Assembly (NCBI GenBank): GCA_013001885.1
Contig: JABDLD010000087.1
Location: 1-64,000 of the forward strand
Source of the DNA: Lysobacterales bacterium
Lineage (GTDB): Bacteria > Pseudomonadota > Gammaproteobacteria > Xanthomonadales > SZUA-36
Length of the DNA stretch: 64,000 nt
Reading direction: 5' to 3'
A model generated the notes under the pieces. It had not been told where the DNA came from. It ran no database searches and was given only the letters and a program-made list of their open reading frames with translations. A program made the translations under genes and the position numbers. This document shows positions 1-64,000 of this stretch, one piece after another (the first letter of the stretch is position 1; the number at the start of each line of letters is the position of its first letter).

Positions 1-1755
1 CTGGAAGCTGATGAAGGCGTTTTGAACATCAGCAGCACGGACCGCATTTCCCATGTCGCCCAGGAAAGCCCCTCAGGCACCCGGTCGGCGGTCGACTTTG
101 TCGTTGACGGTGATCACGAGTTACGAAAGGTTCAGACGGCGATTGAGCTAGCTGAGCAGAAAGGTCGCTCCGGCAGGCTGCACACACTTTATGAGCAACT
201 GGAACAACTGGATGGCTTTACGGCGGCATCCCGCGCGGCGCGCTTGTTGCACGGGCTGGGTTTCCCTGCAAGCAGTCACGACAGAGCCGTGCAGGAGTTT
301 TCAGGCGGCTGGCGCATGCGCCTGAACCTTGCCCGGGCATTGATGTGCCCATCCGAGATTTTGTTGCTGGATGAACCCACCAACCACCTGGACCTGCCCG
401 CCATTTTATGGCTCGAGCGCTGGCTTAACAAATACGCAGGCATTCTGATGGTCGCCTCGCACGACCGCGACTTTCTGGATGCTGTCTGTAATCACATTGC
501 GCACATTGAACACCAGCAAATTCGCCTGCACACGGGAAACTACTCGCAATTCGAGCAGCTGCGAAGCGAGCAACTGGCGCAGCAGCAGTCAATGTACAAA
601 AGACAGCAAAAAGAAATTGGACATTTGCAAAGTTACGTCGACCGCTTCCGTTACAAGGCCTCGAAGGCCAAACAGGCGCAGAGCCGCTTAAAAATGCTGG
701 AACGCATGACTGTGATCGCGCCCGCCCACGTCGACTCCCCGTTCCGGTTTCGATTCATGGAGCCGGAAAAGCAGCCGCAACACCTGGTGAAACTGGAGCA
801 GGCGGTGGCCGGCTATTCCAGTCCGGTTCTGCAAGACCTGGAGCTTCTTATCTCGGCGGGCGACCGTATCGGGTTGCTTGGCGTCAACGGTGCCGGCAAG
901 TCAACGCTGGTCAAAGCGCTTTGTGACGGAAGCACACTTCTCGCCGGAGAGCGTGTGGTCAGCAAAGACACCCGGATGGGCTACTTCGCCCAGCACCAAT
1001 TGGACCTGCTGCGTCCCGATGAGAGTCCGTTTGACCATCTCAGGCGGGTAGCGCCCGATGACCGGGAGTCGGAGCTGAGAAAATTTCTGGGTAGGTTTGG
1101 CTTCGGCGGCGAGCGAATATTCGAACCGGTCGCACCATTTTCCGGAGGTGAAAAAGCCCGGCTGGTTCTCGCTTTGATGATTCGTCAGCGACCGAACCTA
1201 CTGTTACTCGACGAACCGACCAATCACCTGGATATCGAGATGCGCCAGGCGCTCAGCCGCGCGCTGGTCGATTACAGCGGGGCACTGGTCGTGATATCAC
1301 ACGACCGGCACCTGCTGCGCAGTGTATGCGATCAACTCCTGATCGTGCACGACGGCAGCGCGGAGTTTTTTGATCGCAGCCTGGAAGATTACCCGGCCTG
1401 GCTGCGCGAACAGCAAGATGAAGGAGAACCGGAGCCGGACGGTACCGACCGAAACAGTGAAGACTCGCCCAGCCGCAAACAACGCCGCCAGATTGAGGCC
1501 CGGCAACGCCAGTTGCTGAAGCCTTTAACGGACCGCGTGCGAGCCATCGAAAAAAACCTGGATTCTCATCGGAGTGAATTGCAGGAACTGGAGACCGCCC
1601 TCCTGAATGCCTCACTTTATTCAGACGAGTCGAAAAAAAATGAACTGAGCAGCATTATCCGTCGCCAGGCTGACCTGAAATCGGCTGTCGATTCACTCGA
1701 GTGGGAGTGGCTGGAAGCCAGCGAAGCGCTGGAGGAAGCACGCTCCCGGGCCTGA
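1..1755 (+). CDS. yheS: ABC-F ATPase YheS (5' end cut by window)
   Basis: This is a soluble ABC-F ATPase with two nucleotide-binding domains and no membrane segments; the family acts on ribosomes. The reading frame is open from base 1, so the true start lies outside the window. About 50 N-terminal residues, including the first Walker A, should be missing compared with E. coli YheS (about 637 residues). Visible motifs are the first signature FSGGWRMRLNLARAL and Walker B LLLDEPTNHLDL, the charged inter-domain linker, the second Walker A GVNGAGKST, signature FSGGEKARLVLAL and Walker B LLLDEPTNHLDI. A charged, coiled-coil C-terminal tail follows. A TTG at 22 is an internal leucine codon, not the start. 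The stop directly abuts the stop of the converging gene downstream. Confidence 0.93.
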   Translation: MEADEGVLNISSTDRISHVAQESPSGTRSAVDFVVDGDHELRKVQTAIELAEQKGRSGRLHTLYEQLEQLDGFTAASRAARLLHGLGFPASSHDRAVQEFSGGWRMRLNLARALMCPSEILLLDEPTNHLDLPAILWLERWLNKYAGILMVASHDRDFLDAVCNHIAHIEHQQIRLHTGNYSQFEQLRSEQLAQQQSMYKRQQKEIGHLQSYVDRFRYKASKAKQAQSRLKMLERMTVIAPAHVDSPFRFRFMEPEKQPQHLVKLEQAVAGYSSPVLQDLELLISAGDRIGLLGVNGAGKSTLVKALCDGSTLLAGERVVSKDTRMGYFAQHQLDLLRPDESPFDHLRRVAPDDRESELRKFLGRFGFGGERIFEPVAPFSGGEKARLVLALMIRQRPNLLLLDEPTNHLDIEMRQALSRALVDYSGALVVISHDRHLLRSVCDQLLIVHDGSAEFFDRSLEDYPAWLREQQDEGEPEPDGTDRNSEDSPSRKQRRQIEARQRQLLKPLTDRVRAIEKNLDSHRSELQELETALLNASLYSDESKKNELSSIIRRQADLKSAVDSLEWEWLEASEALEEARSRA

Positions 1756-2604
1756 TCACTCCAGCGGTTTGCGAAAACGCAAAGTCATGCGGTCACTTTC
1801 GCCGATCGCGCGGTACTTTTCCCGGCAGGCTTCAATCTCATCTCCGCCTGAAATTTCGTCGCACATGGCAAGCCCCGGTGGCAGGCTCCAGACACCCTGG
1901 CCGTAGTCTTTACTGTCGGCTGGATTCGCATTTACGTCGGAACGGGCCTCGAGGTAGAGACCTGCTTTTCGGGCCAGGTCTATGACCGCCTGCTCAGAGA
2001 CATAACCGGTGCCCGAACTGATTTTTGGATCCGCACCCTGCTCTGCACGGTGCTGAACCAGCCCCAGAATTCCACCGGGTTTTAATACCCGGGTAAACTC
2101 GGAAAAAATCATGTCTGCCAAACCATCGGAGATCCAGCCATGGGTGTTGCGAAACGTCAGGATCAAGTCAACAGATTCGGCGTCACCCAGCGACGCAGAC
2201 CCCGGAGGAGAAAATGGCGCGATGGCCACCTGATCATATATTTCCGGCCGTGCTGCAAACTTGTCCAGCAAAGCTTTTTGCAGACGGTAGCGGTACTGCG
2301 GCTGGTCGGGAACATCAACATCGTAAGCTGCCACGACCAGCTGGCCATGATGCCTGATAACCGGCGCCAGAATCTCTGTATACCAGCCGGCACCCGGCCA
2401 GATTTCCATAACGGTCATGCCGTCCTCGAGCCCCAGAAATGTCAACGTGCCGACAGGATGGCGGTAGCGATTCCTGTCGCTGTTTTCCTGCGAGCGATGT
2501 TCTCCGAACATGGCGCTTTCGACACGCGCTTCAACGGGCAGACCATTGGCCCACGCGGGGATCGCAAGAATGGTCCCCAGAACGATTAAGAATGCTTTTT
2601 TCAT
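1756..2604 (-). CDS. Exported class I SAM-dependent methyltransferase-like protein
   Basis: The protein has 282 residues and begins with a clear Sec signal peptide (MKKAFLIVLGTILAIPAWA). A Rossmann-type methyltransferase fold follows: motif I is VMEIWPGAGWYTEIL, a later segment is VDLILTFRNTHGW, and the post-core segment is RVLKPGGILGLVQHR. Motif I has the acidic and glycine positions expected for S-adenosylmethionine binding. The signal peptide would place it in the periplasm, where a SAM supply is not established, so it may bind something else or be inactive. The substrate is unknown. It is the last of a run of minus-strand genes, 26 bases after the membrane protein gene. I am sure of the fold and signal peptide, not of activity. 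Confidence 0.8.
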   Translation of the reverse strand: MKKAFLIVLGTILAIPAWANGLPVEARVESAMFGEHRSQENSDRNRYRHPVGTLTFLGLEDGMTVMEIWPGAGWYTEILAPVIRHHGQLVVAAYDVDVPDQPQYRYRLQKALLDKFAARPEIYDQVAIAPFSPPGSASLGDAESVDLILTFRNTHGWISDGLADMIFSEFTRVLKPGGILGLVQHRAEQGADPKISSGTGYVSEQAVIDLARKAGLYLEARSDVNANPADSKDYGQGVWSLPPGLAMCDEISGGDEIEACREKYRAIGESDRMTLRFRKPLE

Positions 2605-2630
2605 GGTGTGACTCCCGTCTCTCTGTTTGC

Positions 2631-3476
2631 CTATCCCGTAACCGGCGCTTTGAATCCTTTTCTGACCGCCATGCCTGTGCAGATACCGGCGATGACCGCA
2701 ACGATGATCACCACGCTGTCCGGCCGGATGATCCCCTGCAATGCTGCGAACAGCCCCACCAGCATGCCTCCCCTGACCCGCGCGGGGTCCAGTGCTTTGC
2801 CGTAAGCGTCACCGGTTGCCCGCACCGTTTTAAGCAGCGCTGTGTTCAGCGCAAAAATCAGCAGAAACAGCACAGACAGCCATTTGAAAAGGGTGTCCGG
2901 GGCCGCCAGGCTCTTTAACCCGATGTCGTGATCCACCACGTAGACTATGGTCGCGGCCACACAGATCAGGCCAAAAACCCACTGTTGCCTCGAGGGCTCC
3001 CGCAGACTGCCGTCCAGAATAAAAGCGAGGGCAGCCACCAATCCAAAAAACGCACTATCGGTGGCATACATTACCAGCAACACCAGCAACAACGTGAGGA
3101 CGGAATCAGTCGTTCGGGACTCCAGGCCGCTGCTGCGGTTCACAGCCCGCACCAACGCGATGGTGGTGAACACAATCAGTATGCCCGGCGAGTCAGTTGC
3201 CAGTGCAGCCAGCAGGCCAAACGCCAAACTGATAAATGCGGCAAACGGATCGTCGGGGTAAAGCTCCCTGGCGAGGGCCCAGGACCCGTAGGCAATCAGC
3301 AGAAAAAGAACTCCCTGCTGCAAAATCTGAAGGGCCGGTTGCGCCGCCAGCCAGGACGCAACTGCCCCGAGCAATGCAGCCGAAGGCAACAGTACCAACA
3401 TGGCCCGGGTGGTGGCGGACTTCGGCTCAAACGGGCGTGCGATCGATGTGTATCTGTAGATTCGGTGGTAAGCCAA
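2631..3476 (-). CDS. Polytopic membrane protein of unknown function
   Basis: I do not recognise this 281-residue protein. It shows about seven to nine hydrophobic segments, starting near residue 25 (MLVLLPSAALLGAVASWLAA) and ending near residue 270, joined by short loops. No catalytic or binding motif is obvious. The start chosen is TTG at 3476, because a GGGAGG ribosome site lies 4 bases upstream and no better ATG precedes the first membrane segment. An ATG at residue 26 would remove the cytoplasmic N-terminus. It lies 51 bases downstream of the RND pump gene on the same strand and may be cotranscribed with it; no terminator is visible between them. Confidence 0.65.
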   Translation of the reverse strand: MAYHRIYRYTSIARPFEPKSATTRAMLVLLPSAALLGAVASWLAAQPALQILQQGVLFLLIAYGSWALARELYPDDPFAAFISLAFGLLAALATDSPGILIVFTTIALVRAVNRSSGLESRTTDSVLTLLLVLLVMYATDSAFFGLVAALAFILDGSLREPSRQQWVFGLICVAATIVYVVDHDIGLKSLAAPDTLFKWLSVLFLLIFALNTALLKTVRATGDAYGKALDPARVRGGMLVGLFAALQGIIRPDSVVIIVAVIAGICTGMAVRKGFKAPVTG

Positions 3477-3527
3477 AGCGCCTCCCGTGCCACTCGAGAA
3501 ATCGTCCGTTCATCATAACAAAATCGC

Positions 3528-6500
3528 TCAGGCCGAAGGTGCGGATTTGCTCTCCGACTTGTCTGCCTGCTGCATCTGTTCGATTATTCGGGAAACCCGC
3601 TGCGGCGACGAAGTGGTCTTGGCAAACAACGCGTATAACGCCGGGACGATGAACAGGGTCAGCAACGCTGAAATGGTGACGCCGAATACGATGACGATAC
3701 CGATTGGCTGCCTGGATTCCCAGCCGGCGCCGCTGCCCAGAAGCAGCGGCAGCGCACCAAACGTAGTCGCTGCGCTGGTCATCAGGATAGGCCTGAATCG
3801 AACCGTTGCAGCCTCCAGTACGGCCTCACTGATATCCATTCCACGGTCGCGCAACTGGTTCGCAAATTCGACAATCAGCACGCCGTTTTTTGCGGACAGG
3901 CCAATCAGCAGGATCGCGCCAATCTGGCTGAATACGTTGACTGTCGATCCGTAGGCGTGCAGCCCGGCCAACGCACCGGTCATTGCCAAAGGTACGGTAA
4001 CCAGGATGATCATCGGATTGATGAAGCTTTCGAATTGCGCAGCCAGCACCAGGAATACGACCAGCAGGGCCATGGCAAAAGTAAGGTAAAGTGAGCCGCC
4101 TGATTCAAGATAGCCTTTGCTCTCCCCGTCCCAGCTGATCCGCGCCGACTTGGGCAGTGTTTCACGGGCTTTTTCGGTCAGGGCTTCGATCCCCTGCCCG
4201 AGGCTGACACCCTCGGCCAGGCCGGCTTCAATCGTGATCGACCGCATGCGGTCGTGACGGTTAAGCTGCGCGGGACCAGCCGTCTCGGTAATCTTGACCA
4301 GGTTGCTCAGGGGAATCAGGTCACCGGTCAAAGAGGACCGCACATAGAGGTTGGTCAGGTCGTCGGGGCTGGCCCGGTCGGCTTCCTTGCCCATCAGGAT
4401 CACGTTGTATTCCCGCCCGCGGTCGATGTAGGTGGTCACTTTCCGCGAGCCCAGCATCGTCTCCAGCGTGCGCCCCACGGAAACCAGGGACACACCCAGC
4501 GCCGATGCGCGATCACGATCGACGGATATGTTCATCTGCGGTTTTCTTTCCTGGTAATTGCTGTCCGCATTGACCAGTTCCGGCATCTCCTCGATGGCGG
4601 CCAAAAGCTGATCGCGCCAGTCGCGCAACTGTTCATAATCCGGCCCCCCCAGCACCATCTCCACCGGCCTTCCATCCGATCGCAGCCCCAGGCTGCTGGG
4701 GCTGGAAACAAATGAGCGGACTCCGGGCAGTTCCTGCAGACGCGTTCTGAGCCGGCCGGCAATGTCCTTGTCCGTCTCTTCGCGCAAGTCCCAGTTTTCC
4801 AGCAGCACAATCGAACGTGCGGAATTGACCTCGGCCCCGCCCCAGCTACCCGGCAACCGCGTCAGGTACCGGCGTACGGATTCAGAATCACCAATCTCAT
4901 CGTCGAGGATGGCTTCCATCTGGCGGGCATAACGATCCATGTACTCGAGGCTTGCTCCTTCCGGCGCACGAAGCAAAATGAAGAAGGCCCCGCGGTCCTC
5001 CTTGGGCGCATACTCGGGAGGCAAAGTTTTCATCATCCATGCAGCCAGCAGGCTCAGAACCAGCAACGCAGCCACCGCTAACCAGGGAACATTAACTATT
5101 TTTTTCAACGCGTTACGATATACTTCTGAAAATCTTCGAAACAAGCTATCAACCCATCGCGTCAGCCCGGACCCCAGACTGCGGCGACGCAGCATTTTTG
5201 AACACAGCATCGGAGTCAGAGTGAGCGCCACCAAGCTGGAAAAAAGGACTGCAGCCGCCAGCGTGATGCCGAACTCGCGGAACAGACGGCCGATATCACC
5301 GCCGATAAAAGACAGCGGGACAAAAACGGCGACCAATACCAGCGTCGTGGCAATCACCGCGAAGCCGATCTCATGCGAACCTTCCAGCGCCGCAAGTAAC
5401 GGCCGCTGACCATCTTCGATCCGGCGATAGATGTTTTCCAGTACTACGATGGCGTCATCCACCACCAGTCCGATCGCCAGCACCAGCCCCAATAAAGTCA
5501 GGATATTGATGGTGTAACCCAAAGCCGCCATGACCATGAACGTGGCAATAACCGATACGGGAACGACCAGCGCCGGTATCAGCGTGACCGTGAAAGACCC
5601 CAGGAAAAGGTAGATCACGATCAGTACGAGCGTGATGGCAAAAAACAGCGCTTTGTAGACTTCCCGCATGGAAGCCTCGATGAATTCCGCGCGGTCGTAA
5701 TTGACCGCCAACGACATGCCCTCGGGAAGTTCGCCGTCAATACCGGCCATTTCCTTCTGTACTTCACGTGAGACCACCACGCTATTGGCCTTGGACAACT
5801 GCTCGATCGCCAGTGAGACCGCTTCAACCCCGTTCGCACGGGCGATACTGCGTTCGTTTTCTGCCCCTATCCTCACTTCGGCAACCTCTCCGAGCTTGAC
5901 CGACTGGCCATCCGGCCCCCGTCCGATCACCAGATTCCTGAAGTCATCCGCGGTGGTAAAGCCGGTGGCGGTGCGCAGCGTAAACTCCCGGGACCGGGAC
6001 TCCAGCCGCCCGGCGGGCAACTCCACGTTCTCTGCGCGCAGGTTGCTCTCTATATCCGCAACGGTCAGGCCGCGGGCCGCCAGCGCTTCGCGCGAGAGCC
6101 AGATTCTCATCGCGTAGCGTCGGGCGCCGGATATCTGCACACGGGCAACGCCGGATACGGTTGAAAAACGGTCGATCAGGTAGCGGTCCGCGTAATCCGT
6201 CAATTCCAGCCCTGAATGCCTGTCGGACAGCAGGTTGAGGTACATGACGGCCTGGCGGTTGGCGTCGACCTTGGCAATCTCTGGCGGATCAGCCTCTTCG
6301 GGCAACTGGTCGACCACGCGCGAAACCCGGTCCCTGATGTCATTCGCGGCGGAATCGATATCCCGGTTCAGATTAAATTCAACTCTGATGTCAGAACGCT
6401 CATCGCGGCTGGTCGAAGTCAGCTTATCAATCCCCTCAATACCGGAAATGGCATCTTCTACGACTTGAGTCACCTTGGTTTCGACGACTTCGGCCGAAGC

Positions 6501-6659
6501 GCCGCGGTAGCTGATTTCGATAGAAACGACCGGCAGGTCAATGTCCGGGTACTGGCGCACCGGCAGGCTGCCGAGTGAAGCCAGGCCGAGGATCACCAGC
6601 ATCGCTGAAATGACGGTCGCAAATACCGGCCTGCGAACGGACTGGTCGGAAATAATCAT
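3528..6659 (-). CDS. RND multidrug efflux transporter (AcrB/MexB-type inner-membrane pump)
   Basis: At 1043 residues this has the normal length for a hydrophobe/amphiphile RND pump. It starts MIISDQSVRRPVFATVIS, has twelve predicted membrane helices in two sets of six and two large periplasmic loops. The proton-relay aspartate pair sits in GLVVDDAIVVLENIYRR in helix 4. It should work as a proton-driven trimer with the adaptor encoded immediately upstream. The two genes overlap by 4 bases (ATGA), which implies coupled translation. No outer-membrane TolC-like gene is in the window, so a shared OMF is likely. Substrates cannot be read from sequence; the N-terminus resembles MdtB/MdtC/MexF-type pumps more than AcrB itself. 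Confidence 0.95.
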   Translation of the reverse strand: MIISDQSVRRPVFATVISAMLVILGLASLGSLPVRQYPDIDLPVVSIEISYRGASAEVVETKVTQVVEDAISGIEGIDKLTSTSRDERSDIRVEFNLNRDIDSAANDIRDRVSRVVDQLPEEADPPEIAKVDANRQAVMYLNLLSDRHSGLELTDYADRYLIDRFSTVSGVARVQISGARRYAMRIWLSREALAARGLTVADIESNLRAENVELPAGRLESRSREFTLRTATGFTTADDFRNLVIGRGPDGQSVKLGEVAEVRIGAENERSIARANGVEAVSLAIEQLSKANSVVVSREVQKEMAGIDGELPEGMSLAVNYDRAEFIEASMREVYKALFFAITLVLIVIYLFLGSFTVTLIPALVVPVSVIATFMVMAALGYTINILTLLGLVLAIGLVVDDAIVVLENIYRRIEDGQRPLLAALEGSHEIGFAVIATTLVLVAVFVPLSFIGGDIGRLFREFGITLAAAVLFSSLVALTLTPMLCSKMLRRRSLGSGLTRWVDSLFRRFSEVYRNALKKIVNVPWLAVAALLVLSLLAAWMMKTLPPEYAPKEDRGAFFILLRAPEGASLEYMDRYARQMEAILDDEIGDSESVRRYLTRLPGSWGGAEVNSARSIVLLENWDLREETDKDIAGRLRTRLQELPGVRSFVSSPSSLGLRSDGRPVEMVLGGPDYEQLRDWRDQLLAAIEEMPELVNADSNYQERKPQMNISVDRDRASALGVSLVSVGRTLETMLGSRKVTTYIDRGREYNVILMGKEADRASPDDLTNLYVRSSLTGDLIPLSNLVKITETAGPAQLNRHDRMRSITIEAGLAEGVSLGQGIEALTEKARETLPKSARISWDGESKGYLESGGSLYLTFAMALLVVFLVLAAQFESFINPMIILVTVPLAMTGALAGLHAYGSTVNVFSQIGAILLIGLSAKNGVLIVEFANQLRDRGMDISEAVLEAATVRFRPILMTSAATTFGALPLLLGSGAGWESRQPIGIVIVFGVTISALLTLFIVPALYALFAKTTSSPQRVSRIIEQMQQADKSESKSAPSA

Positions 6660-7672
6660 CTTTGTTCGATAATGCTGACGGGCTGGCCCGGTCGCGCCTT
6701 TTGGGTACCTTCAGTGATTACCCGTTCTCCCGGATTGAGCCCCTCCAGAACCTCCACCTGGCCCGGCCGGCGCCTGCCCGTGATGACCTCGCGCCGCTCC
6801 ACCACCCCTTCGTCGTCCACCGTGAACACAAACTGCTTACTGCGTTCGGGAATCAGCGCTTCCTCCGGAATCAGCAAAGAGACAACATCCTCTTTCAACA
6901 GTGAAACAGTCAGGAACATACCCGGCCGCAGGCGGGCATGGTCGTTGGGTAACAGGGCCCTAACGGTGACGGTACGGCTGACCGGATCGACCCTCGTGTT
7001 GATGGAAACCACCTGTCCGGTGAACTCATGATCAGGCCAGGCAGCGCTGCGGGCGGTCACCGCCAGGCCCCGTTCCAGGCGAGCCAGAAACACTTCCGGC
7101 ACGTCGAAATCCAGTTTGATCCGCGAGGTATCATCCAGCGTCGTGATGACGGTTGACGGGCTGACGATAGCCCCCATGCTCACGCGTCTCAGCCCAAGCT
7201 GGCCGTCGAAGGGCGCCCGGATCACGGTGTGGGCCAGCCGTGATTCGGCCGCCCGGACGGCGGCCTGGTCCGCGTCCCGGCGGGCCTCCAGCTGTTCCAG
7301 CTGTGACGCCGAAACCACATTGGTCCTGAACAGCTCCGCTGACCTTCGATACTGGCTTTGCGAATCGACCAGCGCCGCCCTGGCAGCAGCCAGGTCAGCC
7401 AGGGGTTCGGAATTTTCCAGTTTGAGCAAGACGTCCCCTTGCGCTACCGTCTGGCCCTCTTCGAACAGGATGGCGGTGACGGCTGCGGTAATTTCCGGCC
7501 GGATATCCACCGCTTCGTTGGCACGCGCATTACCCAGGGCCTCCGCAGACAGCGGAAACGGCTGCACGGTTGCCTCGGCCACAATGACCCCCGGCGCTCC
7601 AGGTTGCGCCCAGGCAGTGGTTGCCTGGCTCAACGCGAAAAAAAACGCGGCAATTACAGTTTTTGCATTCAT
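6656..7672 (-). CDS. Efflux RND transporter periplasmic adaptor subunit (membrane fusion protein)
   Basis: This 338-residue adaptor joins the RND pump to an outer-membrane channel. A Sec signal (MNAKTVIAAFFFALSQATTAWA) is followed by a beta-barrel/lipoyl half-motif, a short coiled-coil hairpin (about residues 90-130, DLAAARAALVDSQSQYRRSA), the second lipoyl half (VIRAPFDGQLGLRRVSMGA) and a C-terminal membrane-proximal domain ending GQPVSIIEQR. The frame is open to 7753, but that extension runs through a terminator hairpin and lacks signal-peptide character. The ATG at 7672 gives a proper signal peptide. No lipobox cysteine is seen, so it should be a soluble periplasmic form. It overlaps the pump gene by 4 bases. 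Confidence 0.93.
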   Translation of the reverse strand: MNAKTVIAAFFFALSQATTAWAQPGAPGVIVAEATVQPFPLSAEALGNARANEAVDIRPEITAAVTAILFEEGQTVAQGDVLLKLENSEPLADLAAARAALVDSQSQYRRSAELFRTNVVSASQLEQLEARRDADQAAVRAAESRLAHTVIRAPFDGQLGLRRVSMGAIVSPSTVITTLDDTSRIKLDFDVPEVFLARLERGLAVTARSAAWPDHEFTGQVVSINTRVDPVSRTVTVRALLPNDHARLRPGMFLTVSLLKEDVVSLLIPEEALIPERSKQFVFTVDDEGVVERREVITGRRRPGQVEVLEGLNPGERVITEGTQKARPGQPVSIIEQR

Positions 7673-7690
7673 GTGGGCAATCATACGCCT

Positions 7691-7722
7691 AAAAAAAAGG
7701 GCCGGTACAGCCGGCCCTTTTT
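7691..7722 (-). terminator. Rho-independent terminator after the TonB receptor gene
   Basis: A perfect 7-bp GC stem (GGGCCGG/CCGGCCC, loop of 5) is extended by A-T pairs and followed, reading the minus strand, by a run of eight T. It lies 18 bases past the receptor stop codon and ends only 18 bases before the adaptor start codon. It is T-rich on both strands. Confidence 0.85.
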
Positions 7723-7740
7723 CCTGTAAACAAGGCGATT

Positions 7741-9993
7741 TCAATAACGCCATGCATACTCAATACCCCAGGTTCTGGGATCGTTGACAATGCCGGTAAG
7801 GTTATTGAAATCGATCGTGTAGATGTTTTCGGTGCGGTCGGCAATATTGCGTCCGTAAACAGACAGGTCATGATGGCCGTCGCCGAATCGGTAGCCTACT
7901 CGCAAGCCCACTTCCGAAAGTGACTGGCCTCTGTACTCCAGGGCCTCATACAGAACGAAATTGATCTTGCTGCGGTACATCCAGTCGCCCTTGACATAGA
8001 TTTGTCCCGAGTCAATGTTCCGCACCCAGTCGATGATCAGGCTCGACGTGATTTTAGGCGCCTGCGGCAGCGGATTGCCGTTGACCAGGAAGGACCCCTC
8101 AACCGGGCCCGGTGGATTGGTAACCGTACAGGGTGCGCCGCAACCCGCGACAGCCAGGCCGTCGTCCTTGATTTTCGTGTCGGTGTATCCCAGGCTGTAC
8201 GTAATCAACAAATCCGGCGTCGGACGCGCCTGCAAATCAAGCTCGAAACCGCTGCCCTTGACCTTGTTGGCATTGATGACCTGGTTGAAGTTAGCCTGCC
8301 CCCCCACTGCCGTCAGCTGAGCATCGTCCACCGTGTAAGTGAAAAGGTTAAAATTCACGCGGGCGCGGCCATCGGCAAGTGAGGCTTTGATGCCGCCTTC
8401 GTAGGATGTTGAAGTCTCTGAATCCGCAACAGACACCGTGTCTCCGAACAGCAGCCGGCCCTGGATCGAAGGAGCACGAAATCCGGTTGCCACGCGCGCA
8501 TACCAGTTGACCTGGTCATTTTGGGCGAACGACGCTGACAGATCCCAGGTTACTCTCGAGTCATCCGGATCGGCAAAGATCGGTCCGATTGGTCCTACGC
8601 CCAGAAAAGACAGGGGGGAGAGGGTCCGCTCCGCCGAGTAGTCCTTTTCATCATGGGAATAACGGATGCCGGCGCCGAGCTGCCAACGATCGGACAAATC
8701 CCAGCTTGCGGAACCAAAAAATGCATACGCCTTGGTTTTTTGATCCTGGAACACCAGGCCGTTTTCACCGCCGCCGAACAAAGTCGAATAGTTGATGGTA
8801 TCGATGGCAAAATCTTCGTTGAAATAGAAGAACCCGCCGATCCAGTTGAAAGGGCCGTCGTAGTTCGAAGTCAGTCTGATTTCCTGGGTCCACTGAGAAT
8901 GGTCCGGCATGCCGTCAGCTGTTTCAGCATCGAAAGGAATGAACCCCGGACCACACTCGTCAACCACGAAGCAGCCGCCAAAGCCGCCGTCGATATCACC
9001 CCGACTGAACGCATCCAGGCTCTCATAACCGGTAATCGAGGTGAGCATCAGATCGCCCAAATCCCATTCCAGCCGGGCAAACCCGCCAAACTGGTCCAGT
9101 TCCTGGGTATTTTGGCCGTCGAAAAAGACGGTCTTGCGGTCATAGAAATCCGGGTTCAGGCGTGGCGCTCCGGGCTGAATGATATTCGCGCGAAACAAAA
9201 TGGCGCTGCCGTCCAGGTTTCTTCCGTGCAGGTTGAACAGGGCCCGGAATTTGCCCCCGTTGTCATAGGCCAGCTGGAATCGCCCCGCCCATTCATCAAA
9301 CCCCTCGTAGGCGTCTTTTTCCCCGGTGAAACCGTTGTTGACGTAGTCGTCCTGGTGCATGTACAGGATGGATAGACGTGCAGACCAGCCATTGTCGAAG
9401 CCGGTGCCGAAAGCCCCTTCAACGCGAGCCTGGTTATAGCTGCCGTAAGAGGCGCGGAAATAGCCGTCCGTTGAATCCGTGGGTTTCACCGAATCGACTT
9501 TCACAATTCCCGCAGGCGTGTTGCGCCCAAACAGTGAGCCCTGGGGGCCGCGCAAAACCTCGATACGCTCCACGTCGAAAACCGGAAACCCCTTCAGCAT
9601 CGGATTTTCCTGAACGATTTCATCCACCACGTACGACACCGGTTGCGATGCGTTCAGATCGAAATCTGTATTTCCATAGCCACGAATATAAAATCGCGGG
9701 AATACGCGGCCAAAAGAGGACTCGATGGTCAGGTTGGCCACCCTGCCGTTCATGAACCTGATGTCCGGAACACCGGCTGAGATTTGCTCGATTTCCGCGC
9801 TGGAAAGCGCTGTGATCGAAATCGGGATGTCCTGGATGTTTTCCGACCGCTTGGTCGCTGTTACCAGAACTTCCTCCAGTAATCCGCTATCCGATGTTTC
9901 AGATGCATCCTGGGCAAAAGACTGTCCTGCAAGAGCCGCCCCCATGACGAAAGTTATGGTCGATGCAAGGATCGAAACGTTGCTGATCTTCAT
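7741..9993 (-). CDS. TonB-dependent outer-membrane receptor
   Basis: This 750-residue protein has a Sec signal peptide (cleavage near AGQSFA-QDA), then a TonB-box-like stretch EEVLVTATKR. A plug domain follows (about residues 50-160) with the plug hallmark VERIEVLRGPQGSLFGRNTP. A long beta-barrel rich in aromatic alternating strands ends in WRY, a typical outer-membrane C-terminus. It should import a siderophore, oligosaccharide or other large ligand using TonB energy. No ligand-specific gene is adjacent. It is the first gene of the minus-strand run leading into the efflux adaptor and pump, separated from them by a strong terminator. Confidence 0.93.
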   Translation of the reverse strand: MKISNVSILASTITFVMGAALAGQSFAQDASETSDSGLLEEVLVTATKRSENIQDIPISITALSSAEIEQISAGVPDIRFMNGRVANLTIESSFGRVFPRFYIRGYGNTDFDLNASQPVSYVVDEIVQENPMLKGFPVFDVERIEVLRGPQGSLFGRNTPAGIVKVDSVKPTDSTDGYFRASYGSYNQARVEGAFGTGFDNGWSARLSILYMHQDDYVNNGFTGEKDAYEGFDEWAGRFQLAYDNGGKFRALFNLHGRNLDGSAILFRANIIQPGAPRLNPDFYDRKTVFFDGQNTQELDQFGGFARLEWDLGDLMLTSITGYESLDAFSRGDIDGGFGGCFVVDECGPGFIPFDAETADGMPDHSQWTQEIRLTSNYDGPFNWIGGFFYFNEDFAIDTINYSTLFGGGENGLVFQDQKTKAYAFFGSASWDLSDRWQLGAGIRYSHDEKDYSAERTLSPLSFLGVGPIGPIFADPDDSRVTWDLSASFAQNDQVNWYARVATGFRAPSIQGRLLFGDTVSVADSETSTSYEGGIKASLADGRARVNFNLFTYTVDDAQLTAVGGQANFNQVINANKVKGSGFELDLQARPTPDLLITYSLGYTDTKIKDDGLAVAGCGAPCTVTNPPGPVEGSFLVNGNPLPQAPKITSSLIIDWVRNIDSGQIYVKGDWMYRSKINFVLYEALEYRGQSLSEVGLRVGYRFGDGHHDLSVYGRNIADRTENIYTIDFNNLTGIVNDPRTWGIEYAWRY

Positions 9994-10031
9994 TTTAAAC
10001 CGCCGGTGATTGTTGTTGTTTGGAAGAGCAG

Positions 10032-10040
10032 TTTATATCA
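10032..10040 (-). promoter_or_regulatory. Possible extended -10 promoter for the TonB receptor
   Basis: On the minus strand the sequence reads TGATATAAA, an extended -10 element (TGn followed by TATAAA), about 40 bases upstream of the receptor start. No convincing -35 box is seen, as allowed for extended -10 promoters. The rest of the 255-base gap to dbpA shows no gene. Confidence 0.35.
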
Positions 10041-10248
10041 CAACCCGAGTCCGGCATGCCACGCGTCATCTATTATTTTCCGGGGCACGGCTGCTCAGGT
10101 CCGCGTCGGTTTAAGCCGTCCTCGGATCATGCGACAATGGCCCAGCTTCCGTATTTTCGAGCCGGTTTGAAAGCAAGGCAATCAAATAAGACCGACTGAT
10201 TGACGAAGGGGCCGCCGCCGGCATCGCACTTAGAACAGGACTCACTCA

Positions 10249-11631
10249 GTGACCGCTACGGGATTTTCATCCATTGCCATGCAACCCGAACTGCAAGCAA
10301 ACCTTGCATCTCTGGGTTATACGGCCATGACACCGATTCAGGCCCAGGCCTTACCCCTGATCCTGAACGGCAAGGACGTCATTGGGCAGGCTAAAACCGG
10401 ATCAGGCAAAACGGCGGCTTTTGGCCTCGGTCTTTTGCAAAAGCTGGACGTCAAGGCTTTTCGGGTGCAGTCGCTGGTGCTTTGCCCGACCCGGGAACTG
10501 GCGGACCAGGTTGCGCGGGAATTACGCAGGCTCGCGCGCGCCATTCACAACATCAAAATACTGAACCTCTGCGGCGGCATGCCGATCGGACCGCAAATTG
10601 GTTCGCTGGAGCATGGCGCTCACGTCATCGTGGGCACACCCGGCCGGATCGAGGACCACTTGCGCAAAGGCACCCTTCGTCTCGAGCACGTTGACCTGCT
10701 CGTGCTGGATGAAGCCGACCGCATGCTCGACATGGGCTTTCAGCAGTCACTGGACGCCATCCTCGCCCATGTGCCGCGGCAGCGGCAGACGCTGTTGTTC
10801 AGCGCGACCTATCCGGATCAGATTCGCTCTTTATCAAAGCGGGTCATGCGGCAACCGGTGATGGTGAAAGTGGCATCCACGCACGATAGCTCGAGTATCA
10901 GCCAGCATTTTTACCGCATTGGGCTGAACAAGCACAGGATGGCCGCCCTGCGGCTTCTGTTGCTTAAATTTCGGCCCGGATCGACCCTGGTGTTTTGCAA
11001 CACCCGCCGGGAAACCGGCGAAGTGGCTGAGGAACTTCGCAGCCATGGCCTGAGCGCGCTTGCCCTGCACGGCGACCTGGATCAGCGCGCACGCGACGAG
11101 ACGCTGGTGCGCTTTGCAAACAAGAGCATCTCGGTACTGGTGGCCACCGACGTCGCGGCAAGGGGGCTCGATATCGATTCGCTGGACGCGGTGATCAATT
11201 ATCACATCGCACGTGACCCTGAAGTTCATTTGCATCGCATTGGCCGAACCGGCCGGGCGGGCAACAAAGGGTTTGCCTGCACACTTTACTCGGACAATGA
11301 AACGTACCGTGCGGAACGCCTGGGCGAGTACCTGGAGCGCGTGATCAAACCCGAAACGCTGCCGCCTTTCAGCGTGCTCGAAAAACCCACCTTTAAACCC
11401 GACATGGTGACGCTGCAAATTGACGGCGGCAAAAAGCAGAAGGTTCGGCCAGGCGATATTCTTGGCGCGCTCACCGGCGAAAATGGCGTCGCTGGAAAAC
11501 AGGTTGGCAAGATCCACATCTTCGATAACTGCTCTTACGTCGCGATTAATCGCGACGCAGCCAAACCAGCCCTGAAAAAGCTGACGAGCGGCCGGTTGAA
11601 AGGACGCTCATTCCGGGTCCGGAGAATCTAG
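10249..11631 (+). CDS. dbpA: ATP-dependent RNA helicase DbpA
   Basis: DbpA is a DEAD-box helicase that acts on the peptidyl-transferase region of 23S rRNA during 50S assembly. The 460 residues match the E. coli length (457). Motifs in order: Q motif region (MTPIQAQALP), motif I AKTGSGKT, Ia PTRELADQV, II DEADRMLDMGF, III SATYP, V ATDVAARGLDI and VI HRIGRTGRAG. The C-terminal RNA-binding domain contains IDGGKKQKVRPGDILGALTG, which is diagnostic of DbpA within the DEAD-box group. The start is GTG at 10249, with AGGA 9 bases upstream. The stop codon overlaps the start of the hemolysin III gene by one base. Confidence 0.97.
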   Translation: MTATGFSSIAMQPELQANLASLGYTAMTPIQAQALPLILNGKDVIGQAKTGSGKTAAFGLGLLQKLDVKAFRVQSLVLCPTRELADQVARELRRLARAIHNIKILNLCGGMPIGPQIGSLEHGAHVIVGTPGRIEDHLRKGTLRLEHVDLLVLDEADRMLDMGFQQSLDAILAHVPRQRQTLLFSATYPDQIRSLSKRVMRQPVMVKVASTHDSSSISQHFYRIGLNKHRMAALRLLLLKFRPGSTLVFCNTRRETGEVAEELRSHGLSALALHGDLDQRARDETLVRFANKSISVLVATDVAARGLDIDSLDAVINYHIARDPEVHLHRIGRTGRAGNKGFACTLYSDNETYRAERLGEYLERVIKPETLPPFSVLEKPTFKPDMVTLQIDGGKKQKVRPGDILGALTGENGVAGKQVGKIHIFDNCSYVAINRDAAKPALKKLTSGRLKGRSFRVRRI

Positions 11632-12275
11632 TGCAGATGTCGGCTTACTCACCCGTTGAAGAGAGGATCAATATCCTTTCCCATGCGGCCGGGCTTCTGC
11701 TGAGCCTGGCGGCAACGGCGTTGATGATGATTCGGGCTGCCACGTACGGTAATGCCTGGCACATCGTGAGTGCCGGCGTTTTCGGGTTGAGCCTGATTGC
11801 GCTTTATACCGCGTCCACGCTCTACCACAGCGCAAAGTCACCGCGTTTGCGCGCCCGATTGAGAATTATTGATCACGCAACGATTTACGTTCTTATCGCG
11901 GGCACTTATACGCCGTTCACACTGATAACGCTCAACGGCGCCGTGGGCTGGGTCATTTTTGCGGTTACCTGGGGCATGGCGGTTACCGGCATTGTTCTAA
12001 AACTGTTTTTTACCGGCAGATTTAACCTGGTATCCACCTTGATGTACGTATTCATGGGATGGATTATCCTTTTTGCGGTGAAACCGCTGGCCGCAAACCT
12101 CTCAGCTGAGGGCATTTACTGGGTGGTGGCAGGAGGACTGTCCTACACCACCGGCGCAACGATATACAGCTTCAACAAAATTCCGCTCAACCACGCCATT
12201 TTTCATCTGTTTGTCCTGCTCGGCAGTTTTTGCCATGTCGTTGCGGTCTATTTCCACGTTTTACCCGGACCATAA
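11631..12275 (+). CDS. Hemolysin III (PAQR) family membrane protein
   Basis: This 214-residue protein has seven predicted membrane segments. Family hallmarks are YSPVEERINILSHAAG near the N-terminus, STLYHSAKSP, IIDHATIYVLIAGTYTPF and a C-terminal HAIFHLFVLLGSFCH. The histidine, serine and aspartate positions of the PAQR/alkaline ceramidase-like metal site are therefore present. Despite the family name, bacterial members are not established toxins. The GTG at 11631 was chosen because GGAG sits 6 bases upstream and it overlaps the dbpA stop. An ATG two codons later is possible. It is probably cotranscribed with dbpA. Confidence 0.88.
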   Translation: MQMSAYSPVEERINILSHAAGLLLSLAATALMMIRAATYGNAWHIVSAGVFGLSLIALYTASTLYHSAKSPRLRARLRIIDHATIYVLIAGTYTPFTLITLNGAVGWVIFAVTWGMAVTGIVLKLFFTGRFNLVSTLMYVFMGWIILFAVKPLAANLSAEGIYWVVAGGLSYTTGATIYSFNKIPLNHAIFHLFVLLGSFCHVVAVYFHVLPGP

Positions 12276-12317
12276 GCAGGCTGCCGATGAACCCACAGAG
12301 ACTTTTGGTGAAACCTG

Positions 12318-13184
12318 ATGAATCGACCGTCCTACATTCTTAAATCCAGTTGCGCCGATACTGTCGGAATCGTTGCCGCGGCGACCAGCTTCCTCGCTGA
12401 CCGCGGTGCGTTAATTACCGAAATGTCACACTTTGTTGATGACGAAGCCCAAAAATCATTTCTCCGGGTGAAATTCGAGGACGATGCGGACAGCGACTCC
12501 GGACTGCGAAAGCTGATTGATTCCTATCGGCGAAAAGTGGGCGAGCGTTTTGGCATGCGCTTCAACTGTATCCCTGAAAACAGAAAAACACGGACCCTGA
12601 TTGCCGTGTCCCGGCAGGATCACTGTCTGCACTCCCTGTTGCACCGCTGGCACGACGGCCACCTGCCAATCATGATCACCGGCATCGTGTCGAATCACGA
12701 GGATCAGCGAGAATTGGCCGAATGGTACAACTTGCCGTATTACCATTACCCGATTGAAAAAGGTAAAAAACAAGAGCAGGAGGCGCGCCTCCTGGCCCTG
12801 TTCGAAGAAACGAATTCAAAACTGCTGGTGCTGGCGCGTTACATGCAAATTCTTTCCGCCCATGCCTGTGAAACCCTCGCCGGCCGGGCCATCAATATCC
12901 ACCATTCGTTTCTTCCGGGCTTCAAAGGCGCGCGCCCCTATTTCCAGGCTTATGATCGCGGCGTTAAACTGATCGGCGCGACGGCTCACTATGTGACGAC
13001 AGACCTCGACGAAGGCCCGATCATCGAACAGGACGTTGTCCGCGTTGATCACACGATGAAGGCCACGGAACTGGAGCAACTGGGACAAGATGTAGAATGC
13101 ACTGTTCTCAACCGGGCCGTTCGCTGGCACGCCGAGCACCGGGTTTTCGAAAACGGAAGCAGGACAATCGTGCTGAGACATTGA
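12318..13184 (+). CDS. purU: Formyltetrahydrofolate deformylase
   Basis: PurU hydrolyses 10-formyltetrahydrofolate to tetrahydrofolate and formate, balancing one-carbon pools and feeding formate to purine synthesis. The 288 residues include an N-terminal ACT regulatory domain (about 5-85, beginning YILKSSCADTVGIVAA) and a C-terminal formyl-hydrolase domain. The active-site segment INIHHSFLPGFKGARPY carries the conserved Asn and His, and the Asp follows in TTDLDEGPIIEQDV. The length is normal for the family. A weak ribosome site (GGTGA) precedes the ATG. It sits 42 bases after the hemolysin III gene and 19 bases before the transporter gene. Confidence 0.95.
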   Translation: MNRPSYILKSSCADTVGIVAAATSFLADRGALITEMSHFVDDEAQKSFLRVKFEDDADSDSGLRKLIDSYRRKVGERFGMRFNCIPENRKTRTLIAVSRQDHCLHSLLHRWHDGHLPIMITGIVSNHEDQRELAEWYNLPYYHYPIEKGKKQEQEARLLALFEETNSKLLVLARYMQILSAHACETLAGRAINIHHSFLPGFKGARPYFQAYDRGVKLIGATAHYVTTDLDEGPIIEQDVVRVDHTMKATELEQLGQDVECTVLNRAVRWHAEHRVFENGSRTIVLRH

Positions 13185-13203
13185 TCTGGGAGATCGAATA
13201 CGC

Positions 13204-14574
13204 GTGGCCACAATCCATAAAAAACACGAAAACTGGAGTTCCCGGTTTACCTTTCTGCTGGCGGCAGTGGGAGCGGCCGTGGGACTCGGAAATATCTGGA
13301 AGTTCCCCTATGTTACAGGCCAGAACGGCGGCAGTGCTTTTGTCCTGGTCTACTTCCTGGCGGTAGCTTTTGTCGCCCTGCCCATCCTGATCGCAGAGAT
13401 TGCCGTTGGCCGTTGGGGCCGGCAGAGTCCACCCAACGCGATGATGAACGTCGCCCGAGGACAGGGCCGCTCAGGGGCCTGGTCACTGGTCGGCTGGTTC
13501 GGAATGCTGGCTGCCTACATGATCGCAACCTATTACAGCGTGATTGCCGGCTGGTCGGTGGTTTACATTTTCAAAAACGGCGGCGGAAATTTCGAAGGAC
13601 AAAGCGCTGCGGTTGTCAGCGCGGAATTCGATGCCCTGCTGGCCGACCCGCTCCAGCTTGGGTTGTGGCACGGCATATTCATGCTCATCTGTACATTCAT
13701 CCTGGCGCGAGGGCTGCAAAAGGGCATTGAAAGCACGGTCAAAATTTTGATGCCCGCGCTGTTTGCGTTGCTGCTTGCGATGGTCGTTTATGGAATCGCG
13801 GAAGGCAACATGCCCAAAGCGCTGCATTTTATGTTCGATTTTGATCTTTCAGCCATCAGCGGCAAGATGATTTTAATGGCTGTTGGCCAGGCCTTTTTCT
13901 CTATCGGCGTCGCGATGGGCCTCATGATGGGTTTTGGCGCGTACCTGCCAAGGGAAGTTTCGATCGCCCGCTCAGCGGTCATTATCGCCGGCATGGACAC
14001 CATGGTCGCGATCATCGCCGGGCTGGCAATATTTCCGATCGTATTCGCGAACGGGCTGGACCCGGCCGAGGGGCCAGGACTGATATTTGTGTCTCTGCCA
14101 TTGGCTTTCGGCTCGGTAACCGGGGGACTCATCTTCGGCACCCTGTTTTTTATCCTGCTGTTTTTCGCCGCCTTGACCTCCGTTATCGCCACGGTTGAAC
14201 CGATGATTGCCTGGGTGGAGGAACGGTTCCGGATGGGCCGCCGCAAATCGGCCATAACCGTTTGCCTATCCATCCTGATTCTTGGAATGGGGACGGTGTT
14301 TTCATTCAACCTGTGGTCCGAATGGCGGCCGCTTGCCGCTTTTGAACGGTATGCCGACTTCGGCTATTTCGAGATCATCGATTACCTGACCGCCAATATC
14401 ATGATGCCGCTGGGCGGCCTTTTACTCGCGATTTTCGTGGGCTGGAGAGTCAAGCCCGAGGCGATTGAAAAAGAGCTGCAAATAAAGAACCGCGCCCTGT
14501 TCAGGGCTTGGTTCTGGTTGCTGCGCTGGGTCGCGCCGGTTTCGATCGCGCTGATCCTGGCAAGCGGCCTCTAG
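13204..14574 (+). CDS. Sodium-dependent (SNF/NSS family) amino-acid-type transporter
   Basis: A neurotransmitter:sodium symporter family member of 456 residues with 11 to 12 hydrophobic helices. The family signature in helix 1 is AAVGAAVGLGNIWKFPYV, which includes the unwound GNxW sodium/substrate site. Later conserved parts are FFSIGVAMGLMMGFGAYL (helix 6) and FAALTSVIATVEPMIAW (helix 8). The probable role is Na+-coupled uptake of an amino acid or related solute; the substrate is not determined. The start is GTG, with a GGGAGA ribosome site. The last codons form a short GC palindrome (GCGGCC-TCTA-GGCCGC) containing the stop; it lacks a T tract. Confidence 0.92.
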   Translation: MATIHKKHENWSSRFTFLLAAVGAAVGLGNIWKFPYVTGQNGGSAFVLVYFLAVAFVALPILIAEIAVGRWGRQSPPNAMMNVARGQGRSGAWSLVGWFGMLAAYMIATYYSVIAGWSVVYIFKNGGGNFEGQSAAVVSAEFDALLADPLQLGLWHGIFMLICTFILARGLQKGIESTVKILMPALFALLLAMVVYGIAEGNMPKALHFMFDFDLSAISGKMILMAVGQAFFSIGVAMGLMMGFGAYLPREVSIARSAVIIAGMDTMVAIIAGLAIFPIVFANGLDPAEGPGLIFVSLPLAFGSVTGGLIFGTLFFILLFFAALTSVIATVEPMIAWVEERFRMGRRKSAITVCLSILILGMGTVFSFNLWSEWRPLAAFERYADFGYFEIIDYLTANIMMPLGGLLLAIFVGWRVKPEAIEKELQIKNRALFRAWFWLLRWVAPVSIALILASGL

Positions 14575-14584
14575 GCCGCCTGGA

Positions 14585-16366
14585 TCAGAACTGCTCGACG
14601 GGCATGTCCATCATGCTTTCGGGACCTGCCTTGACCGCCTCCATGCAGGCCCCTGCCCTGGGCAGAAAGTGTTCGGCATAGAACTGTGCAGTAATCAGTT
14701 TGGCCTTCAGAAACGCGGCATCGCCAGCGCCCTTGCCGAGTTTTTCCGATGCCTTGAGTGCAGACTGTCCCATGACCCATCCGCCGCAGACATACCCGAG
14801 CAGCATCAGGAAATTAACCCCGGCGCCGCCGGCCACGTCACGGCTGTTCCGGGCATTATCGAGTATCCATTGACTGGTATCGAGAGCAGCAGCGACGGAA
14901 CGCTGCAATGCGTTACCGATGTCCGCCAATTTGGCGCCGGCAGCGACCAGCGATTCAGCCACGTCCTGGATTTCCCGCAGCAGATCCGCTAGCACTTCGC
15001 CGTTATCGGCCAACGTTTTGCGGCCCATCAGGTCGTTGGCCTGGATGCCGGTTGTACCCTCGTAGATCGTCGTAATGCGGGCGTCCCGGTAGTACTGGGC
15101 GCTGCCGGTTTCCTCAACGTAGCCCATGCCCCCGTGAATCTGAATGCCATAGGAAGTCAATTCCTGGGACATCTCGGTCAACCAGCCCTTGACGATGGGT
15201 GTGAAAAGCTCAACGCGGGCGTGATGAGCAGCCGCCTGTTCCGGCTCAGACACCAGTTTGCCGCGATCAATTTCCGCGGCGGCGACATAGGCAAAGGCGC
15301 GCATGGCCTCCGTTCCGGATTTCATCAACATCAGCATCCTGCGCACATCCGGAAAATCAATGATGGGAAACCGGCTGCCGTCGCCGCGCGTCCCCTGCAG
15401 CCGGTCCTTGGCATAAGCCAGCGCCTGTTGATAAGATCGGGATGAAGCCGACAATCCCTGCAGCCCCACCGACTGCCGTGCCGCGTTCATCATCGTAAAC
15501 ATCGCCATCAGGCCGCGGTGCGGTTCGCCCACCAGGTAGCCCTCGGCGCCACCCTTGTCCCCGAACATCATGACGCAGGTCGGACTGCCGTGGATCCCCA
15601 ATTTATGCTCCAGGGAGACACACTGGACATCATTGCGCCCGCCGGCTTTGCCATTCTCATCCAGCAGAAACTTGGGAACCAGGAACAGCGAAATACCGCG
15701 AACGCCCTGAGGTGCGTCGGGCAACCGGGCCAAAACGAGATGGATGACATTGTCGGTCATCTGGTGATCGCCCCAGGTGATGTAAATTTTCTGCCCGATG
15801 ATGCGGTAGTGGTCGCCCTCAGGAACGGCCTTGGTCGTAATCGCCGCCAGGTCGGAACCGGCCTGCGGCTCGGTTAGATTCATCGTGCCGGTCCATTCGC
15901 CGGAGATCAGTTTCGGCAAATAAGCTTGCTTCAGATCTTCGGTTGCATGCTTTTCAATCGCATCGATTGCCCCGTGAGTCAGCAGCGGGCAGAGCGAGAA
16001 AGCGAGGTTGGCGGACTGCCAGATCTCTTCCGCGGCGGTTCCCAGAATCTTGGGCATGCCCTGGCCGCCATATTCTTCGTCGAACGGAAGTGCGGACCAG
16101 CCGTTTTCTATGTACTGCCGGTAGGCGTCGGCAAACCCGGGAGTTTCCCTGACTCCCGTCTCATCCAGAGTTGCCCCCTCGCGGTCGCCGACCACATTCA
16201 GCGGCGAAATGACTTCTGTGCCGAGACGGGCTGCTTCTTCCAGAATGGCGCTGACCAGTTCGCTGTTGACTTCCTCAAGACCTGCCTGGCCTACGATCCG
16301 TTCCAGTCCGATCAGGTCGTTGATAATAAATTCGGCATCCTTGATGGGGTAGTTGTAGTCGCTCAT
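14585..16366 (-). CDS. Acyl-CoA dehydrogenase (long, DmdC-like subfamily)
   Basis: This flavoenzyme oxidises an acyl-CoA to the 2-enoyl-CoA. The 593 residues exceed the 380-400 of classical family members because of an N-terminal cap and a C-terminal extension (about residues 465-590), as in 3-methylmercaptopropionyl-CoA dehydrogenase-type proteins. FAD-binding segments are MNLTEPQAGSDLAAI and IYITWGDHQM. The C-terminal-half motif QIHGGMGYVEE precedes IYEGTTGIQANDLMGRK, which carries the likely catalytic glutamate. The neighbouring Lrp regulator and branched-chain dehydrogenase genes suggest a role in branched-chain or fatty acyl-CoA oxidation, but the substrate is not proven. The gene is 42 bases downstream of the regulator and may share its transcript. 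Confidence 0.9.
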   Translation of the reverse strand: MSDYNYPIKDAEFIINDLIGLERIVGQAGLEEVNSELVSAILEEAARLGTEVISPLNVVGDREGATLDETGVRETPGFADAYRQYIENGWSALPFDEEYGGQGMPKILGTAAEEIWQSANLAFSLCPLLTHGAIDAIEKHATEDLKQAYLPKLISGEWTGTMNLTEPQAGSDLAAITTKAVPEGDHYRIIGQKIYITWGDHQMTDNVIHLVLARLPDAPQGVRGISLFLVPKFLLDENGKAGGRNDVQCVSLEHKLGIHGSPTCVMMFGDKGGAEGYLVGEPHRGLMAMFTMMNAARQSVGLQGLSASSRSYQQALAYAKDRLQGTRGDGSRFPIIDFPDVRRMLMLMKSGTEAMRAFAYVAAAEIDRGKLVSEPEQAAAHHARVELFTPIVKGWLTEMSQELTSYGIQIHGGMGYVEETGSAQYYRDARITTIYEGTTGIQANDLMGRKTLADNGEVLADLLREIQDVAESLVAAGAKLADIGNALQRSVAAALDTSQWILDNARNSRDVAGGAGVNFLMLLGYVCGGWVMGQSALKASEKLGKGAGDAAFLKAKLITAQFYAEHFLPRAGACMEAVKAGPESMMDMPVEQF

Positions 16367-16408
16367 TTCACTCGTTCCACGGATTGACCAGTTTAATCTG
16401 ACATCATA

Positions 16409-16882
16409 CTAAACCGGGAGTTGCGTCGTGTACTTGATCTCCGACAACACAATATTGGAGTGAACCTCCTGGATCTCGGGCAGGTGCGATAACTTCTTGA
16501 AAAAAAAGCGTTCGTACTCTTCGATGTCACGCACGACGATGCGCAGCAGAAAATCGATGTTGCCGAGCACCAGGTGGCATTCCTGCACCTCGGGAAAATG
16601 GCTGATGATCTCCGCGAATTCCGGGACTTTGCTGCGGCCGTGCGCGGTCAGCTTGACCTGCGCAAAGACCATCACGTCAAAGCCCAGTTTTTTGCGGTCG
16701 AATTTCATCTCCTGGCCCTGGATGTACCCATCGTCTTTCAACCGCTGTATGCGGCGCCAACAGGGAGATTGTGAAAGCCCGATCTGTTCACCCACCGCTG
16801 CTGCTGAAAGTTCGGCATTTTGCTGTAAAAGGCGAATAATCTCTTTGTCGATCCGATCCAGGTCTATTTTTGACATATTCAA
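16409..16882 (-). CDS. Lrp/AsnC family transcriptional regulator (BkdR-like)
   Basis: A 157-residue regulator with an N-terminal winged helix (about 5-65, LDRIDKEIIRLLQQNAELS followed by the recognition helix LSQSPCWRRIQRL) and a C-terminal RAM ligand-sensing domain (about 70-150). The size and order are standard for the family. It is transcribed divergently from the branched-chain 2-oxoacid dehydrogenase genes across a 100-base AT-rich gap. This is the classic placement of BkdR, which activates the bkd operon in response to branched-chain amino acids in Pseudomonas. That role is inferred from position here. Confidence 0.9.
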   Translation of the reverse strand: MNMSKIDLDRIDKEIIRLLQQNAELSAAAVGEQIGLSQSPCWRRIQRLKDDGYIQGQEMKFDRKKLGFDVMVFAQVKLTAHGRSKVPEFAEIISHFPEVQECHLVLGNIDFLLRIVVRDIEEYERFFFKKLSHLPEIQEVHSNIVLSEIKYTTQLPV

Positions 16883-16982
16883 TGCACTATTTATCTATTT
16901 ATTGAATTATATATCCTTATGGTTTCGAACCATGCATTATTTTTGCAATTAATATTCCAAAAATTTGCGCTATTCTGACACC
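16883..16982. promoter_or_regulatory. AT-rich divergent control region between Lrp-type regulator and bkd genes
   Basis: These 100 bases are much richer in A and T than their surroundings, with tracts such as TATTTATCTATTTATTGAAT and AATTATATATCC. Lrp-family proteins favour AT-rich, bendable sites, so this is the likely operator for both directions. A TATTCT element lies 6 bases before the E1 alpha ATG, so that transcript may have little or no leader. No exact Lrp consensus was confirmed by eye. Confidence 0.5.
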
Positions 16983-18224
16983 ATGACCAAGAATCCGAAA
17001 TTACACATCCCCCAACCGACTGCGAGACCCGGCGAAGATCCGGATTTCAGCTATCTGAATTTATCCATGGCCGGTGCCGTTGAACGGCCACCGACCGATG
17101 CCAGGGCGGCTGATATTGAGCATCTTGCGTCGAACCTGGTTCGCGTGCTGGATGATGATCACGCCGCAATGGGTCCATGGGACCCGAAACTCGATAGCGA
17201 CACGCTGATTCGCGCATTGCGCCTGATGGTCCTGACCCGCGCCTATGACGACCGAATGCAACGCATGCAGCGGCAGGGAAAAATCACGTTTTACATGCAG
17301 GCCCTGGGAGAGGAGGCGGTCTCGATTGGCCAGGGGCTTGCGTTCGAGCCTGGCGATATGCTGTTTCCCGCCTATCGCAACCAGGGTCTCTACATCATGC
17401 GTGACACCGGCCTGGTCAACATGATGTGCCAGTGCCTGTCCAACAGCCGTGACATGTGCAAGGGCCGGCAGATGCCGATCTTCTACCAGAACAAGAAAAA
17501 CAACCTGTTCACAATTTCTGGCAATCTCGCCACTCAGTTTCCACAGGCGGTGGGCTGGGCCATGGGTTCGTCGATCAAGGGTGAAGACCACATTGCGTCA
17601 TCCTGGGTGGGGGATGGCAGCACTGCCGAAGCGGACTTTCATTACGCCCTGACATTTGCTGCCGTTTACAACGCGCCCGTGGTCCTGAACGTGACCAACA
17701 ACCAGTGGGCGATATCCACGTTTCAGGGAACTGCCGGCGGCGAACGCCGGTCTTTCGCCGCCAAGGGACTGGGCCTGGGTATCCCGGGGATACGGGTGGA
17801 CGGAAACGACCTGCTGGCCGTTTATGCGGTCACCCGCTGGGCGGCTGACCGGGCTCGCCAGGGTGACGGCCCGACCCTGATCGAACTCGTCACTTATCGG
17901 GGCGGAGCCCACTCCACCAGTGACGACCCCACCCGCTACCGGCCCAAGGACGAGTGGAAAGCGTTTCCGCTGGGGGACCCGGTAGAACGGCTGAAACAGC
18001 ACCTGATCAACACCGGGCAATGGTCCCTGGAGCAGCAAACCGCGCTCGAGGACGAAATGAAGAAGACCGTTTTCGATGCGTGGAAAGAGGCCATTTCCTA
18101 CGGCACCCTGACGGAGCCTCCGTTCCTCGACGTCAAACTGATGTTCGAGGACGTATTCCAGGAAATGCCGGAGCACCTGAAAAAACAGCAGGAAAAACTC
18201 CTGGGTATGAGGGGGGAGTCCTGA
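16983..18224 (+). CDS. bkdA1: Branched-chain 2-oxoacid dehydrogenase E1 component, alpha subunit
   Basis: E1 decarboxylates 2-oxoisovalerate and related acids with thiamine diphosphate and passes the acyl group to E2. The 413 residues include the family N-terminal extension, the conserved MQRQGKITFYMQALGEEA segment, and the thiamine-diphosphate motif beginning GDGSTAEADFHYALTFAAVY and ending about 30 residues later in NN. The phosphorylation-loop-like region GGAHSTSDDPTRYR is also present. These fit the BkdA1 type rather than pyruvate dehydrogenase. An upstream TTG at 16965 is in frame, but the ATG at 16983 is preferred. The stop overlaps the E1 beta start (TGATG). Confidence 0.93.
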   Translation: MTKNPKLHIPQPTARPGEDPDFSYLNLSMAGAVERPPTDARAADIEHLASNLVRVLDDDHAAMGPWDPKLDSDTLIRALRLMVLTRAYDDRMQRMQRQGKITFYMQALGEEAVSIGQGLAFEPGDMLFPAYRNQGLYIMRDTGLVNMMCQCLSNSRDMCKGRQMPIFYQNKKNNLFTISGNLATQFPQAVGWAMGSSIKGEDHIASSWVGDGSTAEADFHYALTFAAVYNAPVVLNVTNNQWAISTFQGTAGGERRSFAAKGLGLGIPGIRVDGNDLLAVYAVTRWAADRARQGDGPTLIELVTYRGGAHSTSDDPTRYRPKDEWKAFPLGDPVERLKQHLINTGQWSLEQQTALEDEMKKTVFDAWKEAISYGTLTEPPFLDVKLMFEDVFQEMPEHLKKQQEKLLGMRGES

Positions 18225-19240
18225 TGAGCCAGATGAACATGATTCAGGCTATCCGTTCGGCCCATGACATCATGCTGGAAAAAGATCCCAGCGTAATCGC
18301 CTTTGGGCAGGACATCGGCTATTTCGGTGGCGTGTTCCGCTGCACGGACGGTCTGCAGAAAAAATACGGCGAACACCGCGTGATCGATGCGCCGATTGCG
18401 GAAGGGGGCATCGTCGCCACCGCCATTGGCCTGGGCATCAACGGGTTGCGGCCAGTAGCCGAAATCCAGTTCGCAGATTACGTCTATCCGGGTTTCGACC
18501 AGATCGTCAGCGAACTTTCCCGCCTCCGGTACCGAAGCGGGGGAGACTTTTTTTCGCCGGTAACCATTCGCATGCCCTGCGGCGGCGGAATCCGGGGAGG
18601 ACAAACACACTCGCAGAGTCCTGAAGGAATTTTCACCCATCTTTCCGGCGTCAAAACCGTTATGGTCTCCAATCCCTATGACGCCAAAGGCTTGTTAATC
18701 AGCGCGATCGAATCCGATGACCCCATCATATTTTTTGAGCCCAAGCGAATTTATAACGGTCCGTTCGACGGCGATCCCGAAAAGCCGGCGCTGTCCTGGG
18801 CAACCCACCCGAAAGGTGAAGTACCGGACAATTATTACACCGTGCCGCTGGACAAGGCGGAAATTATCGAAGAGGGCGAGGACCTCACGATCATCACTTA
18901 CGGAACCATTGTGCACGTTGCCCAGGCCGCTGCAAAAAAGGCGGGGGTCAACGCTGAAATCATCGACGTGCGCACCCTGATGCCTCTGGATGTGGATACG
19001 CTCAGGACATCAGTCAACAAAACCGGACGCGCCATGGTCGCTCACGAAGCTACTCGCTTCTGCGGCTACGGGGCGGAACTGGTCGCAACGGTGCAGAAGG
19101 AATGCTTCTGGCACCTCGAGGCACCCATATCCCGCGTAACCGGATGGGATACACCCTACCCTCATGCGTTCGAATGGGAGTACTTTCCCGTCCAGAAAAG
19201 ACTGGTGGACGGCATCCGGAAGCTGATGGAGGTCGAATGA
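18224..19240 (+). CDS. bkdA2: Branched-chain 2-oxoacid dehydrogenase E1 component, beta subunit
   Basis: This 338-residue beta subunit completes the E1 heterotetramer. Conserved features are FGQDIGYFGGVFRCTDGL near the N-terminus, DAPIAEGGIVATAIGLG (cofactor contact region), IQFADYVYPGFDQIVSE and the C-terminal transketolase domain with IDVRTLMPLDVDTL. The frame is open far upstream inside the alpha gene. The ATG at 18224, overlapping the alpha stop and preceded by the GGGGGGAG ribosome site, gives the standard beta-subunit N-terminus. The stop overlaps the E2 start by 3 bases (ATGA), so all three subunits are likely translated in coupled fashion. Confidence 0.94.
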   Translation: MSQMNMIQAIRSAHDIMLEKDPSVIAFGQDIGYFGGVFRCTDGLQKKYGEHRVIDAPIAEGGIVATAIGLGINGLRPVAEIQFADYVYPGFDQIVSELSRLRYRSGGDFFSPVTIRMPCGGGIRGGQTHSQSPEGIFTHLSGVKTVMVSNPYDAKGLLISAIESDDPIIFFEPKRIYNGPFDGDPEKPALSWATHPKGEVPDNYYTVPLDKAEIIEEGEDLTIITYGTIVHVAQAAAKKAGVNAEIIDVRTLMPLDVDTLRTSVNKTGRAMVAHEATRFCGYGAELVATVQKECFWHLEAPISRVTGWDTPYPHAFEWEYFPVQKRLVDGIRKLMEVE

Positions 19241-20448
19241 GCGAATTTACTTTCAAACTACCCGACCTTGGAGAAGGCACTGTCGAAGCGGAAATCGCAG
19301 AATGGATGGTTCATGTCGGCGATACCGTCGAGGAAGAAGACCCGATTTGCGCCATGCTTACCGACAAGGCAGCCGTGGAATTGACCGCACCGGTCAGCGG
19401 CACCGTAAAATCAGTGGCCGGCCAGGAGGGTGACATGGTAGCCGTGGGGTCACCATTAATCGTGTTTGAAACTTCCGCGGAGGCAGCCAACGAAGCAGAA
19501 AAAAGCAAGTCGCCGGAGCCGTCTGCGGCTGCCGCCGAGGCTCCAGAACCGGCAGTTTCCACTGGCGCCAAGGTCATGACTTCGCCGTCGATCCGCGCAA
19601 AAGCAAGAGCTGCGGGTATAGATCTCTCCCAATTGAAAGGCAGCGGTCCGCGCGGACGCATTCTGAAAAAGGATCTTGAATCATTCATCGCGCAAGGCTC
19701 TACCGGCACGGTGCCGCCTGCTGTCTCGTCTACGCCATCCCAGCCAAAAACCGGAACGACCGAAATCAAGGTCATCGGTTTACGCCGCAAAATTGCCGAG
19801 CGCATGGCGCAGTCGGCACGCGAAATCCCGCACTTTACCTACGTTGAGGAAGTGGACGTTACAGCGCTCGAGTCCCTTCGTGATCACCTGAACTCAAAGC
19901 GATCTTCTGACGAGCCAAAATTGACACCGCTCGCATTTCTCGGAATGGCCATGGTGCGGGTTCTGGCTGATTTTCCGCAGTGCAATGCGCATTATGACAA
20001 GGACCGCAACGTGATCATCCGGCACGACGCCGTTCACCTGGGAGTCGCGACGCAGACAGATGACGGGCTGAAAGTTCCGGTGGTGCGCCACTGCGAGACG
20101 CTCGGCCTGGAGCAACTGGCGGCAGAGATCCGGCGAGTTTCCGGTGCGGCCCGCGATAACACGGCCACGCGGGAAGAATTGAGCGGCTCGACCATCACCG
20201 TTACCAGCCTCGGAAAGATGGGCGGCGTTGTCAGCACGCCCGTGATAAATCAACCCGAGGTCGGCATTGTCGGAGTCAACAAGTCCGTTGACCGGCCGGT
20301 GGTGATCAATGGCCAGGTGGTCGTTCGCAGGATGATGAACCTATCTTCGTCCTTCGACCACCGTTTTGTAGACGGTTACGACGGTGCGGCCATGATCCTT
20401 GCTTTGAAGGATCTGCTGGAACAGCCCGCCACCATTTTTATGCCCTGA
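19237..20448 (+). CDS. bkdB: Branched-chain 2-oxoacid dehydrogenase E2 component (dihydrolipoyl acyltransferase)
   Basis: E2 forms the core of the complex and transfers the acyl group to CoA. The 403 residues contain one lipoyl domain (about 3-80, lipoyl lysine K44 in MLTDKAAVEL), an Ala/Glu/Pro-rich linker, a peripheral-subunit binding domain (about 113-150, SPSIRAKARAAGIDLSQLKG) and the acyltransferase domain ending in the catalytic motif SSSFDHRFVDGYDGA. The start was set at the ATG overlapping the E1 beta stop, because the upstream open frame encodes no lipoyl-domain sequence. A strong terminator follows directly, so the operon ends here without an E3 (dihydrolipoamide dehydrogenase) gene; E3 must be supplied from elsewhere. 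Confidence 0.94.
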   Translation: MSEFTFKLPDLGEGTVEAEIAEWMVHVGDTVEEEDPICAMLTDKAAVELTAPVSGTVKSVAGQEGDMVAVGSPLIVFETSAEAANEAEKSKSPEPSAAAAEAPEPAVSTGAKVMTSPSIRAKARAAGIDLSQLKGSGPRGRILKKDLESFIAQGSTGTVPPAVSSTPSQPKTGTTEIKVIGLRRKIAERMAQSAREIPHFTYVEEVDVTALESLRDHLNSKRSSDEPKLTPLAFLGMAMVRVLADFPQCNAHYDKDRNVIIRHDAVHLGVATQTDDGLKVPVVRHCETLGLEQLAAEIRRVSGAARDNTATREELSGSTITVTSLGKMGGVVSTPVINQPEVGIVGVNKSVDRPVVINGQVVVRRMMNLSSSFDHRFVDGYDGAAMILALKDLLEQPATIFMP

Positions 20449-20450
20449 AG

Positions 20451-20480
20451 AAAAAGGCGCGCCAAGAGCGCGCCTTTTTT
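20451..20480. terminator. Bidirectional rho-independent terminator
   Basis: AAAAA, a 7-bp stem GGCGCGC/GCGCGCC with loop CAAGA, then TTTTTT. It lies 2 bases after the E2 stop codon and 48 bases from the stop of the converging large repeat-protein gene, so it can serve both strands. Confidence 0.92.
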
Positions 20481-20527
20481 CTTACCAGGTTTTTGTCAGC
20501 AACGGGTACCTGGCCCGCCGCTCATCT

Positions 20528-23500
20528 TTACGGCTTATAGCCGACAAGAGTAACCGCGCCAAATTCATCACTCACAATAAGCGGTAACGAACATGAACCG
20601 TGGAACTTGATTGTCTGCAGCACCGTTTCGCCATTCGTACTTTTGACCACGATTTTGATATTGGGCGGAATCTTTCCGCTGTTGGTCCAGAAACCCTGGA
20701 CGTACATCTGGTAACCAATCGTGACACCAACATGAGTCTCCTCAAGCTGGTCTTTGTCATACAGTTCAACGATTACCGGTGATACAGGTATCAGGCCCGT
20801 GCCGTCAGGAACGCCAACGAAACCCTGCGCATTGTTGCTTTCATAAGTCCCGTTATATTCCAGTGTCAGGCGGGTCGGGCGACCTGAAGTTTCGCAAATA
20901 TCCACCGCTTCACCACAAAGGAGAGTGGCGCTGTCGCTATCACCCGCTGTGCCGTAAGGCCACTCGACAGAGGTGCCCTCGGCCGTGGCCGTATTCACGT
21001 AGGTGCCCGCAGACGTGCAGCGGTTCACTCGGAACAACTCTGAAATCTCCCCATCCGACAACACAACCGTCTGGTTCATCGCAAGGTAACCGACCGGGTA
21101 ATCAACGATCCCGAGGGTCGTGTCATTGACGACCACTCCGTCGAGATCTGTCGTGCCGGTGTTGGTAACAGTCAGGCGATACAGCGCGTCCCTGGGTGGT
21201 AACAGCGAAGGCGTAGAGCCCGAATACCAGGTAATACCGCCATCGACGCTGATGTCCTTCGCAATCTGGATATCGGGCGTACCCGTGCATTCCAGCCAGG
21301 CTTCGTCGGAGTCCGTGCTGATGGAGCCGGTATCGGCGGACTCGCCGGAAACGTTGACCGTATTGCCGAAAGTGCCTTTACCGGTGCAACGGCCAGGGTA
21401 ATAAAGTTCGCTGATTTCACCGCTGGCCAGCACTACTTGCTGACCGGAGGCGATGTCGCCCACCGGATAATCGAAAATACCCAGTGTTCCGTCGCTCATT
21501 GAAACGTTGGTCAAATCCACCGGGCCATTATTTTTCACGGTAATGCGATACCAGGCATTGGACGGCGCCTGCGTCGTCAATGCATCGCCCTCACTATCTG
21601 CGGGGAAGAAATTCACATTATCGACACTGATGTCTTTAAACACTTGGATCAGCGGTGCGCCCACGCACAGCAGATTAGCCGAATCGCTGTCATCCACCGT
21701 GTCACTCGGATCATCAACCGAACTGCCGGAAACGGACGCGACGTTACCCACCGTGCCAGCGCCAACGCATCGGTCCTCCTGATAGAGTTCGGCCACCTGG
21801 CCGGACTCCAGCACGACACTCTGGTTAACCGCGAGATTCCCGATGAACTGGCCGGCCAACAGGTCGCCGTCCACCATATCGACGTTTTCAAGCGGCGTCG
21901 TGCCGTCGTTGGTTACCGTGATCCGGTACCAGGCATCACTGGGCCACTCCTGCGGTGGCGTAATGTCGTCATACCAGGGGTCACCTCCGGTCAGGCTAAT
22001 CTCCTTGACGATCGTGATGTGGGGCTCACCGATGCATTTGAGCACGGCGGCGTCATTATCACTTGCCGGTGTACCGTTCTCGGCTGACACGCCGGAAGCC
22101 GTTGCGGTGTTGGTAAACGTTCCACGCCCGGCGCAACGCTCGGCAACAAACAACAAGGGCTCCTCAACACTAGTGATCACGACGGTTTGGTTAACCGCCA
22201 GATTTCCAATAAAGTACTCGTTGACGCCCGTGATACCCAGCTCGGCATCATCAATGACCACGTCTTCCAGCGAAGCGGTGCCGTTATTGGTCACCGTAAA
22301 GCGATAGAGTGCATCGCTCGGGAAAACGGCGACGGCGGCGGAGCCGATATCGTTCGCATCAGACCAGTTGAGACCGCCATCAATGCTGATTTCCTTGACG
22401 ATCACAATACTGGGTGCTCCCGTGCCAAAGTAATGGCTCGGGTCGGTATCTGTCACCGGCGTTCCGACCGGCGGGGTGCCGGTGGCCGTGCCGATGTTGG
22501 CGTATTGGCCGGCCACTGCGATGCCGCTGGCCGTACAGGTCATCGAGGCGCCAGCGGCCAGTGTATCGGACGGACACGTCACCGTGACACCCTGGTCATC
22601 GGTCACGCCGACAGCGGTCAATGCCACATTCGAGTTATTGGTCACCACGTAGGTCCAGCTAACGGCGTCGCCAACCGGGATCTGCGGGCCAGCAGGTGCA
22701 TCGGCGTCCTCTCCGTTGGTGGCTTTCTCGATATCAATCGCCGCCGTCACACCAAAGTAGTGGCTTGGATCCATATCCGTCACCGGCGTTCCGACCGGCG
22801 GGGTGCCGGTGGCCGTGCCGATGTTGGCGTATTGGCCGGCCACGGCGGTGCCGCTGGCCGTGCAGGTCATCGAGGCGCCGGCGGCCAGTGTGTCGGACGG
22901 ACATGTGACCGTGACACCCTGGTCGTCGGTGACCGTGACGTCACTAAGAGTTTCATTAGAGCCATTCGTGACCACATACGTCCAGGTCACTGCATCACCT
23001 GATGGAATCTGCGGGCCAGGCGCCGCATCGGCATCGAGGCCATTAGTGGCTTTCTCGATGGTAATGCTGGACGCCACGCCGAAATAATGACTGGGATCGC
23101 TGTCACTGACATTTCCGCCCGCGCTGGATGCGTTGACGGTGCCGACGTTGCTGTATTGGCCGGCTAGGGCCGTGCCGCTGCCGGTGCAGGTCATCGAGGC
23201 GCCAACGGCCAGTGTGTCAGAAGGGCAACTGACCGCTACACCCTGATCATCAGAGACTGCAACACCGGTTAACGGCAACTCACCGTCATTGGTCACAACG
23301 TAAGTCCAGGCCACTGCGTTGCCTACAGGAATTTGCGGACCGGTCGGCTCATCAGCATCAAAACCGTTGGTGGCTTTTTCAATATCAACGGAAGGGGTGC
23401 CGTTGCATACCAGGTAGGCGCTGTTCTCAGCACTCGAGGTAATTCCTGGGTCCCCGACTCGGCAAACGGCGCTTGCACTGGCCGTGTTTTCCAGATTGCC

Positions 23501-24406
23501 AACAACCTTACAGCGGCCTGCCGAGGTCAACTGTTCAATCTGGTCTCCGGTCAAAATGGCTTCCTGGCCTTTTGCCAGCGCCGGTATCGTGGTGTCGATA
23601 CCCAAAGCCGCATCGACAACAGCTATAGGTTGAACGAAATCCGCCGTGCCGGTATTTTTCACCTTGAGCCGGTAATACGCCGTTCCGCCCAGTATCAGAG
23701 AGGGCGCGGTTTCAGGCGAATCAGCCGGGAACCAGTTCGCGTTATCGACGCTGACCTCTTTCTCGATGTCGATTGCACAATCCCTTACCACCAGGCCCAG
23801 GGTAGACGAAGCGGCGGAAGTTAACCCGTTGCTGCACTTGGTGGCGGGCCAACCAGACACCGGCCAGCCCATCGCCTGGACAATCAAGTTGTCGCCTTCC
23901 GGAGCCAATGAGATGATTTTGGCGTCAAACTGGACGTTGCATTGCTTGTTGGCGCCGGTTCGGATGGGACCGCCCACCGTGTTAATCTCGATGACGTTGT
24001 CTTCAGGGAAATTGAGCTCAACTGGCGTGCCGTCCGGTCTTTTGCAGTCGGTGCTAAGGTTTCCGATGAACTCGACCACATTCCCTTCGGATTCACAGGA
24101 CGCGAAATCCTGGCCGATATAACAATTCAGCGCGTAGCCGAAAGCATAGATGTCCTGATAGGCTGGCTGAATACCGCCCCCCACGATATCCCGAGCGCCG
24201 AGATTTGCGGAAATCCTGACCGTATCACCGAGAAAAATCGGGCCGGGATTCGCCAACCTGAAATCCAGATTTGGGTTGCAGGATGCGTCATCCTGACCGA
24301 AAACGTGTGCAGGCGCCATTGCTGCAAGCAGCACTGCAAGCAACGCAGACGTCGCCGACGCAGAAAACGCTTTTTTGATTTGAGTAACACGAAGATGATG
24401 ATGCAT
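20528..24406 (-). CDS. Large secreted DUF11-like repeat protein
   Basis: A 1292-residue exported protein with a Sec signal peptide (cleavage near HVFG-QDD). Domains in order: a cysteine-containing N-terminal domain (about 40-210) also found in the IPTL-CTERM protein encoded at 27673-29073; one long repeat with pattern DIEKEVSVDN...YYRLKVKNTGT; three 109-residue repeats (IEKATNG...WTYVVTN...DPSHYFG); four more long repeats (each near VKEISIDGG...YRFTVTNNGT...GNLAVNQTVV with paired cysteines); and a beta-rich C-terminal domain (about 1165-1292). The repeats resemble DUF11/conserved-repeat beta-sandwich domains of surface proteins. No C-terminal anchor or sorting signal is seen. A GGGAG ribosome site supports the start. 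The function is unknown; a surface or matrix adhesive role is inferred. Confidence 0.8.
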   Translation of the reverse strand: MHHHLRVTQIKKAFSASATSALLAVLLAAMAPAHVFGQDDASCNPNLDFRLANPGPIFLGDTVRISANLGARDIVGGGIQPAYQDIYAFGYALNCYIGQDFASCESEGNVVEFIGNLSTDCKRPDGTPVELNFPEDNVIEINTVGGPIRTGANKQCNVQFDAKIISLAPEGDNLIVQAMGWPVSGWPATKCSNGLTSAASSTLGLVVRDCAIDIEKEVSVDNANWFPADSPETAPSLILGGTAYYRLKVKNTGTADFVQPIAVVDAALGIDTTIPALAKGQEAILTGDQIEQLTSAGRCKVVGNLENTASASAVCRVGDPGITSSAENSAYLVCNGTPSVDIEKATNGFDADEPTGPQIPVGNAVAWTYVVTNDGELPLTGVAVSDDQGVAVSCPSDTLAVGASMTCTGSGTALAGQYSNVGTVNASSAGGNVSDSDPSHYFGVASSITIEKATNGLDADAAPGPQIPSGDAVTWTYVVTNGSNETLSDVTVTDDQGVTVTCPSDTLAAGASMTCTASGTAVAGQYANIGTATGTPPVGTPVTDMDPSHYFGVTAAIDIEKATNGEDADAPAGPQIPVGDAVSWTYVVTNNSNVALTAVGVTDDQGVTVTCPSDTLAAGASMTCTASGIAVAGQYANIGTATGTPPVGTPVTDTDPSHYFGTGAPSIVIVKEISIDGGLNWSDANDIGSAAVAVFPSDALYRFTVTNNGTASLEDVVIDDAELGITGVNEYFIGNLAVNQTVVITSVEEPLLFVAERCAGRGTFTNTATASGVSAENGTPASDNDAAVLKCIGEPHITIVKEISLTGGDPWYDDITPPQEWPSDAWYRITVTNDGTTPLENVDMVDGDLLAGQFIGNLAVNQSVVLESGQVAELYQEDRCVGAGTVGNVASVSGSSVDDPSDTVDDSDSANLLCVGAPLIQVFKDISVDNVNFFPADSEGDALTTQAPSNAWYRITVKNNGPVDLTNVSMSDGTLGIFDYPVGDIASGQQVVLASGEISELYYPGRCTGKGTFGNTVNVSGESADTGSISTDSDEAWLECTGTPDIQIAKDISVDGGITWYSGSTPSLLPPRDALYRLTVTNTGTTDLDGVVVNDTTLGIVDYPVGYLAMNQTVVLSDGEISELFRVNRCTSAGTYVNTATAEGTSVEWPYGTAGDSDSATLLCGEAVDICETSGRPTRLTLEYNGTYESNNAQGFVGVPDGTGLIPVSPVIVELYDKDQLEETHVGVTIGYQMYVQGFWTNSGKIPPNIKIVVKSTNGETVLQTIKFHGSCSLPLIVSDEFGAVTLVGYKP
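22425..23405 (-). repeat. Three tandem 327-bp in-frame repeats
   Basis: Three direct repeats of exactly 327 bp (109 codons) start at 22425, 22752 and 23079. The first two share a 65-bp block without any mismatch (for example 22452-22516 against 22779-22843); the third is more diverged. They encode the three short DUF11-like units of the surrounding gene. The strong nucleotide identity points to recent duplication or gene conversion. Confidence 0.88.
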
Positions 24407-24533
24407 TAACGCTCTCCCACTTAGATTGACCCGAAGAGGTTAATGACACAGTTGTATGCCGGTCCAAAGACCGCACACGACAAGATGTAACCCCTTCGAG
24501 GGCTAGCGCATCCTTGCTGGTAAATACTCCTTA

Positions 24534-24546
24534 TTTCGTTACGAAA
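24534..24546. promoter_or_regulatory. Palindrome, candidate operator
   Basis: TTTCGT-T-ACGAAA, a perfect 6-bp inverted repeat around one base, about 130 bases upstream of the large repeat-protein start. It could be a regulator binding site; the regulator is unknown. Confidence 0.3.
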
Positions 24547-24886
24547 CGGTTAGCCACCCTCTTTGCCCTTGAAATAACCGGCCGCAACGATATTCCTCTT
24601 ACACTTAAACTGATCTGGTAGTCTTTGCTAAAACAATCTCCTTCATTTTTCAAACAAACGGGAACAGGGCTTCGCGACCCGGTTCGGATCCAACGTCCCT
24701 GTTCCCTGAAACTTTTTCCCTTTGCAATGCGAGAGGACCGGAAATCGTATCTCCAGACACCGCATTTGGTTGGTGAACTCTATCTTGAGTCACCCCTTCA
24801 CGTTCATCATAGCGTAAATCTAAATAAAATCCAGCCCCGACACTATTCCAGGCCGACGATTGGCAGTTCTGCGTGGACAAGCGGCG

Positions 24887-24914
24887 TTGTATATTCCCGT
24901 AACTTGGTTACTAT
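24887..24914 (+). promoter_or_regulatory. Possible sigma-70-type promoter for the PKD protease
   Basis: TTGTAT (-35-like) and TACTAT (-10-like) are separated by 16 bases. Transcription would start near 24921 and give a leader of about 170 bases that contains the structured element at 24954-25055. Matches are 4 of 6 at each box, so this is tentative. Confidence 0.3.
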
Positions 24915-24953
24915 ATCCGATAAGATCAGGAATTCTTTATGAATTAAGATTTT

Positions 24954-25055
24954 GGCTGGCAAAAGGCTAATACGGTTAAAGGCCTGAATGACAGCCTCGC
25001 AGTGGATCAGAGTCCGCACTGCTGGTAGAAAAGCCGGCTATTGCGTAAAAACGCA
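24954..25055 (+). ncRNA. Candidate structured 5' leader (three-way-junction-like) before the protease gene
   Basis: A closing helix pairs GGCTGGC (24954-24960) with GCCGGCT (25033-25039), using two G-U pairs. Inside are two adjacent hairpins, AGGCT/AGCCT (24964-24968 with 24993-24997) and GCAGTG/CACTGC (24999-25004 with 25017-25022). A fourth hairpin TGCGT-AAAA-ACGCA (25042-25055) follows, 37 bases before the start codon. This layout resembles riboswitch aptamers, but I do not recognise a known class; the conserved bases of the c-di-GMP-I aptamer are not clearly present. Confidence 0.35.
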
Positions 25056-25092
25056 TTACAGGAAGTGATGCTACAACAAGGATGTTACGACA

Positions 25093-27597
25093 ATGCAAGG
25101 ATTGCAGTGGAGCGTTTTCCTGTCCGTGGCCATGAGCTGGAGTGCAATTGGCGCGAACCAGTTTATTGAGCCCGAACCGGACGTGTCGGTTGTCAATGAA
25201 CCAACAGAAGCCCAAAAAGTCCACGAATTTTTCTCGCTGGGGCGCGGGTCTGAAATTTCTCCCCTCTACCACCACATCAAGGCACCAGGCGCCAGTTTCA
25301 TCAAGGTGCACTTCAGCCAGTTTGTGCTCCCTGATGGCATAACCGTAGTAGTTCAAAATGCCGGCGGAACGGAAACCTATCGCTACTCGTCCACTGAACG
25401 CGATCCGATCACCGTTGACTATTCCGTTGACGATGACGGCATAACCAGCTTCAGCGCCATGTCCATCAGCGGAGACGAAGCGATCGTCACCATTCTCGGT
25501 GATGTCAACCGTCTAGACCCGTCCATCCATCGTTTCGAAATAGACGCGTACATGCGAGGAGCCACCCCCAATGATGTCGATAGTTCCAGCGACGGCTTGT
25601 CTTCCAAATTCAACATAGAAGATTCGGACCTTGAAACCACTTGCGGTGTAAACGAGCGCTATGACGCTATTTGTTATCGTGAATCGGATCCCGCGGTTTA
25701 TAAACGGTCAAAGCCGGTTGTTCTGATCATCACATCGAGGGGCAAAGTCTGCACCGGCTGGCGTGTGGGTGCACAGAACCGGCTGCTTACAGTAGAGCAT
25801 TGCGTTTCGAGCCAGGAGGATCTTGAAGGCGCGGAAATCTGGTTTAACTACCGTGCGAGCAGCTGTGGCGGCACGGGCACGGCCAGTGAGGTAAAGGTGA
25901 CCGGTGATGAACTACTGGCCACCGATCACACGTTCGACTACTCGCTGTTTACCGTCAACGAGTTTTCCAGCGTTTCCCAATTTGGCTACCTTGGCCTCGA
26001 TGTTCGCAACGGCCCTTTGGGTGAGGGCATATTCATCCCGCAGCATGGCCTCGGGCAGCCCAGGCAAGTGGCATTGGAAAGCGACATGAATCCGGGCGGG
26101 CTATGCCAGATTGACGATGACGACCATTACGGCTACGAAGCAGGATCGGACATTGGCTATTTCTGCGATACAACCACCAGCAGTTCCGGATCACCTGTGA
26201 TCTCGAGCACGACCGGTAAAGTCATCGCCCTGCACCACCTTGGCGGCTGCTTCAATTCAGGAACCAAAATCACGAAAATTTGGCCGCAGATAGCCCCCCA
26301 TTTCAGTAATGTTGTACCAAAAGCAGACTCAGCCTGGGATTTCGAGCCATCAAACCAGGTTCCAGAGGCCGACTTCGACATCAGCTGCGATGCGCTCAAC
26401 TGCGAGCTGAATGCTTCCCCCAGTAACGACCCAGACGGAGAAATCGTTGAATTCAGCTGGTCGCTCAGTGACGGGACCCAGGCCAGTGGCTCCGCGTTAA
26501 CGCACGAATTTGCCGATTCGGGTGACTATGACATCACTCTCGAAGTAGAAGACAACGAGGGTGCAACCGACTATTACCAGCAAACCATTACGGTGATGGC
26601 CCGCAATCAGGTCCCCGAGGCCAGGTTCTCTATCAGCTGTGTGCAGACCAGCTGCAGCTTTGATGGTGGGTCCAGCGCAGATCCGGACGGTTCAATCACT
26701 TCCTGGGAATGGTTATTGGGTGACGGCAGCAACGCCAGCGGGGACCGTATCGAACATACCTATGGCGATGAGGGCAGTTATTCCGTCAAACTCACAGTGA
26801 AAGACAACGACGACGCCAGCGGCACGAAAACCCATACCGTTTCAGTAAACATACCGAACCAAGCACCCGTCGCGTCGTTCAGCGTTTCTTGTGAGGAACT
26901 GGACTGCAGCTTCGACGCCAGCGACAGCTCAGACAGCGACGGCAAAGTGGAAAGCTATGAATGGAGCCTCGGGGACGGCAAACGTGCGAGCGGCAGAGAG
27001 ATCAGCCACAGCTACGCAGCAGAAGGGGATTTCTCGGTTTCGCTGACAGTGCGGGACGACGAAAACGCGACAGACAATAAATCAGAAATCATTAACGTTG
27101 CATCGTTAAGCGATGGCCCGGTTGCCAACTTTACATATTCCTGCAAAGGAAAAGTTTGCACGCTTGAAGCTGAATACAGCATTGAAAGCGAGATCGCTCA
27201 ATATTCATGGGATTTCGACGACGGAAGCACCGGCGAGGGATCAACTGTCGTTCACGAATTCCGCAGGGGCGGCTACTATGCGGTCTCGCTGAAGGTCGTT
27301 GAACGTTCGCAGGCCACCGCCACTAAAACCCGAGGAATCAGTATCAGGTCCCCAAAAATAAAGCTCAACGCAAGCAAGAGCAGCCAGACATTCAAGCCTA
27401 TGGTCACGCTCACCTGGACTGGTGCCGAATCGGAAACGGTCATAATCTACCGCGATGGCGAGGCGATTTCATCCACCAACAATGACGGCAAATTTACTGA
27501 TCTGGATGCAGGCACCGACGCCAAGCCAGCAAACTATGTTTTGTGTGAATCAGATACCGCCCGTTGTTCGGATCAAGTCCTGCTTGCATACTTTTGA
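25093..27597 (+). CDS. Secreted trypsin-like serine endopeptidase with PKD domains
   Basis: An 834-residue exported protein: signal peptide (residues 1-20), pro-region (about 25-185), a chymotrypsin-fold protease (about 190-410), PKD-type beta-sandwich domains (about 415-765, at least four, each with a DPDG-like and W-x-L/F-GDG-like core) and a C-terminal Ig/Fn-like domain. The likely triad is H236 (LLTVEHCVSS), D282 (FDYSLFTV) and S365 (SSSGSPVIS). Paired cysteines flank the sites, as in extracellular proteases. It should degrade extracellular protein or process neighbouring surface proteins; substrate specificity is not evident. The ribosome site is AAGGA about 10 bases before the ATG. The gene ends at a strong terminator shared with the converging IPTL-CTERM gene. 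Confidence 0.88.
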   Translation: MQGLQWSVFLSVAMSWSAIGANQFIEPEPDVSVVNEPTEAQKVHEFFSLGRGSEISPLYHHIKAPGASFIKVHFSQFVLPDGITVVVQNAGGTETYRYSSTERDPITVDYSVDDDGITSFSAMSISGDEAIVTILGDVNRLDPSIHRFEIDAYMRGATPNDVDSSSDGLSSKFNIEDSDLETTCGVNERYDAICYRESDPAVYKRSKPVVLIITSRGKVCTGWRVGAQNRLLTVEHCVSSQEDLEGAEIWFNYRASSCGGTGTASEVKVTGDELLATDHTFDYSLFTVNEFSSVSQFGYLGLDVRNGPLGEGIFIPQHGLGQPRQVALESDMNPGGLCQIDDDDHYGYEAGSDIGYFCDTTTSSSGSPVISSTTGKVIALHHLGGCFNSGTKITKIWPQIAPHFSNVVPKADSAWDFEPSNQVPEADFDISCDALNCELNASPSNDPDGEIVEFSWSLSDGTQASGSALTHEFADSGDYDITLEVEDNEGATDYYQQTITVMARNQVPEARFSISCVQTSCSFDGGSSADPDGSITSWEWLLGDGSNASGDRIEHTYGDEGSYSVKLTVKDNDDASGTKTHTVSVNIPNQAPVASFSVSCEELDCSFDASDSSDSDGKVESYEWSLGDGKRASGREISHSYAAEGDFSVSLTVRDDENATDNKSEIINVASLSDGPVANFTYSCKGKVCTLEAEYSIESEIAQYSWDFDDGSTGEGSTVVHEFRRGGYYAVSLKVVERSQATATKTRGISIRSPKIKLNASKSSQTFKPMVTLTWTGAESETVIIYRDGEAISSTNNDGKFTDLDAGTDAKPANYVLCESDTARCSDQVLLAYF

Positions 27598-27613
27598 ATT
27601 AGCCATAAAAAAA

Positions 27614-27640
27614 CCCCCGCGGAAACCGCGGGGGTTTTTT
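27614..27640. terminator. Bidirectional rho-independent terminator
   Basis: A run of A, a 9-bp GC stem CCCCCGCGG/CCGCGGGGG with loop AAA, then TTTTTT. It lies 16 bases after the protease stop and 32 bases from the IPTL-CTERM gene stop on the other strand, and can end both transcripts. Confidence 0.95.
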
Positions 27641-27672
27641 ATCTCAATTGCTTAGCCGAAAGCCGGTCCGTA

Positions 27673-29073
27673 TCAGGCGAACCGCCTGAAACTGACCATG
27701 CCCACACCCAGCATCAGCAATGCCAACAGGGCCAGGCCGTACTGGTTTAGTGTTGGAATGCCTTCGAAGAACACCGTGTTGGTGAATGTGCACTCGGACG
27801 ATTCGCCGTTGGCGATACTGCGAGCAACGCAGTCGTCAGTCGGCTCCACGCCGCTGTCCACCAGGGTCTCGGAAGCTGAACAGGAAACCGTTCCTAATTC
27901 ACCCGTATCAGCTGTAACAAGGATTTCACCGTTTCCATCCAGCGTCCTGGTGATTGAATTACCGTAATCTCCTGCTACGCCGTCCACGGTCAGGATAGCG
28001 CCGGGAGTGCAGGTGATCGTGATGTTTGCTGTCTGGTCAACCTCGTCCCCGACTGCACCGCTCAGATCCCACACTTTCCGGACCGTGAAAGAAGCGGGGT
28101 TTGCGTCGTTGACCACGTTACAGGTGAAGTCGCCTTGCACGATGCTGTCATAGCGGCAGGCGCCGTCACTGGAAAGATCGGCAATGCCGCCATCGAGACC
28201 GGGCTCATAGGTCGGTGTATAGCCATCCACGTCGGACTCCCAAACCACGCAGTTCATGAAGCCGGGCAGATAGTCTTTAACCACAAAGGTCACCGAAGTT
28301 TCCTGGGTAATCGAGAAGCTCGGCTGTGATACAAATCCGTCATTGCACGAGATATTCATCTGAACGGGGTCCGGATTATCGTCACTGAATTCCTTGGTCA
28401 CGAGGAAACGGGTTGCCAGCGTAGACAGGTCGAAACGCACGCTTGCGCCCCCACCTGCTGTAAGCGTGTTGCTGCAGACGGCGTCGTTCGTACCTTCGCC
28501 GAGAATACTGCCAAATCCCGTCAACTCGATAATTTCCCGCTCGGTGTTTTCATCGGCTACGTCAGTCACCATGATGTCAAAAGTCACTTCACAGACGTTT
28601 TCGGAAAGGTTGCGTATGGATTCCGGATCGGTCACCGTGAAGATCACTTCCTGGTCTACTACTTCCGTGCTCAAGGTCACCGGCACATCGCCCTCGCCCG
28701 TGCAGCTGGTCGTGACGCTGCCTGGCATGAACTCAACGGTGTTTCCCGCGGCGTTGCACTCTGGCCAGGTGTCGCCATCGCTACAATCCATTTGGTACGA
28801 AAACCGGAATATATCGAGCCAGCCGACATTGTCATTCCCATCAAGCACTTCACCGGCACCCAGGCTCAAGCCGATCGTAATCGGCTCATTGATATAGAAG
28901 AGAGGGCCGCCAACGGCGCCGGCGTTCAACTCGGCGTTGCAGACACCGCCCGGTTCGGTTTGCCCAAAAGCCATCATCGGCAGTAAGGCCAGAGAAGCCG
29001 CGGCCATGAGCCTCGAAACACCTTTGCGTCGGCGTCCGCCCCAAAATTGATCCGTCTTCAACAACTGTTTCAT
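27673..29073 (-). CDS. IPTL-CTERM sorted surface protein
   Basis: A 466-residue exported protein ending in IPTLNQYG, a hydrophobic helix and the basic tail SFRRFA. This tripartite C-terminus (residues 439-466) is the IPTL-CTERM signal recognised by exosortase H-type systems, which cleave and sort proteins to the surface. The N-terminus is a long signal peptide cleaved near AFG-QTE. The N-terminal domain (about 40-230) aligns with that of the 1292-residue protein (shared core GNxVEF followed by a T-x-C segment, and LDIFRFSYQMDC against QDIYAFGYALNC). DUF11/CNA-B-like segments follow. The ATG at 29073 was chosen over a more upstream one because of the ribosome site GAGGGA 7 bases before it. No exosortase gene is in the window. 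Confidence 0.88.
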   Translation of the reverse strand: MKQLLKTDQFWGGRRRKGVSRLMAAASLALLPMMAFGQTEPGGVCNAELNAGAVGGPLFYINEPITIGLSLGAGEVLDGNDNVGWLDIFRFSYQMDCSDGDTWPECNAAGNTVEFMPGSVTTSCTGEGDVPVTLSTEVVDQEVIFTVTDPESIRNLSENVCEVTFDIMVTDVADENTEREIIELTGFGSILGEGTNDAVCSNTLTAGGGASVRFDLSTLATRFLVTKEFSDDNPDPVQMNISCNDGFVSQPSFSITQETSVTFVVKDYLPGFMNCVVWESDVDGYTPTYEPGLDGGIADLSSDGACRYDSIVQGDFTCNVVNDANPASFTVRKVWDLSGAVGDEVDQTANITITCTPGAILTVDGVAGDYGNSITRTLDGNGEILVTADTGELGTVSCSASETLVDSGVEPTDDCVARSIANGESSECTFTNTVFFEGIPTLNQYGLALLALLMLGVGMVSFRRFA

Positions 29074-29156
29074 AATTCTTTCCCTCTGATTCCCCATGTT
29101 ATCTCGGCTGTAGCCGTGCATCAGTTTACTACGAACAGCACCGGGAATTCTTTTTT

Positions 29157-30290
29157 TCAATAACCCCGCTCGATATCAACCACGGATAACAGCGGCTCGC
29201 CCGCCACGAAACGCCGCAAATTTTCCTGCACCAGCAGGTACAGCCGGTCGCGGCTTTTGTCGCTGCGCGCGGCGACGTGCGGGCTGATGACAATTCTCGG
29301 CGCGGACCAGAGCGGATGCCCTTCCGGCAGGGGCTCAGGGTCGGTGACATCCAGCCCCGCGCCTGCAATCGAGCCAGATTCCAGAGCGCTGATGAGGTCA
29401 GCAGTCACCGTGCTGGCGCCACGTCCCACCGAAATGAAATAGGCGGTAGATTTCATCGTGGCGAAAAACGCCGCATCGAACATGCCCCGGGTCTTGTCAG
29501 TCAAAGGTGCGGTATTGATCACGACGTCAGCCTGTGCAGCCAGGCTGAGCAATTCGTCGGACAAACCCACGTAATCAATGTAAGCAGGGCCCTGCCTGCT
29601 GCTGTTGCGTGTCGCGACCACGCGCATACCGAGGCCGTGGGCCCGTTTCGCTGTCTGCGTGCCGATACCGCCAAGACCGACAACCAGTACAGTACGCCCT
29701 TCCAGCTCCATGAATTCGCCGGCGCCGAGGTCAGCGTCTCGCCGCCACGTGCCATTCAATTGACTCGCGTGATAAACATCGAGACCCCGAACGAGCGACA
29801 TCATCATCGCAATGGCATGCTCAGCAAGGGCCGGAGATGCGATCCGCTGGCCGTTGGTCAGCACTTTGTTGCCCGTCTTCATGCCGGGGATACTGACACA
29901 GCGCTCGACCCCGGCGGAGAACACCTGGACCCAGACCAGTTGTGGCGCTGAAGACACCAATTCCTCGTTACAAAATCCGATCAGAACCTGGGCGTCCACG
30001 ACAGCGGCGGCAGCTTCATCCTGCCCGGAGACCGCAACCAGTTCCACCCCGGGCGCCACGGCCTGCAGGGCGGGCAGTCGTTCCGGTTTGTCGAGGCGCA
30101 CCACTACTTTCTGCGGCACGGCCCAGCCCGGCAATTCCCGCACCGGGACCTGGGATTCGCGAATCCCAAGTGTTTCGACCATGCCGGCGACGGCATCGGA
30201 CCGCAACCTCTCTTTTTCATCGTCCAGCGAATCCGCCGGTAACGTTAGCGGCAGGATCAACCATGCCGCAGCAATCAGCAATTTTTTCAT
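29157..30290 (-). CDS. Exported D-2-hydroxyacid dehydrogenase family protein
   Basis: An NAD(P)-dependent 2-oxoacid/2-hydroxyacid oxidoreductase of 377 residues. The dinucleotide-binding motif is VVGLGGIGTQTAK, and the catalytic Arg, Glu and His lie in SVGRGAST, DPEPLPEGHPLW and ISPHVAAR. It begins with a typical Sec signal peptide (MKKLLIAAAWLILPLTLPA), so it appears to be exported. This is unusual for a nicotinamide-dependent enzyme, since no twin arginine is present to allow export with bound cofactor. The start overlaps the aldo/keto reductase stop (ATGA). It is the last gene of the four-gene operon. The substrate is unknown; glyoxylate/hydroxypyruvate reductase-like. Confidence 0.88.
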   Translation of the reverse strand: MKKLLIAAAWLILPLTLPADSLDDEKERLRSDAVAGMVETLGIRESQVPVRELPGWAVPQKVVVRLDKPERLPALQAVAPGVELVAVSGQDEAAAAVVDAQVLIGFCNEELVSSAPQLVWVQVFSAGVERCVSIPGMKTGNKVLTNGQRIASPALAEHAIAMMMSLVRGLDVYHASQLNGTWRRDADLGAGEFMELEGRTVLVVGLGGIGTQTAKRAHGLGMRVVATRNSSRQGPAYIDYVGLSDELLSLAAQADVVINTAPLTDKTRGMFDAAFFATMKSTAYFISVGRGASTVTADLISALESGSIAGAGLDVTDPEPLPEGHPLWSAPRIVISPHVAARSDKSRDRLYLLVQENLRRFVAGEPLLSVVDIERGY

Positions 30291-31207
30291 ATCAGTTTTT
30301 CCATCAGGTTTTCCAAGTCCTTGCGCTGAGATTCATCGGGCAGTCCGCCCAACATGGCTCCCATATTGTCCTCGGCGTGGTGCGGTTTACTGGTTCCGGG
30401 AATGGGCAGGGTCTCCGCAGGATGGGAAATTATGTACTTGAGAAACAGCTGTCCCCAACTGGCTGCGCCGAAATCCGCGGCCCAGCCGGGCACGGCAACT
30501 CCCTTGACGGCGCGAAACAGTTCGCCCTTGCCAAACGGCCGGTTGACCAGTACGGCCACCCCCCGGTCCTGCGCCAGCGGCAGAATACGCTCAGCCGCAG
30601 CGCGGTCCGCCAGCGAGTAATTTACCTGCACAAAATCCAGCGGATACCTCCGCATCACCTGTTCCATTTCCGCATGCTGGCTGTTGCGGTGGGTCGTCAC
30701 ACCGATATAACGGATTCTGCCCTCGGCTTTCCAGGCCATCATGGTTTCAAGCTCGACGTCGGTACCGCGCAGATTATGGACCTGCATCAGGTCGATACTG
30801 CCGCCAAGGCGCCGGAACGAACCCTGCATGCGTTCTATGCCCTCCGCCTGGTCTTCCCGGTCCACCTTGGTCGCCATGAACACCTGATCACGAAGGCCCA
30901 GCTCTTCAAGCAAGCGGCCGAGCACGGCTTCCGAATTTCCGTAATTGGGCGAGGTGTCAATCAGGCGTCCTCCCAATTGATGAAAAACTTTGAGCGTTTC
31001 TCTAAACGGCGACACTTCTGCCGAGGCGGGATTTCCGCGAAAACGCACCGTGCCGATTCCAACCGCCGGCACCTGTTGGCCGGTTGCGGGAATGGTGGTG
31101 TGGATCAGCGGCAGGTCACCCGCCAGCAAGCCGTTCCAGCCGCCGGTTGCGGTCAACAGGCCCGCGCCTGCGCCCATCCTGAGTAAATGCCTGCGTGTCA
31201 ATTTCAA
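30287..31207 (-). CDS. Tat-exported aldo/keto reductase
   Basis: A 306-residue protein whose N-terminus KLTRRHLLRMGAGAGLL carries a twin-arginine export motif followed by a hydrophobic stretch. The rest is an aldo/keto reductase barrel with GGRLIDTSPNYGNSE (catalytic Asp and Tyr), ATKVD (Lys) and DLMQVHNL (His). A folded, cofactor-loaded enzyme could therefore be moved to the periplasm. The start is TTG at 31207, not an upstream ATG in the same frame: AGGAGG sits 7 bases upstream and the TTG overlaps the transporter stop (TTGA). The C-terminus overlaps the hydroxyacid dehydrogenase start. The substrate is unknown. Confidence 0.88.
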   Translation of the reverse strand: MKLTRRHLLRMGAGAGLLTATGGWNGLLAGDLPLIHTTIPATGQQVPAVGIGTVRFRGNPASAEVSPFRETLKVFHQLGGRLIDTSPNYGNSEAVLGRLLEELGLRDQVFMATKVDREDQAEGIERMQGSFRRLGGSIDLMQVHNLRGTDVELETMMAWKAEGRIRYIGVTTHRNSQHAEMEQVMRRYPLDFVQVNYSLADRAAAERILPLAQDRGVAVLVNRPFGKGELFRAVKGVAVPGWAADFGAASWGQLFLKYIISHPAETLPIPGTSKPHHAEDNMGAMLGGLPDESQRKDLENLMEKLI

Positions 31208-32484
31208 TTGCTGTCCTCCTGTGCTCTTGCCAGTACTTCCTCGCGTTGACCCAGGCGCCACCCGAGTACGGCCCAGACGCCGGCGACCGGAGCGGCGACC
31301 AGCGCGATGGCGCCAATCGACAAACCTGCTGCCGCCAGCCCGGTGTAGATCCAGCCGCTGGCCAGATCACCGCCCCGATAAACTGCCGCGTCCAGAAACG
31401 GCTTGGCTTTGTACTTGTCCTCGCGGCTCAATACGGTCCACAACATTTCACGGGCCGGTTTGGTCAAACCGTAACGTCCGGCCCGGTAAATAATCTGCAC
31501 GACAACCAGGATCGCCAGCGTCGGGTAAAGTCCCAGGGTCACAAAACCTGCTGTGGTGACGATCGGTATCATCGCCAATGTCAGCCCAACTCCCAACCAC
31601 TTGACGATTCGCGCGGTCAGGTATAGCTGAAAAGTCACCGTCAGGATGTTGACGGCGAGATCCACCTTGGCAAAAAAAGCGGTCCTGATCCCGCGATCTG
31701 AAAAAGCGTCCGCCACCAGGTTGGCCTGCTGAAAATAAAGCATGGTGGAGGCAAACGTCATTAAGGCGATGAAGGCGGCTATGCCCATCAGGTAAGGGGA
31801 AGAAAAAACCGCTTTCATCCCGCTGAAGGCATTTCCGGCAATTACGCGATCAGATTCACCCGCCACGCGAACATTACCCGTGGCGAATCGGCGGTGTAAC
31901 ACCCTGGCACACCACGAGGCAATTTCCAGCGGCACACAGGCAATCAGCAAAAGCGCAAATGAAGGCAGAATTTCGGCCAGGACCGCAGTGACCGTGGAGC
32001 CGAGCATGCCGCCGATGGAACTGCCAACCGCAATAAAGGCAAACAGCCGCTTGCCCTGGCTGTTATCGAAACAGTCCGCCATGAAACCCCAGAAAACCGT
32101 GACCACGAACAACGCAAAGACGCTGGTCCAGACGTAGAAAACGCGGTCGATCCACGGCCGCGCCGCTTCCGGCATCAGCGCAAGACACAGCCAGAAACCC
32201 ACCAGGCAAAGAATGAAAAACCGGTTGGCCAGCGGTACGAAAACCCCGCGTGACCAGCGCGAAGCCGCCCACGAGTAGAGCGGCACTGCCAGCAGCATTA
32301 CCAAGAACACAGCGGTCCACAGGATTTGCAAATTGCCGCGGTCAGCGGAGGAAATTTCATCCCGCACAGCCCGGAGAATATAGTAGGAAAACATGATGAA
32401 GAAGCCGTATGCGGTGCCCCACATAAGCCCTTTGAATTCGTCATCGCTGCGGATATCGACCAGTCCTGAAATCAGTTTTCTCAC
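31204..32484 (-). CDS. Npt1/Npt2 (ATP:ADP translocase-like) membrane transporter
   Basis: A 426-residue polytopic membrane protein with 11 to 12 hydrophobic helices. The N-terminal part FIMFSYYILRAVRDEISSA and the following helix VMLLAVPLYSWAASRW resemble the nucleotide-transporter branch (TLC/ATP:ADP translocase-like) found in many free-living bacteria and often labelled MFS. A long cytoplasmic loop follows helix 6. The substrate in free-living bacteria is not established. It overlaps the flavoprotein gene upstream (ATGA) and the reductase gene downstream (TTGA), so it belongs to a tightly coupled operon. The family call is by recollection of the N-terminal pattern and should be treated as probable. 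Confidence 0.75.
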   Translation of the reverse strand: MRKLISGLVDIRSDDEFKGLMWGTAYGFFIMFSYYILRAVRDEISSADRGNLQILWTAVFLVMLLAVPLYSWAASRWSRGVFVPLANRFFILCLVGFWLCLALMPEAARPWIDRVFYVWTSVFALFVVTVFWGFMADCFDNSQGKRLFAFIAVGSSIGGMLGSTVTAVLAEILPSFALLLIACVPLEIASWCARVLHRRFATGNVRVAGESDRVIAGNAFSGMKAVFSSPYLMGIAAFIALMTFASTMLYFQQANLVADAFSDRGIRTAFFAKVDLAVNILTVTFQLYLTARIVKWLGVGLTLAMIPIVTTAGFVTLGLYPTLAILVVVQIIYRAGRYGLTKPAREMLWTVLSREDKYKAKPFLDAAVYRGGDLASGWIYTGLAAAGLSIGAIALVAAPVAGVWAVLGWRLGQREEVLARAQEDSN

Positions 32485-33623
32485 GTGCTCTGGCTCCCCA
32501 TCAAAAGCCGGTCCGGCGCCAAATCATCGCGGTAAGCCATTACCCGGCGAAAATCACCTTCCGGCTCTGTTCCCGTGATCAGGTACCGTGTCAGCCTGGC
32601 GAGGGCCGGCGAGCTTTGAACACCGTACCCACCCTGCCCCGCCAGCCAGAAAAAGCCTTCCAGCCGCGGATCGAACCCGGTGACAAACACCCGGTCAGGG
32701 GCGAACGTCCGCAGACCCGCCCAACGGTGCTTGACGTGCCTGATTTCCAGCCCCGTAGCCTGTTCGAAGCGGTAAATCCCGGTCGCCACGTCCAATTCTT
32801 CAGCTTGGGCATCGCAGGGTTCCGAGGGGGTCTCGTCAGCCGGAGAAATCATGATCTGTCCCGCATCGGGTTTGAAGTAGAAGTCCTCGTCGGCATCGAC
32901 CATTTCCGGCCAGTCCCGCGTGTCCACGCCTTCCGGCGGATCGATCATCAGGGCGGTGCGCCGCAAAGGTTGAATGCCCAGTGATCCGAGACCCGCCAAT
33001 TCTGATACCCGTTCAACCCACGCCCCCGCCGCATTGACGACGACCGGCGCGGTGAATGCGTGACCGCCTGCTGTTACGGACCACCTGCCACCCGTCCAAT
33101 CGAGGCTGCTGACACAATGACGGGGAAAAAAATACCCTCCGCGGCGGCGGAACTGGCGCAGGAAACCCTGCAGCAGGGCGTCTACCTCGAGATCGCCGCC
33201 CTTCCTGTCCCAAAGGGCGCCATAAACATAATCCGGCGACATCACCGGCACGCGCTCGCACACTGTCCCGGCGTCCACAAACTGGAGATCGGGATTGTCC
33301 GCCTGAATTTCCCCGAGCTTGCCGGCCTGGTCCTCGCGCCCGAAAAACAGGCAGTCACGCGGATGGAACAAATCGACCTCCGTGAAGCCTTCCGGGGGGT
33401 TACGCAGAAACGACTCGCAACAGCCGGTGATATCCCTGATGATTTTTTTTCCGTACGCAGCGGCGAAATAAGCGGCGGACCGCCCGCTGGCGTGATAGCC
33501 GGGATGGGGCTCCATTTCCAGCAATATCACTCGGGCATCCGCCGACAGTTCGGCCGCAGCGGAGACGCCGGCGATTCCTGCGCCGATAACGATGATGTCC
33601 GAATTCCGGTTTGCCGTGCTCAT
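32481..33623 (-). CDS. FAD-dependent D-amino-acid dehydrogenase (D-arginine dehydrogenase-like)
   Basis: A 380-residue flavoprotein of the DAO family. The FAD site is IIVIGAGIAGVSAAAEL, followed by the flavin-contact motif PGYHASGRSAAYFAAAYG. Near the C-terminus, WAGLRTFAPD and EGFFWLAGQGGYGVQ match Pseudomonas DauA closely. DauA oxidises D-arginine and other D-amino acids to 2-oxoacids and passes electrons to the respiratory chain. Here no dauB-type partner is present; a hydroxyacid dehydrogenase and an aldo/keto reductase follow instead. It is first in the operon, 65 bases from the divergent aminotransferase gene. Activity on D-arginine specifically is not certain. Confidence 0.87.
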   Translation of the reverse strand: MSTANRNSDIIVIGAGIAGVSAAAELSADARVILLEMEPHPGYHASGRSAAYFAAAYGKKIIRDITGCCESFLRNPPEGFTEVDLFHPRDCLFFGREDQAGKLGEIQADNPDLQFVDAGTVCERVPVMSPDYVYGALWDRKGGDLEVDALLQGFLRQFRRRGGYFFPRHCVSSLDWTGGRWSVTAGGHAFTAPVVVNAAGAWVERVSELAGLGSLGIQPLRRTALMIDPPEGVDTRDWPEMVDADEDFYFKPDAGQIMISPADETPSEPCDAQAEELDVATGIYRFEQATGLEIRHVKHRWAGLRTFAPDRVFVTGFDPRLEGFFWLAGQGGYGVQSSPALARLTRYLITGTEPEGDFRRVMAYRDDLAPDRLLMGSQST

Positions 33624-33688
33624 TTATGGCATTTCGCCCGTACTTTCGCGCCGCCCGATGATAGCGCACAGACGCTATCATATCGGAT

Positions 33689-34828
33689 ATGAAAATTGCG
33701 ACCTTTGAAACGGAGCATTTCTTCGCCCGCTACGAATTCAACACACCTTACCAGTTGTGCAATTCAGACTGCGAGTCAGTTTCCATCAAGGAACTGCTCG
33801 ATCTGGCCGGCGGTTCGACAGACCAGCTGGGCGAGGAGCGCCTGGTTTACACCGAACCCCGGGGAAGCGCTGGCCTGCGCAACGCCATTGCAGCGATGCA
33901 CTCTACCGTCAGTGCCGATGATGTGGTCGTCCTTGGCACTCCGGTGGAAGGCATCTTCCTGGCGGCCAATGCGCTGCTGGAGCCCGGCGACGAAGTGATC
34001 GTAATGACACCGGCATACGACGCCCTGACAAAAATGTTCGAGCACGTGGCGGGCGAAAACCGGGTCAAGCGCTGGGAAATAACGGCCGCACCGGGATCCT
34101 GGCAACTGGATCTCGAAGCGCTACGTACACTTATGACGACGGACACCCGACTGGTGGTGGTAAATTTCCCGCATAACCCTACCGGCTACCTGCCTTCGCC
34201 AGACTTCATGACGGCCCTTTGTGCTTTGATTGAGGAGAACGAAGCATGGCTGTTCTGCGACGAAATGTATTTTGGCCTGGTGCAGCCGGCAACAAACCCC
34301 GTTCCCTCAGCTGCAGACATCAGCAGCCGGGCCATTGTCCTTTCCGGGTTGTCGAAAACCTACGGCCTGCCCGGACTGCGTTGCGGCTGGCTGGTGGTGA
34401 AAGACCCGACCGTGCAGCAGAACATTATGAACTGGAAGTATTACACCAGTATCTGCCCTCCGGTGCCCACCGAATACCTTGCCGTCGCCGCTCTCAGGGT
34501 GTGGGAGATTCTGCGGGACCGGAATATCGCCCGCATTGGAAACAATCTGGACCTGGCCGAAGCATTCTTCGACCGCTGGCCGGAATGGTTCAACTGGCGC
34601 CGACCGGTGGCCGGTTCTACGGCGCTGGTTGGCTACAACGTGCCCTCCGTTGAGGCTGTCTCAGCAAAACTTGCGACGGAAGAAGGGATCCTGATTCAGT
34701 CCGCCCGCATGTTCGGTAGTAATGACCGGCACATGAGGATGGGCTTCGGCAGGGACAGCTTTCCGGAAGCGCTGGAAAAATTTGAACATTGGCTTGAGCG
34801 ACAGGCTGGTTCCGGTGGTTGCGGTTAA
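33689..34828 (+). CDS. PLP-dependent class I/II aminotransferase
   Basis: A 379-residue fold-type I PLP enzyme. Conserved parts are VVNFPHNPTGYL (substrate-side Asn), LFCDEMYFGLV (Asp contacting the pyridine nitrogen), LSGLSKTYGLPGLRCGW (Schiff-base Lys) and the C-terminal HMRMGFGR (carboxylate-binding Arg). The family includes amino-acid aminotransferases and capreomycidine-synthase-like enzymes that act on arginine derivatives; which applies here is unclear. It is divergent from the D-arginine-dehydrogenase-like gene, so both may act on related amino or oxo acids. Its stop overlaps by 4 bases the stop of the converging S10 peptidase gene. Confidence 0.88.
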   Translation: MKIATFETEHFFARYEFNTPYQLCNSDCESVSIKELLDLAGGSTDQLGEERLVYTEPRGSAGLRNAIAAMHSTVSADDVVVLGTPVEGIFLAANALLEPGDEVIVMTPAYDALTKMFEHVAGENRVKRWEITAAPGSWQLDLEALRTLMTTDTRLVVVNFPHNPTGYLPSPDFMTALCALIEENEAWLFCDEMYFGLVQPATNPVPSAADISSRAIVLSGLSKTYGLPGLRCGWLVVKDPTVQQNIMNWKYYTSICPPVPTEYLAVAALRVWEILRDRNIARIGNNLDLAEAFFDRWPEWFNWRRPVAGSTALVGYNVPSVEAVSAKLATEEGILIQSARMFGSNDRHMRMGFGRDSFPEALEKFEHWLERQAGSGGCG

Positions 34829-36363
34829 TCCACGAACCCGGCCAGGTCCTGCCTGAACTGTTTCAGCGAAGGCGGATGCACGTACATCATGTGCCCGGCC
34901 TCGTAATATTTGATGCTGACATTGGCGCGCAACGCCTCCGGCAAAGGCATCTGGTCGATGAAGTATTCCGTTGCCCGAAAGGGCGTTGCGAGATCGAAAT
35001 AACCCTGCTGCACCAGCACCTTCATATCCGGATTGCGGATCATCGCGTGCGCCAGGTCGATGCCCGTGTCGGCGGCGGGTGAAGGATATTCCTGGCCCGG
35101 CTGCACATGCGAGCGGTCCCAGTCCCGGTAAAGGCGGCCTGAAACGACATAGTTCCGATCCATCTCGACACCCAGGTCACGCCGGTAGTAATCGTTGAAT
35201 GTCGCCGCGAATGCGGGGCCGACCGCGCTCATGTAGGGATCGAACGGCATATCCTCGGCCAGAGTGTTGGTCGTGAAGCTGGCAAAACGCGAGTCAATTC
35301 TGCCTGCCAGTTGGCCCCGCTGGCGCAACACTTCCGCCACGAACTGTCCTTCGGTCACTCGCAGATTCGCGGCCAGCCAGTAGTCTGCCGAAGTGCCCGT
35401 ATAGACACCGAGCTTCGCAGCGACTGCCTGGCGCTCAGAGGCCGGCGCCCGGGCGCCTTTGACCAGCACAGGCAGGTATTCATCCACGGCAAAAGCATCC
35501 ACCTCTGCAAGAAACGCCAGGAAATCAGCGGGTTTGTCATTCAAAGCGTCGTGATACCAGGCAGTCGCCGCGTAACCCGACAACGTCATTGCGTATCCAA
35601 CGGCCATATTGGCCACACCGACGCCGCCACCCCCGGCCACGTCCATGTAGGGCGAAACCAACACAACGCCGTTGAGGCTCATGTTGTGCCGCGTCAACAG
35701 ATCCAGGGAGACGCCGCCTGCGCGTAAGCCGCCGTAACTTTCCCCCAGGATGTATTTCGGTGAAGCCCAGCGGCCATTGCTGGTTATGTACTGCACAATG
35801 AAATCGGAAACCGACTTAATGTCGTTATCCACACCCCAGAAATCTTTGCCCTCGGCTTCACCAACCGCCCGCGAATAACCGGTCCCCACCGGGTCGACCA
35901 TGACCAGGTCGGCCTTGTCGATAATGCTGTACGGATTCTCGGTTCTGCTGAACGGTCCCTTGCCGTTCACTTCGATGTCTTTCACCATGGTCAACTGGGG
36001 GCCAAGAACACCCATGTGCAGCCATAGCGAGGCCGAACCCGGGCCGCCGTTCCAGGCGAACATCACGGGGCGCGAGGCCGGCCTGGCGTCCTTTTTGACA
36101 TAGGAGGTATAGCCAAACTCAGCAATGGCCTTTTCCTCCTCGTCACGCATGATCATAGTTCCGGCAGTCGCTGTGTAGGCCACACGCTTTCCGTCAATCT
36201 GAATTTCATGAGAGGAAACAAAAGATTGAGCCTCCGGTTCCGGCTGAGCGTCTGCAACGGGCGTTGGCGATTCTTTCGAATCAGCCATGCTTGCCGTGTG
36301 CGGCAGCGCCATGACGACGAAAACGCATGCAATCAACCTTAATTTTCCTGTATTCATGTTCAT
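34825..36363 (-). CDS. Exported S10 family serine carboxypeptidase
   Basis: A 512-residue exported peptidase. After a signal peptide (about residues 1-27) and a proline/glutamate-rich linker come the S10 landmarks: oxyanion segment WNGGPGSAS (about 104-112), nucleophile Ser209 in ILGESYGGLR, acid in QQGYFDLATPF and histidine in YEAGHMMYVHPPS. It should remove C-terminal residues from peptides in the periplasm or outside. The gene stands alone, with a divergent 118-base gap to the DUF4956-like gene. An alternative start at the third codon (MNTGK) would not change the mature protein. Confidence 0.92.
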   Translation of the reverse strand: MNMNTGKLRLIACVFVVMALPHTASMADSKESPTPVADAQPEPEAQSFVSSHEIQIDGKRVAYTATAGTMIMRDEEEKAIAEFGYTSYVKKDARPASRPVMFAWNGGPGSASLWLHMGVLGPQLTMVKDIEVNGKGPFSRTENPYSIIDKADLVMVDPVGTGYSRAVGEAEGKDFWGVDNDIKSVSDFIVQYITSNGRWASPKYILGESYGGLRAGGVSLDLLTRHNMSLNGVVLVSPYMDVAGGGGVGVANMAVGYAMTLSGYAATAWYHDALNDKPADFLAFLAEVDAFAVDEYLPVLVKGARAPASERQAVAAKLGVYTGTSADYWLAANLRVTEGQFVAEVLRQRGQLAGRIDSRFASFTTNTLAEDMPFDPYMSAVGPAFAATFNDYYRRDLGVEMDRNYVVSGRLYRDWDRSHVQPGQEYPSPAADTGIDLAHAMIRNPDMKVLVQQGYFDLATPFRATEYFIDQMPLPEALRANVSIKYYEAGHMMYVHPPSLKQFRQDLAGFVD

Positions 36364-36481
36364 CTCCAGCCAAAGTTCAGGCGAAGTATAGTGCAGACGA
36401 AGCGAGGGAGGATGGCTGTGTGAATCGGCATGCTATTATATTGCTCCAATAACAACACCGAACAAACGGGAATCACGCGTT

Positions 36482-37228
36482 ATGAAAATTCGTTGGCTTG
36501 CGCTCAGTCTGGTATTCGTTGCATCGGCAGCGTGGTCTCAGCAAATAACCGACATCCTGATGCAGGAACCTGGTTCTCTGGGCGAGGGCTGGCATGGATT
36601 TACTGACCTGGGATTCCTGCTCAATGCATTCCTGACACTGGCACTGGCCGCCATCCTTGGCGCGATCATCGCCTACCATCCCAAGCACTTACAGACGGCG
36701 GACACCCTGGAGGAAATCGAGGCGCCCAAAGTCTTCATCACCTATGCCGTGATCGGCGCCCTGATCGGGATCATGGTGGTCAAGTACGGCATGGTCGTTG
36801 GCTTCGTGCTGTTCGGCATCGGCGGGCTGATTCGCTTCCGCACCGTGCTGCGGTCCGCCAGCCTCACCGGCCATGTTATTTTCGTCACCCTCATCGGGCT
36901 TTCCTGTGGCCTGGACCTCCCGCACGTGGCGGTCCTGGCGACCGTGTTCGGGTTCATACTGATTTTTATCCTGAATGCCCGAATCACTTACCGCATCAAC
37001 ATCAGGGCACTAACGGCCGAGAGTATCGTCGCTTCAGCGGCTGCTTACCGCTCTGTACTCGAACAACAGCGTTGCATCATCATGAGCGAGAAAAAGAATC
37101 CCGAAAAATCAAGGATCACGTTCATTTTCCGCAGCAACGGAAATGCAACGCTTCAGGCACTGGAAAAACAGTTTGACACTGACATCGACAGTTCCCTGCA
37201 GGGAGCGTTGGATTGGGAGATTGACTAG
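36482..37228 (+). CDS. DUF4956-like membrane protein
   Basis: A 248-residue protein with an N-terminal signal sequence or first helix, four to five further hydrophobic helices (about 40-175) and a soluble C-terminal domain (about 180-248) predicted outside the membrane core. The motif GGLIRFRTVLR followed by a Gly-rich helix (TLIGLSCGLDLP) recalls DUF4956 and, more distantly, MgtC/SapB proteins. The function is unknown. GGGAA lies 9 bases before the ATG. The gene converges on tesA; their stop codons share the palindrome CTAG. Confidence 0.65.
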   Translation: MKIRWLALSLVFVASAAWSQQITDILMQEPGSLGEGWHGFTDLGFLLNAFLTLALAAILGAIIAYHPKHLQTADTLEEIEAPKVFITYAVIGALIGIMVVKYGMVVGFVLFGIGGLIRFRTVLRSASLTGHVIFVTLIGLSCGLDLPHVAVLATVFGFILIFILNARITYRINIRALTAESIVASAAAYRSVLEQQRCIIMSEKKNPEKSRITFIFRSNGNATLQALEKQFDTDIDSSLQGALDWEID

Positions 37229-37902
37229 GTCCCTGACCGGTCGCTGCCGGTTGAATCGTGTTCCGGCAAAAGGGCGCTCAGGACCGGCCAGACCTGGTCC
37301 AGAATAGCCGGCTGCGCTTCCGCTGTCGGGTGAATTCCATCGGCTTGCATCAACCCGTCTTCCAGCGCAATGTCCTGCAACACGAACGGCAGCAGCGTGA
37401 TGTCGTACTGTGTAGCCAATATCATGTAATTGGCGTTGAACTTTTCGGTGTAGGTCAGGCCATAATTGGGTGGAATGCGCATCTCGGCCAGTATGACCGA
37501 GGCGCCGGCCGCCTGGCTCTGTTCGATCATGCTTGCAAGGTTCTCCCGGGTCACCTCCACCGGCAGGCCGCGCAGACCATCATTGCCGCCCAGTTCCAGG
37601 ATGACGATGTCGGGGCGGTACTTTTCGAGCAGACGCGGCAGTCGCGCCAGGCCTCCCTGCGTGGTGTCACCGGTGATGCTGGAGTTGAAAACCCGGTAAG
37701 CGTAACCATTTTCATGTAAACGCGCCTGCAGCAGACTCGGCCAGGACTGGCTTATTTCCATTCCGTAGGCGGCGCTCAGGCTGTCGCCGAGGACCACGAT
37801 GACCGGTTCTCGCTCCGAACCCGTTGCCGCCTGCAAGCCGGCGTGATTAGCCGCGGCAACGACTGTAACTGCAAAAAACAGCAAAATTGAAAAGAGACGC
37901 AT
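37225..37902 (-). CDS. tesA: Periplasmic acyl-CoA thioesterase I / lysophospholipase (SGNH hydrolase)
   Basis: A 225-residue exported SGNH hydrolase that cleaves acyl-CoA thioesters, lysophospholipids and small esters. The signal peptide (MRLFSILLFFAVTVVAAA) precedes block I GDSLSAAYGM (Ser), the Gly block SSITGDTTQGG, block III ELGGNDGLRG (Asn) and block V ADGIHPTAEAQ (Asp-His). The frame is open 94 codons further upstream, but that part lies antisense to ybbA and has no signal peptide. The ATG at 37902 has AGAGG 5 bases upstream. This start overlaps that of ybbA on the other strand by two bases, so each gene's promoter must lie inside the other gene. Confidence 0.94.
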   Translation of the reverse strand: MRLFSILLFFAVTVVAAANHAGLQAATGSEREPVIVVLGDSLSAAYGMEISQSWPSLLQARLHENGYAYRVFNSSITGDTTQGGLARLPRLLEKYRPDIVILELGGNDGLRGLPVEVTRENLASMIEQSQAAGASVILAEMRIPPNYGLTYTEKFNANYMILATQYDITLLPFVLQDIALEDGLMQADGIHPTAEAQPAILDQVWPVLSALLPEHDSTGSDRSGT

Positions 37903-38647
37903 GGATACCTCTGAAACTGAAAATTCGGGATCTGCACTGAAAGCCCGGCAACTGAGCAAGCAGGTTAGCAGCCCCGAGGGGGTCCTGACCATACTGGACA
38001 ATGTCAGCCTCGAAGTCCGACAAGGCGAATCCATCGCCATTGTCGGGGCTTCGGGTGCAGGCAAGTCTACCCTGCTCGGACTGCTGGCAGGGCTGGATGT
38101 TCCCAGCCGAGGCAAAATCTGGCTCGGCGACGACGAAATTACCGCTCTGGATGAAGACGGCCGGGCCGCCCTGCGCGCCAACAACGTAGGTTTCGTTTTC
38201 CAGTCGTTTCACTTAATCTCGTCTCTGACGGCTCTGGAGAACGTGATGTTGCCGTTGGAACTGGCGGGCGTTGAACATGCCGCTGAGGCCGCCCGCCAGG
38301 CCCTTCGTACGGTTGGCCTGGAGCCGCGCAGACGTCATTACCCTCACCAGCTGTCTGGCGGCGAGAAGCAACGGGTTGCCATCGCGAGGGCGTTCGTCGT
38401 GGAACCGGAGGTTTTGTTTGCCGATGAACCGACCGGCAACCTCGATAAGCGAACCGGCGAGACCGTCATTGACCTGCTGTTTCGCATGAACCGGGAGACC
38501 CGAACGACCCTGGTGTTGGTGACGCACGACCTGGACCTGGCGGCACGCTGCGACCGTGTGCTTTACATGGACGCCGGCCAGATCGAACGGGAAACAAATG
38601 GCCACAATGGCGGAACGGAATCATCTCCGCAGGAAGCGGCTCAGTGA
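37901..38647 (+). CDS. ybbA: ABC transporter ATP-binding protein YbbA
   Basis: A 248-residue ATPase of the LolD/MacB-type group that pairs with the FtsX-like permease encoded next. Motifs are Walker A GASGAGKST, Q-loop FVFQSFHLIS, signature LSGGEKQRVAIARA, Walker B VLFADEPTGNLD and H-loop LVTHDLDLAAR. It is divergent from tesA, as in E. coli, where the two genes are also neighbours. The gene overlaps ybbP by 4 bases. Lipid or lipoprotein-related export has been proposed for the complex; nothing here settles its substrate. Confidence 0.94.
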   Translation: MDTSETENSGSALKARQLSKQVSSPEGVLTILDNVSLEVRQGESIAIVGASGAGKSTLLGLLAGLDVPSRGKIWLGDDEITALDEDGRAALRANNVGFVFQSFHLISSLTALENVMLPLELAGVEHAAEAARQALRTVGLEPRRRHYPHQLSGGEKQRVAIARAFVVEPEVLFADEPTGNLDKRTGETVIDLLFRMNRETRTTLVLVTHDLDLAARCDRVLYMDAGQIERETNGHNGGTESSPQEAAQ

Positions 38648-41145
38648 AAACAGATGCCAGAACAACAGTCTGGCTGGCTGTCAAGTTGCTTGCACGGGAC
38701 TGGCGCGCAGGTGAATTGACCGTCCTGGTCACGGCCCTGCTGGTCGCGGTCACGGCGCTCACCGGCGTCGCGTTTCTGACCGACCGCGTCGGGCAGGCGG
38801 TCGAAATGAGGGCGGCTGAGTCACTGGCGGCCGACCTGAGGCTTTCCTCCAACCAGCCCATCGACCCGGATTACGCCGGCCTTGCGGCACGAAGCGGCCT
38901 GGAGACCGCGCGTGTCACCAGTATGCCCAGCGTGGTTTTTTCCGGCGAAGCCAACACACTCGCGGCTGTTCGTGCAGTGACCGCCGGCTACCCGCTACGC
39001 GGATACTTGAAAACATCGAACCGGCTGCTTTCCGATGTAACCCAAACAGACGAAGTGCCCGGCCCCGGTGAGGCATGGGCGTCAACCCGCCTGATGGCGC
39101 GGCTGGGTGTAGATACCGGCGCTGCACTTGAAGTGGGGGGTGCGCAACTGACCCTGACACGCGTGCTTGATTTCCGCCCCGACGAAGGCTGGAGCTTTGT
39201 CGACCTGGCGCCCACCCTGCTGATTAACGATGCAGATCTTGAATCCACGCAGTTGATCCAGCCGGGAAGCCGCGTCAGCCACCAGCTTCTGTTCGCAGGA
39301 AGCCGGTCCGCTGTTGACCGGCTCAAACCCTTGCTGCAGGAACAACTCAAAGACAGCGAAAACCTGCGTGACATCGGCGACACGAGCCCCCAGATCCGCT
39401 CATCGATGGACCGGTCCGGAAGGTTTCTGAACCTGGCCTCGCTGGTCTCCGTGTTGCTCGCGGCCGTTGCCGTCGCTATGGCGGCCAGGCGCTATTCGCA
39501 CCGGCACCGGGACCGGATTGCCCTGATGAAATGCATGGGCGCGAGCCAACGCCTGATTTTTCGCAGCAGCCTGCTGCAATTGCTCATGCTCGCGCTGGCC
39601 GGCGGCGTTATCGGCGCGTTTTTCGGCTATCTCTCCCAATGGGGGCTGGCCTGGCTGATGCGGGACTTTATCGGCCAGGCGCTGCCTGCTCCGGGGCTGC
39701 AACCGGTCGTGCTCGGACTGGTGACTGCCCTCAGCATCATGGGGGGATTTGCCCTGCCCGACCTGGCGCAGATGGGGAAGACACCGCCCCTGCGGGTTTT
39801 GCGCCAGGACCTTGACCCGCCCCCGCTACGCTACGGAATCAGCTGGCTGGCCGGGGTGGCGGCGGTGCTGGGTCTGCTGCTTTGGATCATGCGAGACACG
39901 CGGCTGGTCCTTTCCATTTTTGCCGGCGCCAGCGCGACTTTTGTGGCTTTGGGCGCAGCGGGCTGGCTGCTGGTCAAGTCGCTGCGTGGCTTTCGGGGCG
40001 CGGCCGGCATTGCCTGGCGCTACGGCCTCGCTAACCTCTCGCGCCGGGGTAAGGAGAGCGTCGCGCAAATCGTTGCCTTTGGACTTGGCCTGATGGTTTT
40101 GCTGCTGCTGTCCACCGTGCGCACCCAGTTGATGGACACCTGGCGCCAAAGCCTTCCTGAAAACGCGCCGAACCAATTTCTGATCAATATACAGCCGCAC
40201 GAAGTTGACGCGATGGCGGCCTTTCTTGCTGAACGGCAAATCGAAGCGCCGGCGTTCGTTCCTCTGGTACGCGCACGGATGACCGCGATCAACGGTGAAG
40301 ACGTGACCCAGATGACATTTGAGGACCCACAGGGGGAGCGCTGGGCCCGTAGGGACTCCAACCTGAGCTGGACCAGCACGCTGCAGGCGGACAATCGTGT
40401 TGTCGGAGGTGAGTTCTGGCAGCCGGAGTTCATTGGCAGTGAGGTCTCGGTTGAGCAGGATTTCGGACAAGAATTGGGTTTATCGCTGGGGGACAGCGTG
40501 GCTTTTGATATTGCGGGCGAAAACGTGACGGCAACCGTCACCAGTTTCCGTACGGTGGAGTGGGATTCATTCAGTCCCAATTTTTTCATGGTGTTTTCGC
40601 CCGGCGTGCTGGAGCCCTTTCCGGCAACCTACATCACCAGCCTCTATGTCGAGGAGTCGGGGCGCGACGCAGTGCTCGACCTGATGCGGAATTTCCCCAG
40701 CGTGACGGCCATCGACCTCGACGCCGTGCTCAGCCAGGTACGCGACGTAATGGATAAAGCGGCGCTGGCGGTCCAGGCGGTGTTCATCTTCACCCTCCTC
40801 GCCGGCGTAACCGTGCTCTGGGCGGCGGTGCAGGCAACCCGGGATGAGCGCCGCTATGAAAGCGCGATGCTGCGTACTTTCGGGGCATCGAAGAAAAGGG
40901 TTCTTGGCGGGGCGGCCACCGAGTTCGTCGCCATCGGCCTGCTGGCCGGACTGTTGGCCTCGGCAGGAGCCACGCTGGCCGGATATCTGCTGGCAACGCG
41001 TCTGTTCGAGCTGGATTACACGGTCAGCGTAACCTTGTGGCTGGCGGGCCCGCTGGCGGGCATGCTGTTTGTCGGGGTCAGCGGGATGGCCGCTACCTGG
41101 CGGGTCATTACCCATGCGCCCGTCAGCGTTCTGCGCACCGCGTAG
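38644..41145 (+). CDS. ybbP: ABC transporter permease YbbP (FtsX-like)
   Basis: An 833-residue permease, close to the E. coli length. There is one N-terminal helix, a large periplasmic domain (about 50-255), a first FtsX domain (about 260-385), a further pair of helices (about 395-450), a second periplasmic region (about 505-690) and a C-terminal FtsX domain (about 700-830). The segment MKCMGASQRLIFRSSLLQLL is the typical coupling-helix region, repeated as MLRTFGASKKRVLGGAATEF. It functions with YbbA. A weak GC hairpin with a T-rich tail follows the stop. The start was set at the GTG overlapping the ybbA stop. Confidence 0.93.
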   Translation: MKTDARTTVWLAVKLLARDWRAGELTVLVTALLVAVTALTGVAFLTDRVGQAVEMRAAESLAADLRLSSNQPIDPDYAGLAARSGLETARVTSMPSVVFSGEANTLAAVRAVTAGYPLRGYLKTSNRLLSDVTQTDEVPGPGEAWASTRLMARLGVDTGAALEVGGAQLTLTRVLDFRPDEGWSFVDLAPTLLINDADLESTQLIQPGSRVSHQLLFAGSRSAVDRLKPLLQEQLKDSENLRDIGDTSPQIRSSMDRSGRFLNLASLVSVLLAAVAVAMAARRYSHRHRDRIALMKCMGASQRLIFRSSLLQLLMLALAGGVIGAFFGYLSQWGLAWLMRDFIGQALPAPGLQPVVLGLVTALSIMGGFALPDLAQMGKTPPLRVLRQDLDPPPLRYGISWLAGVAAVLGLLLWIMRDTRLVLSIFAGASATFVALGAAGWLLVKSLRGFRGAAGIAWRYGLANLSRRGKESVAQIVAFGLGLMVLLLLSTVRTQLMDTWRQSLPENAPNQFLINIQPHEVDAMAAFLAERQIEAPAFVPLVRARMTAINGEDVTQMTFEDPQGERWARRDSNLSWTSTLQADNRVVGGEFWQPEFIGSEVSVEQDFGQELGLSLGDSVAFDIAGENVTATVTSFRTVEWDSFSPNFFMVFSPGVLEPFPATYITSLYVEESGRDAVLDLMRNFPSVTAIDLDAVLSQVRDVMDKAALAVQAVFIFTLLAGVTVLWAAVQATRDERRYESAMLRTFGASKKRVLGGAATEFVAIGLLAGLLASAGATLAGYLLATRLFELDYTVSVTLWLAGPLAGMLFVGVSGMAATWRVITHAPVSVLRTA

Positions 41146-41200
41146 GCAGTGCGAAACAAATTTGAATAACGGCCCTCTTTCAGCTACATTCTCTGCCGGC

Positions 41201-41235
41201 AGGGCACCCCTTCCCGGGGTGGCCCTGATTCTTTT
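41201..41235 (+). terminator. Probable rho-independent terminator after ybbP
   Basis: AGGGC-ACCCC pairs with GGGGT-(G)-GCCCT around loop TTCCC, with one bulged base, followed by GATTCTTTT. The interrupted T tract makes it a moderate terminator. It lies 16 bases before the next start codon. Confidence 0.5.
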
Positions 41236-41250
41236 ATCAACGGATATCTC

Positions 41251-41931
41251 ATGACATTAAAACGCCCCCTGCTCCTGCTTGCGCTGCTCATATTCAGTAG
41301 CTCCGTCCATGCCCAGCGTTTCAACCAGAAAACGATCAACGACAGTGAGCGTTACCGTAACTGGGAGGCTTCGCTGCTGATGCAGTATCAAACCTCAACC
41401 AATCAGGATTTCGAACGTGGGTCTTCGATCGATATTGACAGTTCGCTGGGCTGGGGATTCGGGTTCGGCTGGAACTGGACCGAAAAGTGGCACCTGTCTT
41501 ACCGGTTTTCCCTGAACAAGCCCGATTACAGCGCAACCATCGTGCCTGAAGATCCTGAGCTGGCGCCTCAAACCCTCGATTACACGATGTCGAAATATTC
41601 CCACCAGTTCAATGTGACCTACCATTTTTTCAAGGGACCGCTGACGCCTTACATCCAGGGCGGCGTAGGCTGGACCAAGCTGGATTCCAACGTGCCGGAC
41701 CAGCCGCCGCAAACCGGATGCTGGTGGGACCCGTGGTGGGGTTACATCTGTTCGACGACCTGGTCCACCTATAAGACCAGTGAATTTACCTATAACCTCG
41801 GCCTGGGATTGCGCTGGGACATCAACCCGTTGGTGTTCATGCGTGGGTCCTGGAACCGGCAGTTCATCAACATCGATAACGGTAACCTGGATTTCGACGC
41901 GATCACGCTGGAAGCCGGTTTCATGTGGTAG
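41251..41931 (+). CDS. Outer-membrane beta-barrel protein (OmpA/OmpW-like size)
   Basis: A 226-residue exported protein: Sec signal (cleavage VHA-QRF), then about eight amphipathic beta strands rich in Trp, Tyr and Phe (WGFGFGWNWTEKWHLSYRFS, QFNVTYHFF, TYNLGLGLRWD) ending in GFMW, a typical barrel C-terminus. One loop carries two cysteines and several tryptophans (GCWWDPWWGYICS), probably disulphide-linked outside the cell. No enzymatic residues are recognised. It could be a small pore or a structural barrel. It is likely expressed from its own promoter after the ybbP terminator. Confidence 0.8.
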   Translation: MTLKRPLLLLALLIFSSSVHAQRFNQKTINDSERYRNWEASLLMQYQTSTNQDFERGSSIDIDSSLGWGFGFGWNWTEKWHLSYRFSLNKPDYSATIVPEDPELAPQTLDYTMSKYSHQFNVTYHFFKGPLTPYIQGGVGWTKLDSNVPDQPPQTGCWWDPWWGYICSTTWSTYKTSEFTYNLGLGLRWDINPLVFMRGSWNRQFINIDNGNLDFDAITLEAGFMW

Positions 41932-41949
41932 GTACGGGGGCGATTCAGG

Positions 41950-42990
41950 CTATGTACGGTCAGGGCGAATCGCTTTTTTCTCCAGCAAGGCCCGCTTTTC
42001 ATGCTCCGGCAGGAATGCCATTTCAAGGGCATTGATCTGAGACTGGCGGGTCATCTGAGGGGTCAGGCCGGCTCTCGGCGCGGCGACTTCGTACTCATGT
42101 TTTAAGTCGATTCCGCTGATCGCGGGATCGTCGGTATTCAGGTTGGCCAGCAACCCCAGTTCAAAAATACGTTTAGCCGGGTGGTTTGCGTATGCATCCA
42201 CGGTCCCCGTATGAAGATTCGATGTGATGTTCACCTCGAGACCAACGCGGTGCTCCGCCAGGTAATCCACCAGTTGTGGATCACGCAGAGAATGAATGCC
42301 ATGGCCGATGCGGGTTGCGCCCAACTCCCGGATCGAGGCCCAGACACTCTCCGGCCCGTCGACCTCACCGGCGTGTACCGTAACCTGCAAACCCGCGTTC
42401 CGAGCCCTTCGGAAATGAGGCTCGAACAAGCCGGCTGGAAATTTCAATTCGTCGCCCGCCAGGTCAATCGCCACCAGGTGGTCACGATGGGCCAGCAGGG
42501 CATCCAGTTCACGGTGGCAGGTTTCGGTATCGTAGGTTCGGCTCATGATGCCGATCATCTGCGCCCGCACGCCGGTATCGCGTTCTGCCGACTTGATACC
42601 GTCGGCTACCGCTTCGACCACAGCGGCTGGATCCAGCTCATGTGTCTCGCTCATGAACCACGGGCTGAAGCGCAGTTCGATGTAGTCGATACCCTCCCGC
42701 ATCGCATCCTCGACATTCTCATACGCCACCCTTCTGCATGCCTCCGGGCTATGCAGGATCGCGGTGAGATAACGGAAGCGTCCGATGAAATCCATCAGGT
42801 CCCCCTCGCGGTCCTCGACCACGACATACGGCCGCAAGGACTCGACATCCCACGCCGGCAGGTCGATGCCTTGCTGATCGGCCAGGTCAATCACGGTCTC
42901 GAGGCGCACGCTGCCGTCGAGATGCCGATGGAGATCGATCAGTGGAAGATGGGGGTCAATGAAGGATGGCTGGTTCATGCTGCGGTTCAT
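41950..42990 (-). CDS. add: Adenosine deaminase family protein
   Basis: A zinc amidohydrolase of 346 residues that converts adenosine to inosine in purine salvage. Motifs: metal site LIDLHRHLDGS, HAGEVDGPESV (Glu general acid/base), ATRIGHGIHSL (His) and NLNTDDPAISG (Asp pair). The segment EVNITSNLHT replaces the more common E-x-C-x-TSN-x-QT of classical adenosine deaminases, so adenine or a modified nucleoside is an alternative substrate. The start could be the fifth codon (MNQPS). It is divergent from the cysteine synthase fusion, with 56 bases between them. Confidence 0.88.
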   Translation of the reverse strand: MNRSMNQPSFIDPHLPLIDLHRHLDGSVRLETVIDLADQQGIDLPAWDVESLRPYVVVEDREGDLMDFIGRFRYLTAILHSPEACRRVAYENVEDAMREGIDYIELRFSPWFMSETHELDPAAVVEAVADGIKSAERDTGVRAQMIGIMSRTYDTETCHRELDALLAHRDHLVAIDLAGDELKFPAGLFEPHFRRARNAGLQVTVHAGEVDGPESVWASIRELGATRIGHGIHSLRDPQLVDYLAEHRVGLEVNITSNLHTGTVDAYANHPAKRIFELGLLANLNTDDPAISGIDLKHEYEVAAPRAGLTPQMTRQSQINALEMAFLPEHEKRALLEKKAIRPDRT

Positions 42991-43009
42991 CTGGAGTCAG
43001 GCACGTATT

Positions 43010-43038
43010 CTGGCATGAATTAACGTCCGGTATATACT
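43010..43038 (+). promoter_or_regulatory. Probable sigma-70 promoter for the cysteine synthase-glutaredoxin gene
   Basis: CTGGCA and TATACT are separated by 17 bases. The predicted start of transcription is at about 43045, so the mRNA would begin 1-3 bases before the ATG and be effectively leaderless. No ribosome site is visible, which agrees. Confidence 0.45.
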
Positions 43039-43046
43039 GCGTCTCG

Positions 43047-44537
43047 ATGGCCACTTACTTCAACAGCATCCTGGAGACGATTGGCAATACACCGATCGTC
43101 AAGATTAACCGGCTGGCGCCACCCGGCATCGATCTGTTCGTCAAAATTGAGTCGTTTAACCCCATGGGTTCGGTCAAGGACCGAATGGCGCTAAGCGTGA
43201 TTCAGCAGGCCGAACGCGATGGCGTCCTCAAGCCCGGACAGACCGTCGTCGAGGCCACCAGCGGAAACACCGGAATCGGTTTGGCCATGGTATGCGCCGC
43301 GAAAGGCTATCCATTGGTGCTGACGATGGCGGAAAACTTCAGCGTCGAACGCCGCAAGATTCTGCGTTTTCTCGGGGCAAAAGTTGTTTTGACACCGGCC
43401 GAACTCAAGGGCAGCGGGATGCTGGCCAAAGCGGAAGAACTGGCTGAGACACATGGCTGGTTCCTGGTCAGGCAGTTTGAAAACGAAGCAAATGCCGAGG
43501 CCCACACGCTGTCAACAGCACTTGAAATTCTCGACGTGTTCCGGGCACGAAGTCTCAATTTTTTTGTAACCGGTTATGGAACCGGCGGTACGCTTAAAGG
43601 CACCGCGCGGGTCCTCAAACAAAGAAGCCCGGAAACCAGGATTGTTGTTTGCGAACCAGACAACTCCCCGTTGTTAGGCAGCGGTGTACCGCAGGCGCGT
43701 GACCAGGACGGCAACCCATCGGAAAGTCACCCTCATTTTCGCCCGCACCTGATGCAGGGCTGGACTCCGGATTTTATCCCAAAACTGGCTGAAGACGCCG
43801 TCGCGATGAAATTGATCGACCAGATCATGCCGGTCGACGGCGCCCATTCACTGGAAATGTCCAGGCAGTTGGCCTGCATGGAGGGGATTTTCACCGGCAC
43901 CTCCGGGGGCGCGACCTTTTCAGGGGCAATGCAACTGGCGAAAAATGCGCCGCCCAATACAACCATTTTGTGCATGCTGCCGGACACCGGTGAACGCTAT
44001 TTGTCGACCCCGCTGTTCGAGGGTATCCGGGAAGAGATGACCGAAGAAGAAATGGACATTGCCCGCTCCACGCCGGGATATCGGTTTGACAATAAAGCGG
44101 CGGCGCCTGCTCCGGAGAAAGCCGGGGATGCGCCCCCTCTTGACGAATCCGCAGATAAATTTGTCACCGGCATTATCGGTGACAAGGATACACCCGTCGT
44201 GCTGTTTGCTCTGGAGTGGTGCGAGTTTTGCTGGGCCATCCGCAAACTCTTTGCTGAGCTCGATATTCCGTACAACGCGGTTGACCTGGACTCCGTGAAA
44301 TATCAGAAGGGAGATTTCGGCGGCCAGATCCGCGCCGTGCTCGCTGCCCGCATCGGCAGCAATACGATCCCGCAGATCTTTATTGGCGGCGAACATCTCG
44401 GCGGCGCCACCGACACATTCGAGGCCTGCAAATCAGGCGAACTGCAGCAGCGCTTGGCAAACGCAGGTATCGATTCCGGGGACCTGGGCGACAAGGACCC
44501 CTACGAACTGCTGCCTAAATGGCTGCATAAACGTTGA
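43047..44537 (+). CDS. Cysteine synthase fused to a C-terminal glutaredoxin domain
   Basis: A 496-residue two-domain protein. Residues 1-335 are a cysteine synthase (O-acetylserine sulfhydrylase-type): PLP lysine K44 in NPMGSVKDRMAL, TSGNTGIGLAM, the Gly loop GYGTGGTLKG and the distal serine region GTSGGATF. Residues 345-372 are an Ala/Pro/Glu linker. Residues 373-470 are glutaredoxin-like, with the dithiol motif EWCEFCWAIRKLF (C392, C395), the cis-Pro in TIPQIFIGGEHLGG and a terminal helix. A fusion of cysteine synthesis with thiol-disulphide exchange suggests redox control of, or reductant delivery to, the enzyme. The open frame extends 27 codons upstream, but the ATG at 43047 gives the family N-terminus. 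It overlaps the next gene by 4 bases. Confidence 0.92.
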   Translation: MATYFNSILETIGNTPIVKINRLAPPGIDLFVKIESFNPMGSVKDRMALSVIQQAERDGVLKPGQTVVEATSGNTGIGLAMVCAAKGYPLVLTMAENFSVERRKILRFLGAKVVLTPAELKGSGMLAKAEELAETHGWFLVRQFENEANAEAHTLSTALEILDVFRARSLNFFVTGYGTGGTLKGTARVLKQRSPETRIVVCEPDNSPLLGSGVPQARDQDGNPSESHPHFRPHLMQGWTPDFIPKLAEDAVAMKLIDQIMPVDGAHSLEMSRQLACMEGIFTGTSGGATFSGAMQLAKNAPPNTTILCMLPDTGERYLSTPLFEGIREEMTEEEMDIARSTPGYRFDNKAAAPAPEKAGDAPPLDESADKFVTGIIGDKDTPVVLFALEWCEFCWAIRKLFAELDIPYNAVDLDSVKYQKGDFGGQIRAVLAARIGSNTIPQIFIGGEHLGGATDTFEACKSGELQQRLANAGIDSGDLGDKDPYELLPKWLHKR

Positions 44538-45337
44538 CGAAGCATTTTTCAGGGCCAGCGGCCCTGGCGTCACTTCTGTTTGTGTTCAGCACGCTGTGCC
44601 TGGCCCATCCGGATGATGAATTCTGCACCGCCGATTCCGGGCTGGACCCCGCCCTGTGCGCCGCATTGGCGGAAGCCGACAAAGCGGTCGACGTGCAAAA
44701 CACCGGTGACAGCGACACCATGCTGAACAAGGCGCAACGCGCCCAGGTTCGAAGCACCATCACATTCGATCGCTCCTGGCAGGAAACGGCCACGTTGTAT
44801 GTCGAGCTGGGCTTCGAACACATCCTGCCCAAAGGACTGGACCACATCCTGTTCGTGCTGGCGCTGTTTTTCGCCTCCACCCGGCTCAAGCCACTACTGA
44901 TCCAGATTTCGGTGTTTACACTCGCCCACACGATCACCCTGGGCATTGCGGCAGCCGGCTGGGTCAAGGCTCCGGGCAGCGTCGTTGAACCGCTGATCGC
45001 GGTCAGTATCGCCTTTGTCGCCATCGAAAACCTGGTGGCAAAAGAAATGACGCCGTGGCGGCCGTTGATCGTGTTCGGATTCGGGCTTTTTCACGGCCTT
45101 GGATTTGCCCGCGTTCTAATTGACCTGGGATTGCCGGATGAGCAATTTCTTACGGCGCTGATCGGATTCAACGTCGGTGTGGAACTGGGGCAGCTGTCGA
45201 TCGTGCTGGCCGCCTGGTTGCTGTTCCATCGACTGTTCTCGCGGCCCTGGTACAGGGCGCGAGTCGTACTGCCGGCCTCGTTTCTGATTGCTGTGACCGG
45301 CAGTTGGTGGGCTTTTCAAAGAATTTTCCTGGCGTAG
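44534..45337 (+). CDS. HupE/UreJ family membrane protein
   Basis: A 267-residue protein with a signal peptide (to SLCLA-HPD region), a short periplasmic segment with two cysteines (FCTADSGLDPALC) and six hydrophobic helices. The HupE/UreJ-like motifs are FEHILPKGLDHILFVLALFF, FTLAHTITLG and FGLFHGLGFARVL; the repeated histidines suggest metal binding. Relatives are nickel or cobalt permease-like, but substrate and direction are not known. The start is TTG overlapping the stop of the preceding fusion gene (TTGA), implying coupled translation. The stop codon lies inside a REP-like repeat. Confidence 0.82.
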   Translation: MTKHFSGPAALASLLFVFSTLCLAHPDDEFCTADSGLDPALCAALAEADKAVDVQNTGDSDTMLNKAQRAQVRSTITFDRSWQETATLYVELGFEHILPKGLDHILFVLALFFASTRLKPLLIQISVFTLAHTITLGIAAAGWVKAPGSVVEPLIAVSIAFVAIENLVAKEMTPWRPLIVFGFGLFHGLGFARVLIDLGLPDEQFLTALIGFNVGVELGQLSIVLAAWLLFHRLFSRPWYRARVVLPASFLIAVTGSWWAFQRIFLA

Positions 45338-45373
45338 GAGCGAATCCATTCGCGATGATGATCGGCGAATGGA
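45334..45373. repeat. REP-like palindromic element between convergent genes
   Basis: It begins GTAGGAGCGAAT and contains a 12-bp inverted repeat with one bulge, TCCATTCGCGAT (45345-45356) against ATCGGCGAATGGA (45361-45373), around loop GATG. The GTAGGAGCG start resembles REP sequences of pseudomonads and xanthomonads. It covers the HupE-like stop codon and could also protect or end transcripts. Confidence 0.5.
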
Positions 45374-45391
45374 CCCGCGCCTGCCGGCCGC

Positions 45392-47596
45392 TCAGTTCAA
45401 TCCGCGAATTTCCAGCAGCGGATCAATCGATGGGTCTTTACCCCGGAACTGCCGGTAGAGTTCGTCTGCATCGCGAATCCCGCCTGCCTGATAGACGTTT
45501 TCTTTCAATCGCGCTGCCAGCTCAGGGTCATAAATATCGCCGGCTTCCATAAACGCTGTGAAACCGTCTGCATCGAGGATCTCGGACCACAGGTACGCAT
45601 AGTAGCCAGCCGAGTAACCGCCGGCGAAGATATGCGCAAAATATGGGCTGCGGTAACGTGACTCGATCTCGCCCGGCTTGCCGTAAGCCGACATGGCGTC
45701 CGCTTCGAATTGGGAGGCGTCTTCCACAGCCGCCGCCTCGTTGGGCGAGAGATTATGCCAGTTGAGGTCCAGCAGCGAAGCCGCAATGTATTCAGTGGTT
45801 TTGAATCCCTGGTTATGGGTGGAGGCAGCGCGAATCTTCTCGACCAGTTCCAACGGAATCATTTCTCCGGTCTCGTTGTGTTTCGCATACACGGCCAAAA
45901 CCTGCGGCTGCGAAGCGTAATGCTCCATGAACTGCGCCGGAAATTCAGTGTAGTCCCTGGGGCTGCCGCTGGTGCCGGCAAATCGCGGGTATCGAACCTG
46001 AGTGAGCAGGCCATGGAGTGCATGGCCAAATTCGTGGAACAGGGTTTCCACCTGGTCATAACTGAGCAGCGTGTCTTCGCCCTCGGCTGGAACGGCGAGA
46101 TTGAGGTTGTTGGTCACGATGGGTCGGACGTTGTTGTCTCCGACATGGGACGTTTGCCGGTAGGAACTCATCCATGCCCCGCCGCGCTTGGAGTCCCTGG
46201 CGTAAAAGTCGGCCATGAATACGCCGAGAAATGAACCGTCCGAATCATGCACGGCAAAAGGCTGAACTACCGGGTTCCAGACCGGCACGTCGGATAGCGG
46301 TTCGAACGTCACACCAAACAACTTGTTCGCCACGTGGAAAGCGCCTTCGCGGACATTGCCGAGTTCAAAATACGGCTTGACCTCGGATTCGTCGATCGCA
46401 TATTTCTTGGTCCGGAGTTTCTCCGCGTAATACCACCAGTCATGGCCCTCGATGATGAAATCATGGCCTTCTTCCTGCACGATCGTCTGCATTTCAGCGA
46501 GTTCCTGGTCCGCTCTGGCCAGCCCCGGCTTCCATACTTCGAGCAGAAATTCCTCGGCTTTTTGCGGAGTTTTCGCCATCCGGGTTTCAAGCTGGTAGGC
46601 CGAGTGATTTTCGTAGCCCAGCAAATGTGCACGCTCCGCACGCAACCGGGAAACCTCGGCCAGTTCGTCCCGGTTATCGTTATCATTGCCCTGTGCTGCC
46701 CGTGCGCGATAGGCATCGTACATTTGCCGGCGCAGTTCACGGTTGTCCGCGTAGGTCATGAATCCCTCGTAGGTTCCGCGGTCAAGACCGAAGATCCACG
46801 CACCCGGCTTGCCTTTCCCTTCAGCCTTGACCCTCGCTGATCCAATCATGTTCGCCGGCAGCCCTGCAAGGTCAGCCTCGTCAGTAATGACAAGTTCAAA
46901 GGCCTTGGTTTCTTTCAACAGGTTCTGGGCAAAAATCGTGTTTAACTCAGAGATACGGGCGTTGATGTCTTTCATCCGGGCTTTTGCCGTTTCATCCAGC
47001 GCTGCGCCCCGGCGCACGAAGTCACGATGGGTCAGTTCAACCAGGCGCTGGGCCTGCTCATCGAGACCCAGCGTTTCCCTGGCCTCGTAAACCGCCGCGA
47101 CACGATCAAATATTTTTTGATCGAGGTAAATTGCATCCTGCTCGCGGGTCAGGATTGGGCTGATTTCCACTTCCAGGGCCTGCAGGAAATCGTTGGTATC
47201 GGTGTTGGTGATGTTTCCGAAAACGAGGCTGACGGTGGTAAGGGAAGATCCCGCAAACTCCAGCGCTTCTATCGTATTTTCGAATGTCGGCGGCTCCGTA
47301 TTGTCCCGGATGGCTGCCACGTCCGCTCTCAGCTGTTCAATACCCGCATCGAACGCAGGCTGGTAATGTTCATCACGAAGTGCATCAAATGGCGGGATAC
47401 CGTATGGCGTGTCCCAACTCTCAAAGAAGGGATTGACTTCTCCAACGGCCAAAACCACCTCCATCGCTGGCTCATCGGGCGCGTCATTCATTACGGTTTC
47501 TGGAGCCTCTTCGGCTTTATCAGTGCAACCCATAACAGCCAGGGCCAGGCCGGCGGCCGCCAAAGTCTTGAGGGAAAAGTTCTGATTCGTGGTCAT
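45392..47596 (-). CDS. M3 family peptidyl-dipeptidase, lipoprotein form
   Basis: A zinc oligopeptidase of 734 residues related to Dcp and oligopeptidase A. The thermolysin-like motif HEFGH lies at residues 521-525, with the third ligand in the following helix (EFPAQFMEHY). The rest is the all-helical M3 body. The N-terminus has a lipobox, LALAVMGC-TDK, followed by an acidic linker, so the enzyme is probably anchored in an envelope membrane, not cytoplasmic as in E. coli. It would degrade short peptides in the periplasm. The ATG at 47596 was chosen because CAGGAAC precedes it and it gives a compact lipoprotein signal. It lies 95 bases after the PrsW gene. Confidence 0.9.
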   Translation of the reverse strand: MTTNQNFSLKTLAAAGLALAVMGCTDKAEEAPETVMNDAPDEPAMEVVLAVGEVNPFFESWDTPYGIPPFDALRDEHYQPAFDAGIEQLRADVAAIRDNTEPPTFENTIEALEFAGSSLTTVSLVFGNITNTDTNDFLQALEVEISPILTREQDAIYLDQKIFDRVAAVYEARETLGLDEQAQRLVELTHRDFVRRGAALDETAKARMKDINARISELNTIFAQNLLKETKAFELVITDEADLAGLPANMIGSARVKAEGKGKPGAWIFGLDRGTYEGFMTYADNRELRRQMYDAYRARAAQGNDNDNRDELAEVSRLRAERAHLLGYENHSAYQLETRMAKTPQKAEEFLLEVWKPGLARADQELAEMQTIVQEEGHDFIIEGHDWWYYAEKLRTKKYAIDESEVKPYFELGNVREGAFHVANKLFGVTFEPLSDVPVWNPVVQPFAVHDSDGSFLGVFMADFYARDSKRGGAWMSSYRQTSHVGDNNVRPIVTNNLNLAVPAEGEDTLLSYDQVETLFHEFGHALHGLLTQVRYPRFAGTSGSPRDYTEFPAQFMEHYASQPQVLAVYAKHNETGEMIPLELVEKIRAASTHNQGFKTTEYIAASLLDLNWHNLSPNEAAAVEDASQFEADAMSAYGKPGEIESRYRSPYFAHIFAGGYSAGYYAYLWSEILDADGFTAFMEAGDIYDPELAARLKENVYQAGGIRDADELYRQFRGKDPSIDPLLEIRGLN

Positions 47597-47691
47597 GGTA
47601 GTTCCTGCTGGTTTGATAACCTGCATAAACTATCATTTTTGCGGTCTGAATGGAGGTGACTCCGATCACTATTGTCTCAAAATCCGGCAAA

Positions 47692-48708
47692 TCAGCGGCT
47701 GATAACGTGCATTTGCCAGAGGTCTTTACGCTCGATCTGCAAAAACGGTTTCATCGCCAGGCAACCGGTTTTTCCAATACTCTTTTCGAGGAAATGCAGT
47801 TCTTCAAATTTTTCCCGGGTGCGTTCACCTACAGGCAGTTCGATTCCGTTCTCCCGCGCTATCAATGCCGCCTTCGCGCGGATGGCAAGCTCGGTATACA
47901 CACGCAGGTAGCACAGCATGTCCACCAGGACAGGACCTTCGAACTTACCGCGTAAATCGTCGAGGAACTGACCAATTTTCGATTCGGTAAACTGTCCCGA
48001 TTCGATCATTTCAATCAGGTTTGCATCGGCATCGAAGTCCAGTTCTAGCCAGTCATGCAGGGCTTTTGAACTCCGCTGGAAAACCAGCTGAAGCAAGGGC
48101 GGCAGGATAAACAGAGTCCCGATGGTTTGCAGCACCGGCGCCACCAGGAAGTGGTTGAATACGGAATGCAGTAAGACAGCAACCGCCAGGCCCGGCAGGT
48201 AGAACAGCGGATTAATCCTCATTTGGCGCTCGGTGAGCGTCTGCGACATAATCGCAAAAATCGCCACGACACCGCCGTGCATGATTGCAGTGCCGAATCC
48301 CCGCACGATCCAGACGCCGAAGCTGGCCGTTGAATAGATTTGCAGGTATTGAAAATTTTCGACCAGCGCAAAGCCTGCGCCGACTGCGAAACCCATAATG
48401 GCTGAATCAACCAGGAAGCCTATCCGGTTAGTACGAAAAAGGTACACAATGATCAGCGCTTTGAGGCCTTCTTCGACAAATGGCGCCACGTATCGGGAAT
48501 ACGGTTTGAGCGGCATATCCAGCACACCCAGCAACCAGCCGTTGATATACATGGCTGCAACGGCTGTAAGCCCGCCCATGAATATCACTGCCAGCACATT
48601 TTTTAGACTGACCAGCTTGTAGCTGTCCATGTAGACCAGCACAACCAGGAAAATAAGGACTGGCAGCAGTCCCACCGGAGCCCTAGCCAGAAAATCTATT
48701 GAAAACAT
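47692..48708 (-). CDS. PrsW family intramembrane metalloprotease
   Basis: A 338-residue membrane protein with about eight helices in the first 215 residues and a soluble C-terminal tail (about 220-338). The PrsW motifs are PFVEEGLKAL (EExxK, residues 79-83), FALVENFQY (E117), IMHGG (H144) and LLHSVFNHF (H181, H186). In Bacillus, PrsW cleaves an anti-sigma factor; relatives here could cleave another membrane substrate. The start codon overlaps the stop of the large metallopeptidase/propeller gene by one base (TAATG), so the two are coupled. The extra C-terminal domain has no recognised motif. Confidence 0.88.
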   Translation of the reverse strand: MFSIDFLARAPVGLLPVLIFLVVLVYMDSYKLVSLKNVLAVIFMGGLTAVAAMYINGWLLGVLDMPLKPYSRYVAPFVEEGLKALIIVYLFRTNRIGFLVDSAIMGFAVGAGFALVENFQYLQIYSTASFGVWIVRGFGTAIMHGGVVAIFAIMSQTLTERQMRINPLFYLPGLAVAVLLHSVFNHFLVAPVLQTIGTLFILPPLLQLVFQRSSKALHDWLELDFDADANLIEMIESGQFTESKIGQFLDDLRGKFEGPVLVDMLCYLRVYTELAIRAKAALIARENGIELPVGERTREKFEELHFLEKSIGKTGCLAMKPFLQIERKDLWQMHVISR

Positions 48709-51662
48709 TACAGAATTTTAAGCGAAATCATCCACTCTGTGTCGTACTTGTCACCATCGATATAGCCCTGGGCATAACCGAACGACAGCCTCATCGGATA
48801 ACGATGCACTACCGTGAAATGAAAGTCGGCCTGCGCCCCCACGCTGTAATACGTCTCCTTGTAGCGACTGTTCCCCAAATCGGTAACCAGGGCGCCTGCA
48901 AACAGCGCTGCGCGAACCCACGTCAGGTAGAAACTCGGCGTGCCCACTTCCCTGAACGTAAGCGGCGGCAGGTTCCACTCCATCACCGATTTGGCGAAGT
49001 CCTGGCCGTCGATTGAGTCAATATCAAAACCCGGGAAACTGTAGAAGCTCCGATAGCGTTTTACTTCTCCGTCATCCACATAGTTGTTACCAAAACTGCC
49101 GAAATACCAGTTAGCCAGTGAATTGTCCCGGTCTCCACCGGAGAGGCCGGCAGAGTTGTAAAACCAGATTGAAGAATGCTTGATTGGCAATGCAAAACCA
49201 AAGTCAAATCCTGCCCGGATTTTTGGAACAAAGGCGCTGTCTGCATAATCTGCATAGCCCACCAGGTCCCAGCCGATCCCTTTCTCATAGTCAACTGCGC
49301 CCAGAGACACCCTTTTATTCGAGTAGTTCAGCTTGGCGCGGGCGGATGCAAGTCGCGCAAACGATGTCGGAACGTTCTGGTTGTTCGGCAGCGTATCGAG
49401 GCCGGTATAGTAAGCCGCGTCAAGATCCAGACTCATGTTGCGCGGTCCGTCGAAAATCAAAGATTTGGTGTGTCCTACGATAAAGGCATCACCCTTGCGG
49501 GCACGCTCGGTGGGGCCGAAAAGATCGTAGAAGTCCGCGTAGTTGTGCCAATAGCGAAACCGCCAGTTCAGCGCCTTGTATTCGATGTCCGCGTGCAGAC
49601 GCTCACTGGAATCAAGAGAACTGTCGGGACTGAAAGAAGCATTGATCGTCAGGCTGTTCAATCCGACCGGATCCCGAATATTGAGGCTGTAACCCAACGC
49701 AAACGTGTCACGATAACCCTGGATAATCGGGTATCCAGAAGACACCTTAAGTTCCTTTCGTGGAATATATTTGCCGCGGTTGGTGACTAGGTCATCAAGC
49801 GGAACTTTCATCGGTGAACCCACTGCCCAATCGCGCACAATCGGATGTTTTTTCGCTATCTCCGACCCCAGGAAGGTAATGGCGCTGAGATCCTCCAGCG
49901 GGACCGGATCAATAATCGAAGGAACGAAGCCTTCGCCGGTAAAATCGTAAACCAGCAACGATCCATCATCCAGCGGAAGCGGCCTGAAAAATCCGGTTTC
50001 AGCGTTGCTCACGGCTTCCAGATCACCCGTTTCGATTTCGTAACGGAAGATGTTCGAAACACCTGTGTAGTAGGAACTTCCATACAGGTAACGGTCATCC
50101 TGAGAGAAAACGAAGCCTTCGGGAACTGCTGCACCGACGTTGAACTCGGCCATGGGTTTAGCTTGCTGATTTCGCAAATCCTCGGCCCGGAATACCCTGA
50201 GATACTGATTGCCGGTGACTTCGCCCATTGAAGCGGAAATCAACTTGCCATCATGGGAAACATCCATTTCATAGAGGACTTGTCCATATTCCCAGGTGAA
50301 GACCTGGTTCCATTCTTCATAGGGATACGGAATGTTCACCAGTGTCACGTAACCGTTCAGATGCCTCAGACCCCAAAGCGAGCGATCCGATGGGTCGAAT
50401 ACAAGTTCACCGATTCGCGCGTCTTTCAGCAGCATGCGCCGCTTGCCCGTCTCCAGATCGATGGCCACAACGTCACGGAAATCAGAATTATCCTCTGTAT
50501 AAAAAAGTGTTCTGCTTTCCGGATCAAAGGCGGTGGAAGTGACGCGGTACAACATCGGTCCTTTGACATCCCTCAACCGGTCGATACTGCCGTCCTCCAA
50601 CGACATCATACCGACATGTCCGACGACGCCAGGATAGCGGAAAGCGCCCACCAGGTTCTTCGTCTCCGGATCGATGAAGGAACGAGATGCAGAACCCACG
50701 CCACGATCGACGAGCCTGCGCGCGGGAGTCAATGGCTGTGCTCTGACTGCCTCCAGATTAGCCTGCTGAAATTGATGCTCCCATTCAATCCATTCGTCCC
50801 AGGCATCTTCAAGCGACAAACCAAAAACGGCACGAAACTGACTCGCATAGTAGCGCTCGCTGTCTTCGTTTCTGCTCAACCATTCAATGACCTTTTCAGG
50901 TGAATACAGGTAGGCCATGTATCCGAAAAAACGGGTTCCGTAGAGATAAGCATTCACGCCAACCAGAAAATCCACTTTTGTCCCTTCAGACACCAGGCCC
51001 AGGTTGCTGTAAAAATGTGCATCATCCCGCACCATTGCGCGGAACACCATTTCATCGAATGCGCCCTGCGACCGGCCAAGACCGCCAGCCATCCAGGTTT
51101 CCATGAATACCGCGCTGCCTTCGGCATACCAGCGCGGGTTTGCATCCCTGGGGCTTGCCAGATAGGCATAGAGTATTGACTCCGGATGTTCCTGCACAGG
51201 CGCTGGTTTGCCGAGAAACACCCGCCGCCACCAGGCATCCTGTTCATTCCACACGTCATTGGTCGCGATGTGAACCATCTCGTGGTTCAGTAACATGTAT
51301 ACGCGTTCGCTGGCGGGGAACGTTTCGTGGGTGCGGCTTAATGGCGCGACTTCGATCTGAACGAAATTATTGGGGACGACCCCTGCTGCGGCGTTTCCGT
51401 AGTCGGTGAAGTCCGTCAGGAGAACCGTGGTTTTCTCCCATGGTTGCCAATTGAATATATATTTTTGGAATTCGAGTGAATTATGGAAACTGCGAGCCAC
51501 GTGTGGCGTCAGGTAAGTCTGCATTGGGTCAAAGTAAAGTAACCGCAGATCATCGGTCTCCAACACATCGAGCGCGAATGGTGCCGCGAATGTATTGGTA
51601 ACCGCAATCAGTGCGCATACCAGCATCGAGAATTTTGATGTTCCGCTTCTCATTCTGACCAT
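48708..51662 (-). CDS. Outer-membrane metallopeptidase with beta-propeller and C-terminal beta-barrel
   Basis: A 984-residue exported protein. After a signal peptide (about 1-27) comes a gluzincin-type peptidase domain: HEMVH at 127-131 and WYAEGSAVFME with a probable third ligand E181. A TolB/WD40-like propeller follows (about 320-620, repeated D-x-x-S/G-R and YEIETGDLE motifs). The last third (about 640-984) has alternating aromatic strands such as LNWRFRYWHNYADFYDLFG and ends TEWMISLKIL, like an outer-membrane barrel. The whole looks like a surface-exposed or periplasm-facing protease fixed in the outer membrane. The substrate is unknown. It is followed by the PrsW gene with a one-base overlap. 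A start three codons later is possible. Confidence 0.82.
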   Translation of the reverse strand: MVRMRSGTSKFSMLVCALIAVTNTFAAPFALDVLETDDLRLLYFDPMQTYLTPHVARSFHNSLEFQKYIFNWQPWEKTTVLLTDFTDYGNAAAGVVPNNFVQIEVAPLSRTHETFPASERVYMLLNHEMVHIATNDVWNEQDAWWRRVFLGKPAPVQEHPESILYAYLASPRDANPRWYAEGSAVFMETWMAGGLGRSQGAFDEMVFRAMVRDDAHFYSNLGLVSEGTKVDFLVGVNAYLYGTRFFGYMAYLYSPEKVIEWLSRNEDSERYYASQFRAVFGLSLEDAWDEWIEWEHQFQQANLEAVRAQPLTPARRLVDRGVGSASRSFIDPETKNLVGAFRYPGVVGHVGMMSLEDGSIDRLRDVKGPMLYRVTSTAFDPESRTLFYTEDNSDFRDVVAIDLETGKRRMLLKDARIGELVFDPSDRSLWGLRHLNGYVTLVNIPYPYEEWNQVFTWEYGQVLYEMDVSHDGKLISASMGEVTGNQYLRVFRAEDLRNQQAKPMAEFNVGAAVPEGFVFSQDDRYLYGSSYYTGVSNIFRYEIETGDLEAVSNAETGFFRPLPLDDGSLLVYDFTGEGFVPSIIDPVPLEDLSAITFLGSEIAKKHPIVRDWAVGSPMKVPLDDLVTNRGKYIPRKELKVSSGYPIIQGYRDTFALGYSLNIRDPVGLNSLTINASFSPDSSLDSSERLHADIEYKALNWRFRYWHNYADFYDLFGPTERARKGDAFIVGHTKSLIFDGPRNMSLDLDAAYYTGLDTLPNNQNVPTSFARLASARAKLNYSNKRVSLGAVDYEKGIGWDLVGYADYADSAFVPKIRAGFDFGFALPIKHSSIWFYNSAGLSGGDRDNSLANWYFGSFGNNYVDDGEVKRYRSFYSFPGFDIDSIDGQDFAKSVMEWNLPPLTFREVGTPSFYLTWVRAALFAGALVTDLGNSRYKETYYSVGAQADFHFTVVHRYPMRLSFGYAQGYIDGDKYDTEWMISLKIL

Positions 51663-51721
51663 TCCGGGATTCCCTCACTCAGGCACGCCAACAAGCATAT
51701 AGCTTTTGGATTAAATAACCT

Positions 51722-51751
51722 AAAAAAAAGCCGCCTGTCTGAGCAGGCGGC
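51722..51751 (-). terminator. Rho-independent terminator after the nonapeptide-repeat gene
   Basis: An 8-bp stem GCCGCCTG/CAGGCGGC with loop TCTGAG, followed on the minus strand by eight T. It lies 35 bases beyond the stop codon of the repeat protein and marks the end of the six-gene minus-strand locus. Confidence 0.92.
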
Positions 51752-51786
51752 CAATAACAAGTAAAGACTAATTGTGCATTGCAGCG

Positions 51787-53169
51787 CTATTGCTTCATCG
51801 CTCTCGCATTAACTGCATTGTTCAGAGATTGACGGAAGCTGGCGCTGTTGAGCGCACTGCGAAAGTTCGCGTTATTCAGCGCACTGCGAAAGTTCGCATC
51901 GTTCATTGCACTGCGGAAGCCCGCATTATTAAGCGCACTGCGGAAGTTCGCGTCGCTCAGCGCACTGCGGAAGTTCGCGTCGTTCAGCGCACTGCGGAAG
52001 TTCGCGTCATTCAATGCGCTCCGGAAGTTCGCGTCATTCATTGCATTGCGGAAGTTCGCGTCATTCAGCGCGCTGCGGAAGTTCGCACTGCTCAGCGCCT
52101 GGCGGAAGCCCGCATCGTTCAGCGCACTGCGGAAGTTCGCATCGTTCAGCGCCTGGCGGAAGCCCGCATCGTTCAATGCACTGCGGAAGTTCGCGTCATT
52201 CAATGCGCTACGGAAGTTCGCGTCGTTCAACGCATTGTGGAAGTTGACGTTGTCCAGCGCACTGCGGAAGTTCGCATCATTCAGCGCCTGGCGGAAGTTC
52301 GCGTCGTTCAGTGCCTGGCGGAAGTTCGCGTCGTTCAGCGCCTGGCGGAAGCTCGCGTTGTTGTTCAGCGCATTGTTCAAGCTGCTGTCGTTCAGCGCAC
52401 TGCGCAAGTTCGCGTCGTTCATTGCACTGCGGAAGCCCGCGTCATTCAGCGCCTGGCGGAAGTTAGCGTTATTCAACGCACTGCGGAAGTTTGCATCACT
52501 CAGCGCATTACGGAAATTCGCATCGTTCAACGCCTGGCGAAAACCCGCATCGTTCAATGCACTGCGGAAGCCTGCGTCGTTCAGTGCGTTGCGGAAATTT
52601 GCGTCATTCAGCGCGTTACGGAAGCCCGCGTCGCTCAGTGCATTGTGGAAATTCACATTGTCCATTGCACTGCGAAAGCCCGCATCATTCAGCGCATTGC
52701 GGAAGTTCGCGTCGCTCATTGCGCTGCGGAAACTCGCGTCATTCATTGCGCTGCGGAAGTTCGCGTCATTCATCGCACTACGAAAGTTCACGTTGTTCAA
52801 GGCATTGAGAAAATTCGCGTCGCTCATCGCGCTGCGGAAATTCGCGTCGTTCAACGCATTGCGGAAGTTCGCATTATTCAATGAATCCTGGACCGCCGAA
52901 CTGGTGAGCACATCGATCAGATCGGGATTGTTCACCAGGTACTCGAAAGTGTCGGTCTGCACGAACTGAGCAATCGATTCGTCGCCAAGCACTACGTCTT
53001 CGTTGCTGATCTGGTCAGAACGATAACGCTCTGCCGGAACGATGGTGCCAGCCGCATTTTCATCGCCTGGCGGATAGTCATTCGCAAAAAACATGATCCC
53101 ACCGGCGACCACTACCAGTGCGCCGATTAGCATGTATACCTTGGTACTGCCTTGCTGTGTAAATTTCAT
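51787..53169 (-). CDS. Membrane-anchored nonapeptide-repeat protein (novel)
   Basis: A 460-residue protein that I do not recognise. One N-terminal helix (about 11-29, VYMLIGALVVVAGGIMFFA) anchors it, with the rest most likely in the periplasm. After a short acidic linker (30-72), the protein is built of nine-residue units to its end. Three are degenerate (73-99); 39 clear ones (100-451) fit A-[NG]-F-R-[SNQ]-A-[LM]-[NS]-[DN], with one unit a residue longer; a degenerate tail AVNARAMKQ ends it. Phe at 3, Ala at 6 and Leu/Met at 7 are nearly fixed; no cysteine occurs. The regular period suggests a solenoid or long helical rod. It is last in a locus with an ECF sigma/anti-sigma pair and a partner-switching module, 32 bases after the anti-sigma gene, and ends at a strong terminator. 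Confidence 0.88.
   Translation of the reverse strand: MKFTQQGSTKVYMLIGALVVVAGGIMFFANDYPPGDENAAGTIVPAERYRSDQISNEDVVLGDESIAQFVQTDTFEYLVNNPDLIDVLTSSAVQDSLNNANFRNALNDANFRSAMSDANFLNALNNVNFRSAMNDANFRSAMNDASFRSAMSDANFRNALNDAGFRSAMDNVNFHNALSDAGFRNALNDANFRNALNDAGFRSALNDAGFRQALNDANFRNALSDANFRSALNNANFRQALNDAGFRSAMNDANLRSALNDSSLNNALNNNASFRQALNDANFRQALNDANFRQALNDANFRSALDNVNFHNALNDANFRSALNDANFRSALNDAGFRQALNDANFRSALNDAGFRQALSSANFRSALNDANFRNAMNDANFRSALNDANFRSALNDANFRSALSDANFRSALNNAGFRSAMNDANFRSALNNANFRSALNSASFRQSLNNAVNARAMKQ
51817..52872 (-). repeat. Tandem 27-bp repeat array (39 units)
   Basis: The array is 1056 bp of in-frame 27-bp units coding for the consensus ANFRSALND; one unit has an extra codon. The units are similar but not identical, and variation is concentrated at codons 2, 5, 7 and 8. 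Because 27 is a multiple of 3 and the units lack stops in several frames, long spurious open frames appear on the opposite strand. Confidence 0.95.
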
Positions 53170-53201
53170 CTCTCCACTCCCGTCAGTCAGAAATTAAATA
53201 A

Positions 53202-53987
53202 TCAACCTCGAAGCGCGCCTGTCACTACAGGAGCCCCTCCGCTGGAAACAACCACATTGATCTCCCTGCCGGCATTGCCATTTTCGGCCACCCTGCGCAG
53301 AAACACCGTAAACGCCTGCCGTCCCTGGTTTACAACACGCAGAGCCCCCCCCGCGACTTCATAGGATTGATCGGTTTCTTCAGTGCCGATCACCGCATGC
53401 GCAATTCCGCCGAAACCCAGGCCGGCTTCGGCGAAATCAACCTCGATTTCAATCGGATCATCGGAATCGAGGTCAAATTCGAGTGTAAAATAGTCGTTGC
53501 CGGTCTGAAGAGACACGGTGCCTGTCACTCCCTTCTCGGCAATTGAAAAAATGTCTGTCTGTTCACCGCTAAGTCCCTCTGGATTGGCCACCATGGTTCC
53601 AACCATCCCGGCAGTATCCAGACCGGTGTTGCCGGGCTGCGACAGTTCGTAGAATGAAATAGTGGCCAGCAAACCGGCAGCAAACGCTACTCCGGCCGTG
53701 GCGGGTTGGAACGAGGAAAACCAACCGGCCAGGGAAAACCTGGTTTTCGACGCCTGCGGCAACAGTTGCTGCATGATTTTTGTAGAAAGGTCGGAAGGCG
53801 GTTGCATAGCGGGCTGATTGTCGAGCAGATTACTTAATCTGAGCAATTCCGACCGCATCGCTCGTGCCTCCTCAGAAACTTCCAGGGTGGCATCTAGCTC
53901 CTGCGACTCTTCCGGCGTTAGTTCGCCATCGATGTCGGCGTTGATCAGGTCAAGCGTGTGTTCGTCAAGCATCGGCATTTTCCTCAA
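53202..53987 (-). CDS. Membrane-spanning anti-sigma factor (zinc-less)
   Basis: A 261-residue protein encoded directly after the ECF sigma gene, overlapping it by 4 bases (ATGA), which is the usual sigma/anti-sigma layout. The N-terminal part (about 8-60, LDLINADIDGELTPEESQEL) matches the anti-sigma helical domain but lacks the His-x3-Cys-x2-Cys zinc motif. One membrane helix lies at about 96-115, and a beta-rich periplasmic domain (about 140-261) is rich in Asp, Glu and Gly. It should hold the sigma factor inactive at the membrane until an envelope signal is received. The fourth codon is also a possible start. Confidence 0.87.
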   Translation of the reverse strand: MRKMPMLDEHTLDLINADIDGELTPEESQELDATLEVSEEARAMRSELLRLSNLLDNQPAMQPPSDLSTKIMQQLLPQASKTRFSLAGWFSSFQPATAGVAFAAGLLATISFYELSQPGNTGLDTAGMVGTMVANPEGLSGEQTDIFSIAEKGVTGTVSLQTGNDYFTLEFDLDSDDPIEIEVDFAEAGLGFGGIAHAVIGTEETDQSYEVAGGALRVVNQGRQAFTVFLRRVAENGNAGREINVVVSSGGAPVVTGALRG

Positions 53988-54526
53988 TACACGCCCCGGG
54001 ACTGCAGCATTTCTTTCATGATCTGCCGTGCCGAGTACAGCCGTGATTTGACCGTTTTTTCCGGAATCTCGAGAATTTCACTGATTTGCCGGTAACTGCA
54101 TTCCGAAAAATGCCTTAGAACAACCACGGTGCGATAGTCCTCTGTCAATTTCATCAATCCGCCCTGTATTTCCCGCGACAGGTCACCTGCCTCGACGCTT
54201 GCGTCCGGACCGCGGGTGCCGGCAACTTCAGAGTCGTCCAGAGGCTGCTGGTTTTTGCCGCGCTTGAATAGATTGATGGCCTCATTTATTGCAATCCTGT
54301 AAATCCAACTGAAAAACCTGTACCTGGGATCGTATTTATCCAGGTGCTCGAAAGCTTTCATGAACACCACCTGCGTTGTATCAGCGGCGTCATCCGGATT
54401 TCCCAGAATCCGGTAAGCGGCGTTATAAACGGGCTTTTGATACAACCCAACCAGCTTCTCGAGCGCTTCCCGGTCACCTTGCTTACATCGTTTGATGAGG
54501 GCCTGGTCCCGGTCATTACTGTTCAT
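53984..54526 (-). CDS. ECF-type (RpoE-like) RNA polymerase sigma factor
   Basis: A 180-residue extracytoplasmic-function sigma factor with region 2 (about 25-95: VYNAAYRILGNPDDAADTTQ and YRFFSWIYRIAINEAINLF) and region 4 (about 125-178: YRTVVVLRHFSECSYRQISE then IPEKTVKSRLYSARQIM). No C-terminal extension is present. It would direct transcription of an envelope-related regulon, probably including its own locus. The adjacent anti-sigma gene overlaps it. Upstream, 48 bases separate it from the STAS gene with no terminator, so it may be read from the partner-switching promoter, its own promoter, or both. Confidence 0.93.
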   Translation of the reverse strand: MNSNDRDQALIKRCKQGDREALEKLVGLYQKPVYNAAYRILGNPDDAADTTQVVFMKAFEHLDKYDPRYRFFSWIYRIAINEAINLFKRGKNQQPLDDSEVAGTRGPDASVEAGDLSREIQGGLMKLTEDYRTVVVLRHFSECSYRQISEILEIPEKTVKSRLYSARQIMKEMLQSRGVY

Positions 54527-54574
54527 AAGTACGGCCCGCTGGGAAAAAAGTTGGTGAATAAATCAAAAAAAATT

Positions 54575-54865
54575 TCATAGAGTGGTAATTGAAAACAGTT
54601 TATCGAACCCAGAATAGCGGAATATATCAGCTATATGCTTGTTAACATTAATTAATTCCAGACCAGCCTCACTGCTCATCAAACGCTTGTGGGTTCGCAG
54701 CAGCACACCAAGCCCCGCACTCGAAATGTATTCCAGTTCCGCCATATCAATAACGCAGCCGTGTTCAACGCGGTCGAGAAATTCCTGCGCCGCGGCCGAC
54801 TGGGCCGCATCCAGCCGGCCGCTTACTGCTACCTGGCCCTCACTGTTAAAGCTAATTTCAAACAT
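54575..54865 (-). CDS. STAS domain anti-sigma factor antagonist (RsbV/SpoIIAA-like)
   Basis: A single 96-residue STAS domain. The loop EYISSAGLGVLLRTHKRL contains the serine expected to be phosphorylated (S49 by alignment with RsbV). In partner switching, the unphosphorylated protein binds the cognate kinase and frees its target; phosphorylation reverses this. It sits 8 bases after the kinase gene and 48 bases before the ECF sigma gene. Target in this organism is unknown. Confidence 0.92.
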   Translation of the reverse strand: MFEISFNSEGQVAVSGRLDAAQSAAAQEFLDRVEHGCVIDMAELEYISSAGLGVLLRTHKRLMSSEAGLELINVNKHIADIFRYSGFDKLFSITTL

Positions 54866-54873
54866 CCTTTTAC

Positions 54874-55284
54874 CTACTCCCCCGCAACCCTGTTGGTGAA
54901 CGTAATTTTGCTCTTCCGGTCGTGGTATTGATAGTTTATTGAATCCGCCATTTTTAAGACCAGGTAAAGCCCAAGTCCACCGGGGTCCCGCTCCGACAAG
55001 GGCGCATCGATGTCCACATCCGCAGCCCGGGTAGGATCGAATCTCTCCACATCGAAGTCTGTCAGGCTGACCTCGATACCCCGCTCGATCGGATGCATTT
55101 CAACCAGGATATCCTTATCAGTCTCGGTGTTGTAACTCACCATGTTGACGAATAGCTCCTCCAACGACAGATCCACCTTCATGCGCAGAGAACCATCGAT
55201 CTGTTCCCGTTCAAAAAAGTCTTCAGTATCCCGAACGATCTTCTGGATCTGATCAAAATTTCGGCTGTATTTTTTATGCATCAA
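54874..55284 (-). CDS. RsbW/SpoIIAB-like serine kinase (HATPase)
   Basis: A 136-residue GHKL-type ATPase. The N box is SLEELFVNMVSYN, the G1-like segment is SLTDFDVERFDP and the G2 box is ERDPGGLGLYLVLKMAD. Proteins of this type phosphorylate a STAS antagonist and bind a sigma factor or other output. The gene overlaps the phosphatase gene by 4 bases (ATGA) and precedes the STAS gene, making a three-gene partner-switching cassette. Whether its second partner is the neighbouring ECF sigma factor, its anti-sigma factor, or a distant protein is unknown. Confidence 0.9.
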   Translation of the reverse strand: MMHKKYSRNFDQIQKIVRDTEDFFEREQIDGSLRMKVDLSLEELFVNMVSYNTETDKDILVEMHPIERGIEVSLTDFDVERFDPTRAADVDIDAPLSERDPGGLGLYLVLKMADSINYQYHDRKSKITFTNRVAGE

Positions 55285-56558
55285 CTCTCCTCCGGAAGCC
55301 GTTTTAGCAGGACCAGCGTTATGTCGTCCTGCTGAGCGACACCATCTCCGTGTTCGTAAGTTGCAGTCAATATCTGTTTGCTCAACTCCACCATCGGTAA
55401 ACGGTGATGATACTTCATCAGGCTGGCAACACGATCCTCGCCAAACTGCACACCCTGCCTGCTCTCATATTCATAAATTCCATCGGATAACAGGACCAGG
55501 ACGTCACCAGGCTCCATTTTCAAAATCTGTGAATCACCCGTATCCTCCAACTCCATGATGCCAACCGGAAATGTTGTCGGCCGATGCCACTCACAGCTTT
55601 CGTCTGCGGCCCGGAAATGCAGGATCGGGCCCTGACCCCCGGAATGAAACCGGACTTCACTGGTGACCGGATCGAGAAAACCCATGAAAGCCGTGATGAA
55701 GCGATCGTCCGGCAAGTCTTCCACGAGCTGGTTGTTCACGTGTCTGAAAGCCTCATTGAGCGACGCCCCGCAACGGAATGCGACGCGCAACATAGCCTGC
55801 ATCTGAGTGGCCGACAGGGCCGGCCCGAAACCATGGCCTGTGGCGTCGCCCATCAGGACAAACAATTCCCGGTTAAGCACAACCAGGTCGAACAGGTCAC
55901 CGCCTGCGTGCCCGGTAGGCACGAAGTGGCCATGAACATCGTAACCTTTCACCAGCGGCATGACAGTGGGCAGCGTGCTCATCTGGATTTCGCGGGCCAG
56001 CGCAACCTCCTCGTCCAGCCTCTCTTTCAGCAGCAGCGCCTCGGTGAGCTGTGTACGCTGCACCGCCACGGCACATTGCGCCGCGAGCGTTGACGCCAGC
56101 AATTCATCGCTGGCATCGAAGACGCCCCCAATTTTATTCAGCAACTGCAGCACACCAACAGGCTGCTTCTCCTCTCCCAGCAGGGGAATGTTCAGGACGG
56201 ACTGTGTTTTGTAACCGATGGCCTTGTCGACGGTCCGGCTGAATCGCGGATCGGAATAGGCGTCGGAAACGTTGATAATTTCACGCGTCGACAGGCACTC
56301 GCCTACGAGGCCCTCACCTGCCGCCAGCCGGGGAGCGGGCCTGAACACCGGCACCCGCATGGTCAGATCGTCATTGGCGGCGTCGTACAGCCACAAAGAG
56401 GCCTTATCTGCGGAAAGGACAGATTCGCCGGCTTCGACCACTTCGGTCAGCATTTGCAGAAGTTCAAAAGGCCGTGCCAGTTTCTGCGTGACGTCCAGAA
56501 TGCGGGCCAGCGCATCCTGGCTCAGCCGAGGCGGTGAAATCGCCTGAGAATTAGTCAA
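55281..56558 (-). CDS. GAF domain PP2C phosphatase (RsbU/SpoIIE-type)
   Basis: A 425-residue cytoplasmic phosphatase with an N-terminal GAF sensor (about 25-175, SLWLYDAANDDLTMRV then IPLLGEEKQPVGVLQLLNK), a short coiled linker (about 175-200, ALLLKERLDEEVALAREIQ) and a SpoIIE/PP2C domain (about 205-422) with metal-binding acids in HAGGDLFDLVVL, MGDATGHGFGPAL, LLSDGIYEYESR and AQQDDITLVLL. It should dephosphorylate the STAS antagonist encoded two genes downstream in response to a ligand or redox signal sensed by GAF. First gene of the minus-strand regulatory locus; divergent from the peroxiredoxin gene. Confidence 0.93.
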   Translation of the reverse strand: MTNSQAISPPRLSQDALARILDVTQKLARPFELLQMLTEVVEAGESVLSADKASLWLYDAANDDLTMRVPVFRPAPRLAAGEGLVGECLSTREIINVSDAYSDPRFSRTVDKAIGYKTQSVLNIPLLGEEKQPVGVLQLLNKIGGVFDASDELLASTLAAQCAVAVQRTQLTEALLLKERLDEEVALAREIQMSTLPTVMPLVKGYDVHGHFVPTGHAGGDLFDLVVLNRELFVLMGDATGHGFGPALSATQMQAMLRVAFRCGASLNEAFRHVNNQLVEDLPDDRFITAFMGFLDPVTSEVRFHSGGQGPILHFRAADESCEWHRPTTFPVGIMELEDTGDSQILKMEPGDVLVLLSDGIYEYESRQGVQFGEDRVASLMKYHHRLPMVELSKQILTATYEHGDGVAQQDDITLVLLKRLPEES

Positions 56559-56638
56559 CCAATACTCCCCGGAAAGTCAGTCCCAGCCATAATGTAACAG
56601 AGATCAATAAATGAAAAGAGGACTATTTGCATTTCCTA

Positions 56639-56667
56639 TTGATATCATAATTTCAATCGATTTTACT
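56639..56667 (+). promoter_or_regulatory. Possible promoter for the peroxiredoxin gene
   Basis: TTGATA and TTTACT are separated by 17 bases in an AT-rich stretch of the 159-base divergent gap. Matches to the sigma-70 consensus are 5 and 4 of 6. An OxyR-type site was looked for but not recognised. Confidence 0.35.
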
Positions 56668-56717
56668 TATTAGCGGGCTGCTCTTACTCTACGTGCGTTA
56701 CCAACAGGAGAATTGAA

Positions 56718-57254
56718 ATGTCCCAGATTATTCCATTGCAAGTTCCCCACGTTACATTCAAAACCCGCGTGCATGATGAATCCGTGGAAGGGCCAAACCC
56801 CTACCGCTGGCAGGACCTGACCTCCGACGACATTTTCGCCGGAAAAAAAGTGGTCGTGTTTGCGCTTCCAGGTGCCTTCACCCCGACCTGTTCAAGCACG
56901 CATCTGCCCGGTTTCGAAGCCAGCTACGAGGAGTTCAAGGCTCTCGGCGTCGACGAAGTTTATTGTCTCAGCGTTAACGACGCGTTCACAATGTTTCAGT
57001 GGGGCAAACACCAGGGCGTCGAGAAAGTCAAAATGCTACCGGATGGCGGTGGCGAATTCACCCGGATGATGGGCATGCTGGTGCGCAAGGACAATCTCGG
57101 TTTCGGCGAACGGTCGTGGCGCTACTCCATGCTGGTCGACGACGGCGCGATTACCGCCATGTTCGCAGAGGCTGGGAAGTGTGATAACTGTCCGAGTGAC
57201 CCGTTCGAGACCAGTGATGCACAGACGCTTCTGAATTACATGAAATCAAATTAG
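56718..57254 (+). CDS. Peroxiredoxin (PRX5-type, glutathione/glutaredoxin-dependent)
   Basis: A 178-residue atypical peroxiredoxin that reduces hydrogen peroxide and organic peroxides. The active-site motif is ALPGAFTPTCSSTHLPGF with the peroxidatic cysteine; the SVNDAFTMFQWGK segment is also typical. Two further cysteines near the C-terminus (AGKCDNCPSDPFETSDAQ) fit the bacterial PRX5 subgroup, which uses glutathione or glutaredoxin as reductant. In some species a glutaredoxin domain is fused, but not here. The ribosome site is AGGAGA, 6 bases before the ATG. Confidence 0.93.
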   Translation: MSQIIPLQVPHVTFKTRVHDESVEGPNPYRWQDLTSDDIFAGKKVVVFALPGAFTPTCSSTHLPGFEASYEEFKALGVDEVYCLSVNDAFTMFQWGKHQGVEKVKMLPDGGGEFTRMMGMLVRKDNLGFGERSWRYSMLVDDGAITAMFAEAGKCDNCPSDPFETSDAQTLLNYMKSN

Positions 57255-57317
57255 AACTTAAACGGTCTTTTATTATCATACTCTAGGGAGGGATAAAGCC
57301 TTCAGGAGATTTGATTT

Positions 57318-57989
57318 ATGAACTCAAAAGTCATTGGCGTACTGTTTAGCCTCGGCCTGATTCTGGGCCCCTCGATTGTTTTCGCGGAAACCGACCCTCC
57401 GGAAATTTCCCTGGATGGCCTGGAATTGATGGAAAAGGACCGCCGAGGTGAAATATATGCGAGTCCGGATGTGGAATGGAGCATATACGACCAGATCTTG
57501 CTGGACCCTGCCACTGTGGCCTTCCGTAAAAACTGGCAACGTGACCAAAATCGCTACCATTCGCTGAAGGTCAAGGCCTCAGACATGGAGCGGATCAAGT
57601 CCGATATGGCTGATCTGTTTAACGAGGTTTTCGTAGCGGAACTTACTGCCGCAGGCGATTACACATTGGCCAGCGAGAGTGCCGAAAACGTGATGCGAAT
57701 CAAACCCCGCATCGTCGACCTCGACGTCTACGCCCCGGACACCCGCTCCGTTGGCATAACACAGACCTACACCGAGTCTGCCGGACGTATGACGCTCAAG
57801 CTTGAACTCTACGACGCAGTGACCGGTGATCTGCTCGCTACCGCGTCCGACCGGCAGGAGGCGCCGCGCCGCGGCTATTACCAGTGGACCAACAGCGTAA
57901 GTAACCGCGCGGATGCGCGTCGGATGCTGCAGCGGTGGGCCAAAGACCTGCACCAGCGGCTGGACGAGGCTCGATCTGATTCCGACTGA
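57318..57989 (+). CDS. DUF3313 family exported protein
   Basis: A 223-residue exported protein (signal peptide cleaved near VFA-ETD). The segment YASPDVEWSIYDQILLDPAT and the later KPRIVDLDVYAPD are characteristic of DUF3313, a family of periplasmic or lipoprotein-like proteins of unknown function. There is no lipobox cysteine here, unlike many relatives. The ribosome site is CAGGAG, 10 bases before the ATG. It follows the peroxiredoxin gene by 63 bases and may share its transcript. Confidence 0.82.
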   Translation: MNSKVIGVLFSLGLILGPSIVFAETDPPEISLDGLELMEKDRRGEIYASPDVEWSIYDQILLDPATVAFRKNWQRDQNRYHSLKVKASDMERIKSDMADLFNEVFVAELTAAGDYTLASESAENVMRIKPRIVDLDVYAPDTRSVGITQTYTESAGRMTLKLELYDAVTGDLLATASDRQEAPRRGYYQWTNSVSNRADARRMLQRWAKDLHQRLDEARSDSD

Positions 57990-58004
57990 AACCACACTGA
58001 TCGG

Positions 58005-58024
58005 CTCCCCGCTCCGGCGGGGAG
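58005..58024. terminator. Stable tetraloop hairpin between convergent genes
   Basis: A perfect 8-bp stem CTCCCCGC/GCGGGGAG closes a TCCG loop (UNCG-type, C-G closed). It lies between the DUF3313 stop and the converging BNR-protein stop. No T tract follows in either direction, so it may stabilise 3' ends or aid Rho-dependent ending. Confidence 0.45.
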
Positions 58025-58030
58025 TCTACG

Positions 58031-61000
58031 TTACTGAGAGCTCCACTCGGGCAGACGCGCCGGGGTCCATGGGGCGCCCTCCGCTTCCAGTTCGTTTTCG
58101 AGCTGCACCAGGTCAGCAGAAATGGAACTCAACTCCGCCAGCACCGGCGGGAACTGCTCCGTCGCAACACGATATGATTCTCTAAAATTCCCGCTCACGG
58201 CGGACTGGCTTCCCCAACTGCCCCCTACAATAACGGCGACGCGTTCGAAGATGGACTGAGGCGCAGCTTCGGCGCGGCTCGTCACCGTCCTGTCACCGTT
58301 CAGAATCACTCGCAGGTCCTGCATCCTGGCATTCAATCTTCGCACGGCGGTCGCTTGCGCCTCTGTCGCGGCAGGCGTTTCTTCCACGGCTTTCACGAGG
58401 TGGTCAATGCGCGTCTGGATCTCATCTGCAGCACGATCGGCACCCATCACGGCACGATAGAGCTCCGCTGTCTGCGACTGGAATTGCAGCACGGCTTCGC
58501 GGTCATCTGCAACCAGGCCGCCGGTGAACAGGGGTTTCAGGGTAAACGTCTGCGCCCCGGCGATTTCCTCAAATTTGCCCTCTACCCTTTTCGAGAGGGT
58601 CACGCTGTATTGACCCGGCAGCACCATGGGCCCCTGGGGCGTGCCCTCCCAGGGCGCACGATCGGTCGCCGGCTGCAAATTCACGGGATCAGGAGCAGGG
58701 TAACGCATATCCCATGCCACCCGGTGAAAACCCTTACCGGCGGGACCGTCAATGCGCCTGATGACCTGACCCGACCTATCCGTCACTGTCAGTGTTACTG
58801 AAGGCGCCTCTTCGCGATCTTCACGTCTCAGCTGCTCCCAGCTGGGATACGGATTGTCCTCTCCCGCCTTGGCCCTCTCCTTCTCGGAGTCCCGGCGCTT
58901 ATCCTTGATTGACTGAAGGTCTTCGGCCAGATAGTAGGAGAACACGGCCCCATAAGGCGGGTTGTCGGCGGTATAACGGTCGGAACCGAAATCGCCCTTT
59001 CCGCCCCAGCCGCGACGTCGGTCGGGGTTGTAGATCCAGCTGTCACGGACCGGAAACAGGGAAGCGCCCGACTCGAGTTGCTTGACCGGGGTACGCAAAG
59101 GCGCAATGTCGTCGAGAATATAAAAGCCCCGCCCAAAGGTAGTTACGACCAGGTCGCTCTCGCGGCGCTGAATTTCCAGATCGCGGACGGCGATGGTCGG
59201 CAAGCCCGTCAACTCCTGCCAGTTCCCGCCTCCGTCCTGGGTGAAAAACAGGCCGAATTCGGTGCCGACAAACAGCAGTCCGCTGTTTACATGGTCCTCG
59301 ATAATGGTATGCGCCGTGCCTCTGGGCGGTAGACCGTCAACCATCATTTTCCAATTTTTTCCCCGGTCCGATGTTTTCACCACATAGGGTTTGTGGTCAC
59401 CGCGTTTGTGGTTGTCAAACACCGCGTATGCCACGTCAGCATCATGGCTCGAGGCAATGATGTCCTCGACCAACGACATATCGGGAACGCCCTTGAAAGA
59501 TGCCGTCTTGCGCCAGCTATTTCCGCCGTCCGTTGTCACCTGGATCAGACCGTCGTCGGTCCCGGCGTAGATAAGCCCCTCGGTCAGCGGGCTTTCAGCC
59601 AATGCAATCAGGCTCCCGTACATCGAAGTGGACATATTCTTGGCGATGGCGTCGACGCTCCATACCCTGCCCATCACGTCGAGTTTGTTACGGTCAATCT
59701 GCCGGGACAGATCGCCGCTGACAGCGACCCAGCTTTCACCACGGTCATCCGAGCGGAACAGGCGTTCTGCCCCGTAATACAGACGGTTACTGTTGTGCGG
59801 TGAAATGATCAGGGGCGCATTCCAGTTCCACTTGTACTTGTTTTCCTCCGCGCCCGGCTGCGGCGTGATGGCCAACCTCTCACCGGTCACCCGGTCAAAC
59901 CGGGCCAGGCCGCCGTATTGATATTGCGCGTAAACGACATTTGCATCGGTCGGATCGATCTGAGCCTTAAACCCGTCTCCGAACTGGGCTATCCACCAGT
60001 CGACATTGGTGATTCCGTCGGTAAAACGGGTCTGGACAGGACCGCAAAGCGTGAAATTGTCCTGCGTTCCACCACATACGTTGTAAAACGGCGCGTCGTT
60101 ATCCGGCGTACCCCGGTAAAACTGCGTCATCGGCAGGTTGCTGACATGGCGCCAGTTTTCTCCGCGATCCCAGGATTCATAGACACCACCGTCTCCGCCA
60201 ATATACAGATGGTTGCTGTTGGCTGGATCAATCCAAAGGGCATGATCATCGACGTGCCGGTTCTTGATGGAAATCCTGCTCCAGGTTTTACCGCCATCCT
60301 CCGACCGGCTGGTGAAAGTGTCCACCGAGTAAACCACATCCGGGTCATTCGGATCGACGTACAGCTCGTTGTAATACTGGGGACTGCTGGTCATCCGGTC
60401 AGAACGCTTCTCCCAGCTTTCACCAAAATCGGTGCTGCGATAGACACCTTTGCCTTTGTCGTCGGCTTCAATGATGGCGTAAAGAATGTTTGGCGCCGAT
60501 GGGGCCGCCGCAAGGCCGATACGTCCCAGGTCTCCTCCCGGTATTCCCTGGCTGATTTTACGCCAGGTTTTACCGCCGTCCACAGTCTTGTGCACTCCGC
60601 CCCCGGGGCCGCCATTGATCAGCGTCCAGACATGACGCCTGCGCTGGTAGCTGGAAGCGACGATGACGTCCGGATTGGCGGAGTGCATGACAAATTCGTT
60701 GACGCCGGTATCTTCATCGATCTCCAGAATCCGGGTCCAGCTCTCGCCGCCATCGATGGTTTTATAGAGACCGCGGTCTCCGCCAGAGTTCCACAGCGGG
60801 CCCTGGGCCGCCACCCAAACTATATTACTGTTCTCGGGGTGAATCCGGATCATCGAGATATGGCCGGAATCTTTCAGGCCCATGTTCTTCCATGTCTTAC
60901 CAGCGTCCATGGATTTGTATACACCGTCACCAAAGGCCACGCTGCGCTGGGCGTTGTTCTCGCCCGTTCCCACCCAGACCGTGCTGGAATTGGAAGGATC

Positions 61001-61297
61001 GAGCTCGACCACGCCGATTGCATAAGAACCTTCGTTTTCAAACACGGCCTCCCAGCTTGCGCCGTTGTTGCCGGTTTTCCAGAGGTTTCCACTGGCGAAA
61101 CCAACGTAATGGACTTCCCACTGGTCGGGATGGAAAGCGAAGTCCGAGACACGGCCCGAGGTCAATGCCGGACCGATGGATCTCATCGGCAGGCCGGCCA
61201 GCGGATGACTCTCATCCGCCGCGGCGATAATGGATGGAAAAGCCGCCAGCAGCAGGAGGGAAAGAACGATGGTTCCGGGCAATCGATTTCGAGACAT
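58031..61297 (-). CDS. Exported BNR/sortilin-type beta-propeller protein
   Basis: A 1088-residue exported protein. After the signal peptide (cleavage near IIA-ADE), many Asp-box (BNR) repeats of the type S-x-D-x-G-x-T-W occur (SMDAGKTWKN, TIDGGESWTR, TVDGGKTWRK, SEDGGKTWSR, TSDRGKNWKM), forming one or two beta-propellers through about residue 700. The C-terminal part (about 780-1088) has a beta-sandwich and a helical, Glu-rich end (LSSISADLVQLENELEAEG). Such proteins are often labelled glycosyl hydrolase or VPS10-like, but no catalytic residues are evident. The start was set at ATG 61297 with AAGGAG 5 bases upstream. It is a paralogue of the protein encoded at 61884. Confidence 0.87.
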   Translation of the reverse strand: MSRNRLPGTIVLSLLLLAAFPSIIAAADESHPLAGLPMRSIGPALTSGRVSDFAFHPDQWEVHYVGFASGNLWKTGNNGASWEAVFENEGSYAIGVVELDPSNSSTVWVGTGENNAQRSVAFGDGVYKSMDAGKTWKNMGLKDSGHISMIRIHPENSNIVWVAAQGPLWNSGGDRGLYKTIDGGESWTRILEIDEDTGVNEFVMHSANPDVIVASSYQRRRHVWTLINGGPGGGVHKTVDGGKTWRKISQGIPGGDLGRIGLAAAPSAPNILYAIIEADDKGKGVYRSTDFGESWEKRSDRMTSSPQYYNELYVDPNDPDVVYSVDTFTSRSEDGGKTWSRISIKNRHVDDHALWIDPANSNHLYIGGDGGVYESWDRGENWRHVSNLPMTQFYRGTPDNDAPFYNVCGGTQDNFTLCGPVQTRFTDGITNVDWWIAQFGDGFKAQIDPTDANVVYAQYQYGGLARFDRVTGERLAITPQPGAEENKYKWNWNAPLIISPHNSNRLYYGAERLFRSDDRGESWVAVSGDLSRQIDRNKLDVMGRVWSVDAIAKNMSTSMYGSLIALAESPLTEGLIYAGTDDGLIQVTTDGGNSWRKTASFKGVPDMSLVEDIIASSHDADVAYAVFDNHKRGDHKPYVVKTSDRGKNWKMMVDGLPPRGTAHTIIEDHVNSGLLFVGTEFGLFFTQDGGGNWQELTGLPTIAVRDLEIQRRESDLVVTTFGRGFYILDDIAPLRTPVKQLESGASLFPVRDSWIYNPDRRRGWGGKGDFGSDRYTADNPPYGAVFSYYLAEDLQSIKDKRRDSEKERAKAGEDNPYPSWEQLRREDREEAPSVTLTVTDRSGQVIRRIDGPAGKGFHRVAWDMRYPAPDPVNLQPATDRAPWEGTPQGPMVLPGQYSVTLSKRVEGKFEEIAGAQTFTLKPLFTGGLVADDREAVLQFQSQTAELYRAVMGADRAADEIQTRIDHLVKAVEETPAATEAQATAVRRLNARMQDLRVILNGDRTVTSRAEAAPQSIFERVAVIVGGSWGSQSAVSGNFRESYRVATEQFPPVLAELSSISADLVQLENELEAEGAPWTPARLPEWSSQ

Positions 61298-61388
61298 GAT
61301 GGCTCCTTGAATAAGCAATATTCAGCACAGCCCCTGCCCGCCTGTCGCTATGCGGACAAAGACCGTTACGCGCTTTTGAACGGGTTCG

Positions 61389-61769
61389 CTAGCCTTCGGC
61401 TGCGGCTTTGCGTTCTTTGTAACCGCGGACGGCTTCGTTGAAACGCTCTGCAACCCGCTCTTCCATTTCAACGGAGTAGTTGAAGGATGAAACGATGGCT
61501 GCCTTGTTGCCTGCCGTGTTATCCGGGTTGCCTTCAGCCGCACTCAGGCATTCGCGAAACAATTCGAGTTCCCCCTGGAATTCGGCCACCTGTTTCTTGG
61601 CGCTGACCAGATCTTCGTATGAAGCATCTTCGGGGATCGCATCGGGCGATGCGGGAAGGACGCACTTCTGAGCGTCGGGGGGAAGAACCTGCACGAGATC
61701 CGCATCATCCTGGGCCTGGACGCTTCCAAGCAGCAGAACCGCTGCAAGCAAAATAAAAACCTGTTTCAC
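61389..61769 (-). CDS. Small exported helical protein
   Basis: A 126-residue protein with a Sec signal peptide (MKQVFILLAAVLLLGSVQA). The mature part has two cysteines (QKCVLP, FRECLSA) that could form one disulphide, and is mostly helical and charged (YEDLVSAKKQVAEFQGELEL, EMEERVAERFNEAVRGYKER). I do not recognise it. It is 91 bases upstream of the large BNR-protein gene on the same strand, with no terminator between, and divergent from the second BNR gene, so it may be linked to that pair. Confidence 0.7.
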   Translation of the reverse strand: MKQVFILLAAVLLLGSVQAQDDADLVQVLPPDAQKCVLPASPDAIPEDASYEDLVSAKKQVAEFQGELELFRECLSAAEGNPDNTAGNKAAIVSSFNYSVEMEERVAERFNEAVRGYKERKAAAEG

Positions 61770-61883
61770 GGCAAAACTCCTTATGAATCCGAATGCAGAT
61801 TATACAATGCAGCCCGCTATGGTTGACAATGCCTTGCCCAGGATTGAACCTAATCCGCTGAATTCAATTCCAAGGAGCCCCGG

Positions 61884-64000
61884 ATGTTTTTTTCCCCATT
61901 CACCCGATTTTATTCAGCCGGGATAATCCTGTTGAGCCTGGTGCTCACCGGACCGGCCGACGCCCAGCTTGACGGGGAACTTCTGCACGGATTGTCCGCC
62001 CGCAGCCTGGGGCCGGCGGCGGTGAGCGGCCGGATTACCGCGATCGATGCGGTGGCCAGCAATCCCAACCACATAGTCCTCGGCGCAGCCACCGGCGGCG
62101 TCTGGATTTCAGATAATGGAGGACTGACGTGGACCCCGGTGTTCGATCAGCAGCCCGTGGCTTCGATTGGCGCCGTTGCCATCAACCAGGACAATCCGGA
62201 CATCATCTGGGTGGGCACCGGTGAGGGTAATGTGCGCAACTCGACGTCGATTGGCGACGGTATGTTCAAATCGATCGATGGCGGCAGGACCTGGCAGCGG
62301 GCGGGACTCGAGGGCACGGAACGCATCAATCGGATTGCTTTGCATCCGGGCAACCCGAATGTGGCCTATGCGGCTGCACTCGGCACTCTGTGGGGTGAAA
62401 ATGAAGAGCGTGGTGTTTTCAAGACAGAAGACGGCGGAAAAACCTGGCGAAAGATTTTGTATGCAGACCGGAAGACCGGCGGCACTGATATAAAGCTCGA
62501 CCCATTCAACCCGGACAAGCTTTACGCCAGCCTTTGGCAGCACCGCCGCTGGCCTTACTTCTTCAAGTCCGGCGGACCCGGTTCCGGCATGTATATATCC
62601 TGGGACGGCGGCGCATCATGGAAGCGTAAAACGGCTCAGGACGGATTACCCACAGGCGAACTCGGACGGATCACCTTTGCGCCATCGCCGGCAGAGCGCG
62701 GCCGGGTTTACGCCCTGGTCGAGGCGGAAAAGAGCGCCATGCTGCGCTCCGAAGACGGCGGTGAAAGCTGGATCAGGACCAATGAAGACTACGACATTGC
62801 GATCCGGCCGTTTTATTACACGGAAGTCGCCGCTGATCCGCAGAACGCCGAACGCGTCTACAATATTTTCACCCGCCTCAGCGTTTCGATCGATGGCGGC
62901 AAAACGTTCGAATTGAACCCGGTGGTCGACTGCTGCGATGCAGGCAACACGATTCACATCGACAATCACGCTTTCTGGATCAATCCGTCCGATCCTAAAC
63001 ACCTGATACTGGGTAATGACGGCGGCATCGCCATCAGCCGTGACCGCGGCGAAACATGGCGCTTTGTGCGCAACCTGCCGCTTTCGCAGTTCTACCACAT
63101 CAGTGTGGACAACGACCATCCCTACCATATTTACGGCGGCTTGCAGGACAACGGCTCCTGGCGCGGCCCGTCGGAGGTGTGGGAAAACGCCGGAATCCGC
63201 AACCTGCACTGGCAGGAAGTGGGTTTCGGCGACGGCTTCGACACGCTGCCCGATCCCGAGAACTCCCGTCGCGGTTACGTCATGTCCCAGGGCGGGTACC
63301 TTTCGAGCTGGAACCTGGATACCGGCGAACAGCGGATGATCCGGCCCGCACCACAAGCCCCCGGAGTAGATCTGAGGTTCAACTGGAATGCTGCAATTGC
63401 GCAGGACCCCTTTGATCCCGCCACCATCTACTACGGCAGCCAGTTCGTGCACAAATCAACCGACCGCGGGATCTCGTGGAACGTGATCAGCGGTGACCTG
63501 ACGTCCAACAACCCGGAATGGCAGACGTTTCGCGAGAGCGGCGGATTAACCGCCGACGTGACCGCGGCAGAAAACTACACGTCCATTGTCTCCATCGCAC
63601 CAAGCCCTTTGCAGCCGGGCACGATATGGGCCGGTACCGACGACGGACGGGTGCACGTCACCCGGGACGGCGGAGCCTCTTGGGTCCGGGTGGATGAGCG
63701 CGTTCGCGGCGTCCCGCAGAATAGCTGGGTGCCGATGATTACGCCTTCACCGCATGATGCGGGCACTGCTTTCATTGTGTTCGACAATCACCGCCGCTCG
63801 GATATGAATCCCTATGTGTACCGCGCCGAAGATTACGGTCGTCGCTGGAGCAGCCTCACGACGCCGGAATTGTCCGGATACGCCCTCTCCGTGCTGCAGG
63901 ATCACGTGGATCCCGAGTTATTGTTCCTCGGAACCGAGTTCGGCTTGTACGTCTCTACCAATGGCGGCGCCGGCTGGGCAAGGTTCACAGCCGGCGTGCC
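61884..64000 (+). CDS. Exported BNR/sortilin-type beta-propeller protein, paralogue (3' end cut by window)
   Basis: The frame is open from the ATG at 61884 (ribosome site AAGGAG, 6 bases upstream) to the last base, giving over 700 residues without a stop. A signal peptide ends near ADA-QLD. Asp-box repeats occur throughout: SDNGGLTWTP, SIDGGRTWQR, TEDGGKTWRK, SWDGGASWKR, SEDGGESWIR, SRDRGETWRF, STDRGISWNV, TRDGGASWVR. The order of domains parallels the 1088-residue protein on the other strand, including a shared early segment (LSARSLGPAAVSGRIT against LPMRSIGPALTSGRVS). The function is unknown; binding or hydrolysis of a polymer is possible but not shown. Confidence 0.9.
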   Translation, partial: MFFSPFTRFYSAGIILLSLVLTGPADAQLDGELLHGLSARSLGPAAVSGRITAIDAVASNPNHIVLGAATGGVWISDNGGLTWTPVFDQQPVASIGAVAINQDNPDIIWVGTGEGNVRNSTSIGDGMFKSIDGGRTWQRAGLEGTERINRIALHPGNPNVAYAAALGTLWGENEERGVFKTEDGGKTWRKILYADRKTGGTDIKLDPFNPDKLYASLWQHRRWPYFFKSGGPGSGMYISWDGGASWKRKTAQDGLPTGELGRITFAPSPAERGRVYALVEAEKSAMLRSEDGGESWIRTNEDYDIAIRPFYYTEVAADPQNAERVYNIFTRLSVSIDGGKTFELNPVVDCCDAGNTIHIDNHAFWINPSDPKHLILGNDGGIAISRDRGETWRFVRNLPLSQFYHISVDNDHPYHIYGGLQDNGSWRGPSEVWENAGIRNLHWQEVGFGDGFDTLPDPENSRRGYVMSQGGYLSSWNLDTGEQRMIRPAPQAPGVDLRFNWNAAIAQDPFDPATIYYGSQFVHKSTDRGISWNVISGDLTSNNPEWQTFRESGGLTADVTAAENYTSIVSIAPSPLQPGTIWAGTDDGRVHVTRDGGASWVRVDERVRGVPQNSWVPMITPSPHDAGTAFIVFDNHRRSDMNPYVYRAEDYGRRWSSLTTPELSGYALSVLQDHVDPELLFLGTEFGLYVSTNGGAGWARFTAGV

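Follow-up and report, generated by a model that had tools for sequence, protein, structure and literature searches.

The window, by which we mean the whole 64,000-nt stretch of Lysobacterales DNA that was analysed, carries on its minus strand a run of eight genes, in the order GAF/PP2C phosphatase, HATPase, STAS, ECF sigma factor, anti-sigma factor, REP, OMPprop and PrsW, so that the gene of the repeat protein REP is part of a conserved operon (Table 1). Divergent from the operon lie a peroxiredoxin gene and a DUF3313 gene (56718-57989), whose place is kept in two related loci (L061 and L064) and which are possible members of the regulon. A 1095-aa Sortilin/Vps10-type BNR-repeat protein is encoded at 58031-61318, and a 327-bp tandem repeat in 2.5 copies is found at 22425-23251.

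Table 1. Features of the REP locus, with coordinates in the window.
Feature	Position	Strand	Description and basis
PrsW-family intramembrane protease	47692..48708	-	PF13367, E 3e-18, above cutoff
OMPprop	48708..51662	-	984 aa; N-terminal HExxH...EGSA.F.ET domain, TolB-like propeller, 16 predicted C-terminal beta strands
Intrinsic terminator	51721..51752	-	right behind REP, ahead of OMPprop
REP CDS	51787..53169	-	460 aa; ORF from ATG at 53169 to stop at 51787; synonymous excess between units
REP array	51820..52872	-	39 nonads, consensus ANFRSALND, extra Asn at residue 271
REP degenerate cap ahead of array	52873..52950	-	residues 74-99, NNPDLIDVL...
REP juxtamembrane core	52951..53049	-	residues 41-73, GTIVPAERYR..Q....DV.LGD...Q..QTD; alignment of relatives
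REP transmembrane helix	53080..53145	-	predicted, ~residues 9-30, N-in/C-out; sequence and AF2 helix 9-30; topology from betaproteobacterial anti-sigma fusion
Anti-sigma factor	53202..53987	-	ZAS-like domain, TM, periplasmic beta-rich domain; putative TTG start
ECF sigma factor	53984..54526	-	closest curated model SigW (PRK09641), E 6e-39, below cutoff
STAS anti-sigma-factor antagonist	54575..54865	-	
HATPase	54874..55284	-	RsbW-like kinase fold
GAF + SpoIIE/PP2C phosphatase	55281..56558	-	RsbU-like

As the preliminary description had proposed, REP turned out to be a membrane-anchored protein made almost wholly of repeats: one N-terminal transmembrane helix is followed by a linker and then by 39 nonads in register, with the single additional Asn separating units 19 and 20. 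The strict nine-residue period claimed earlier is borne out by an identity at lag 9 of 0.66 within the array, whereas 1000 shuffled versions never exceeded 0.22 at any lag. The near-invariance of Phe3 (37/39), Ala6 (38/39) and Leu/Met7 (39/39) likewise holds and extends to Ala1 and Arg4 (35/39 each), which had gone unmentioned, followed by Asn8 (31/39), Asp9 (29/39), Asn2 (27/39) and Ser5 (21/39). Degenerate units had been described on both flanks; they do precede the array, whose C-terminal side is a tail of 10 residues. Translation of the gene, on which that first reading had been made to depend, is very likely, as is constraint on the product, because 65% of the single-base differences among units are synonymous, compared with 21% expected. 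The suggestion that the protein is length-variable through slippage fared less well. The units share ~75% mean DNA identity regardless of their separation and even the commonest unit sequence was seen only once, so that an origin of the array by recent slippage is not supported in this genome, although array length varies widely from species to species.

A related-locus search with the whole REP sequence as query gave no match. A profile of the N-terminal core retrieved 18 loci in public genomes and 16 credible genomes among 398 of the order; the weak core matches in genomes G014 and G022 belong to an unrelated protein. In a whole-genome search, 15 of 61 near genomes turned out to carry REP relatives, a count that includes the genome of the window itself, and the family is patchy, since the gammaproteobacterial core matched only the window's genome in a phylum-wide sample of 398. 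All relatives found by the core profile share the transmembrane helix and the core [SA]GTIVPAERYR..Q....DV.LGD...Q..QTD. The array behind this core differs by relative, with periods of 3, 4, 5, 7, 8, 9 and 10 residues. It consists of nonads (ANADFANLM, RSDAFRDAL, NSEAFRSAM, LRDPAFSGL, SNPLFAEAM), of units of ten (AQHPQAFQAL, AMARNASAFE), eight (SNLNDNVR), seven (GGGMSTN), four (SNAA) or three residues (SDK), or, in Betaproteobacteria, of Gly/Gln/Ser/Ala-rich units (TGQS, NAGGA, GQAA, GQQA, DASTGRAV, GDRGGLNS). The nonad is therefore not essential to the family, since orthologues carry SDK, SNAA or TGQS arrays. An array is present in each orthologue with sufficient sequence, and complete ones measure from ~59 to 495 residues; some lengths are lower limits, the contigs of L029, L032, L034, L070 and L075 starting or stopping within the array, and repeat counts need caution in metagenome assemblies, from which most relatives come.

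The pooled arrays lack Cys and Trp altogether and have next to no Tyr and Ile. Comparison of adjacent units put a rough omega between 0.00 and 0.30 for each of the 29 arrays, a crude count without correction for multiple hits, and the synonymous to non-synonymous counts reached 236:2 in the SNAA array and 71:0 in the AGQA array. Selection for codon variety, which stabilises repeats, could contribute to this excess. With their amino acids conserved in this way, the arrays are not fresh slippage products. In the comparison, which covers one genome per species, the amino acids of the array are, to judge from these sequences, kept within a lineage and the unit is replaced between lineages, amounting to a wholesale exchange of the repeat type between species in which the anchor and the neighbouring genes are retained. 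At L072/L060 (contig C104 of genome G040), a second PrsW gene adjoins a STAS gene and a gene for a short transmembrane protein whose REP-like core has diverged (GTLGGAQK) and which has no array, possibly a repeat-less REP paralogue.

The eight-gene order is kept in all gammaproteobacterial loci read, within the limits of their contigs, and recurs in a Burkholderiales locus and in further betaproteobacterial loci, so that the place of REP in the locus is a direct observation; by its gene order, REP belongs to a cluster of genes that is undescribed and widely conserved. In three alphaproteobacterial loci whose flanks are long, REP-OMPprop-PrsW stands alone. Because the sigma cassette is missing from their surroundings and their genomes yielded no RsbU orthologue, sigma control of REP is not universal. 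OMPprop occurs in 14 of the 398 genomes of the order, and REP is present in 14 of these 14; the two REP genomes lacking OMPprop (G012 and G015) have contigs that stop inside the array. REP and OMPprop are therefore gained and lost as a pair. Directly 3′ of REP and 5′ of OMPprop, a strong hairpin with a T-run was found in 22 of 22 loci with a complete gap, and the other gaps tested in the window showed nothing comparable. This predicted terminator would mean either that REP output exceeds that of OMPprop or that two transcription units meet there. At L119, unlike at the other betaproteobacterial loci, ~1.9 kb of additional sequence (5736-7610) lies between REP and OMPprop.

The window ECF sigma factor has PRK09641 (SigW) as its best NCBIfam match (133.8 bits versus a cutoff of 209), and the window PrsW scores 66.5 bits with PF13367 (cutoff 23.5) and stays short of the equivalog cutoff of NF033739; the curated equivalog levels of SigW and PrsW are thus reached by neither protein. 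The anti-sigma factor matches zf-HC2 (E 0.0078) and anti-sigma models (E ~1e-5), both below cutoff, and has a transmembrane segment in relatives. The helical N-terminal domain of OMPprop, whose model is of poor confidence, contains an HExxH motif at residues 127-131 that is invariant across relatives together with a downstream Glu and reads HEPVH in one of them, and an invariant EG.A...ETW motif; a Pfam scan of the isolated HExxH region gave no useful match. The propeller matches TolB (1crz) in fold with an E of 2e-9, the sequence match being weak. The C-terminus, with 16 predicted beta strands, the ending ...SLKIL and a weak match to Omp85_2, is consistent with an outer-membrane barrel. In one locus (L030 of genome G011, ~7068-10082), OMPprop is interrupted by one in-frame TAG, so that either the gene is broken or the assembly is wrong there.

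Fusions of REP to an anti-sigma domain surfaced only through a survey that started from the Burkholderiales locus (L043). Both the anti-sigma and the REP part of the full query were matched in 14 of 100 related genomes, and a 15th gave a weak match to the anti-sigma part only. In all 12 betaproteobacterial loci read, a single stop-free frame runs from the anti-sigma domain through a linker of 43-49 codons, the transmembrane helix and the core into the array; the naive joint chance of such frames is ~1e-13, a figure that is indicative only, as the genomes are related. The linker evolves fast and no synonymous excess was found in it, so that the case for the fusion rests on the open frame in 12/12 loci and not on selection. 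Pfam and NCBIfam scans of the fusions returned zf-HC2/anti-sigma models only. Since most of these frames have an SD-like sequence ahead of a conserved internal ATG, free REP may also arise, and Betaproteobacteria may make both forms. As read from the frames, nothing speaks more strongly for joint action of REP and the anti-sigma factor than this fusion, which also puts the array in the periplasm. The gammaproteobacterial anti-sigma factor has its own transmembrane segment and periplasmic domain, and REP is therefore not required to anchor it.

The preliminary description had envisaged a protein anchored in the inner membrane whose repeats reach into the periplasm and belong to no described repeat family, and these points agree with what we found; the tension sensing and the span to the wall or outer membrane that it also proposed are conjecture. 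It did not bring up the sigma/anti-sigma operon, the fusion or the wholesale exchange of the repeat type between species. The positive-inside rule suggests an anchor at the inner membrane and a periplasmic array, an orientation that the betaproteobacterial fusion supports, with the cytoplasmic anti-sigma domain ahead of the transmembrane helix. Full-length REP had no genuine family match in Pfam, NCBIfam or the PDB. For Pfam Med31 (PF05669), the sum over the whole protein passes the gathering score and no single stretch does, a low-complexity artefact, as are Pfam LppA and CofH_C and NCBIfam Os1348, again with no passing single stretch. The PDB entry 9e5c (E 1e-6) is a compositional match only, its ALNATETVEATEVAEA repeat being without Phe. 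Units of the NP/DP type may resemble STI1 repeats. An AF2 model built on nine nonad homologues shows the transmembrane helix and then, per nonad, a 7-residue helix and a 2-residue turn, at modest confidence (pLDDT 60-78 across most of the array, pTM 0.42). In searches with the modelled array, the best Foldseek match in the PDB had an E of 0.82, that is, no match, and the best VIA match, a designed repeat fibre, had a Z of 6.9 at an rmsd of 12.3 Å across 268 residues, the VIA scores against designed helical repeats being only middling. The model is suggestive of a new solenoid, of which the absence of a fold match in Foldseek and VIA is no proof. Neither REP nor OMPprop has a name in the curated libraries searched, and no paper describing the locus was found in the openly licensed literature searched.

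In its membrane anti-sigma factor, its PrsW-family gene and an ECF sigma factor closest to SigW among curated models, the locus resembles the SigW-RsiW-PrsW system of B. subtilis, where PrsW cleaves RsiW at site 1 (PMC10202637). It differs in being proteobacterial and in adding REP, an outer-membrane protease/propeller/barrel protein and the RsbU/HATPase/STAS cassette. The betaproteobacterial fusions, as membrane anti-sigma factors bearing a long low-complexity extracytoplasmic arm, recall B. subtilis RsgI, whose disordered extracytoplasmic region is postulated to monitor the integrity of the wall (PMC10128001, PMC11175481). However, their anti-sigma domain and sigma factor are of other families and the Pfam and NCBIfam scans found no RsgI N-terminal domain in them, while the REP arm is a strict tandem array, is Gram-negative, is linked to an outer-membrane protein and is modelled as short helices in Gammaproteobacteria. 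With TolA, REP shares the organization of an inner-membrane-anchored periplasmic arm with an N-terminal transmembrane helix and tandem repeats of variable number, and its partner OMPprop has a propeller like that of TolB, which works with TolA and Pal. Unlike TolA, REP has only 10 residues beyond the array and no C-terminal globular domain III, its neighbours are the RsbU...PrsW genes and not tolQ, tolR or pal, and the propeller is fused to an outer-membrane barrel and an HExxH domain. A tandem period of nine is also found in RTX nonapeptide repeats, but REP is membrane-anchored and predicted to be helical and lacks the GGxGxDxUx calcium-binding motif, Gly being confined to position 2, where 8/39 units have it.

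From this arrangement we infer that the locus is probably a sensor of cell-envelope state, and we give about an even chance to REP being the extracytoplasmic arm of the ECF anti-sigma complex that reaches towards OMPprop and signals via PrsW-type proteolysis. The transmembrane helix and conserved core would sit at the inner membrane, and the array would span the periplasm towards the N-terminal protease/propeller domains of OMPprop in the outer membrane, a link that is plausible because REP is obligately tied to the gene of an outer-membrane barrel. Envelope damage or an altered gap would lead to cleavage of REP/anti-sigma, with the putative OMPprop metallopeptidase and/or PrsW cutting at site 1, and thereby free the ECF sigma factor, to which the GAF/PP2C-HATPase-STAS partner switch would add a cytoplasmic input. 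The array would work through physical properties such as length, stiffness and low interaction and not through a fixed motif, hence the unit could be replaced between lineages while amino-acid changes are disfavoured within a lineage. Tentatively, and with less confidence, we consider that REP might be an envelope gauge bridging the inner membrane and OMPprop, in which the length or mechanics of the array set sigma release; lineages would then repeatedly have rebuilt the arm from unrelated units, which are 3 to 10 residues long and either helical or disordered, with only span or stiffness selected.

Conversely, REP could be the output of the system, an abundant periplasmic spacer or tether like TolA or Lpp, the level of which is set by the sigma factor and which OMPprop and PrsW process or anchor. 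The terminator behind REP suggests more REP than OMPprop, the alphaproteobacterial loci do without the sigma cassette, and stress tolerance in E. coli varies with the number of TolA repeats (PMC3477136); the terminator, however, may merely divide two transcription units, each driven by its own promoter, and the open frame shared by the anti-sigma domain and REP in Betaproteobacteria speaks against a mere output, which we regard as unlikely. It is more doubtful still that the array serves as bait for proteases or chaperones, its exposed repeated peptides occupying envelope proteases such as the putative OMPprop metallopeptidase so that protease load alters the cleavage of REP/anti-sigma. A cleavage motif common to all arrays is absent, and many relatives have Gly/Gln/Ser/Ala-only arrays with no hydrophobic residues, even though two proteases are linked in the locus, the amino acids of the units are conserved within species and gammaproteobacterial nonads are rich in Phe and Leu. 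Threading of the array through the OMPprop barrel for display as a surface fibre, with OMPprop as dedicated transporter, would fit the strict linkage of the two genes, the 16-strand barrel model and the weak Omp85_2 match, but we hold it to be very improbable given the transmembrane anchor without a visible release site, the propeller in front of the barrel where no POTRA domains were seen, and the fusion to a cytoplasmic anti-sigma domain. Although relatives differ completely in array type, we hardly believe in a neutral, functionless low-complexity expansion, against which stand the synonymous excess in 29/29 arrays and the array in every orthologue read far enough. A multicopy precursor of a nonapeptide signal (pheromone), as which species-specific repeated units beside protease genes might be read, can practically be dismissed, as processing sites between units are absent, SDK, SNAA and TGQS orthologues exist and units differ at positions 2, 5, 8 and 9 inside one protein.

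Returning to REP as an arm of the anti-sigma complex, the analysis offers a hypothesis for the function of both REP and OMPprop. The pattern to be explained is one in which orthologues conserve the anchor, the neighbourhood and the residues within each array, yet swap the array itself between unrelated types that differ in period. How Gram-negative bacteria gauge the distance and the connection between their two membranes is a long-standing question, for which this locus presents a testable candidate: an arm of variable length that is fused to an anti-sigma domain in one class and obligately paired with an outer-membrane protein.
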